From Candidatus Omnitrophota bacterium (GTDB lineage Bacteria > Ratteibacteria > UBA8468 > B48-G9 > JAFGKM01), in the NCBI GenBank assembly GCA_023818645.1, contig JAMWCJ010000009.1:1-38173 (forward strand): a stretch of DNA of 38,173 bases. Reading direction: 5' to 3'. This document shows positions 1-38,173 of this stretch, piece by piece. Within the stretch, counting starts at the first letter, position 1; the number at the start of each line of letters is the position of its first letter. Under the pieces are notes generated by a model. The model ran no database searches, was not told the DNA's origin, and saw nothing but the letters and a program-made list of their open reading frames with translations. The position numbers and the translations under genes are program-made.

Positions 1-130
1 GATTAAAACTAATTTTTATACAGAACTTAATCTATCTTTACTTAAAAAAAATTATCTCTACTTCTGAACTTTAAAAAAATTTATCTGATTCTTACCAAAA
101 CACAATTAATTTTAAACTGGATAAAAGAAA

Positions 131-802
131 TTATAAGGGCAACTGAATATTAACAGATTTTCTCGGATAAAATTTGATGAGTAAGTTTGAAATGACTTGA
201 AGGTCATAAAATAATAAAAATCCACTTAATAAAAGTCCAGTAACCCAGTTAAGTAGTAAAGTCAAAATAACAATTGAAATTAATAGAATTCCAACTACAA
301 AAATATAAACTATAATGTAATCTTTTGGTATAAGAAAAATCCTTTCCAGAACATCATTTAGATTAAAACCCTTTTTAAAAGAGTAATTCTCTTCAAGATA
401 TATACAAATTCCAAATAGAAGAAAATAAAGTGAAATTAGAAAAAGTATTGTTGATAAAACTATTAAAATTATCCCTCTAAACAAAAATAAAGACGCGATT
501 TCTCCTTGAGAAAGGATTGATATAAAGTAAACTCCTAAAAAAAGGAAAATAAATGGAATTATAAAGTATCCTAAAATTAAAATAAATAAATTAATTCCTT
601 TTATAAAAAATGTTTTGATATCCTCATCCCATTTTAATTTTTTCTTTTCAAGTAATATTCCTAACCTTAATTTTTCAGAGATATAACCTAAGGAAATAAA
701 ATTAATTATCGGGAAAAACATTAAAATTCCACCTATCAAAAGATGGAAAAGATTTTTTTTAAGAATAGGTTGTTTAAATGACTCAATTATTTTCTCTCTC
801 AT
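131..802 (-). CDS. Multi-pass membrane protein, DUF4013-like
   Basis: 223 aa ORF with several hydrophobic helices; family guess from overall pattern only. Confidence 0.5.
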   Translation of the reverse strand: MREKIIESFKQPILKKNLFHLLIGGILMFFPIINFISLGYISEKLRLGILLEKKKLKWDEDIKTFFIKGINLFILILGYFIIPFIFLFLGVYFISILSQGEIASLFLFRGIILIVLSTILFLISLYFLLFGICIYLEENYSFKKGFNLNDVLERIFLIPKDYIIVYIFVVGILLISIVILTLLLNWVTGLLLSGFLLFYDLQVISNLLIKFYPRKSVNIQLPL

Positions 803-1514
803 TTCTTTCCATTATTTCTTTCATCTCTTTAACTGCTTGATATATACCTACATAAATAGACCTGCAAATTATACTATATCCAATATTAAGTTCTTCAATC
901 CCTTTAATTCTGCATATTTTAACTACATTTTTATAATCAAGACCATGACCAGCATTCACTCTTATACCTATGGATATAGCATATTCAGTTGCTTTAATTA
1001 TTTTGTTTAATTCTTTATACATCTTTTCTTCATTTTCTGCGTCAGCATATCTTCCTGTATGAATTTCTATAAAATCAGCCCCTACTCTTTTACTTTCTTC
1101 AATCTGACTTAAATCTGGTTCTATAAATAAACTGACTTTTATACCATTATCCTGAAACTTTTTTATATTTTCCTTTATTTTTTCAGAAAATTTTATTACA
1201 TCAAGTCCACCTTCTGTTGTCAATTCTTCTCTTTTCTCTGGAACTAAAGTCACCTGGTCTGGTTTTACATCAAGAGCAACTTTAATAATATCTTCAGAAA
1301 GAGCCATTTCAAGATTAAATTTTGTCTTTACAACTTTTCTTAATAAATAAACATCTCTTTCCTGTATATGTCTTCTATCTTCTCTTAAATGACAAACAAT
1401 AGAATCGCATCCAGCAAGTTCAGATAAAATTGCACCTTCAACAGGGTCTGGATACTTTCCTCTCCTTGCCTGTCTTAAAGTAGCAACATGGTCAACATTT
1501 ACTCCTAATTTCAT
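783..1514 (-). CDS. pdxJ: Pyridoxine 5'-phosphate synthase
   Basis: MKLGVNVDHVATLRQARRGKYPDPVEGA N-terminus, FIEPD, EIHTGRYA and NAGHGLDY motifs. Confidence 0.96.
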   Translation of the reverse strand: MKLGVNVDHVATLRQARRGKYPDPVEGAILSELAGCDSIVCHLREDRRHIQERDVYLLRKVVKTKFNLEMALSEDIIKVALDVKPDQVTLVPEKREELTTEGGLDVIKFSEKIKENIKKFQDNGIKVSLFIEPDLSQIEESKRVGADFIEIHTGRYADAENEEKMYKELNKIIKATEYAISIGIRVNAGHGLDYKNVVKICRIKGIEELNIGYSIICRSIYVGIYQAVKEMKEIMERNERENN

Positions 1515-1580
1515 ATTTTTCTCCTTCTATTATAAACAAAAACTATTATACCTTTTTTATTCAAATTTTCAACTTGCAAA
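1515..1580 (-). promoter_or_regulatory. Predicted pdxJ promoter and SD
   Basis: Minus strand TTGAAA-N16-TATAAT followed by AGAAGGAG upstream of ATG. Confidence 0.6.
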
Positions 1581-1623
1581 CAGAAAAGATAGAAAAATTT
1601 AATTGAAGATATAGATAAGTTTT

Positions 1624-2358
1624 TTAATAAGCATAGATTTTACCATAAGGTCTTTTTGAAACAGGTATTAACTTTATAAACTGATTTGAAAGAATTTTTT
1701 CTAATTCATTATTAAAGTAATTACAAAATTTCTCAATATAATTTTTTATCCTTCCAATTTCATCTTTTTTTGCTTTAAATATTTTGACTTCTTTACCAAT
1801 AATATTTTCGTCAATCTCACCTTTTATGAAAATTTCTCCTCCATGCATGCCTGTTCCTATAAGTTCTCCAACAACTCTATTTTTTTCTTCTAAATTTAAA
1901 ACTATGATTAAACCACCTGCCATATATTCTCCAAGAAAATCTTTTGCAGTTCCACCAATAACTATAACTGGATATAAATTTTTATATGCTTTCATATGTA
2001 TTCCAACTCTATATCCAACATCACCTTTTACATAAATTTCTCCACCTCTCATTGAATGTCCCAATATATCACCAGCATTTCCATTTATTATTATTTCACC
2101 TGAATTCATTGTATTTCCAACACCATCTTGACAATTACCATTAACAAAAATTTTAGAGCCATCCATAAAACAAGCAAGGTCATTTCCAGGAATACCATTT
2201 ATATAAATTTCAATTTCTTTTCCTTTTAAACCAGCACCAATGTATCTTTGTCCAAATAGATTTTCAATATAAATTCTTTTATAACCTTTTCTTATCAATT
2301 CTCTTATTTTCTCGTTCAAAACTTTATAATGCAAGGTATCCGCGTCTATTTTGGTCAT
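1624..2358 (-). CDS. Glutamate synthase C-terminal (GXGXG) domain as a separate protein
   Basis: Repeated G-x-G-x-G beta-helix motifs (GNDLACFMDGSKIFVNGNCQDGVGNTMNSGEIIINGNAGDILGHSMRGGEIYVKG). Confidence 0.9.
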   Translation of the reverse strand: MTKIDADTLHYKVLNEKIRELIRKGYKRIYIENLFGQRYIGAGLKGKEIEIYINGIPGNDLACFMDGSKIFVNGNCQDGVGNTMNSGEIIINGNAGDILGHSMRGGEIYVKGDVGYRVGIHMKAYKNLYPVIVIGGTAKDFLGEYMAGGLIIVLNLEEKNRVVGELIGTGMHGGEIFIKGEIDENIIGKEVKIFKAKKDEIGRIKNYIEKFCNYFNNELEKILSNQFIKLIPVSKRPYGKIYAY

Positions 2359-3668
2359 ACTTCTATCCCTTCTCCTTTTACAATATGTTTTCTATAACTT
2401 TCTGGTAGGATTAAAAGGCCAAATTTATCATCAATTAAAAATTTTTTTATAAGGTGAATATCAACTTTATTTCTAATTAAACCACATATTATTCCTGCTC
2501 TCTCAATATCACCAAGAAAAATTGCTCCAACAATTCTATTTTCTTTTATTACAATTTTTCTATATATTCTTTTTTCATAATCGACTTTCTTCAATATTTC
2601 ATAATCTTTTTCATTTTTAGGATTTGTTATACCAAAAGATATAGTTGAGATTCCGATAAAATCAACAGAATTCATTATAAACATCCCTTCATATTTTTTA
2701 TCTCCACCTGCCATATTAATTCCTGCTATTTTTCCCTGTTTACTTGCTCTTGGCCATATTGGAATAACTGTTTTAATACCTTCAAATTCATATGTTTCTG
2801 CTACATCTCCTCCTGCAAAAACAAAAGGAAAATTTGTTCTCATATATTCATCAACAATAATTCCTTTATTTTTTTCTACCTTTGTTCCTTCTATTAAATC
2901 TGTATTTGGGAAAACTCCAATTGCTATTACTAAAACATCTAAACTTATCTTTTTCCCATCTTTTAATACTATCTCTTTTAAAATACCATTTTTACTTATA
3001 ATCTTTTCTATTGTATTTTCTTTTATTATTTCACAATTATTTTCTTTAAGTTTATTCTCAATTATTTCTGATGCCAATGAGTCAAAAGTATTTGGTAATA
3101 TCTTATCGGAAAGTTCTATAACTGTTAAAGATATTCCCTTCCCTAAAAATCCCTCAGCACATTTTAGACCAATTAACCCACCTCCAAGAATTACAACTTT
3201 TTTAATTTCCTTTTCTTCAAAATATTTTTTAAGTTTTTTTGCATCATTTAATTTTGTAAATGTAAATGTTCCTTTTTCAGTATTTTCAATACCTTCTATT
3301 TTTGGTAATATAGGTTTACCACCTGTGCCTAAAAAAATATAATTAAATTCAAAATTACCAGAGGTTGTATATAAAATCTTCCTATCTAAATCAATTTTTT
3401 CACACTTTGTCTTTAAAAATAAATTTATTCTATTTTTTTTATAAAAATCTATCTCTTTAAAATTCAACTGATTTTCTTTAAGGCGACCTTCTAAATAATA
3501 AGAAATTAAAGGTCTTGAATAATTAAAATATTCTTCATCTGAAAAAACATAAATTTCTCCATCACTATCAATTTCTCTTATCCCTTCTATACAACTAACA
3601 CCTGCAATTGAATTCCCAACAATTACATATTTTCTATTCTTCAATCCTTTCTCCTTTTTCATCAACAA
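2355..3668 (-). CDS. FAD/NAD(P)-dependent pyridine nucleotide-disulfide oxidoreductase
   Basis: YVIVGNSIAGVSC dinucleotide fold, VVILGGGLIGLKCAE second Rossmann, VFAGGDVAE motif. Confidence 0.88.
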   Translation of the reverse strand: MLMKKEKGLKNRKYVIVGNSIAGVSCIEGIREIDSDGEIYVFSDEEYFNYSRPLISYYLEGRLKENQLNFKEIDFYKKNRINLFLKTKCEKIDLDRKILYTTSGNFEFNYIFLGTGGKPILPKIEGIENTEKGTFTFTKLNDAKKLKKYFEEKEIKKVVILGGGLIGLKCAEGFLGKGISLTVIELSDKILPNTFDSLASEIIENKLKENNCEIIKENTIEKIISKNGILKEIVLKDGKKISLDVLVIAIGVFPNTDLIEGTKVEKNKGIIVDEYMRTNFPFVFAGGDVAETYEFEGIKTVIPIWPRASKQGKIAGINMAGGDKKYEGMFIMNSVDFIGISTISFGITNPKNEKDYEILKKVDYEKRIYRKIVIKENRIVGAIFLGDIERAGIICGLIRNKVDIHLIKKFLIDDKFGLLILPESYRKHIVKGEGIEV

Positions 3669-4098
3669 GAATTATTGCTTCATTTGGGCAATTCTTAACA
3701 CATGCTGGAAATCCACTTTCAATGCATAGGTCACACTTTGAAGCAACCTTTTTATTCTTTAAATCCACTTTAATAACACCTAAAGGACATACCATAACAC
3801 ACATCCAGCAACCAACACATTTTTCTTTATTATATAAAATTGCTCCTGTTTTTCTATTTTTATACATTGCTCCTGTCAAACAACTTTCAACACAAGGTGG
3901 ATCTTGACAATGTCTACATTGTATAGCAAATGAAATATAACCTACTTCCTCAAAATATATCCCTGAAACAGGTCTTGGTTCATTCCCTTTAAATGTTTTT
4001 ATTATATCTTTTGTTTTTGAGTGTTCAGTTATACAGAAAACTTCACACAATCTACATCCTATACAATATTCTTCCCTAATTAAAATTTTCTTTACCAT
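3634..4098 (-). CDS. Ferredoxin-like 4Fe-4S protein (electron-transfer subunit)
   Basis: Multiple CxxCxxC...C motifs (CIGCRLCEVFC, CRHCQDPPCVESC, CVGCWMCVMVCP, CDLCIESGFPACVKNCP). Confidence 0.9.
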   Translation of the reverse strand: MVKKILIREEYCIGCRLCEVFCITEHSKTKDIIKTFKGNEPRPVSGIYFEEVGYISFAIQCRHCQDPPCVESCLTGAMYKNRKTGAILYNKEKCVGCWMCVMVCPLGVIKVDLKNKKVASKCDLCIESGFPACVKNCPNEAIILVDEKGERIEE

Positions 4099-5612
4099 GC
4101 TTCTCCAACATTTTTAATTCCAAGTATTTTAAGTTCTAATTCATTTAATCCAATACCTCTTAATTGTTCTCTATTGCCTCTTAATGATTCAATTGCATTT
4201 ATTCCCATACATCCAAGCATTTCTTTAATTTCAAGTGACCATCCTCTTAAAAGATTATATGCTCTTTTTGCTCCTATTTCTGGATTTAAACGTCTTGTTA
4301 AATATGGGTCTTGGGTTGCTATTCCCCAATTACATTTTCCTGTATAACATTTTTGACATAAATGGCATCCAAAACAAATCAATGCAGCAGTTCCAATATA
4401 AACAGCATCTGCTCCAAGAGCAATTGCTTTTATTACATCTGAACTTTTTCTAAAACCACCCGCTGCAATTATAGAGGCGTAGTTTCTTATACCTTCTTCT
4501 CTCAATCTTTGGTCAACAACTGCTATTGCTATTTCAATAGGAATACCAACATTATCCCTTATTATTTTTGGTGATGCTCCTGTTCCTCCTCTTACACCAT
4601 CAATTACTACAAAATCTGCTCCTGCCCTAACTATTCCACAGGCAATTGGTGCAACATTATGTACCGCTGCTATTTTAACTCCAACAGGTTTTTTATATTC
4701 TGTTGCCTCTTTAAGAGCATAGATTAATTGTTTTAAGTCCTCAATTGAATAAATATCGTGATGAGGTGCTGGAGAAATAGCATCAGTTCCTTCAGGTATC
4801 ATTCTTGTTTTACTTATTTCTTCTGAAACTTTTTCTCCAGGTAAATGGCCTCCTATCCCTGGTTTCGCACCTTGACCTATTTTTATTTCAATTGCACTTG
4901 CCTTTTTTAAATATTCAATATCTACTCCAAATCTACCACTTGCAACCTGAACAATACATCTATCTGAGTAAGGGTAAAGTTCTTCATGTAATCCTCCTTC
5001 TCCTGTATTCCAATATGTTCCAAATTCTTTTGCCGCTTTTGCAAGTGATTTCATAGCATTTAAAGATATTGAACCAAAACTCATTGCTGAAAACATAATA
5101 GGAGTTTCAAGTTCAATTTGAGGGGGAATTTCAGTTTTTAAAATTATATTCTCATTTTTATTTATATATTCAATCCTATCTGGTTTTCTACCTATAAATG
5201 TTTTCAATTCCATTGGTTCTCTTAAAGGGTCAATTGAAGGGTTTGTTACCTGTGATGCATTTAATAAAATATGGTCAAAATAACTTTTATATTCTTTGTC
5301 ACATCCCATTCCAGTTAAAATCACACCTCCTGTTTCTGCTTGTTTTTGTATATCTAAAATATATTCTTTTTCCCAATAATAATTTCCTTTTATATCAGAA
5401 GGATTTCTTATTATTCTTATTGCACCTGTTGGACATATACTTTCACAAAAATGGCATCCAACACATTTAAAATTGTCACTTCTAACTATGTTTTCTTCTG
5501 AATCATAAGTATGAACATCATTAGAACACATACGAACACACGCTTGACATTGTATACACTTTTCCTCATCTCTTTCAACAATAAACTCACTTATCTTTTT
5601 TACTTTTGCCAT
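4092..5612 (-). CDS. Glutamate synthase FMN/central domain with N-terminal 2x[4Fe-4S] ferredoxin
   Basis: Two CxxCxxC motifs at N-terminus; PIMFSAMSFGSISLNAMKSLAKAAKEFGTYWNTGEGG and GQGAKPGIGGHLPG motifs typical of the GltB synthase domain. Confidence 0.95.
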   Translation of the reverse strand: MAKVKKISEFIVERDEEKCIQCQACVRMCSNDVHTYDSEENIVRSDNFKCVGCHFCESICPTGAIRIIRNPSDIKGNYYWEKEYILDIQKQAETGGVILTGMGCDKEYKSYFDHILLNASQVTNPSIDPLREPMELKTFIGRKPDRIEYINKNENIILKTEIPPQIELETPIMFSAMSFGSISLNAMKSLAKAAKEFGTYWNTGEGGLHEELYPYSDRCIVQVASGRFGVDIEYLKKASAIEIKIGQGAKPGIGGHLPGEKVSEEISKTRMIPEGTDAISPAPHHDIYSIEDLKQLIYALKEATEYKKPVGVKIAAVHNVAPIACGIVRAGADFVVIDGVRGGTGASPKIIRDNVGIPIEIAIAVVDQRLREEGIRNYASIIAAGGFRKSSDVIKAIALGADAVYIGTAALICFGCHLCQKCYTGKCNWGIATQDPYLTRRLNPEIGAKRAYNLLRGWSLEIKEMLGCMGINAIESLRGNREQLRGIGLNELELKILGIKNVGEAW

Positions 5613-6682
5613 TTTGCTTTAAAAATAACTGGTTTTCCTGCTTCTACTTGATATACATCAACAAGATTTTTACTTATAACTTTTATTGCAGATTCTTCTG
5701 ACGATAAATAATAATAATTTTCATCTTCAGCAGCAACAAGTGGTCTTAATTTTATTCTATCATTCAAACCAATCATATATTCTGAATTTGAAACAATTAT
5801 TGCAAATGGACCATTGACAAGAGCAGGCCCATAAATAATCCTTAATGTTTTTAAAAAATTTTTGAAATTTTCATCTTTAATTCTTTCTATTTGAAACCAA
5901 AAAGGAGATGCAATAATATTCCCAATCGTTTCAAAGTCAAGTTTATGTTTTCTATAAAGTAAATCAAATAGATATGTAATAACTTCTGTATCTGTGTAGA
6001 GTGTACAATAATAACCAAAATTTTCAAGGTATCTTCTATTTATTCCATAACTTGAAATTTCACCATTATGAACAACTGACCAATCAATAATTCCAAAAGG
6101 ATGAGCACCACCCCACCATGCAACTGTATTTGTTGGGAATCTATTATGTGCAGTCCATAAGTATCCCTTATATTCATAAATTTTATAAAAATCAGCAATT
6201 TCATCAGGATTCCCCACTCCTTTAAATATTCCCATATTTTTTCCAGAAGAAAAAACAAAAACATTTTCTATATTTTTATTTATAAACATAACTTTCTCTA
6301 TTATAATGTCTTCTTCTGATAAACCATTCAATTTTTCTTCTTTTATTTTTAAAAAGTATCTCCAGAGATTTGGAATAGAATTTAATTTTTTATTTTTTTT
6401 AACTGAAATTGGTTCTGAATGGATTATTTCAAATGTTTCTTCTAAATAATTTTCAAGAATTTCAAAATCTTTTTCAGAATTATACATTATATGGAAACAC
6501 CATTTATCAGAAAAATCTGGATAAATTCCATATCCTGCAAATCCAGAACCAAGTCCATTTCCTCTTTCAATCATATTACAAATAGAAATTATAATTTTTT
6601 CACCCGAAAAAATTTGTCCATTTTTTGATATAATTCCAACAATACCACAACCAGAAGGTATGTGAAAATTCCTGTCATCCAT
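5600..6682 (-). CDS. Glutamate synthase N-terminal class II glutamine amidotransferase domain as a separate protein
   Basis: Short propeptide before Cys (HIPSG-CGIVGI), HNRFPTNTVAWWGGAHPFGIIDWSVVHNGEISS. Confidence 0.93.
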   Translation of the reverse strand: MDDRNFHIPSGCGIVGIISKNGQIFSGEKIIISICNMIERGNGLGSGFAGYGIYPDFSDKWCFHIMYNSEKDFEILENYLEETFEIIHSEPISVKKNKKLNSIPNLWRYFLKIKEEKLNGLSEEDIIIEKVMFINKNIENVFVFSSGKNMGIFKGVGNPDEIADFYKIYEYKGYLWTAHNRFPTNTVAWWGGAHPFGIIDWSVVHNGEISSYGINRRYLENFGYYCTLYTDTEVITYLFDLLYRKHKLDFETIGNIIASPFWFQIERIKDENFKNFLKTLRIIYGPALVNGPFAIIVSNSEYMIGLNDRIKLRPLVAAEDENYYYLSSEESAIKVISKNLVDVYQVEAGKPVIFKAKWQK

Positions 6683-6687
6683 TTTAT

Positions 6688-8019
6688 TTATAAAATTGGT
6701 AAATATGTTTTTATTTCATATTCATGAACTATTTTTCTATATTCATCCCATTCAATTTTTTTTGCAGTTAATAAATTTGTATATATATGTTCTCCAAGTA
6801 CTTCTTTTAACAATTCACTTTTTTCTGCTATTTCTATTGCTTCTATTAAACTTCCTGGTAAAACATCAAGTCCTAATTTCTTTCTATCTTCCTCTGTTAA
6901 ATGGTAAACATCCATTTCAAGTGGTTTTGGCAATTGGTAATTATTATCAATCCCTTTCATTCCTGCTCTTACCATACAAGCAAAAGCAAGATATGGATTA
7001 CAGGCAGGGTCTGGTGAACGAAATTCAATCCTTGTTGATTTTTCTCTACCAGGTCTATACATAGGGACTCTTATTAAAGTACTTCTGTTTCTTCTCGCCC
7101 AGCATATATATACAGGTGCTTCATATCCAGGAACAAGTCGTTTATATGAATTTACCCATTGATTACAAATAAAAGTAATCTCTTTTGAATGTTTTAAAAG
7201 GCCGGCTATATATTTTTTTGCAAGAATACTTAGATAAAATTCATCTTTTGGATCAAAAAAAGCGTTTTTTTCTCCTATAAATAATGATTGATGAGTATGC
7301 ATTCCACTACCGTTAACTCCATATATTGGTTTTGGCATAAATGTTAAATAAAGCCCATATTTAGAAGCAATCTCTTTAGCTATCATTTTGTAAAACATAA
7401 CTATATCTGCCATTGTTAGAGCATCTGTATATCTTAAATCAATCTCATGTTGACTTGGTGCTACTTCATGATGAGAATATTCAACTTTTATTCCCATCTC
7501 TTCAAGTGTTAAAATAATCTCTCTTCTTACATCAGTCGCTGCATCAAGTGTCGTTACATCAAAATATCCTCCTTCATCAAGTATTTCTGTTGTTTTATCA
7601 TTCTTAAATATAAAAAATTCAAGTTCTGGACCGACATAAAATGTATATCCCTTTTCTTTTACATATTGTAGATTTTTCTTCAATATATATCTTGAATCAC
7701 CTTCATAAGGAGTTCTATCTGGATTTAATATATCGCATATCATTGCTGCAACTGCTTTTTCTTTTGGTCTATAAGGTAAAATTGTAAAAGTATTTGGGTC
7801 TGGTAAAGCAACCATATCTGATTCATCTATTCTTGCAAATCCTTTTATTGAAGAACCATCAAATCCCATACCGTCTTCAAGTGCTCCTTCAAGTTCTTCT
7901 ACTGGAATAGAAAAACCTTTCATCTGTCCAACAATATCTGAAAAAAACAATCTTATAAATTTTATATCTCTTTCTTTACAAATATTTAAAACATCCTTTT
8001 TGTCCAGTTTTTCATTCAT
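6688..8019 (-). CDS. glnA: Glutamine synthetase type I
   Basis: MGFDGSSIKGF, GPELEFFIF, GSGMHTHQSL, EFRSPDPACNPYLAFA motifs. Confidence 0.98.
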   Translation of the reverse strand: MNEKLDKKDVLNICKERDIKFIRLFFSDIVGQMKGFSIPVEELEGALEDGMGFDGSSIKGFARIDESDMVALPDPNTFTILPYRPKEKAVAAMICDILNPDRTPYEGDSRYILKKNLQYVKEKGYTFYVGPELEFFIFKNDKTTEILDEGGYFDVTTLDAATDVRREIILTLEEMGIKVEYSHHEVAPSQHEIDLRYTDALTMADIVMFYKMIAKEIASKYGLYLTFMPKPIYGVNGSGMHTHQSLFIGEKNAFFDPKDEFYLSILAKKYIAGLLKHSKEITFICNQWVNSYKRLVPGYEAPVYICWARRNRSTLIRVPMYRPGREKSTRIEFRSPDPACNPYLAFACMVRAGMKGIDNNYQLPKPLEMDVYHLTEEDRKKLGLDVLPGSLIEAIEIAEKSELLKEVLGEHIYTNLLTAKKIEWDEYRKIVHEYEIKTYLPIL

Positions 8020-8686
8020 TTCTTCCCTCCTTTTTTAAATTTAGAAAATTCTTAATTATTTTTTCACCATATTTTTTTACCTCATTTATTTTTTCAGTAT
8101 TTTTTTGATTTGTCAAATCAAAAATTAATTTTTCATCAAATTCAATATGAAATTGAAAACCATATAAGTTTTTGCCAATTTTAAAACCTTGATGCTTCCC
8201 TTCCCTATCTTTTACAAGTAAGATTCCTTCCTTAGGAACTTCAAAACAATCATTGTGGTATTGATAACAAGGAAAGGTTTTAGGTATGCCTTTAAAAATC
8301 TTGTCTTTTTCACCTTTTTCTGTTAGTTCAACTTCAAAAAATCCAATTTCATTACATATATTTAAATTTACTTTTCCATTAAATGTTTTTGCAAGTATTT
8401 GTGCTCCTAAACATATACCAAGAAAAGGAATATCTATTTTATTAACTTTTTTTATAAATTTAACTTCTTCTTTTAAAAAAGGGTATTCTTTTTCTTGATA
8501 AACATTCATTGAACCACCAAGTAAAAAAATAAAATCTATATTTTCAATCTTTTCTGGTAGTTTTTCACCTTTTTCAAGTTCAATTATCTTATATAGGATA
8601 TTCATTTTTTTCAAAATATTTTCAATTATTCCAGGTCCTTCCCTAATTTCATGTTTAATTATTAAAGCATTTTTATATTGCTGCAT
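8012..8686 (-). CDS. Stand-alone class I glutamine amidotransferase (GMP-synthase GATase-like)
   Basis: Catalytic GICLGAQ cysteine motif and FQFHIEF His/Glu; overlaps glnA and glnK. Confidence 0.85.
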   Translation of the reverse strand: MQQYKNALIIKHEIREGPGIIENILKKMNILYKIIELEKGEKLPEKIENIDFIFLLGGSMNVYQEKEYPFLKEEVKFIKKVNKIDIPFLGICLGAQILAKTFNGKVNLNICNEIGFFEVELTEKGEKDKIFKGIPKTFPCYQYHNDCFEVPKEGILLVKDREGKHQGFKIGKNLYGFQFHIEFDEKLIFDLTNQKNTEKINEVKKYGEKIIKNFLNLKKEGRNE

Positions 8687-9011
8687 TTCCTTTTTCTCCT
8701 GTTCTTATTTTTATCACATTTTCAACTGGTAAAATAAAAATCTTGCCATCCCCAATTTCTCCAGTTCTTGCTGTATCAATTATGACTTTTACTATTTTTT
8801 CAACATCAATATCTTTTGCAATGATTTCTACTTTAATCTTCTCTATAAATTCAACTTTATATTTTTCTCCTCTCCAGTTGCGCACTATCCCTCCTTGTTT
8901 CCCACAACCTTCTACATCAGTGATAGTTAAACCATAATGACCAATTTTTTCAAGTTTTTCTTTTACTTTGAGTAAAAATTCAGGTCTTATTATTGCTTCA
9001 ATTTTTTTCAT
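8673..9011 (-). CDS. glnK: Nitrogen regulatory protein P-II (GlnB/GlnK)
   Basis: MKKIEAIIRPEFLLKVKEKLEKIG...VEGCGKQGG...IFILPVENVIKIRTGEKG. Start re-assigned to ATG at 9011; track start (9074) adds 21 aa inside the amtB end. Confidence 0.95.
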   Translation of the reverse strand: MKKIEAIIRPEFLLKVKEKLEKIGHYGLTITDVEGCGKQGGIVRNWRGEKYKVEFIEKIKVEIIAKDIDVEKIVKVIIDTARTGEIGDGKIFILPVENVIKIRTGEKGNAAI

Positions 9012-9024
9012 AATTTCCCCTTTT

Positions 9025-10323
9025 TCAAAAATATGTTTTTTTAATATAAAATTCAGGATAGGAAATATTCCCATGTTCTCCTATATCAAGACCTTCTATC
9101 TCTTCTTTTAAACTAACTCTTATACCAATTGTTTTTTTAATTAATATCCAGAAAATTAAAGATGTAATAAAAACAAAAATACCAACGCTAATAATCCCTA
9201 CTATTTGTGTCAATAAAAGTTTAATACCACCTTTGTAAAGAAGTCCATCACTACAAGTTATCCCACATATACCATTTTTTGCAAAAAGTCCAACAGATAG
9301 AGTACCAAAAATACCATTTACAAGATGGACTGATAGAGCACCAACAGGGTCATCAATTTTTATTTTATCAAAAAATATCACAGATAAAACAACCAAAATC
9401 CCAGCAATAAATCCTATAATCATAGAAGCAGCAACTGTTACAAATGCACATGGTGCAGTTATAGCAACTAATCCTGCAAGACAGCCATTTAGAGTCATAC
9501 CAAGGTCTGGTTTACCAAGTAAAATATATGAAATTATGGTAGAACTAATCATTGCAGTTGTAGCAGAAGTATTTGTTGTAACTACTATATGACTTATTGC
9601 AATAGGGTCTGCTGTCATAGTAGAACCGGGATTAAATCCAAACCAACCAAACCATAAAACAAATGTTCCAATAGTTGCAAGTGGTAAACTGTGTCCAGGG
9701 ATAATATTGGTTTTCCCATTTTCATATTTCCCAAAGCGCGGTCCTAATAATAAAACACCTGCAAGTGCAGCCCACCCACCAACTGAATGAACAACAGTTG
9801 AACCAGCAAAATCAAGCATTCCAAGTTTACTAAGCCAGCCACCTCCCCATACCCAGTGCCCAACTATAGGATATATAAACATACACATCAAAAAACTGAA
9901 GATAATAAAAGAGGTATACTTAATTCTTTCTGCAACAGCACCTGAAACAATTGTTGCTGCTGTTCCACAAAATGCAAGTTGAAAGAAAAATTTTGCATAT
10001 AAAGGAACTTTAACCCATGATAATGCAGAATAAACTCCTTTATAATTATCCCCTATTGAGGGAGAATTATCTGGTCCTTGTAAAAGAAATAATCCTTTAA
10101 AACCAATGAACCCATTTCCATCACCAAACATTAATCCCCATCCAACAAATAAAAAAGCAAGAGATGTAACTGCAAAAACAATAAAATTCTTTGATAGAAT
10201 ATTTGTTGTATTTTTTGTTCTTGTAAAACCACTCTCTACCATAGCAAAGCCAAGATTCATAAAAAATACAAGTTTTGCAGTTACTAAAACCCAAATAGTA
10301 TTCACAATTGTTGTAATATCCAT
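9025..10323 (-). CDS. amtB: Ammonium transporter
   Basis: NFMNLGFAMVESGFTR-type N-terminus, DFAGSTVVHSVGGWAAL, FGWFGFNPGST, twin-His region HLVNG. Confidence 0.97.
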   Translation of the reverse strand: MDITTIVNTIWVLVTAKLVFFMNLGFAMVESGFTRTKNTTNILSKNFIVFAVTSLAFLFVGWGLMFGDGNGFIGFKGLFLLQGPDNSPSIGDNYKGVYSALSWVKVPLYAKFFFQLAFCGTAATIVSGAVAERIKYTSFIIFSFLMCMFIYPIVGHWVWGGGWLSKLGMLDFAGSTVVHSVGGWAALAGVLLLGPRFGKYENGKTNIIPGHSLPLATIGTFVLWFGWFGFNPGSTMTADPIAISHIVVTTNTSATTAMISSTIISYILLGKPDLGMTLNGCLAGLVAITAPCAFVTVAASMIIGFIAGILVVLSVIFFDKIKIDDPVGALSVHLVNGIFGTLSVGLFAKNGICGITCSDGLLYKGGIKLLLTQIVGIISVGIFVFITSLIFWILIKKTIGIRVSLKEEIEGLDIGEHGNISYPEFYIKKTYF

Positions 10324-10335
10324 TTTTAACCACCT

Positions 10336-10375
10336 AAAAACAAAAAGGCGCTTTCCCCTCCTTGGGGAAAACGCC
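10336..10375 (-). terminator. Intrinsic terminator in the amtB leader
   Basis: Minus strand GGGCGTTTTCCCC-AAGGA-GGGGAAAGCGCC followed by TTTTTGTTTTT, ending about 13 nt before the amtB ATG, so amtB mRNA must read through it. Confidence 0.85.
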
Positions 10376-10409
10376 CTTGTTTTTTAAAATTTTAATCCTA
10401 CTTTGGATT
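10368..10409 (-). promoter_or_regulatory. ANTAR-type tandem hexaloop hairpins (P1/P2 antiterminator) upstream of amtB
   Basis: Minus strand P1 AATCC-AAAGTA-GGATT (10394-10409) and P2 AAAAC-AAGGGC-GTTTT (10368-10383); both loops have A1 and G4; P2 overlaps terminator 5' arm. Confidence 0.65.
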
Positions 10410-10462
10410 TTCTTTCTTTATATTATTAAAGTAAAAATTTTCTATTTTTGGTAACTAAAAAA

Positions 10463-10948
10463 TTAAATTTCTATTTTTTTTAAGCCAGTCACCTTGCTTT
10501 TAATTTTTTTGATAATTTTAATTACCATAACATGAGAAATTCCTAAAGTTTGTCCAATTTCTCTTGTTGTATATCCTTCTATTATAAGATTTACAACTTT
10601 TTTTTCTCTCTCATTTAACAAATCATATATTTCTTCTAAATCTATTAAATATGAATTTTTTTTACTTACTTTTTCAAAACATATATTCTTTTCCATCAAT
10701 TCGTCCAAACTTATAAATTTTTGAGATTTATTTTTTCTCATAAAATTTTTAAAATAAAAATAACACCTTTTTAAAATATATCTCTCATTTTTCCCTTCAA
10801 GATTCCCATTGTTCCATTCAATCCATAAATATAAATAAATTTCTTGAAGCAAATCATCTTTTTCAAAGATATTATTTCTATTTTTAAATTTTCTCAATAT
10901 ATAGTCTAATTTACTATCCAATTTTTTAATAAGTTCTAAATATTCCAT
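10463..10948 (-). CDS. Sigma-70-family-like regulator (region 2-like plus region 4/LuxR-type HTH)
   Basis: DDLLQEIYLYLW region-2-like segment; LNEREKKVVNLIIEGYTTREIGQTLGISHVMVIKIIKKIKSKV HTH. Confidence 0.7.
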   Translation of the reverse strand: MEYLELIKKLDSKLDYILRKFKNRNNIFEKDDLLQEIYLYLWIEWNNGNLEGKNERYILKRCYFYFKNFMRKNKSQKFISLDELMEKNICFEKVSKKNSYLIDLEEIYDLLNEREKKVVNLIIEGYTTREIGQTLGISHVMVIKIIKKIKSKVTGLKKIEI

Positions 10949-12543
10949 TTTAAGTATTTATTTATAATTGGCATTCTTCTATCTTTACCAAATGCTTTTG
11001 GTGTTATTTTAATTCCTGGTGGCGATTGTCTTCTTTTGTATTCATTTCTGTCAACCATTTTTAAAACTTTCTTAATTAAATTTTCATCAAAGCCAATATT
11101 AACAATCTCTTCATAACTTTTATCATTCTCTATATATTCTTTTAAAATTGAATCAAGAACTTCATATGGTGGTAATGTATCAGTATCTTTTTGATTTTCT
11201 TTTAATTCTGCTGTTGGTTCTTTTATAAATATATTTTCAGGTATAACTGGAGATATTGAATTTCTCCACTTCGCTATCTTATATACCATTGTTTTATAAA
11301 GGTCTTTTATAACAGCAAATCCTCCCGCCATATCTCCATATAAAGTTGCATAACCAACGCTCATTTCTGATTTATTCCCAGTTGTCAGAACAAGATATCC
11401 AAATTTGTTTGATAAAGCCATTAAAATATTACCTCTTATTCTTGCCTGTATATTTTCTTCGGTAATATCAAATGGTCTATCTTGAAATATATCTTTTAAT
11501 GTTTCAAGATAAGAATTAAAAATTTTTTCAATGGATATGATTTTAAACTCTATTCCAAGATTTTTTGCAAGTTTTTTTGCATCTAAATAAGATTGAGGAG
11601 ATGAAAAGCGTGAAGGCATAAAAATACCGATAACATTTTCTTTCCCAAGTGCATCAACAGCAATTGTAGCAGTCAATGCAGAATCAATACCACCACTTAA
11701 TCCAATAACGACTTTTTTAAAATTATTTTTGTAAACATAGTCTCTCAATCCACATATAAGACCTTTGTATATCTCTTCACTTTCATTTACTTCTTCAATT
11801 TCAATTGGTTTATCTTCTGATGAAAATATCAAAATCTCTTCTTCAAAAGGTTTTCCTTTTTTTATAACTTGTCCCTTATTATTAACTGCTAAACTTTGAC
11901 CATCAAAAAGAAGTTCATCCTGCCCTCCAACAAGATTTGTATAAAACAAAAAAATATTATATTTTAAAGATATCTCTTTTATAATTCTTTCTCTTTCTTT
12001 TATTTTCTTATAGTGGTATGGAGAAGCATTTAAAACAAAAATATATATTGCACCATTTTTAATCTGTTTTTTATAAGGACCATGTTTGTGCCATATATCT
12101 TCACAAATTACGACACCAAATTTTATTCCATTAATTTCAAAAAATCCAATTTCTCTTCCTTTTGAAAAATATCTTTTTTCATCAAATACACCATAATTAG
12201 GAAGAATTTTTTTATTATAGATGCCTATTATTTCACCTTTATAAATAATCCCAGCAGAATTATAAACTTTATTATTTTTCTTGTTCACAAAACCAACAAT
12301 TACAATAGAATTTTTTACATTTTTTCTTATTTTTTGCAATGCATTTAAGTTATCTTCTATAAATTTCCTTCTTAGTAATAAATCCTCAGGTGGATATCCT
12401 GTGATAGATAGTTCTGGAAAACAAATAAAATTACATTCTTCTTTTTCTCCTTTTTCAATTGCTTTTATAATTTTTTCTGTATTTCCTAAAATATCACCAA
12501 CAGTAAAATTTAATTGACATAAAGCAACTTTAATATTTCCCAT
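10936..12543 (-). CDS. nadE: Glutamine-dependent NAD+ synthetase
   Basis: N-terminal nitrilase-type amidase (CFPELSITGYPPEDLL, VVICEDIWH) and C-terminal synthetase (VVIGLSGGIDSALTATIA, TTGNKSEMSVGYATLYGDMAGG). Confidence 0.97.
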   Translation of the reverse strand: MGNIKVALCQLNFTVGDILGNTEKIIKAIEKGEKEECNFICFPELSITGYPPEDLLLRRKFIEDNLNALQKIRKNVKNSIVIVGFVNKKNNKVYNSAGIIYKGEIIGIYNKKILPNYGVFDEKRYFSKGREIGFFEINGIKFGVVICEDIWHKHGPYKKQIKNGAIYIFVLNASPYHYKKIKERERIIKEISLKYNIFLFYTNLVGGQDELLFDGQSLAVNNKGQVIKKGKPFEEEILIFSSEDKPIEIEEVNESEEIYKGLICGLRDYVYKNNFKKVVIGLSGGIDSALTATIAVDALGKENVIGIFMPSRFSSPQSYLDAKKLAKNLGIEFKIISIEKIFNSYLETLKDIFQDRPFDITEENIQARIRGNILMALSNKFGYLVLTTGNKSEMSVGYATLYGDMAGGFAVIKDLYKTMVYKIAKWRNSISPVIPENIFIKEPTAELKENQKDTDTLPPYEVLDSILKEYIENDKSYEEIVNIGFDENLIKKVLKMVDRNEYKRRQSPPGIKITPKAFGKDRRMPIINKYLKWNI

Positions 12544-12569
12544 AATTCCTCCTTTTAATTATTGATTTT

Positions 12570-12605
12570 CCCTCATTGGGCAGGAACTTCTTTGTTCGGG
12601 TGAGG
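12570..12605 (-). promoter_or_regulatory. Structured nadE leader with one ANTAR-like hexaloop hairpin
   Basis: Minus strand CCTCACCC-GAAC-AAAGAA-GTTC-CTG-CCCAATGAGGG; hexaloop AAAGAA identical to the gltB-like leader P1 loop; alternative CCTCA/TGAGG pairing. Confidence 0.4.
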
Positions 12606-12642
12606 ACATTCTCTTTTTTCATTTTTACATATTTTAAATTCT

Positions 12643-12807
12643 TTGTCAAGTCAAATTCGCCATATAGTTCCTTTTAATTTTTAACTTTCTTTATCATTCC
12701 TAAATTTTCTTTAAAATTTATGGTGCTAAAGAGAAAAAGTAGAAATAAGGAATACCAATGGGAAAGAAGGATTTTTAAAAATTAAAGTGGCGAATTTGAT
12801 TTGACAA
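12643..12807. mobile_element. MITE-like element with about 20 bp terminal inverted repeats, no ORF
   Basis: ttgtcaagtcaaattcgcca (12643-12662) versus reverse complement of tggcgaatttgatttgacaa (12788-12807), 19/20; palindromic symmetry continues inward (cttttaatttttaa / ttttaaaaattaaag). Confidence 0.5.
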
Positions 12808-12830
12808 CCACTGATGTTAGTTATTAAAAT

Positions 12831-14351
12831 CTATTCCCATTCAATTGTTGCAGGTGGTTTTGAAGTTATATCATATACAACTCTATTAACCCCTTTAACT
12901 TTATTTATAATTCTATTTGATATTCTTTCAAGTATCTTATAAGGAATTTTTACCCAATCAGCAGTCATTCCATCTACACTTTTTACAACTCTAATAGCAA
13001 TAACATTTTCATAAGTTCTTTTGTCTCCCATAATTCCAACACTTTTTATAGGCAATAAAACTGCAAATGCCTGCCAGATTTTATTATAAAGACCTGCTTT
13101 TTTTATTTCCTGTTCAACTATAAAGTCGGCCTTTCTCAATATTTCAAGTTGTTCTTCTGTTATCTTACCTATAATTCTTACTGCAAGTCCAGGACCTGGG
13201 AATGGATGTCTTTTTATTATAAAATCTGGTAGATTTAATTCTTTTGCAATTTTTCTTATCTCATCTTTAAATAAAAATTTAAATGGTTCAATAAGTTTAA
13301 ATTTCATATTTTCAGGGAGTCCCCCAACATTATGATGTGTTTTTATCCTTACAGATGGTCCTTTGAATGGAGAAATACTTTCTATAAGGTCAGGGTATAG
13401 AGTTCCTTGTGCAAGATATTGAGCACCAAATCTTTCTCCTTCTTTCTCAAAAATTTCAATAAATGTATTACCTATAATCTTTCTTTTATCTTCAGGGTCT
13501 TCTATATTTTTTAATCTTTCAAGGAATATATTTGAAGCATCTATATATTTAAAATTGATTTTATTTTTGAAAAAATTTATTATTTCTTCTGGTTCATTTT
13601 CCCTTAAAAGTCCATTGTTTATAAATATACTTAAAGAATTTTCCCCACAAACTTCATTAAGAATTAAAGATAAAACAGAAGAATCAATCCCTCCACTTAA
13701 TGCACATATAATTTTTTTATTATTTACTTTTTCTTTTATCTCATTTTTAATTTTTTTTAGGATGGAGCCAAAAGACCAGTCAGATTTTAAATTACATATA
13801 TTGAAAAGAAAATTTTTCAAAATCTTTTTCCCTTCTTCTGTATGAATAACTTCTGGATGAAATTGAACTCCATAAATTTTTTTATTCTTATCTCTGAAAG
13901 CACCTATTTTTACATTCTCTGTTTTTCCTATTATTTTGAATTCTTTTGGTAATTTGCTTACATAGTCCCAATGGCTCATCCAAACAATTGTTTCTTTTTT
14001 TAAGGATTTAAAAATTTCTTCATTAGTATCTGGATAGAAAATTGTCTTTCCATATTCCCTTATCTTTCCATGAGAAACTTTTCCACCAAAATATTTCGCT
14101 ATAAGTTGCATTCCATAACAAATTCCTAAAATATAAAATTCTTTGCTTTTAAAAATTCTTTCATCAAAATCTAATTCTTTTTTAGATATATGTCCTGGAC
14201 CACCTGATAAAATTAAAACATTTACATTTTTATCTTTCAATTCTTCATATCTTGTTGTAAAATGAAAAATTTCACAATAAACCTTTAATTCTCTAACTCT
14301 TCTTGCTATAAGTTGTGTATATTGTGAACCAAAATCAATTATTGCAACCAT
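12831..14351 (-). CDS. guaA: GMP synthase (glutamine-hydrolysing)
   Basis: ILGICYGMQ, VQFHPEV, CALSGGIDSSV, C-terminal DITSKPPATIEWE. Confidence 0.98.
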   Translation of the reverse strand: MVAIIDFGSQYTQLIARRVRELKVYCEIFHFTTRYEELKDKNVNVLILSGGPGHISKKELDFDERIFKSKEFYILGICYGMQLIAKYFGGKVSHGKIREYGKTIFYPDTNEEIFKSLKKETIVWMSHWDYVSKLPKEFKIIGKTENVKIGAFRDKNKKIYGVQFHPEVIHTEEGKKILKNFLFNICNLKSDWSFGSILKKIKNEIKEKVNNKKIICALSGGIDSSVLSLILNEVCGENSLSIFINNGLLRENEPEEIINFFKNKINFKYIDASNIFLERLKNIEDPEDKRKIIGNTFIEIFEKEGERFGAQYLAQGTLYPDLIESISPFKGPSVRIKTHHNVGGLPENMKFKLIEPFKFLFKDEIRKIAKELNLPDFIIKRHPFPGPGLAVRIIGKITEEQLEILRKADFIVEQEIKKAGLYNKIWQAFAVLLPIKSVGIMGDKRTYENVIAIRVVKSVDGMTADWVKIPYKILERISNRIINKVKGVNRVVYDITSKPPATIEWE

Positions 14352-15915
14352 CTATATCACTTTTTTTAAATTTATAATATTCTTTAATATCCATCACTTT
14401 AAGTCCAATCTCTTTAAGTTTTTTAATTGCATAAATTGTTGCTTTAGCACCTGGTATTGTTGTTACTAAAGGAATATTTCTTTGAACAGCAATTGTCCTT
14501 ATTGAAACTATATCTTTTTTAGGTTTCTTACCAGATGGAGTATTTATTATAAGCGATATCTCATTATTTATTATATAATCAAGTATATTTGGTCTTCCTT
14601 CATAAATTTTTGGTATAATTTTAACCTTTATTCCTGACTCATATAAGATTTTTCCAGTTCCTCCACTTGCTAATATTTTAAATCCAAGGTTTTCTAATTC
14701 TTTTGCTATTGAAATTATGTAAGGTTTATCTTTATCTTTTACACTTATAAAAACATTTCCTGATGTTGGCAAATTTTGTCCTGCTGCTAATTGACTTTTT
14801 GCATAAGCAATTTCAAAACTTTCATCAATACCCATTACCTCCCCTGTTGATTTCATTTCAGGACCTAAAATTGCGTCAACATTTCCAAATCTATTAAATG
14901 GGAAAACAGATTCTTTTACTGCATAATAATTTAAATTTACTTCTTTTGTAAAATTTAATTCTTTTAATCTCTTTCCTATCATTATCTTTGTTGCAAGTTT
15001 TGCAAGTGGAACACCTATTGCTTTACTAACAAATGGAATTGTTCTTGATGCTCTTGGATTTACTTCAAGGACATATACTTTACCATTTTTTACTGCATAT
15101 TGAATATTTATAAGACCAATTATATTTAATGATAGAGCAAGTTTTTTAGTTATTTCTTTTATTTCCTCTATTATATTTTTTTTTAAACTATAAGGTGGTA
15201 TAACCATTGCACTATCTCCTGAATGAATACCTGCTTCTTCTATATGCTCCATTATCCCACCAATAACACATAAATTACCATCACATATTGCATCAACATC
15301 AACTTCAATTGCATCTTCAAGAAATTTATCTATTAAAATAGGATGTTCTGGTGAAACTTCTACTGCTTTTTCAATAAACTCTTTTAGTGCTTCTTCATCA
15401 TAAACAATTTCCATAGCCCTTCCACCAAGAACATAAGATGGTCTTACTAAAACTGGATAACCAAGTTTCCTGGCTATTTTTTTCGCTTCATCATATGTAA
15501 AAGCAGTTCCACTTGGTGGTTGTGTAATCTTTAATCTTTCTATTAATTTACTAAATTTTTCTCTATTTTCTGCTATATCAATTGCAATAGGGTCTGTTCC
15601 TAAAATTTTAACACCTGCATTTTTTAAAGGTATAGCAAGTTTTAAAGGTGTCTGTCCTCCAAATTGTAGAATAACACCAATTGGGTCTTCCTTCTCAATA
15701 ATATTTAATACATCTTCAAAAGTAAGTGGTTCAAAATATAATCTTGTGGAAGTATCATAGTCAGTGCTAACTGTTTCTGGATTACAATTTATCATTATAC
15801 TTTCATACCCTTCCTCCTTTAATGCAAATGATGCATGAACACAACAATAATCAAATTCTATACCTTGACCTATTCTATTTGGACCTCCACCAAGTATAAC
15901 AACTCTTTTTTTCAT
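14335..15915 (-). CDS. carB: Carbamoyl-phosphate synthase large subunit, C-terminal half (split CarB)
   Basis: VVILGGGPNRIGQGIEFDYCCVHA start, ATP-grasp, C-terminal MGS-like domain. Confidence 0.95.
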   Translation of the reverse strand: MKKRVVILGGGPNRIGQGIEFDYCCVHASFALKEEGYESIMINCNPETVSTDYDTSTRLYFEPLTFEDVLNIIEKEDPIGVILQFGGQTPLKLAIPLKNAGVKILGTDPIAIDIAENREKFSKLIERLKITQPPSGTAFTYDEAKKIARKLGYPVLVRPSYVLGGRAMEIVYDEEALKEFIEKAVEVSPEHPILIDKFLEDAIEVDVDAICDGNLCVIGGIMEHIEEAGIHSGDSAMVIPPYSLKKNIIEEIKEITKKLALSLNIIGLINIQYAVKNGKVYVLEVNPRASRTIPFVSKAIGVPLAKLATKIMIGKRLKELNFTKEVNLNYYAVKESVFPFNRFGNVDAILGPEMKSTGEVMGIDESFEIAYAKSQLAAGQNLPTSGNVFISVKDKDKPYIISIAKELENLGFKILASGGTGKILYESGIKVKIIPKIYEGRPNILDYIINNEISLIINTPSGKKPKKDIVSIRTIAVQRNIPLVTTIPGAKATIYAIKKLKEIGLKVMDIKEYYKFKKSDIDGCNN

Positions 15916-15917
15916 TT

Positions 15918-17567
15918 TTACTCTAATTTTATAAACTCGGGATTTTCATAAGTTGAATAATAATATGGAGTATAAGCAATAAATTCTCCTGCACAAGTAT
16001 CTACACATTTATAATTAACTTCAATTTTATATTCCTTTCTTAAATTTCTTATTTCAATTTCACTTTTTCCAACCAATTTCCCTATTTGTTTATCTGAAAA
16101 TCCAAGTTCTTTTGCTTTTTTCATTGTTTGGCAATCAATTTTTCTATCTTTAAATTTTTTAATTTCTTTTTCAAAATCAACAATCTCTTTTATATTTGAA
16201 AGAAACCATTTATCTATTTTGCATAAATTATAAATTTCATCTATTGTTCTCCCTTCATTAAGTGCTTTTTTAATATAAAAAATTCTTAATGGATTTGGAA
16301 TTCTTAAGCCATCTTCTATTTCCATTTTTAAGTTTATATCTTCAAGACCATAAAAATTTTCTTCTAAACTTCTTAATGCTTTTTGTAATGCTTCTTTAAA
16401 AGTTCTACCAATTGCCATAACTTCACCAACTGATTTCATAGATGTTGAAAGATATGATAAAGAACCTGGAAATTTTTCAAAATTAAATTTTGGTATTTTT
16501 ACTACACAATAATCTATTGTTGGTTCAAAACAGGCAGGTGTTTTTTTAGTAATATCATTTGGTATTTCATCAAGAGTATAGCCAATTGCAAGTTTAGTTG
16601 CTATTTTTGCTATTGGAAAACCAGTTGCCTTAGATGCAAGAGCAGAACTTCTTGAAACTCTTGGATTCATTTCAATTACAACCATTTCTCCATTATCAGG
16701 ATTTACTGCAAATTGAATATTACTACCACCTGTTTCTACTCCAATCTCTCTTATTATTTTTATTGCTGCGTCTCTCATATTCTGATATTCTTTATCTGTT
16801 AATGTTTGGACAGGAGCAACTGTTATACTGTCACCTGTATGAATTCCCATAGGGTCAAAATTTTCAATTGAACATATTATTACTACATTATCTTTTAAAT
16901 CCCTCATTACTTCAAGTTCATATTCCTTCCATCCATAAACTGATTCTTCAATTAAAATTTCATTTATTAAACTTGCATTTAATCCAATTTCCGCAAGTTC
17001 TTTAAACTCTTGGATATTATAAGCAATAGAACTTCCTGTCCCGCCAAGCGTATATGCAGGTCTTATAATTACAGGAAATCCAATCTTTTTTGATACCTCA
17101 ATTGCTTCTTTTAAATTATGTGCTATCCCACTTTCAGGAACTTTAAGACCTATATTTTTCATTGATTCTTTAAATAACTCTCTATCTTCTGCTTTTTTAA
17201 TTGCATAATAATTTGCTCCTATTAATTCAACATTATATTTCTGTAAAACACCCATTTGATAAAGTCTTGTTGCTATATTTAAGGCTGTTTGACCACCAAG
17301 TGTTGGTAAAATTGCATCTGGTTTTTCTTTTTCAACTATTTTTGCAACTATTTCAGGTATTAATGGTTCAATGTAAATTTTATCTGCCATATCAGGGTCT
17401 GTCATAATTGTTGCAGGATTACTATTTACTAAAATCACTTGATATCCTTCTTCTTTCAATGCTTTACATGCTTGAGAACCAGAATAATCAAATTCACATG
17501 CCTGACCTATTATTATTGGTCCTGAACCAATTATCATTATTCTTTTTATATCAGTTCTTTTTGGCAT
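15918..17567 (-). CDS. carB: Carbamoyl-phosphate synthase large subunit, N-terminal half (split CarB)
   Basis: [42 protein letters not shown]; ends at [20 protein letters not shown], the inter-half linker. Confidence 0.95.
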
Positions 17568-18636
17568 TTTCTATATATTTGTAAAATTTTTCAAATAAAT
17601 ATTCAGCATCTTTTGGACCAGGTGCATTTTCAGGATGGAATTGAACACTAAAAATAGGTAATTTTTTATGCTCTATACCTTCAAGTGTACTATCATTTAA
17701 ATTTATGTGAGTTATTTCTATATTTTGGTCTTTAATTGAGTTTATATCAACACAAAATCCATGATTTTGAACTGTTATATAAACTTTCTCTGTTTTTAAA
17801 TCCTTTACAGGATGATTTGCACCATGATGACCAAATTTTAATTTATATGTTTTCCCACCAAAAACTTGTCCTAAAATTTGATGGCCAAGACATATTCCAA
17901 AAATTGGATATCTTTCTACAAGATTTAAAAGATTTTTTACAATATAATTTAATGGTTCTGGGTCTCCTGGTCCATTTGAAATTAATATCCCATCTGGTTT
18001 TTCTTTTATAATCTCTTCATAAGGTGATGTTGCTGGATATACTATTACTTTTAAATCATATTTGGAAAGCAATCTCAAAATATTATATTTAACTCCACAA
18101 TCAATAACAACAACTTTATATTTTCCTTCTTTCTTCCACCAGTATGGTTTTTCTTTTATAACATCTTTAACAAGGTCTACACCAACAATAGAACGGGATT
18201 TTCTAACTTTTTCAAGCATTTCTTTTAACTCATTTTCTCCTGTAAAAATACCTCCTTTTTGTGCTCCTTTGTCTCTTAAAATCTCTGTTATCTTTCTTGT
18301 ATCAACATCTTCAATTCCAACAATTCCATTTTCTTCAAATAACTCCTCAATTGATTTTTCCCCTCTCCAATTTGAATAAATTTTACTTTTCTCTTTAACT
18401 ACAAAACCTTCAAGATGAATCTTATATGACTCTATATCACTACTATTTACACCATAGTTTCCAATTAAAGGATAAGTCATAACAACTATTTGGCCTTTAT
18501 AAGATGGGTCATATATAATTTCCTGATAACCTGTCATACTTGTGTTAAAAATAAGTTCACCAAATCTTTCTCCTTTTGCTCCAAAAATTTTTCCTTTATA
18601 AATTGTTCCATCCTCTATAACAAGATATCCTTTCAT
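17551..18636 (-). CDS. carA: Carbamoyl-phosphate synthase small subunit
   Basis: [63 protein letters not shown]. Confidence 0.98.
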
Positions 18637-20015
18637 TTTTCAAATTGTTCTTTACCTTTAAAATCGCTAATTTCAACAGGATATTGGCCAGTAAAACATG
18701 CAGTACAAAATTCATCATCTGGTAAATCCATAGAAGAAAGCATTCCTTTAAGTGAAAGATAATGTAAACCATCAAGTCCAATAATCTTTTTAATTTCTTT
18801 TATAGTTTTACCTGATGCAATCAATTCATTTTTTGTTGGAAAATCAATTCCATAAAAACATGGATATTTTATAGGAGGAGAACTTACTACCATATAAACA
18901 TTTCTTGCACCTGCTTTTCTCAATTCATTAATTCTTAAAGTACTTGTTGTCCCTCTGACTATTGAGTCCTCAACTACAATTATACATTTATCTTTTATAA
19001 CCTCTTTTACTGGATTTAATTTTACCTTTACTCCAATTTCTCTTGAAGTTTGAAATGGCATAATAAATGTTCTTCCAACATAATGATTTCTTATAAAACC
19101 CATTTCAAAAGGAATTTTTAATTTTTCTGCAAGCCCAATTGCTGCAATATTACCTGAATCTGGGATTGGAATTACTAAATCTGCTTTAAATTGTAATTCT
19201 CTTGCTAAATTTTCTCCAAGTTTTTTCCTTGCTTTATACACACTTTCCCCAAAAATTTTACTATCAGGTCTTGCAAAATATATAAATTCAAAAATACATC
19301 TTGAAATTTTATTTTTTTGTAAATAATAACTTTTAAGTCCATTTTCTCCAATATGTAAAATTTCTCCTTCTTCAATTTCTCTTATATAATTTGCTCCAAT
19401 AAGGTCAAATGCACAATTCTCAGAAGCGACAACATAACCATTTTCAAATTTTCCTAAACATAAAGGTCTAAATCCATTTGGGTCTTTAATAGCATATATT
19501 CCATCAGGAGAAAAAATTAAAAGAGAATAAGCACCTTTAACTTTTTTCAATGCTTCAATAAGTTTGTCAATGAAACTTTCTTTTTTTGATCTGAAAATAA
19601 GATGTATTATTATTTCTGTATCAAGAGTTGTCTGAAATAAAGTTCCTTGACTTTCAAGTTCTTCTCTTAATGTATAACTATTTACAAGTGTTCCATTATG
19701 AGCAATTCCATATTTTTCACCTTTATATTCTACAATGAATGGTTGTATATTTTTGATATCAGGACTTCCAGTTGTTGAATATCTTACATGTCCAATTCCA
19801 AAACCAAAATTTTTATATTTCTCAAAATCAAATTTTGAAAAAACATCATTTACAAGTCCCATTCCTTTATAAATATATGTATTTTTAAAATCAGAAAAAA
19901 TTATTCCACAACTCTCTTGACCTCTATGCTGGAGCGAAAAAAGAGAAAAATATAAAATTTTGGGAACATCTTTAACATTATAAATACCTACAATTCCACA
20001 ATTTTCTCTAATCAT
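18633..20015 (-). CDS. purF: Amidophosphoribosyltransferase, Fe-S/propeptide type
   Basis: MIREN-CGIVGI propeptide start at 20015, LQHRGQESCGI, VEDSIVRGTTS PRPP motif, C-terminal CTACFTGQYPVE. Track start 20069 is a TTG that fits better as a -35 element. Confidence 0.96.
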   Translation of the reverse strand: MIRENCGIVGIYNVKDVPKILYFSLFSLQHRGQESCGIIFSDFKNTYIYKGMGLVNDVFSKFDFEKYKNFGFGIGHVRYSTTGSPDIKNIQPFIVEYKGEKYGIAHNGTLVNSYTLREELESQGTLFQTTLDTEIIIHLIFRSKKESFIDKLIEALKKVKGAYSLLIFSPDGIYAIKDPNGFRPLCLGKFENGYVVASENCAFDLIGANYIREIEEGEILHIGENGLKSYYLQKNKISRCIFEFIYFARPDSKIFGESVYKARKKLGENLARELQFKADLVIPIPDSGNIAAIGLAEKLKIPFEMGFIRNHYVGRTFIMPFQTSREIGVKVKLNPVKEVIKDKCIIVVEDSIVRGTTSTLRINELRKAGARNVYMVVSSPPIKYPCFYGIDFPTKNELIASGKTIKEIKKIIGLDGLHYLSLKGMLSSMDLPDDEFCTACFTGQYPVEISDFKGKEQFEK

Positions 20016-20131
20016 TTTTAGATGGAGAATAATTTTTATAAATTTTACAATATTTTTATTTTTTTTCAAACTATTAAAATAATTAATGGAGAATTTTTAT
20101 CCCTTCACTTTTTAAGTTCAACAATTAAATA

Positions 20132-21703
20132 TTAATCTAAAATTTCTTTAACCCTTTCTTTATCTGAATCCATCACAAAAGGTATTCCTGAAACTTCTGA
20201 TGCTTCTTTTGTTAAAGCAAATATGTCATCCCTTGAGATATATTTTAATGCAAACTTTCTTGCTCCTGCCATAAGTTGTTTTAAACCAGTTGAAAGGCGG
20301 TCATAATAAGTATAAATTCCAATTGCCCCAATAGGTATTTTTTTAAATCTCTCTCTACCATATTTCTTTAATATTTCTTCACCTTTTAGAAAAATTTGTT
20401 CAATTTTATTTCCATGCTCTTTATAATCCTTTGGAATATTTCCCTTTTTAATCATCTCTCCTATTGTTTTTGCAACCATACCCGCTGTCATTGTTGCCCT
20501 TCCAAGACATACAGCCTTTGTAAATGGTGATGATAAAGCAAAAACTTTAAAAATCTGGTCTTCAAATGCAAGTCCACCTGCAAAAGCAATTGGTGGGATA
20601 TATTTGCCTTTTTCTTTTAATATTTGACAGTATTTATAAGTTAATGAAATCAACTCAACAAGTGGAATTCCCCATTCATTCATCATTCTCCAAGGGCTCA
20701 TTCCAGTTCCTCCACCAGCAGCATCAATTGTCAAAAGGTCAATTTTTGCTTCAGAAGAAAGTTTTAATGCAATAGCAAGGTCTTTTGGTCTATAAGCACC
20801 TGTTTTTAATGTTATATATTTTGCTCCAATTTTTCTCAATCTTTCAACCTCCTTTAAAAATCCATCTTGTGTAACCATACCGAGACGAGAGTGTCTTTCA
20901 AATTCAGTTATTGCTTTAATTTTATATGCTTCTTTTACAACAGGGTCATCTGGGTCTGGCAGAACTATATATCCTCTTTCTTTAAGTTGTTTTGCTCTTT
21001 CAATTGAGGAAAGTTTAACTTCTCCACCAATATCTTTTGCTCCTTGCCCCCATTTTAACTCTATAGCATTTACTCCTAATTTTTCAATAACATATTCAGC
21101 AACTCCAAGTCGTGTATCTTCAACATTTAATTGGACAAGGATATTACCATATCCTTCATACCATTCTTTATAAATTTTAACTCTATGTTCCATATCTGGA
21201 GATTTATAAACTTTTCCATTTTTCAATTCAAGTTTTGGGTCCATTCCACATACATTCTCTCCAATTATAACAATAGTTCCTGAAATAGCAGCTCCTACAG
21301 CAAAATGGTCCCAATTATTTCTTGCAATATCAGTAGACCCAAGTGCTCCTGTAAAAAATGGAACTCTCAGTTTTATATCATTATTGCTTCCCAAATCAGT
21401 TTGAATATCTACATTTGGGAAAATCGCTTTATCTGGATCTGCTTCAATTCCATACGCACCAATACATGTTCCATGAATATTAAAATGAGATAAATCTATT
21501 GGATAATTTTTTTCTCCACCTGCAGTAATCTTTCCAAAAGGTTGAGGATAAATTAATTCTCTACCTCTTATTGCTGATTTTCCAATTTCACAAAATCCTG
21601 GACAGCCGTCAATACAAGTAACACAAATTCCAGAAATAGGAGATGGCTCAATCCTATTTCTTGTGAAATTAACTCCACTTGCATTATATCTACTATACCC
21701 CAT
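20132..21703 (-). CDS. Orphan glutamate-synthase-like FMN-binding domain protein
   Basis: GltB-like barrel motifs (PFFTGALGSTDIARNNWDHFAVGAAISG, IELKWGQGAKDIGGEV, AAGGGTGMSPWRMMNEWG); no GATase or GXGXG domain. Confidence 0.85.
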   Translation of the reverse strand: MGYSRYNASGVNFTRNRIEPSPISGICVTCIDGCPGFCEIGKSAIRGRELIYPQPFGKITAGGEKNYPIDLSHFNIHGTCIGAYGIEADPDKAIFPNVDIQTDLGSNNDIKLRVPFFTGALGSTDIARNNWDHFAVGAAISGTIVIIGENVCGMDPKLELKNGKVYKSPDMEHRVKIYKEWYEGYGNILVQLNVEDTRLGVAEYVIEKLGVNAIELKWGQGAKDIGGEVKLSSIERAKQLKERGYIVLPDPDDPVVKEAYKIKAITEFERHSRLGMVTQDGFLKEVERLRKIGAKYITLKTGAYRPKDLAIALKLSSEAKIDLLTIDAAGGGTGMSPWRMMNEWGIPLVELISLTYKYCQILKEKGKYIPPIAFAGGLAFEDQIFKVFALSSPFTKAVCLGRATMTAGMVAKTIGEMIKKGNIPKDYKEHGNKIEQIFLKGEEILKKYGRERFKKIPIGAIGIYTYYDRLSTGLKQLMAGARKFALKYISRDDIFALTKEASEVSGIPFVMDSDKERVKEILD

Positions 21704-21721
21704 TTTATCCTCCTTTTGTTT

Positions 21722-21762
21722 AAAATAAAAAAGGTCCTTTCTCTTCTCTGAGAGAAAGGACC
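21722..21762 (-). terminator. Intrinsic terminator in the leader of the gltB-like gene
   Basis: Minus strand GGTCCTTTCTC-TCAGAGAA-GAGAAAGGACC plus TTTTTTATTTT, followed by AAAGGAGG SD and ATG at 21703. Confidence 0.9.
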
Positions 21763-21788
21763 CCTTTGTCCTCTTTACTTCTTTGTAA
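21757..21788 (-). promoter_or_regulatory. ANTAR-type tandem hexaloop hairpins (P1/P2 antiterminator) upstream of the gltB-like gene
   Basis: Minus strand P1 TTAC-AAAGAA-GTAA (21775-21788), linker aga, P2 AGGAC-AAAGGG-GTCCT (21757-21772); loops carry A1 and G4; P2 3' side overlaps the terminator 5' arm. Confidence 0.72.
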
Positions 21789-21802
21789 TTCTTTTATATT
21801 TT

Positions 21803-21831
21803 TATAATAACATATTTAAAAAATCTGTCAA
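21803..21831 (-). promoter_or_regulatory. Predicted sigma-A-type promoter of the gltB-like gene
   Basis: Minus strand TTGACA (21826-21831), 17 nt spacer, ATTATA (21803-21808). Confidence 0.6.
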
Positions 21832-21868
21832 CTCAAAATAAAATCTTTCCAAATCCTTTGTCCCACTT

Positions 21869-21907
21869 CAATTTCCAGCGGCCACCTCGTAGGTGGGAGT
21901 GGGAGAA
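21869..21907 (+). repeat. Dispersed GC-rich palindromic intergenic repeat, copy A
   Basis: caatttccagcggccacctcgtaggtgggagtgggaga; near-identical to the reverse complement of 34018-34056. Confidence 0.7.
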
Positions 21908-21910
21908 ATG

Positions 21911-22792
21911 TTATATCAGATTTGAAAGAGAAAGTAATTCAGGGACATATTTATCCCAGCCAAGCGGCATAATATGTACACCCTGACACATACCCTTCAT
22001 TCCTTTAATTAATTCTGCTCCTATCTGTAAACTAACTTTCACTCTATCCTCTTTTTTTGCTTTTGCCATCATTTCAATATATCTATCTGGAACACTTACT
22101 CCTGCTACATTTTCATTCATATATTTTGCCATACCAGCAGATTTTAAAAGAACAATACCACCAAGAATTGGAACTTTATATTTTTCAACTTTCTTCATAA
22201 ACTCTTCAAACTTTTTTAAATCATAAACTGCTTGTGTCTGGAAAAATTTTGCTCCTGCCTCAATTTTTTTCTCCATTTTAATAATTTGAAGTTCTAATGG
22301 TTCATATCCAGGACTTACAACTGCTCCTAAAAAAAAGTGTGGGCTACCATCAAGTTGGTTCCCTTTCATATCCTTCCCTTCCATTAACATTGATGCAACT
22401 TTTAATAAAGAAACAGAATCAAGGTCAAAAACTGGTTTAGATTCAGGATGGTCTCCTAAAATTGGATGGTCTCCAGTTAAACATAAAACATTTCTAATCC
22501 CTAAAACATATGCACTTAAAAGGTCTGATTGTAAAGCAAGACGATTTCTATCTCTACAAGTAATTTGGAAAATAGGTTCAAATCCTCTTTCTATAAGTAG
22601 ATGACAGGTGGCAAGAGAACCAAGACGCATAACTGAACTCTGTAAATCAGTAACATTAATTGCATCAACCTTATCCTTTAACTCATCTGCTTCTTTCAAA
22701 AACTCAAGATTTGTTCCTTTGCCAGGACCTATTTCTGAAGTTATAACAAATTTACCCTCATTCAATTTTTTCTGTAATTTTGATATTTCCAT
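21911..22792 (-). CDS. metF: 5,10-methylenetetrahydrofolate reductase
   Basis: FVITSEIGPGKG, ITCRDRNRLALQSDLL, LTGDHP, GAKFFQTQAVYD motifs. Confidence 0.95.
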   Translation of the reverse strand: MEISKLQKKLNEGKFVITSEIGPGKGTNLEFLKEADELKDKVDAINVTDLQSSVMRLGSLATCHLLIERGFEPIFQITCRDRNRLALQSDLLSAYVLGIRNVLCLTGDHPILGDHPESKPVFDLDSVSLLKVASMLMEGKDMKGNQLDGSPHFFLGAVVSPGYEPLELQIIKMEKKIEAGAKFFQTQAVYDLKKFEEFMKKVEKYKVPILGGIVLLKSAGMAKYMNENVAGVSVPDRYIEMMAKAKKEDRVKVSLQIGAELIKGMKGMCQGVHIMPLGWDKYVPELLSLSNLI

Positions 22793-22793
22793 T

Positions 22794-23474
22794 TTATAAC
22801 TCCTCGTTTTTATCTACATCATAAAATATTTTTTTTCTAATCTTTCCTGTTGGCTCACATAGTTTGTAATTCCTTGGTTCCTGATATTCTTTTAAAATTT
22901 CAAGTTTCTCAATTCTTTTAAGTTTTTCATATATTAATGCCCATCCACAATCCTTTTCAGAATCTATTTCGCATTTTCCATTATTGGTTCCACCACATGG
23001 CCCATTAATCAATTGTTTTGTACAGAAAGTAATAGGACATATTCCTCCTGTAATTCCAAGATAACACATTCCACATTCAGCACATCTTTCTTCTCCAGGC
23101 CAGAGACCTTGAAATCCACCCAGATATATTGTATTTGTTGCAGGATAAATTGGTTTTTCAATAACATTTGAAACACATTGCACACCTATACCACATGAAA
23201 AAACTAAAATGCCAAAGTTATCTGAAAAATCATTTATGAACCTTGATAATTTTCTTACAATTAAATTCTTATTACACATAAAATCTATTTTTATAATTCT
23301 TTTTATTTTCTTTCCATTTGTTTTCAATTTCTCTTCAATTTCACTTATACTTTTATCATCGCTTACTTTACATACTTCTGCACATCCATTACAAGCAAGT
23401 AAAAGTAAATTTTCTTCTTTTGTAATTTTTAAAATTTCTTCAAAAATTTTCAGTTCTGAGTAAATCATTTTCAT
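22794..23474 (-). CDS. metV: MetV-like protein (methylenetetrahydrofolate reductase C-terminal Zn/Fe-S domain family)
   Basis: CNGCAEVC, CGIGVQCVSNVI, CAECGMCYLGITGGICPITFCTKQLINGPCGGTNNGKCE; overlapping neighbour of metF. Confidence 0.88.
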   Translation of the reverse strand: MKMIYSELKIFEEILKITKEENLLLLACNGCAEVCKVSDDKSISEIEEKLKTNGKKIKRIIKIDFMCNKNLIVRKLSRFINDFSDNFGILVFSCGIGVQCVSNVIEKPIYPATNTIYLGGFQGLWPGEERCAECGMCYLGITGGICPITFCTKQLINGPCGGTNNGKCEIDSEKDCGWALIYEKLKRIEKLEILKEYQEPRNYKLCEPTGKIRKKIFYDVDKNEEL

Positions 23475-23937
23475 TCTCCTTTTTTAAGATTAAACTACAA
23501 AATTTAATAAGTTTATCCAAAATTTCTTCAAATTTTTCAAGCAATACTTCAGAAAGCCCAATCTTCCAATCAATTTTTGCTGGTTCAATCCCAAAAATAT
23601 AAAAATTCTTCAAAAAATCAAAACAACTTAGAATTTCAGTATCTAAATAGTTTTTTTCATGGGTCGAAAATGTCCAATTATCTAAAATAATAGGATTTTT
23701 ACTTATATATACAAGACCAGGTATTAAATTGAAATCTATAGTATCAACTATAACTAAATTTTCACATCTTTCTTCTTCAACTATAGGTAAAATTCTCCAT
23801 GTCTCTGTTCCTATCTCATAAATTTTTACCTCTTTTTCATCAAAATAATTTTTAAGTTCTCTTACGAGATAAACCCCAATTCCATCATCCATTCTTAAAG
23901 TATTTCCTATCCCAATAACCAGCAATTTTATGCCCAT
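23440..23937 (-). CDS. [NiFe]-hydrogenase maturation endopeptidase (HyaD/HybD family)
   Basis: VIGIGNTLRMDDGIGVYLV, VDTIDF, STHEKN. Confidence 0.88.
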   Translation of the reverse strand: MGIKLLVIGIGNTLRMDDGIGVYLVRELKNYFDEKEVKIYEIGTETWRILPIVEEERCENLVIVDTIDFNLIPGLVYISKNPIILDNWTFSTHEKNYLDTEILSCFDFLKNFYIFGIEPAKIDWKIGLSEVLLEKFEEILDKLIKFCSLILKKENENDLLRTENF

Positions 23938-25463
23938 ATTAAAAATTCTTTTTTGTTTAATTTTTTCCTTTCTATAATCTGAACAGCACAGGCAAGACAG
24001 GGGTCAAAAGACCTTACTATTCTTAAAATTTCTATCGGGTTTTCTTCATCTTTAATAGTTGTTCCTATAAGTGCTTTTTCAATTGGTCCATAATTTTCAT
24101 TTTTATCTTTTGGAGAAGCATTCCAGGTAGTAGGTGAGATAATCTGATAATGTGAGATTTTTTTATTTTTTATCTCTATCCAATGACCTACAGCACCACG
24201 AGCACCTTCGCTTAACCCAACTCCTTTACATTCAGAAGGTATTTCATAATCTACAAAAAATTCTTCATCTTCTTTTATTTTCAATATCCAGTTTAAACTT
24301 TCTTCTATTAAAACTTTTGCTTCTATAAATCTTGCAATATGTCTTCCAAGGACAGAATTTAATTTCTTTATATCTATTTTAAGATCAGTAATTATTTTAT
24401 CTATTTGACTCTTCCATGATTCTACTCCCATTTTATAAGCAACAAACAATCTTGCCACCGGACCAACTTCAAAAGGTTTTCCTTTATATCTTGGACTTTT
24501 TATCCATGAATATGCATTTTTATTTATATCTACCTTTGGAAAATCCTTTCCTGGATTTTCTATTTCACCTTCATACCATGAGTTTTCTATATGTTCTGTT
24601 ATTTCACTTAAATTAAATTCTTCAAAACTTTCCATATTAAAAACAACTCCACCAGGTTGAAATTTTTCAATAATACCATCTTTTTTTAAATAGAATGTCC
24701 CATATGCAAGATAATTTCCATAAGAAGCGCCTATATCAAAATAATCATTATAGTAATTAATTATATCTTTTAGGTCCCTGAAATAGTAGAGTTCAACGAA
24801 TTCTTTTATATCTTTTAGTTTACCTATCGCATTCTCTATTTTTCCGATATCAACTTTTTGGGTAACACCTCCAGGGATAATGCCGCATTGATGTGGCATT
24901 TTACCTCCAAAGATACTTAAAAGTTGATGGCTATATCTTCTTATTTCAAGTCCCTTTATATAATTATGAAGGCATCTTAAATTTACATCTTCAGGCAATC
25001 TTAAGTCATTATTTTTTGAAGAAAAAGGGTAATAATTATCTCTTTCAAAAAACTTACAAACAAGGTCAATTTCACTACTCACACCTCTTTTTACCTTAGT
25101 TAAATCTATAAAATCAAGTAAACAAAGATGATAAAAATGTAAAATAGAATTGTGAATGTGATTTGAGGCATGTATTAAATTCCTTACTAAATAAGCATTT
25201 TGTGGGATTTTCTCCTTAATCCCTAAAGCATCTTCAACAGCATAAGTTGACGCAGTTGCGTGAGCAATTGGACATACTCCACATACTCTCTGTGTTATCT
25301 GAACTGCATCGGTTGGATCTCTGTCAATAAGGATATTCTCAATTCCTCTATAAAGCATCCCACTACATTTTGCATCAACTACTTTTTTATCTTCAATTTC
25401 AACTTCTATTTTTAGATGTCCTTCAATTCTTGTAACCGGGTCAATTATAATTTTTTTTCTCAT
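23928..25463 (-). CDS. [NiFe]-hydrogenase large subunit
   Basis: DPVTRIEGHLKIEV, RVCGVCPIAHATAS (L1) and DPCLACAVQ (L2). Confidence 0.95.
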   Translation of the reverse strand: MRKKIIIDPVTRIEGHLKIEVEIEDKKVVDAKCSGMLYRGIENILIDRDPTDAVQITQRVCGVCPIAHATASTYAVEDALGIKEKIPQNAYLVRNLIHASNHIHNSILHFYHLCLLDFIDLTKVKRGVSSEIDLVCKFFERDNYYPFSSKNNDLRLPEDVNLRCLHNYIKGLEIRRYSHQLLSIFGGKMPHQCGIIPGGVTQKVDIGKIENAIGKLKDIKEFVELYYFRDLKDIINYYNDYFDIGASYGNYLAYGTFYLKKDGIIEKFQPGGVVFNMESFEEFNLSEITEHIENSWYEGEIENPGKDFPKVDINKNAYSWIKSPRYKGKPFEVGPVARLFVAYKMGVESWKSQIDKIITDLKIDIKKLNSVLGRHIARFIEAKVLIEESLNWILKIKEDEEFFVDYEIPSECKGVGLSEGARGAVGHWIEIKNKKISHYQIISPTTWNASPKDKNENYGPIEKALIGTTIKDEENPIEILRIVRSFDPCLACAVQIIERKKLNKKEFLIWA

Positions 25464-26290
25464 TTTTGCTCTCCAATTTTTTCAATTTCTTTTCTTTTAA
25501 ATAATGGACTATTTTTATCTATAAATTCTGGTTCTGTACAACCAAAGCAGGGGGAATTATTTTTTATACACCAGTTCGTTCCTCCGTTCCATTCTCTTAT
25601 AGGACAATCAGCATATGTAAAAGGGCCCTTGCAACCAACTAAATATAAACAACCTTCTTCAGAAAAACTCTTTGCAAATGCCCCTTTGTCAAAATAAGGT
25701 CTTCTTGGACAATTTTCATGGATCAATCTGGAATAAAAATCTAAAGGTCTATTTAATTCGTCAAGTTTTATTTCTGCTCCAATTATAATCTTTGTAATAG
25801 TCCCCAAAAACCAATCTGGATGAGGAGGACATCCTGGAATATTTATGAGTAATTTTTCAATTTTTCTTTCTTCCATAATTTCTTTTACTGGTTTACAACC
25901 AGTAGGATTTGGTAAACTTGCAGGAATTCCTCCAAAACAAGAACAACTTCCAATACATATAATTCCTTTACAATTTTCCATCAAATCATATAAAATCTCT
26001 AAAAATGTTTTTTCTCCTATCTTGCCATAAATTCCACCGTCTTTAGTTGGAATAACACCTTCAACAACAAGAAAAAAATCTTTTTTGAGGTTCTCTTCCT
26101 TCAAAACTTCTATTACTTTTTCTCCACTTTCTGCCATTATTGTTGACTGGAAAACTAAAGAAACTGCTTTTCCTGGAACAATTTCATCAAGAAGTAAATT
26201 TTTTATTTTAAGAGAAGAAGAATTTAAAACAGAAATAGTACATCCTGTGCAAGTGCCAGATTGAAACCACACCACTTTTATATTTTCCAT
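25460..26290 (-). CDS. [NiFe]-hydrogenase small subunit, no apparent Tat signal
   Basis: SGTCTGCTIS, GSCSCFGGIP, GCPPHPDW, HENCPRRPYFDKGAF, CLYLVGCKGPFTYADCP, PCFGCTEPEF. Confidence 0.94.
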   Translation of the reverse strand: MENIKVVWFQSGTCTGCTISVLNSSSLKIKNLLLDEIVPGKAVSLVFQSTIMAESGEKVIEVLKEENLKKDFFLVVEGVIPTKDGGIYGKIGEKTFLEILYDLMENCKGIICIGSCSCFGGIPASLPNPTGCKPVKEIMEERKIEKLLINIPGCPPHPDWFLGTITKIIIGAEIKLDELNRPLDFYSRLIHENCPRRPYFDKGAFAKSFSEEGCLYLVGCKGPFTYADCPIREWNGGTNWCIKNNSPCFGCTEPEFIDKNSPLFKRKEIEKIGEQK

Positions 26291-26291
26291 T

Positions 26292-27146
26292 TTATACTCC
26301 CTTTTGTAATTTTGTTAGTAAAACTGTATTCCTTAACAATATCGCTGTAGTAATTGGTCCAACTCCTCCAGGAACAGGTGTAATCCAACTTGCTTTTTCT
26401 TTTGCCTTTTCAAATTCAACATCTCCTACTATTTTATCACCAACTTTATTTATTCCAACATCTATTACAATTGCTCCTTCTCTTATCCAATCTCCAGGTA
26501 TTAAATTTGCTTTACCAACAGCAACTATTAATATTTCTGCTCTTTTTACATGTTCTTCCAATTTTCCAGCGTCTGAAGTTCCTATATGGCATATTGTTGT
26601 AGTTGCAAATTTATCAACTAAAAGTAAAGCAACTGGTTTTCCAACTATATCTGAATGACCAACCATAACAACTTCTTTCCCATACAAATCAATTCCAAGA
26701 TAATTAATTATCTCTTTAACTGCAAGTGCTGTACATGGACCAACAAATGGCTTTCCATAAACAATCCATCCCATATTAGTGGGATTAACTCCTTCAACAT
26801 CTTTTTCAGGAGATATTTTTGACTGAACTTTCCTTGTGTCAACTCCTTTTGGTAAAGGTAATTGTAGAATTATTCCTGAAACTTCTTGATTTTTATTTAA
26901 TCTATCTATATTTTCAATAATTCCAGATTCATCTATATTTTCAGATAAACTTAATATCTCATAATTAATTCCAATTTTTTCACAATTTTTCTTCTGCTGA
27001 TTCATATAAACCATACTTGCAGGATTTTCGCCTAAAGAAACAGCAATAAGTTTTGGAATAATACCTTTTGATTTTAAATGTTCAATTTCTTTTTTTACTT
27101 CTTCTTTTATTTTTTCTGCAATAATCTTTCCATCAATCAAATTTCC
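26292..27146 (-). CDS. folD: Bifunctional methylenetetrahydrofolate dehydrogenase/methenyltetrahydrofolate cyclohydrolase
   Basis: GIILQLPLPKGVD, KDVEGVNP, GKPFVGPCTALA, VVMVGHSDIVGKPVALLL, PVPGGVGPITTAIL; likely start at internal Met (MGNLIDGK), ORF track start 27170. Confidence 0.96.
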   Translation of the reverse strand, partial: GNLIDGKIIAEKIKEEVKKEIEHLKSKGIIPKLIAVSLGENPASMVYMNQQKKNCEKIGINYEILSLSENIDESGIIENIDRLNKNQEVSGIILQLPLPKGVDTRKVQSKISPEKDVEGVNPTNMGWIVYGKPFVGPCTALAVKEIINYLGIDLYGKEVVMVGHSDIVGKPVALLLVDKFATTTICHIGTSDAGKLEEHVKRAEILIVAVGKANLIPGDWIREGAIVIDVGINKVGDKIVGDVEFEKAKEKASWITPVPGGVGPITTAILLRNTVLLTKLQKGV

Positions 27147-27150
27147 CATC

Positions 27151-27756
27151 TTATACCCCCATTTTTTCAATAACTATTTTATTTATTTTTTCACTTTTAT
27201 CTTTTATTTTTTTTTCCAATATCTCTATTTCTTGTTTAATATTTTTCTTCAATTCTTGATCTTTTAAAAATTTCAGATTTATCAATATATTTATCTTACC
27301 GCTGATAAAAGCACCAAATGCAAAAATATTAGCAATTCCAGTATCAGAAATCAAATTTTTATTTCCTTTTTCTACAAGTATATCGCAAAAATTAACTATT
27401 TCAACCATATAATTACATATTTTAAGATGTAAATTAGCTGAACTTTTTAAATGCTCTTCTGTATCCTTCTTTTTTTTAATTGCCTCATCAATCTTTTTAT
27501 ATATCCTGCTATCTTCTTCAATAAAATTTGAGCAATCCTTTAAAATCTCATCGTTTCTTTCTTTAATCTTCTTTAACTCTTCCTGAAATTCTTCATAACC
27601 CTTTTTCCCAATCGTATAATTTAAGACCATATTAAGAAGGGAACTTGAAAGAGAAGCAAGACAGGCAACAGCACTACCACCACCAGGAATAGGTGTTTTT
27701 GCTGATAAAATATCAAAATAATTTTTTAAAGAACTATTTAAAAAATTACAATCCAT
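27151..27756 (-). CDS. fchA: Methenyltetrahydrofolate cyclohydrolase / formiminotransferase-cyclodeaminase family
   Basis: TPIPGGGSAVACLASLSSSLLNMV motif and overall alpha-helical FTCD_C pattern. Confidence 0.85.
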   Translation of the reverse strand: MDCNFLNSSLKNYFDILSAKTPIPGGGSAVACLASLSSSLLNMVLNYTIGKKGYEEFQEELKKIKERNDEILKDCSNFIEEDSRIYKKIDEAIKKKKDTEEHLKSSANLHLKICNYMVEIVNFCDILVEKGNKNLISDTGIANIFAFGAFISGKINILINLKFLKDQELKKNIKQEIEILEKKIKDKSEKINKIVIEKMGV

Positions 27757-29254
27757 AATGAAATTCTTTTAGTTTTAAATATTTCTCGTAATTCTCATCC
27801 CATAATTCAGTATTTTCTGGTCTAAAAACAATTAAAGGAAAAGAATTTCTTATTATTTCTCTAATCTGATATATATCTTTAATTTCTCTCTTTGCAAGAA
27901 CTTGAATTAATATATTCCCAATACTTGTTGCTTCTGAAGGTCCTGTTATAACAATTTTTTTTGTTGCAGAAGAAGCAAATTGAGAAAGAAGTGAATTTTT
28001 ACTGCCACCTCCTACTATATGTAATGTTTCTATCTCATATCCTATAATCTCTTCAAGTTTTTCTAAAACATACCTATATTCCATTGCCAAACTTTCAAGA
28101 ATTACTCTTGTTATTTGAGAAATATCTTCTGGGACTTTCTGCCCTGTTTTTTTACAATAATTTTTGATCTTTTCAACCATATTTCCTGGGTAAAGAAAAT
28201 CTGCATTGTTAACATCAATAAAAGAATAAAAAGGAGTTTCATTTTTAGCCATTTCAACCAACTCTTCATATTTGTATGTCTTTTCTAATTTGTCCCATTC
28301 TTTCTTACATTCCTGTAATATCCACAATCCCATTATATTTTTTAAAAATCTTATTGAGCCTCCAAAACCACCCTCATTAGTAAAATTATATTCAAGTACT
28401 TTATCATTTATTATTGGGTCTGTAATTTCAACTCCAAGTAAAGACCATGTTCCAGAAGAAAGATAAGCCCATTTTTCTTCCTCTTTTCCTGGTGTTCCAA
28501 CTACTGCAGAAGCAGTATCATGACAGCATACAGCGAAAACAGGTATCTGACCCACTCCTATTTCTTCCTGTAGTTTTTTAGTTATATTTCCGAATAAAGT
28601 TCCTGGAGAAATAACCTGTGGGAGAAAATCTGTTTTTATATCAAGTTGTTCAAGTATACCAAAGCACCAATTTCCTCTTGGTGCTTTATTTTGTCCAGTT
28701 GCTAAAGAATTATACATCTGTGAGGTTGTTGTAATTGTGTATTCACAAAACTTTTCACCAGTTAATAAAAAATTAAATAAATCAGGCATAAAAAGTAATG
28801 TTTTACAATTGTCAAGTAAATAAGGGAATTCTTTTTTTGTTGCATATAACTGAAATAAAGTATTAAGAGGCATAAATTGAATACCTGTTTCTTTAAAAAT
28901 TCTTTCTTTTGAAATTATTTGGAAAACTTCTTCCATTATTCCATTTGTTCTCTCGTCTCTATAATGGAAAGGATTTGAAAGAATTAAGTTATTTTCGCCA
29001 ATAAAACCACAATCAACACCCCATGTTGTAACTCCAATTCCTGCAATTTCTCCATAATTTTTAGCAATTGATATAATCTTTTTAACTTCTTCAAACAAAG
29101 ACAATAAATTCCAAAATCTATGATTAAAAATTATTGTATTATGGGTTGGAAATCTATGAATCTCTTCTATTGCAAGTTTATTTCCATCAAAACTTCCAAT
29201 TATCCCTCTTCCACTTTCTGCTCCTAAATCTATTGCAATATAATTTTTTTTCAT
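27746..29254 (-). CDS. FGGY carbohydrate kinase, rhamnulokinase-like
   Basis: IAIDLGAESGRGIIG, GVTTWGVDCGFI, VFAVCCHDTASAVVGTP, LSSGTWSLLGVE, VGGGSKNSLLSQFAS. Confidence 0.88.
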   Translation of the reverse strand: MKKNYIAIDLGAESGRGIIGSFDGNKLAIEEIHRFPTHNTIIFNHRFWNLLSLFEEVKKIISIAKNYGEIAGIGVTTWGVDCGFIGENNLILSNPFHYRDERTNGIMEEVFQIISKERIFKETGIQFMPLNTLFQLYATKKEFPYLLDNCKTLLFMPDLFNFLLTGEKFCEYTITTTSQMYNSLATGQNKAPRGNWCFGILEQLDIKTDFLPQVISPGTLFGNITKKLQEEIGVGQIPVFAVCCHDTASAVVGTPGKEEEKWAYLSSGTWSLLGVEITDPIINDKVLEYNFTNEGGFGGSIRFLKNIMGLWILQECKKEWDKLEKTYKYEELVEMAKNETPFYSFIDVNNADFLYPGNMVEKIKNYCKKTGQKVPEDISQITRVILESLAMEYRYVLEKLEEIIGYEIETLHIVGGGSKNSLLSQFASSATKKIVITGPSEATSIGNILIQVLAKREIKDIYQIREIIRNSFPLIVFRPENTELWDENYEKYLKLKEFHYGL

Positions 29255-29261
29255 ATGAAAT

Positions 29262-29290
29262 ATTTAAATCCAATTTTGAATTTTTGTCAA
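29262..29290 (-). promoter_or_regulatory. Predicted promoter of the kinase/folate/hydrogenase operon (leaderless arrangement)
   Basis: Minus strand TTGACA (29285-29290), 17 nt, TTAAAT (29262-29267), then 7 nt to ATG. Confidence 0.6.
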
Positions 29291-29389
29291 TTTTAAAACT
29301 CCTTTTTGAGTAAAAACAAGTATAAAACATATGGAAAAAATAGATTATGGATTTGTTTTTGTAAAAAAAAGTTATATAATTTTAATGCT

Positions 29390-30325
29390 ATGAGAAATTT
29401 TAGTGTATTCTACATAGAAAAAGGAAGATTTGAGATAAAAGAACATGAGATAGAAAAATTAAAAGAGGATGAGGTTCTTGTAAAATGTCTTGCAAATGGA
29501 GTTTGTATGTGGGAAGCATCTTTATATGCAGGAATAGAAAAGTTACCAAAAAACTCAATTATAGGACACGAAGGGATAGGAATTGTAGTTGAAAAAGGGA
29601 AAAATGTTAAAAAAGTTAAAAAAGATGATTATGTTGTCTGTTATAAATGGAGTTTATATCAAAAATTAAAAGAAGATGAAATCAAAAAATTTTCTATTAA
29701 AATAGATGATCCATCAAAATATATAGTTGAACCAGTTGCTTGTGTTATAAATGCACTTCAATTTTACGAAATAATTCCGGGGGATAAACTTGCTTTAATT
29801 GGAGCAGGTTTTATGGGGCTTTTAAATCTCCAAGGTCTATCTGGTTATCCTATTGAAGAAATTGCTGTATTTGATGTCAAAGATTATAATCTTAAACTTG
29901 CTAATGAATTTGGAGCAACTGAAATTATAAATGTTAAAGATAAATTTGAAATTGAAAAGTTTAAAAATAGATTTGATTTTGTAATTGAATGTGCCGGTTC
30001 TCAAAAAGCAATAAACTTAGCAGAAGAAATTGTTAATAAATGTGGAAAAATCGCTTTCTTCTCCTGGCATCATGAAAAAAGAATTATAAATCCAAGTTTA
30101 TGGCATACAAAGGGACTTATTGTTTTAAATCCGTCTCCAGTTATAGGGATTAAAAGGAATATTGATAATTTTGACAGAGCCATTAAACTTTTAGAAAATA
30201 AAAAGTTCAATCTTGAAAAACTTGTAACACATAGATTTTCTGTTAATGAAATAGATAATGCAATGAAACTGGCAATAGAAAAACCAGAAGGATGTATTAA
30301 GGTTATTCTTATTTTTGATATTTAA
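29390..30325 (+). CDS. Zn-dependent alcohol dehydrogenase-like (MDR) protein
   Basis: GHEGIGIVVEKG, VEPVACVINAL, LALIGAGFMGLLNLQ; start moved to ATG at 29390 following TATAAT at 29375; track start 29306 is a TTG. Confidence 0.85.
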   Translation: MRNFSVFYIEKGRFEIKEHEIEKLKEDEVLVKCLANGVCMWEASLYAGIEKLPKNSIIGHEGIGIVVEKGKNVKKVKKDDYVVCYKWSLYQKLKEDEIKKFSIKIDDPSKYIVEPVACVINALQFYEIIPGDKLALIGAGFMGLLNLQGLSGYPIEEIAVFDVKDYNLKLANEFGATEIINVKDKFEIEKFKNRFDFVIECAGSQKAINLAEEIVNKCGKIAFFSWHHEKRIINPSLWHTKGLIVLNPSPVIGIKRNIDNFDRAIKLLENKKFNLEKLVTHRFSVNEIDNAMKLAIEKPEGCIKVILIFDI

Positions 30326-31421
30326 TTATTTCGGAAAGTTCCTTAATTAAAAGTTTGTTTTCTTCTTCAGTTCCAATTGTTATTCTCACATATTGATTGC
30401 TTAAATTAAAACTTTTCATCCCTCTTATTATAATCCCTCTTTTTTCAAGTTCTTTGACTATATCTGTTGCATCCTGTTTAAACTTACAGAGTATAAAATT
30501 GGCTTCTGTAGGAATATATTCAATTCCTAATTTCTCAAAACTTCCATATAAAAACCTTTTACCTTCTTTATTTACATTAATTGATTTTTTAACAAAATCT
30601 TGGTCATTCAAGGCAGTTATAGCAGCAATTTGAGCAAGTCCTGTTGTATTAAAAGGTGGTCTTATTCTTTCCATATAATTTAAAATTTCACTTTTCCCTA
30701 TTCCATAACCAATCCTTAAAGAAGCAAGACCATAAATTTTTGAAAAACTTCTTGTAAGAACTATATTTTTATCTTTATAATAAGGAAAACAGGTTCCAAA
30801 ATTTTTATTTTCCACATACTCAAAATATGCTTCATCAGAAATTATAATAATATTATCAGGTATTTTACTTAAGAATTTTTCAAGTTGTTCTTTATATACA
30901 ATTGTTCCTGTTGGATTATTCGGATTACATAAGATTATCACTTTTGTTTTTGAAGTAATTCTTTCAAAAAATTTATTAAGATTATATGAAAAGTTTTCTT
31001 CAAGAGGGACTTCAACAGGCACACCACCAACTTTCAAAACTAAGATCCTATAAATAATGAAAGAAGGGAAAGGATAAATAACCTCTTCTCCTGGATTTAC
31101 AAATGTTTCAATTGCAAGAGAAATTACTTCACTTGAACCACTACCAAGAATTATTTCATCTTCAGGTATATTGAGAAAATTTGATAATTCTTTTTTTAAA
31201 TAATAACCAGAACCATCAGGATATCTATTAATATTATCAAGATTTTCCCTTAATGCCTCTTTTACTTTTTGTGAATAACCAAGAGGATTTTCATTTGATG
31301 CGAGTTTTATAATTCTTTTAAGATTATAGAGCCTTTTTACATCATCAATCGGTTTTCCAGGAACATAAGGAGCAATTTCTTTTATCTCTTTTCTTACAAG
31401 TTTATCAATATTATCTCCCAT
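30309..31421 (-). CDS. hisC: Histidinol-phosphate aminotransferase
   Basis: KLASNENPLGYS, CNPNNPTGT, SDEAYFEY, TRSFSKIYGLASLRIGYG. Confidence 0.93.
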   Translation of the reverse strand: MGDNIDKLVRKEIKEIAPYVPGKPIDDVKRLYNLKRIIKLASNENPLGYSQKVKEALRENLDNINRYPDGSGYYLKKELSNFLNIPEDEIILGSGSSEVISLAIETFVNPGEEVIYPFPSFIIYRILVLKVGGVPVEVPLEENFSYNLNKFFERITSKTKVIILCNPNNPTGTIVYKEQLEKFLSKIPDNIIIISDEAYFEYVENKNFGTCFPYYKDKNIVLTRSFSKIYGLASLRIGYGIGKSEILNYMERIRPPFNTTGLAQIAAITALNDQDFVKKSINVNKEGKRFLYGSFEKLGIEYIPTEANFILCKFKQDATDIVKELEKRGIIIRGMKSFNLSNQYVRITIGTEEENKLLIKELSEIIKYQK

Positions 31422-32403
31422 AAATAAATCCTATCTTTTCCTTTACTTCATTAATTGTTTTAATTGATGTTTCCCTTGCTTTTTTGCTACCTTCAACAAG
31501 TATTTCAATTAATTTACCTTTATTTTTTCCAAGTTTTTCCCTTTTTATTCTTATCTCTTCAAGGTATTCAATAAGTTTTTCTCCAAGTTGTTTTTTACAA
31601 TCAGTACACCCTATCTTTGCACCTTTACAATCAATCTCTATTTCTGCAACTTTCTTCTCATTAAAAATTTTATGATAAGAAAAAACAGGACAGGTTTCTG
31701 GATGCCCTGGATCATTTTTATATATTCTCTTGGGGTCTGTAAACATCTTACTTACCTTCTCTTTTATAATTTCAGGACTATCTTTTAAATAAATTGCATT
31801 ATTGTATGATTTACTCATTTTCCTTCCATCTGTTCCAGGGATTTTTGGTGTTTCTGTTAAAATTGCCTGAGGTTCGGGAAATGTCTGTCCATATAAACTG
31901 TTAAACTTCCTTGCTATTTCCCTTGTTAATTCAAGATGAGGCAGTTGGTCTATGCCTATAGGAACAAATTCGGCTTTATAAATCAAAATATCCGCAGCCT
32001 GAAGAACAGGATAACCTAAAAAACCATAAGTATTTAAATCCTTATCCTTTATCTCTTCCCTCTGCTCTTTATAAACAGGATTTCTTTCAAGATATGGAAT
32101 TGGGATAATCATTGAAAAAATTAGATGTAATTCTGTATGTTCTGGAACAAGTGACTGAATAAATATTGTTGATTTTTCAGGATCAAGCCCAGAAGAGATA
32201 AAATCTATTGCTATTTCTTCAACATAATTTTTAATATCTTCTGTATTTGCATAATCAGTACTTAAAGCATGATAATCAGCAATCATATAAAAACATTTAT
32301 AACCCTCATCTTGCAACTTTTTCCAGTTTTTAAGTGCACCAAATAAATGTCCTATATGTAATGGTCCTGTTGGTCTCATTCCACTTAAAATGACCTTTTC
32401 CAT
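31411..32403 (-). CDS. trpS: Tryptophanyl-tRNA synthetase
   Basis: GMRPTGPLHIGHL, DYHALS, PVLQAADIL, GRKMSKSYNNAI. Confidence 0.97.
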   Translation of the reverse strand: MEKVILSGMRPTGPLHIGHLFGALKNWKKLQDEGYKCFYMIADYHALSTDYANTEDIKNYVEEIAIDFISSGLDPEKSTIFIQSLVPEHTELHLIFSMIIPIPYLERNPVYKEQREEIKDKDLNTYGFLGYPVLQAADILIYKAEFVPIGIDQLPHLELTREIARKFNSLYGQTFPEPQAILTETPKIPGTDGRKMSKSYNNAIYLKDSPEIIKEKVSKMFTDPKRIYKNDPGHPETCPVFSYHKIFNEKKVAEIEIDCKGAKIGCTDCKKQLGEKLIEYLEEIRIKREKLGKNKGKLIEILVEGSKKARETSIKTINEVKEKIGFIYGR

Positions 32404-32404
32404 A

Positions 32405-33307
32405 TTAACCTCTTAACTTCTTAACTTCATAACTTCTTAACTTCATACTTTCAAAATATTCTTCAATTATATTTCTATGGTCAAAAGCAATATTCTCTGG
32501 TAGATTATCTTTATTAAAAATTTTTGCATTTTTAGCGTCATCTCCACTCTTCAAAACTCCTTTCCCTTTTGCTGTAAAGACAGTTGATATTGTATGAAAT
32601 CTTGGGTCTCTACCAGGTTTTGAATATGTTTTAAATTGTTTCAAATTATAAATATCAAGGCCTGTTTCCTCTTTTGCTTCTCTTATCGCTGTTTGCTCAC
32701 AACTTTCGCCATACTCAACAAATCCTCCAGGGATAGCCCATCCAAATGGGTAATTTTTTCTTTCTATAAGAACAATTCCATCGCCATACTCAATTATTAT
32801 ATCAACTGTAGGAATTGGATTTTTGTATGTCTTCTTTGTCAAGTTTTTTAAATATTCTTCAAAAACTGCTAAAAAATCATTATAATCTTTTGTTTTATCA
32901 ACGACAAAATTTATTTCCTCAATTTGGAATTTACCTGAAAGATATTTTATCGTCTGAGTAATTACAATTTCTGCCATTATTTTACTATCAAGTTTTCCAG
33001 TTGCATCAAATAGAGCGGGAAAAGAGATAGATTTAATTTTTAGTTTTTCAGATATTTTAAAACAATTTTCCATACATTTTCTTATTGTTTCATAATTTCC
33101 ATCTGTTTTTGTATAGATTATATATTTTGGAGACAGATTTTTTGAAACTATATAAATTGCCTGTCCAACTTTTATATTTTTTAATTTCTTGTTTGCATAC
33201 TCAAATTCTGAAAAGGGATTAACTAAAGCATCAATCTTTTCTGAAATAATATCTCCATTTTTTAAACAAATCCTTATACCCATAATAAAAAAAATCGCTT
33301 TTTCCAT
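32405..33307 (-). CDS. Macro-domain-like / Nudix hydrolase fusion
   Basis: C-terminal Nudix box [27 protein letters not shown]-terminal [17 protein letters not shown]...[17 protein letters not shown] resembles macro domain. Confidence 0.78.
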
Positions 33308-33314
33308 AAAAATA

Positions 33315-33320
33315 ATTATA
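33315..33320 (-). promoter_or_regulatory. -10 element (extended -10 TGGTATAAT) of the macro-Nudix gene
   Basis: Minus strand TATGGTATAAT, 7 nt, ATG (33307); no SD. Confidence 0.5.
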
Positions 33321-33334
33321 CCATAACCAGAAAA

Positions 33335-33874
33335 TTAAATAATCTTTGGAATTTCTATATCTTCTGCTTTATTATATTTGCCTGACAGGTCTTTATATGA
33401 TCTTTCACAAACCTCTTCGGTTCCTAAAAAAATTACCTGTCCTATACCTTCATGAGCATAAACTTCTGCTTGGACAGATGTTAAATTTGTTATCTGTATT
33501 GTTATATATCCTTCCCATTCTGGTTCTAAAGGTGTAACATTTATAACTATTCCACATCTTGCATAAGTTGATTTCCCAAAGCATATTCCAATTACATCTC
33601 TCGGAATTCTAAAATACTCAACACTTCTTCCAAGAATAAAACTATTTGGAGAGATTTTACAAACTTTACCTTCAAATCTCTCAAAATCTCTTTCATTTAT
33701 TTTTTTAGGAGATGAATATTTCCCCTTAAATATCAAAAATTGGTTAGAAAGAGTAAAATCATATCCATAGGAAGAAAGACCAAAAGAAATCCCTTTTTTT
33801 ATTTTTTCTGGATAAAAAGGTTCTATCATCCCTTTTTCAGCCATTTTTTTAATCCACTTGTCTGATTTTACCAT
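33335..33874 (-). CDS. dcd: dCTP deaminase / dUTPase family
   Basis: LSSYGYDFTLS, FILGRSVEYFRIPRDVIGICFGKSTYARCGI, VTPLEPEWEGYITIQITN, IGQVIF. Confidence 0.94.
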   Translation of the reverse strand: MVKSDKWIKKMAEKGMIEPFYPEKIKKGISFGLSSYGYDFTLSNQFLIFKGKYSSPKKINERDFERFEGKVCKISPNSFILGRSVEYFRIPRDVIGICFGKSTYARCGIVINVTPLEPEWEGYITIQITNLTSVQAEVYAHEGIGQVIFLGTEEVCERSYKDLSGKYNKAEDIEIPKII

Positions 33875-33896
33875 TTTTATTTAAAGTACAAAAAAG

Positions 33897-33968
33897 AGCC
33901 ACCTCGGGGATTTGAACCCCGGACCTGAGCATTACAAGTGCCCTGCTCTACCGCTGAGCTAAGGTGGC
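33897..33968 (-). tRNA. tRNA-Thr (anticodon UGU)
   Basis: GCCACCTTAGCTCAGCGGTAGAGCAGGGCACTTGTAATGCTCAGGTCCGGGGTTCAAATCCCCGAGGTGGC; acceptor 7 bp, anticodon loop CTTGTAA; CCA not encoded. Confidence 0.95.
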
Positions 33969-33981
33969 TTTAATTTAAATT

Positions 33982-34010
33982 ATTATAACGAAAGTACTCC
34001 TCTTTGTCAA
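33982..34010 (-). promoter_or_regulatory. Consensus promoter of tRNA-Thr
   Basis: Minus strand TTGACA (34005-34010), 17 nt spacer, TATAAT (33982-33987). Confidence 0.8.
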
Positions 34011-34017
34011 CCTATCC

Positions 34018-34056
34018 TCTCCCACCTCCCACCTACGAGGTGGGCGCTGGGGATTG
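34018..34056 (-). repeat. Dispersed GC-rich palindromic intergenic repeat, copy B (inverted relative to copy A)
   Basis: tctcccacctcccacctacgaggtgggcgctggggattg. Confidence 0.7.
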
Positions 34057-34175
34057 TTGATAATTGTGGTTTTTCAAGGGGCACTTACAAAATTGAAAAG
34101 ATTCTTTTTCAAAAAATTAGTAAGTTTAAATTCTAAAAATTGACTTTTTGAAATAAATAGATTTAAAATTTTTCA

Positions 34176-34790
34176 ATGAAATTAGTTTTTCAATTTTTTT
34201 TATCGGGTTTGATTTTAGGATTTAGTTTTTGTGGTTTGCATTGCTGTTTTTTATTTTTCCCTATTGTTGTAAAAGAAACACAGAAAAGAACAGATATTAT
34301 TAAAATTGGACTTTATTTTGCAATTTCAAAGATTTTTGTTTATGGAGTTATTGGTGGTTTCGCATCATTAATCGGAAGATATATCCATAATATTTTTCAA
34401 AGTAAGACATTTTCTTTCTTTTTGGCAGTTTTTTTGTTCATAATTGGGTTTTCATTTCTTTTCCCTTTTAAAAAAAATATTAAAATTTTTTTTAAAACTT
34501 CTGTCCCTGTTTTTTTAGGAATTATTGAAGGAATAACTCCATGTGCACCTCTTTTAGGTTTAATATCTTATCTTTCATATTTGGGCAAAAGTTTTTATTT
34601 TGGATTTATATCTGGTTTTCTTTTTGGGCTTGGATCTATTATCTTTCCAGTAGGAATTATATGTAGTTTTTTTCCATATTTTTTCTATAATTTTTTTTCA
34701 AATATTAAGGTAAAATTTTTTTTCAAATTTTTGGGAGCAGGAATATTTTTTTTCTGGGCAATAAATATCGTTTTAGGTTTAACAAAATAA
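34176..34790 (+). CDS. TauE/SafE- or CcdA/DsbD-like multi-pass membrane protein
   Basis: 204 aa, about six hydrophobic helices, internal repeat-like FCGLHCC and TPCAPL motifs. Confidence 0.6.
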   Translation: MKLVFQFFLSGLILGFSFCGLHCCFLFFPIVVKETQKRTDIIKIGLYFAISKIFVYGVIGGFASLIGRYIHNIFQSKTFSFFLAVFLFIIGFSFLFPFKKNIKIFFKTSVPVFLGIIEGITPCAPLLGLISYLSYLGKSFYFGFISGFLFGLGSIIFPVGIICSFFPYFFYNFFSNIKVKFFFKFLGAGIFFFWAINIVLGLTK

Positions 34791-34794
34791 ATAA

Positions 34795-35865
34795 TCAAAA
34801 ATTCAAAATTTCCCAGAAAACTTCTTTTGGGTTATGATTTCTATCAAATAAAAGTGGAAAATCTTTTCTCCACTTTACTGGAAAATTATTAAGCCATGTA
34901 GCATCATCTGCAACTCCCCAGAAAGTAACTCCTGTAATATATTGCTTATTTCTCCTTAAAACTTCAAATGCTTTTTTATAAATTTCTTTCTGTTTTTTAA
35001 ATCTTTCCTCAGGAACTTCAGAGAGTGAATTAAATCTTTCATTATCATTCAAATAAATTGAAATATCAAATTCTGTAACCTGAACCTGGATACCAATTGA
35101 AGCAAATTTTTTTATGGTTTCTTCAAGATATTCAGGTAGTTTTTCATCCAATTTCCAATGTGCCTGAATTCCAACTCCATGAATGGGAACCCCTTTTTCT
35201 TTAAGTTTTTTAATTAACTGATATGCTTTTTCTCTTTTTGAAGGAAATTCAAGATTATAATCATTATAAAATAAAACTGCTTCTGGATCTATTTCATGTG
35301 TCCAGATAAATGCCTTTTCAATAACTTCTTCTCCACAAATTTTATACCAGGGGACATCTCTTAAAAACTCATTTTTCTTATCAGATATTGCCTCATTTAC
35401 TACATCCCATGCATATATTTTTCCTTTATAATATCCTACAACTCTTTTTATATGTTCATGTAATCTTTCAAGTAACTTTTCTTTATCAATCAAATTACCA
35501 TCTTCATCCTTAAAAACCCAATCAGGGATTTGGATATGCCAAACAAGTGTATGTCCTCTTATCTTCATCTTATTTTCAATAGCAAAATTTATTATCTTAT
35601 CTGCATCTTCAAAATTATATTTATCTGGTAGTGGATGAATTAGCCCCCATTTTAAATGATTTTCGGGAGTTATGCTATTAAAGTGTTTTTTTAATAATTC
35701 TGAATGTGAAACTATAGTTTTTAAATTTACCGCTGCACCAATTGGAAAATAATCTTTATAGGCATTATATAAAGAAGGAATTTTATTTCCCATTTCATCT
35801 TCTCCTTTTGTAATAGATGAGGAAAAAATTAAAAAAAGAAAAATTTTTAAAATTTTATTTTTCAA
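34795..35865 (-). CDS. GH10 endo-1,4-beta-xylanase, secreted
   Basis: GHTLVWH, YAWDVVNEAISD acid/base, VQVTEFDIS nucleophile, TFWGVADDATWL; TTG start at 35865 gives a signal-peptide-like MKNKILKIFLFLIFSSSITKG. Confidence 0.92.
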   Translation of the reverse strand: MKNKILKIFLFLIFSSSITKGEDEMGNKIPSLYNAYKDYFPIGAAVNLKTIVSHSELLKKHFNSITPENHLKWGLIHPLPDKYNFEDADKIINFAIENKMKIRGHTLVWHIQIPDWVFKDEDGNLIDKEKLLERLHEHIKRVVGYYKGKIYAWDVVNEAISDKKNEFLRDVPWYKICGEEVIEKAFIWTHEIDPEAVLFYNDYNLEFPSKREKAYQLIKKLKEKGVPIHGVGIQAHWKLDEKLPEYLEETIKKFASIGIQVQVTEFDISIYLNDNERFNSLSEVPEERFKKQKEIYKKAFEVLRRNKQYITGVTFWGVADDATWLNNFPVKWRKDFPLLFDRNHNPKEVFWEILNF

Positions 35866-36877
35866 AAAGTTTATTCCAGTTTCTTGTTTTCCTATTTTTA
35901 ACTTTTTGATATACATAGGCAGCAATTAATGGAAATGCAACTGTAACCTCACAGTAAATCATTTCAGTATTTGGAAAATCTACTTTCCCCCATGAGTGTG
36001 CCTCTTTTAAAGTTGAACCTGACAATGCTCCATCTCTTACATCAGCAACTGTAATCTGAATTGCATATTTATGCATAGGTACAGATTTTTCAAGAATATC
36101 CGCACATACAACAATATCTTGTGTAAAATTTTTAGGGACACCTCCGCCAAGCATGACAACTCCTGTTTCTTTTGCTGCTATCTTTAATTCAGTTAATTCT
36201 TTAAAATCCTTGACAGAATCTATTGTAATATGTCTATTTGGATTTTTTGTTTGATGGTATACAAGTCCGAAACCAGCAGAACAATCAGAAAAAGCAGGAA
36301 CAAATATAGGTACATTTTTCTCATAGGCAGCAAGTATTACTGAATCATTGGATTTGATACCTTTTTCTTTTAAATATTTTCCCATTTCTATTATAAATTC
36401 TCTTGACGAATAAGATCTTGGTTCAAGTTTATCAGCAATTTCAGCAACAGTCATATCACAAACTCTTAATTCTTCTTCATCAATATATGTATCATAAATT
36501 CTATCAATATGAAGTTTATTTAATTCTCTATCGTCAACATAAGGACTACCAATATAATGTCTAAAACCGAGTGCTTCAAAAAAATCTTGGTCAACTATTA
36601 TTGCTCCCGAAGAAACAATTACATCTACTAAATTATTTCTAATAAGGTCACATACAGCATTTTTTAATCCTGCACTGAAAAGAGAACCAGCCATTGTAAG
36701 AATAACTGTAACTTCTTCATCTTTCAACATTTTCTCATAAAGGTAAGCACCATACGCGAGAGTTCTTGCTGAAAATGCCATTTTAGAATACATTTCAATT
36801 ATTGGGATTGCATCTATTTTTTTAATATCAAAATGTTCAATTATATCTTTTAAATAATCTTTTTTTGTTTTTCCCAT
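35855..36877 (-). CDS. Deoxyhypusine-synthase-like protein (bacterial homologue)
   Basis: TMAGSLFSAGLKNAVCDLIRNNLVDVIVSSGA, GGGVPKNF (catalytic-Lys region), DGALSGSTLKEAHSWGK. Confidence 0.88.
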   Translation of the reverse strand: MGKTKKDYLKDIIEHFDIKKIDAIPIIEMYSKMAFSARTLAYGAYLYEKMLKDEEVTVILTMAGSLFSAGLKNAVCDLIRNNLVDVIVSSGAIIVDQDFFEALGFRHYIGSPYVDDRELNKLHIDRIYDTYIDEEELRVCDMTVAEIADKLEPRSYSSREFIIEMGKYLKEKGIKSNDSVILAAYEKNVPIFVPAFSDCSAGFGLVYHQTKNPNRHITIDSVKDFKELTELKIAAKETGVVMLGGGVPKNFTQDIVVCADILEKSVPMHKYAIQITVADVRDGALSGSTLKEAHSWGKVDFPNTEMIYCEVTVAFPLIAAYVYQKVKNRKTRNWNKLFEK

Positions 36878-36932
36878 ATCAACTCCTTTCCAGTGAAGTA
36901 ATTTTACATTTTTTTAAAGAATTTGTAAAATT

Positions 36933-38173
36933 TTAATCCCAGTCCTCTAAAAACTTAAAATTAGGTGTGACTTTTAATTCTTTTTCTGTTAAATAAGGTT
37001 TTAAGAGAATAGAAATAGTTATCTTATCAGTATCTTTTATATTTAAAGCAATTTTTTTTACCCCTTCATTTGGATTTTGTCCTTCTGGATTTGGACAGGA
37101 TGGAAGTGGTTTTGCAGGAAGAATTAAAAACTTTAAATTTTCAGGTTCTATTATTCTTACCAGTAAATTAGTTTCTTTTTGCTTTAAAATTGCTTCTTTC
37201 CCTTGATTTTTCAATTCTATATCACAAAAAGTATGTAAAAACCACCATATCTCTCCTTTCTCTTTTAATTCAATTTCGTCTTGAATAATTAAATATCTCT
37301 CCTTTCTGTTCATTAAAATTCCTCTCTTTATGTCCTTACCATATTTTCTATAAGCATCTGTCAAATCAGCGATTGAAAAAGAATATTCATTTTTAGAAAC
37401 AAATTTTATTATATTTGAAACTCCATCTGGTTCTTGATCCGGGCCTTTTCCTGGATTTATAACTATTGTATTATGACCCTCTGCCCTCAATCTATAATAA
37501 TCCCACCTATTTTTTCCAAAGTAACCCTGTAAATTATAATTATCTCGTCCTAAATCAATAACCCATCTATATCCTAAAGCATCAAAAACAAAACTGCCAA
37601 TATCAAGATGGGAATGACCAAAACTATTTTTACCACCTTTAAAACCAACAAATAAATCCTCAGAATCCCATCCACTCCTCATTGACACAACTTCAACATA
37701 TCTGAAATATTTATCAAGAGGTAAACCTGCTTCTTTTGGAGTTATACAATTCTCATACCAAATTAAATCAAACGGATGATATCTTGAATATTTAAATGGA
37801 TACCAAGCAAATATAGGATTTTTGAATTTCTTTGATAAATAAAACATTTGTGTTGAACGAACCGGATTTTCTCCACAATCTGCAAAATTAAATGTCTTGT
37901 TAGTAGGTCCTGTCATATAGATTGGAAAAAGTCCTGTTTTTGAAACTCCTTCATATTCCCAGAAATCAAAGTTAGAGTTTATACAATTATCAAGATATGC
38001 AAGGAAGAAAAAATTATATTCAGTTGCATATGCCCAATAACCAACCCCTTCTCCCCATCCACCATCTGGAGCAAATTCTTTCATAGCAAGTGGAAGAGAT
38101 TTCAAAATGTAATTTAAAATTTCTGAACATATCTCTGGATATTCATCTAAAAAACAGATCGCTGCTATTCCAA
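36933..38173 (-). CDS. Heparinase II/III-like polysaccharide lyase, 5' end beyond the window
   Basis: FAPDGGWGEGVGYWAYATEY, FGHSHLDIGSFVFDALGYRWVIDLG; reading frame stays open from the track start (TTG at 38105) to the window edge (...GIAAICFLDEYPEICSEILNYILK). Confidence 0.82.
   Translation of the reverse strand, partial: GIAAICFLDEYPEICSEILNYILKSLPLAMKEFAPDGGWGEGVGYWAYATEYNFFFLAYLDNCINSNFDFWEYEGVSKTGLFPIYMTGPTNKTFNFADCGENPVRSTQMFYLSKKFKNPIFAWYPFKYSRYHPFDLIWYENCITPKEAGLPLDKYFRYVEVVSMRSGWDSEDLFVGFKGGKNSFGHSHLDIGSFVFDALGYRWVIDLGRDNYNLQGYFGKNRWDYYRLRAEGHNTIVINPGKGPDQEPDGVSNIIKFVSKNEYSFSIADLTDAYRKYGKDIKRGILMNRKERYLIIQDEIELKEKGEIWWFLHTFCDIELKNQGKEAILKQKETNLLVRIIEPENLKFLILPAKPLPSCPNPEGQNPNEGVKKIALNIKDTDKITISILLKPYLTEKELKVTPNFKFLEDWD

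Follow-up and report, generated by a model that had tools for sequence, protein, structure and literature searches.

The stretch of DNA analysed here (the window, 38,173 nt, to whose full length all coordinates refer; its genome is designated G000) carries on the minus strand, immediately before an ammonium transporter gene, two small hairpins and an intrinsic terminator. The question raised by this locus is what governs that terminator, and for which genes. It is considered very probable that the leader (10409-10336) is an ANTAR-controlled transcription attenuator, activated by a GAF-ANTAR protein and serving the genes for the ammonium transporter, PII, glutamine synthetase and a split glutamate synthase. 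Nitrogen assimilation is probably governed by this single GAF-ANTAR through the present leader and two sister leaders.

Anatomy of the amtB leader

The sequence features are collected in Table 1. Read on the minus strand, the letters of P1 and P2, their A1/G4 loops and their C-G closing pairs are exactly those of a preliminary description of this DNA, and the overlap of P2 with the 5' arm of the terminator, also claimed there, is confirmed: that arm includes half of P2, namely GGGC from its loop and GTTTT from its 3' arm, while the gap between the U-tract and the amtB ATG (10323) amounts to 12 nt. The minimum free energy (MFE) fold given by RNAfold consists of P1 plus the terminator, so that P2 needs stabilising by something else in order to win. 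Linkers of 5-12 nt are found across the E. faecalis eut leaders, with lengths of 3 or 14 nt impairing function (PMC3369931), and the linker of the amtB leader falls inside this range. All the sequence features of ANTAR target RNAs are thus found in the leader (tandem hairpins of at least 3 bp, A1/G4 hexaloops, C-G closing, the linker and the terminator overlap), and the same genome encodes an ANTAR protein with the RNA-contact residues. Anatomy and loop rule together support its assignment as a putative ANTAR antitermination leader. Rfam returned no credible family for the leader even at E 10, and only a tRNA reached the gathering score in the window.

As regards the earlier proposal that one switch serves the whole amtB-GOGAT block, the tight co-directional packing of the genes stands as observed, whereas the single transcript is something that we infer from this packing. 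No consensus sigma-70 site, i.e. no recognisable promoter upstream of P1, was found in 10330-10560, so the transcript that the leader controls could be a read-through product of nadE rather than one of its own. An A/T-rich block, GTTACCAAAA...GAAAATTTTTACTTTA (10460-10412, minus strand), lies upstream of P1; it is conserved between G000 and a member of the same genus, G001, and holds no recognisable sigma-70 promoter. Between nadE and amtB, a minus-strand gene (10463-10948) encodes a protein of 161 aa that has a sigma-r4/LuxR-like HTH at its C-terminus.

Table 1. Features of the amtB leader, the genes behind it and the two sister leaders.
Feature	Position	Strand	Remarks
P1 hairpin AATCC[AAAGTA]GGATT	10394..10409	-	A1, G4, C-G closing, 5 bp; sequence and rule scan
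P1-P2 linker	10384..10393	-	10 nt; sequence
P2 hairpin AAAAC[AAGGGC]GTTTT	10368..10383	-	A1, G4, C-G closing, 5 bp; mutually exclusive with terminator
Intrinsic terminator stem-loop GGGCGTTTTCCCC-AAGGA-GGGGAAAGCGCC	10347..10376	-	MFE fold; terminator scan, shuffles mean 0.0
P3, terminator apex in hexaloop register CCC[AAGGAG]GGG	10355..10366	-	A1, G4, C-G closing
Terminator U-tract TTTTTGTTTTT	10336..10346	-	11 nt; sequence
amtB, ammonium transporter	9025..10323	-	TIGR00836
glnK, PII family	8673..9074	-	
Class-I glutamine amidotransferase-like protein	8012..8686	-	
glnA, type I glutamine synthetase	6688..8019	-	TIGR00653 over cut-off
GltB amidotransferase-like domain protein (split glutamate synthase)	5600..6682	-	Weak family matches: glutamine amidotransferases, GOGAT N-terminus
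GltB FMN/ferredoxin-domain protein (split glutamate synthase core)	4092..5612	-	Glutamate synthase large subunit 9e-83, below curated cut-off
Fe-S, FAD-oxidoreductase and GltB-C-terminal-like subunits	1624..4098	-	Complete the split glutamate synthase cluster
gltB-like/carAB/guaA operon leader	21722..21788	-	TTAC[AAAGAA]GTAA, GGAC[AAAGGG]GTCC, terminator apex TCTC[AGAGAA]GAGA
nadE leader	12570..12613 (region 12613-12548)	-	Three hexaloop hairpins GAG[AATGTC]CTC, GAAC[AAAGAA]GTTC, CCC[AATGAG]GG; terminator-less

Rarity and conservation of the arrangement

According to a rule-based scan of both strands of the window, the amtB leader is the sole combination of a dual hexaloop (stems of at least 5 bp) with an overlapping terminator, and 30 Markov-shuffled copies of the window yielded no dual hexaloop with terminator at all. 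The scan was extended to nearly the whole of the congener G001 (1.73 Mb, with 1.8 kb of one contig left out), where the stringent dual hairpin with terminator was again found at the amtB leader only, and where seven classes of rule-breaking loop letters gave zero instances with a terminator. Of the 1567 genes called in G001, only 2 are preceded by at least two canonical hairpins in the 190 nt before the gene, namely amtB (three hairpins) and the gltB-like gene (two). The exact pattern GGACRNNGNNGTCC has one match per genome, which is the gltB-like leader, and a gapped pattern has only a chance-like match in the host genome. A chance origin of the arrangement in the amtB leader is rejected.

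When the two congeners are compared, P1 and P2 of the amtB leader stand at -80 and -55 in G001 against -81 and -55 in the host, and the P1 stem AATCC/GGATT is replaced by GATCC/GGGTC through one double compensatory change (A-T to G-C) and one wobble change. G4 is retained in both loops of G001, with G instead of A at position 1 of the P1 loop. For the gltB-like leader, P1 passes from TTAC/GTAA to ACAC/GTGT by two double changes (T-A to A-T and T-A to C-G), and its loop in G001 has 7 nt. Inspection of the sequences showed ANTAR-type hairpins before amtB in five further relatives (G008, G020, G021, G022 and G027), for instance GGGGGC[ATGGAA]GCCCCC and GGT[AAAGAC]GCC in G008, and before gltB-like genes in eight (G001, G002, G016, G018, G021, G022, G024 and G026), sometimes with three to four in tandem. 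In four of these gltB-like leaders (L044, L046, L047 and L049, from G021, G026, G022 and G016, respectively), three to four consecutive hexaloop hairpins fit the rule and no clear terminator is seen. A linkage between absence of the leader and absence of an ANTAR gene is seen in one genome, G010, which has amtB, no detected ANTAR gene and no such leader before amtB; in G017, which has both an ANTAR gene and amtB, no leader is evident beside amtB, which there comes just after nadE.

Across most leaders loop position 1 is A or G, and G4 is nearly always kept. The known structure points the same way, the protein reading G4 and making no specific contact with A1 (PMC8934654). Judging from these loops, either A or G may be allowed at position 1.

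A covariance model was built from 14 hairpin pairs, partly from the leaders discussed here. Since MAFFT misplaced P1 when the natural linkers were left in the alignment, longer linkers were trimmed to about 3 nt, which makes the model artificial; its pair counts are biased, the hairpins having been picked for pairing. The three best matches in the window were the gltB-like, nadE and amtB leaders, of which the nadE leader lay outside the training set. The gltB-like leader, itself in the training set, was the best match in the host genome (36.2 bits), and the amtB leader had only a weak score of 14.9 bits (genome-wide E about 3). In G000 and G001 alike, the matches in front of nitrogen genes were these same three, while the other matches inspected lay mostly inside open reading frames or had no evident leader layout.

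Sister leaders of the gltB-like operon and nadE

The gltB-like leader, to which the amtB leader had been likened in the preliminary description, is real: its two hairpins are separated by aga and followed by a terminator. Its linker of about 3 nt has the length that impaired E. faecalis eutP. Behind this second ANTAR leader, at 20132-12831 on the minus strand, the genes gltB-like, glutamine amidotransferase, carA, split carB (two parts) and guaA are closely packed, and their products mostly use glutamine.

The leader of nadE is of a different build, with hexaloop hairpins and no terminator in G000, G001 and G005. In the host leader the first hairpin has a G-C closing pair and a 3' arm that complements the Shine-Dalgarno sequence of nadE, as is also the case in L157 and L158; in G000 and G001 the pairing of this arm (CCTC or CTCCTT) with the Shine-Dalgarno sequence is formed by RNAfold. 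Such an anti-Shine-Dalgarno arm suggests that the nadE leader acts in translational control, and it may be hypothesised that ANTAR binding would free the ribosome site. The theme common to the genes that bear these leaders is the making and spending of glutamine.

The terminator apex as a possible third loop

The apex of the amtB terminator can itself be read as an ANTAR-type hexaloop, P3, although in the host this register competes with the pentaloop CCCC[AAGGA]GGGG, which is the MFE register. Within the genus, each of the four leaders of amtB and gltB-like genes has an apex that fits the loop rule (CCC[AAGGAG]GGG, CCC[AAGGCC]GGG, TCTC[AGAGAA]GAGA and TCCC[AAAGTG]GGGG), compared with 0 of the 71 other terminators of G001. 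At the loci of relatives, an ANTAR-type apex is present in 7/11 terminators that overlap a P2 and in 2/36 that do not, a difference for which calculation by hand gave about 1.6e-4, a significance overstated since the sequences are related. At more distant GAF-ANTAR loci the corresponding counts are 3/35 and 5/151, which marks the ANTAR-type apex as a feature of the lineage and not as a general one. The model of a three-loop switch, in which recognition of P3 would bring the terminator, besides P1 and P2, within reach of the regulator, and in which one GAF-ANTAR would run the amtB, gltB-like and terminator-less, translational nadE leaders, is put forward tentatively and is, taken as a whole, somewhat doubtful. 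If bound by the protein, the third loop would constitute a variant of the ANTAR leader; it would extend the antitermination model in a way that can be tested.

A single GAF-ANTAR protein as the candidate regulator

One ANTAR protein was detected in the host genome (1.97 Mb, 93% complete; E 2e-21). It is a GAF-ANTAR of 246 aa, encoded on another contig and followed by a purF-type gene. In comparison with EutV (6wsh), 8/9 RNA contacts are kept (R142, K143, K147, E160, Y164, M172, N173 and R175), R177 being replaced by S; the contacts were taken from PMC8934654, whose numbering is offset by 2 residues from that of the chain. The named genomes with the closest relatives of this protein are mostly Ca. 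Omnitrophota MAGs, joined by Aerophobetes, Desantisbacteria, Caldatribacterium and others, and the genes of these relatives often adjoin glnA, glnK, amtB, gltB-like, nadE or carA, where similar leaders are often present. Upstream of the ANTAR gene itself, in G002 (L007) and likewise at L180, ANTAR-type hairpins (one or more) followed by a terminator suggest autoregulation. NifA-type GAF domains are the basis for guessing that the ligand might be 2-oxoglutarate or another indicator of nitrogen/carbon status.

A single ANTAR protein fits the view, advanced earlier, of a shared regulator as opposed to a copied repeat; the stems of the leaders differ from one another while the loop rules hold.

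Proposed mechanism and alternative explanations

By default, RNA polymerase would make P1, the terminator would form using the loop and 3' arm of P2, and transcription would stop before amtB. Once nitrogen status calls for assimilation, the single GAF-ANTAR would be activated as a dimer, load on P1 and then be passed to P2; with P2 held shut, the terminator would be prevented, and amtB, glnK, glutamine synthetase and glutamate synthase would be transcribed. Binding of the GAF-ANTAR at the leader, antitermination upon binding and the sensing of nitrogen/carbon status by the GAF domain are all predictions that we infer here.

The hairpin could instead be the plain 3' terminator of an upstream nadE-HTH operon, with small hairpins that arose by chance and an amtB start that is its own and unregulated. 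It does lie between two genes, the HTH gene ending at 10463, 53 nt upstream of P1; yet G001 preserves both hairpins, their loop rule and their spacing with altered stem letters, amtB and the gltB-like gene stand essentially alone in that genome in having the arrangement, and the short gap between U-tract and ATG leaves no room for a promoter plus leader. This explanation is very improbable. Control of the terminator by a metabolite-binding riboswitch or by another protein, the hexaloops being incidental, would find a candidate in the adjacent HTH gene, for which blastp gave relatives that in several related loci are neighbours of ANTAR, amtB, glnK or nadE genes; the conserved A/T-rich block upstream of P1 also speaks for it. 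Against it speak the lack of a credible Rfam family for the region, the recurrence of the loop rule before the gltB-like gene and nadE with no shared stem sequence, and the match of the hexaloops to the known ANTAR binding unit, all of which make such control highly unlikely.

A different matter is the sense of regulation, since the apex, fitting the loop rule in all four amtB and gltB-like leaders examined in the genus, could let the protein hold the terminated state as well. The GAF-ANTAR might then act in the opposite sense, or P3 binding might make the leader repressible rather than inducible. However, the characterised terminator-type ANTAR leaders (eut, nas and ami) are antiterminated on binding (PMC3369931, PMC8934654), and the mutual exclusion of P2 and terminator is an antitermination layout, so that a reversed sense is judged unlikely and GAF-ANTAR-activated attenuation remains the preferred reading of the amtB leader.

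Comparison with known ANTAR systems

NitR of Clostridium saccharobutylicum is a putative ANTAR antiterminator next to glutamine synthetase and GOGAT genes (glnA-gltAB); the likeness to the present locus lies in gene context, the organism being a different one. ANTAR RNAs before ammonium transporter, PII, glutamine synthetase and GOGAT genes, including glutamate synthase leaders of Desulfotomaculum, were reported by Ramesh et al. 2012 (PMC3369931), so that the kind of control proposed for the amtB leader is not new; for these gene classes it was put forward there from bioinformatics, the experimental proof being for eut. The resemblance extends to dual small A1/G4 hexaloop hairpins, a P2 that overlaps the terminator and the same gene classes. 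In contrast, the only ANTAR protein found here belongs to the GAF-ANTAR class, for which that study gives no characterised member, the lineage is uncultivated and Ca. Omnitrophota-related, and the terminator apex forms a third ANTAR-type loop.

With the E. faecalis EutV-eutP system, the amtB leader and its candidate regulator share the layout, the range of the linker and the RNA-contact residues except R177, whereas EutV has a receiver domain under the control of the kinase EutW, the protein described here has a GAF domain, with no kinase implied, and the target genes differ (PMC8934654). The actinobacterial ANTAR RNAs likewise have dual hexaloop hairpins, and ANTAR regulation is described there as able to act on translation besides elongation (PMC8164766); the amtB leader differs by having a terminator, and only the sister nadE leader looks translational.

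To the known ANTAR leaders, the sequences described here suggest three additions: an apex hexaloop in the genus, A or G at position 1, and a terminator-less nadE leader with an anti-Shine-Dalgarno arm. Taken together, they suggest that in an uncultivated lineage ammonium uptake, PII, glutamine synthetase and glutamate synthase are controlled after initiation by one GAF-ANTAR, under which glutamine-using nucleotide synthesis and NAD synthesis probably stand as well. As the 2012 study knew of no characterised GAF-ANTAR, the protein and its leaders provide a defined set of protein and RNA with which the GAF signal can be sought.

Follow-up and report, generated by a model that had tools for sequence, protein, structure and literature searches.

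The window analysed here, a stretch of 38,173 nt (contig JAMWCJ010000009.1) from the genome of a Candidatus Omnitrophota bacterium, encodes a glutamate-synthase-like protein of 523 aa (gltB-like, 20132-21703), which matches Pfam PF01645 over residues 279-405 (45.4 bits). Coordinates refer to the minus strand of the window unless another contig is named. A PDB search with this protein returned weak matches to designed TIM barrels only. The gene is followed by purF (18633-20069; TIGR01134, 497 bits) and by carA, carB and guaA (12831-18636), which overlap or nearly do so. The order gltB-like-purF-carA-carB-guaA, with small gaps or overlaps, is identical in the congener G001, and the spacing points to one apparent transcript. 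The gltB-like gene, taken for an orphan in the initial annotation, appears to lead an operon for enzymes that use glutamine. The carB gene is split into two ORFs (14335-17567), as it is in G001 and in G024. Farther upstream (21911-26290) lie genes for NiFe hydrogenase subunits, a hydrogenase maturation protease, and MTHFR with its DUF5981 partner.

The region in front of the gltB-like gene (leader 1, 21703-21831) is compactly organized. It begins with a sigma-70-type promoter (21804-21831), in which TTGACA (21831-21826) and TATTAT (21809-21804) are separated by a spacer of 16 nt. With 11 of 12 matches, its score is the joint best across 14 kb. The initial annotation had recognized the TTGACA element and placed the second one a base off, as N17-ATTATA. 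Two hairpins follow, both carrying a hexanucleotide loop (in brackets) whose first base is A and whose fourth is G (A1/G4). The first, P1, reads TTAC[AAAGAA]GTAA (21788-21775), exactly as annotated, with a stem of 4 bp. The second, P2, is the putative antiterminator (21755-21774); its annotated core, AGGAC[AAAGGG]GTCCT, is present, and the stem extends further to 7 bp, AGAGGAC[AAAGGG]GTCCTTT. The linker between P1 and P2, annotated as 3 nt, is 0-3 nt depending on the stem pairs that are counted. An intrinsic terminator with its U tract spans 21727-21762; the arms GGTCCTTTCTCT and AGAGAAAGGACC (21762-21733) pair over 12 bp and are followed by TTTTTT (21732-21727). As had been claimed, the 3' strand of P2 doubles as part of the terminator's 5' arm, so that the two structures are mutually exclusive. 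The annotated SD (21714-21708) and ATG (21703-21701) are likewise in place.

The structure favoured by RNAfold for leader 1 consists of P1 and the terminator, and this fold is better than that of all 200 dinucleotide shuffles (z -3.9). P1 is weak by itself (-0.8 kcal/mol). P2 alone is worth -7.1 kcal/mol and the terminator -21.7 kcal/mol, and with about -7 against about -22 kcal/mol the terminator should win unaided. The apex of the terminator (21755-21741) can also be read as an A1/G4 hexaloop, TCTC[AGAGAA]GAGA, with the counterpart TCCC[AAAGTG]GGGG in G001 (L003, about 1445-1460); such a loop is not a rule in the other phyla examined.

About 100 loci with orthologs of the gltB-like gene were fetched. 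A covariance model, R1, whose seeds include both leader 1 and a second leader of the window (leader 2, described below), detected a leader no more than 600 nt ahead of the gltB-like gene in 28 of them, nine of which were not seeds. Since most orthologous loci are without such a leader, the link is common and not universal. All 44 R1 matches with E<=0.013 outside the window are on the strand of the gltB-like gene. Leaders with two hexaloops were found on this gene in loci labelled Omnitrophica, Aerophobetes, Caldatribacterium and several Desulfobacterota-type bacteria, and the arrangement recurs in G001 behind a different upstream gene. The leaders of the orthologous genes retain both hexaloops together with the terminator, rather than the terminator alone, and a TTGACA promoter lies upstream of most of them. 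By eye, the terminator reuses the 3' strand of P2 in 29 of 31 leader units. In Desulfacinum infernum, a cultured bacterium (L044), the leader is seen, and the fetched stretch contains no ANTAR gene. In other phyla (L035, L036, L040, L043, L046) two tandem ANTAR leader units often precede the gltB-like gene, mostly with one terminator each.

The alignment of ortholog leaders that the initial annotation had proposed as a check revealed compensatory changes in the stems of both P1 and P2. L103 and L111, which were misplaced in the alignment A2, are left out of A3, the alignment that replaced it. Seven of the ten stem pairs changed on both sides, and two-sided changes amount to 45 against 15 expected from shuffles. 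The covariation score is 0.44 versus 0.16 in shuffles, and far lower for structures that were slid along the alignment; comparable covariation remains when all sequences of the window's own phylum are left out. In the 25-row alignment, loop position 4 is invariably G, while at position 1 the 50 loops have A in 39 cases and G in 11. The loop conservation in the model is partly by construction, since many of the seeds had been selected by eye for [AG]..G loops. An invariant G4 with a variable position 1 fits the structure of the EutV-RNA complex, where base-specific contact is made to G4 alone (PMC8934654).

The chance occurrence of such leaders was evaluated by scanning mechanically for pairs of A1/G4 hexaloop hairpins that overlap a terminator, with 200 shuffled windows as control. 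Two units were found in the window, both directly upstream of start codons, compared with a mean of 0.17 in the shuffled windows, seven of which contained at least two. As the more stringent and decisive test, a hold-out covariance model, R2, was built from 16 leaders of orthologous genes from other phyla only. Throughout the whole 1.97-Mb genome its sole match at E<=1 is 21756-21790 (E 3.6e-5), whereas R1 matches only leaders 1 and 2 below E 3; E-values of both models are rough. At P1 of leader 1 the scores are 40.4 bits with R1 and 31.4 bits with R2. Model matches in G004, G012 and G015 (E about 1e-3 to 1e-2) were treated as chance and not counted, because they lie within or behind coding sequence with no suitable gene downstream; G004 and G012 are without ANTAR genes. 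No relevant Rfam family was found with either gathering or permissive thresholds, and a single tRNA was all that reached the gathering threshold in the window.

Leader 2 (10342-10409; R1 E 1.1e-4) displays the anatomy of leader 1, with P1 AATCC[AAAGTA]GGATT, P2 AAAAC[AAGGGC]GTTTT and a terminator formed by GGCGTTTTCCCC and GGGGAAAGCGCC followed by T5. Behind it are arrayed amt, glnB (P-II), a class-I GATase gene, glnA, a class-II GATase gene and gltS for an Fe-S glutamate synthase subunit (4095-10323), which, judging from their spacing, probably form one operon. In G001 the P2 hairpin and the terminator are retained, and P1 has GATCC/GGGTC in place of AATCC/GGATT with the pairing kept. Leader 2 is not recovered by R2 at E<=1, so its support comes from R1, position and conservation in the congener. 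Between leader 2 and nadE lies a gene for a 161-aa protein (10463-10948), conserved in G001, with weak matches to sigma-70 region-4-like helix-turn-helix domains.

An ANTAR-domain protein is present in the genome, and exactly one: a GAF-ANTAR protein of 246 aa. Its gene (L001, 1468-2208, minus strand) is on a contig other than the window's, where it overlaps the gene upstream of it and is not preceded by a leader. Ten of the eleven RNA contacts of EutV are identical in this protein (R142, K143, K147, K149, E160, Y164, R168, M172, N173 and R175), and only R177 is replaced, by Ser; the contact list is from PMC8934654, whose numbering was taken as chain position minus 2. In twelve loci of relatives (L004, L005, L006, L016, L032, L033, L035, L040, L058, L074, L103, L111) a GAF-ANTAR gene precedes the gltB-like gene in the same orientation, at a distance of about 20-530 nt. 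A single run in G024, carB1-carB2-GAF-ANTAR-leader-gltB-like-glnA-GATase-gltS, unites the GAF-ANTAR gene with parts of both operons of the window. G061 has the leader in front of the ANTAR gene, which suggests autoregulation there. Directly downstream of the GAF-ANTAR gene in the window's genome is a gene for a PurF-like protein (L186, 4008-5318, minus strand) without a clear phosphoribosyltransferase match. The idea that this neighbour is a glutamine-sensing partner was dropped, as the two genes are not adjacent in G001.

The hold-out model, the covariation of the stems and the single ANTAR protein of the genome all favour the ANTAR-type interpretation first given to leader 1. The carAB genes downstream might instead point to a pyrimidine-type attenuator of the PyrR or pyrG kind, and the leader does match the Rfam families PyrG_leader (28.4 bits) and PyrR (27.7 bits) weakly. 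These scores are far under the curated ones (65 and 54), the elements conserved among orthologs are the two hexaloop hairpins, and the same anatomy is found on the amt-glnB-glnA operon, which leaves this explanation very improbable. It is just as hard to sustain that the hairpin is no more than the terminator of the metF operon upstream, standing beside chance hairpins without any regulation. Although metF, encoded on this strand too, has its end at 21911 and the hairpin makes a good terminator, a promoter sits between the two. The arrangement is found again behind another upstream gene in G001, and it recurs in other phyla, where the stems have changed in a compensatory way. Less probable still is a glutamine or glutamate sensor of the metabolite-riboswitch or T-box kind, which would suit the glutamine-related targets and the terminator: no Rfam riboswitch or T-box matches, just two small hairpins spanning about 35 nt stand upstream of the terminator, and GAF-ANTAR genes adjoin the leader in many relatives.

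On these grounds 21703-21831 is very probably an ANTAR-type transcription-attenuation leader of the glutamate-synthase-like gene. RNA polymerase would start just upstream of P1. With the regulator inactive, the terminator would form, capture the 3' strand of P2 and stop transcription before the gltB-like gene. The active GAF-ANTAR protein would bind the A1/G4 hexaloops of both hairpins on the nascent RNA, its dimeric ANTAR domain taking P1 and then P2, and by holding P2 would block the terminator and let transcription proceed into gltB-like-purF-carA-carB-guaA. The GAF domain is proposed to sense a signal of nitrogen state, with the switch ON under nitrogen or glutamine shortage. The binding by the GAF-ANTAR protein, the signal to its GAF domain and the direction of antitermination are predicted by analogy with the EutV, NasR and AmiR systems. 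Leader 2 is most likely controlled by the same protein. When the terminator is prevented, nitrogen assimilation and glutamine-using enzymes would thus be expressed together, and a well-defined RNA switch with a single regulator would be tied to the core of glutamine metabolism in an uncultured lineage.

A possible third leader (12541-12649) precedes nadE, which encodes a glutamine-dependent NAD synthetase (10936-12543; Pfam PF00795 and PF02540). It comprises a promoter-like site (12649-12621) and a hairpin region (12613-12541) with GAG[AATGTC]CTC, GAAC[AAAGAA]GTTC, a third small hairpin and the SD, and it has no terminator. By eye, the nadE leaders of only three congeneric species contain two A1/G4 hexaloop hairpins and a third small one near the SD, with neither a U tract nor a terminator; the hexaloops are retained in G001 and G005, and by eye they are absent from the nadE leaders of three order-level relatives. 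R1 scores nadE leaders weakly, with 17.1 and 12.9 bits in two of these species and no match in the window copy, which folds no better than its shuffles. Complementarity to the SD is found in the 3' strand of both hairpins, in P1 as CTC plus the preceding TC and in P2 as GTTCCT. The free RNA is predicted to keep the SD mostly paired, at a mean unpaired probability of 0.22, 0.26 and 0.29 in three congeners, and this becomes 0.80, 0.59 and 0.44 with P1 and P2 enforced, where some rise is expected anyway because enforcing pairs removes competitors.

These 3' strands may therefore mask the SD unless the GAF-ANTAR protein holds them in the hexaloop hairpins. Since the hairpins compete with the masking of the ribosome-binding site, ANTAR binding should activate. 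On the basis of these predicted folds we raise, tentatively and as the less probable outcome, that the nadE leader (12613-12541) is an ANTAR-controlled translational ON switch, so that one regulator would act by antitermination on two operons and by anti-sequestration on a third. It could be a candidate new form of ANTAR control. The translational ANTAR RNAs of actinobacteria (PMC8164766) resemble it in lying near the ribosome-binding site and in not relying on a terminator. In those RNAs, however, the ribosome-binding site is often inside an ANTAR hairpin and binding represses, whereas activation is predicted for nadE. If this is true, ANTAR proteins could also activate translation by exposing the ribosome-binding site, a way of acting that we did not find in the literature searched.

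The initial annotation knew of no such control on a glutamate-synthase-like gene, yet it had been reported already. According to the main text of Ramesh et al. 2012 (PMC3369931), ANTAR RNAs were predicted on glutamate synthase genes of Desulfotomaculum reducens; the listed targets include P-II, the ammonium transporter and glutamate/glutamine synthesis genes, and its Figure 9 presents a nitrogen regulon of 13 sites in D. acetoxidans. With this precedent, leader 1 is a further example of a known RNA type, of which some details are new. For the candidate phyla met here, we found no report on the ANTAR motif in the literature, of which coverage was partial. In comparison with the main text on D. 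reducens and D. acetoxidans, the motif is common to both on glutamate synthase, P-II, ammonium transporter and glutamine synthesis genes, while the present case belongs to another lineage, its operon adds purF, carAB and guaA, and a single GAF-ANTAR protein serves as the putative regulator.

The EutV leaders of the Enterococcus faecalis eut genes (Walshe et al. 2022, PMC8934654; main text of PMC3369931) share with those described here the pair of A1/G4 hexaloops, the short linker and a P2 3' strand that also belongs to the terminator. EutV, however, is a phosphorylated response regulator, in contrast to the GAF-ANTAR protein here; the targets here are glutamate/glutamine assimilation and glutamine-using enzymes, and some relatives have G at loop position 1. 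NasR-nasF and AmiR-amiE likewise have an ANTAR protein, hexaloop hairpins, attenuation and the nitrogen theme in common with the present system, but their sensor domains and target genes are unlike those found here.
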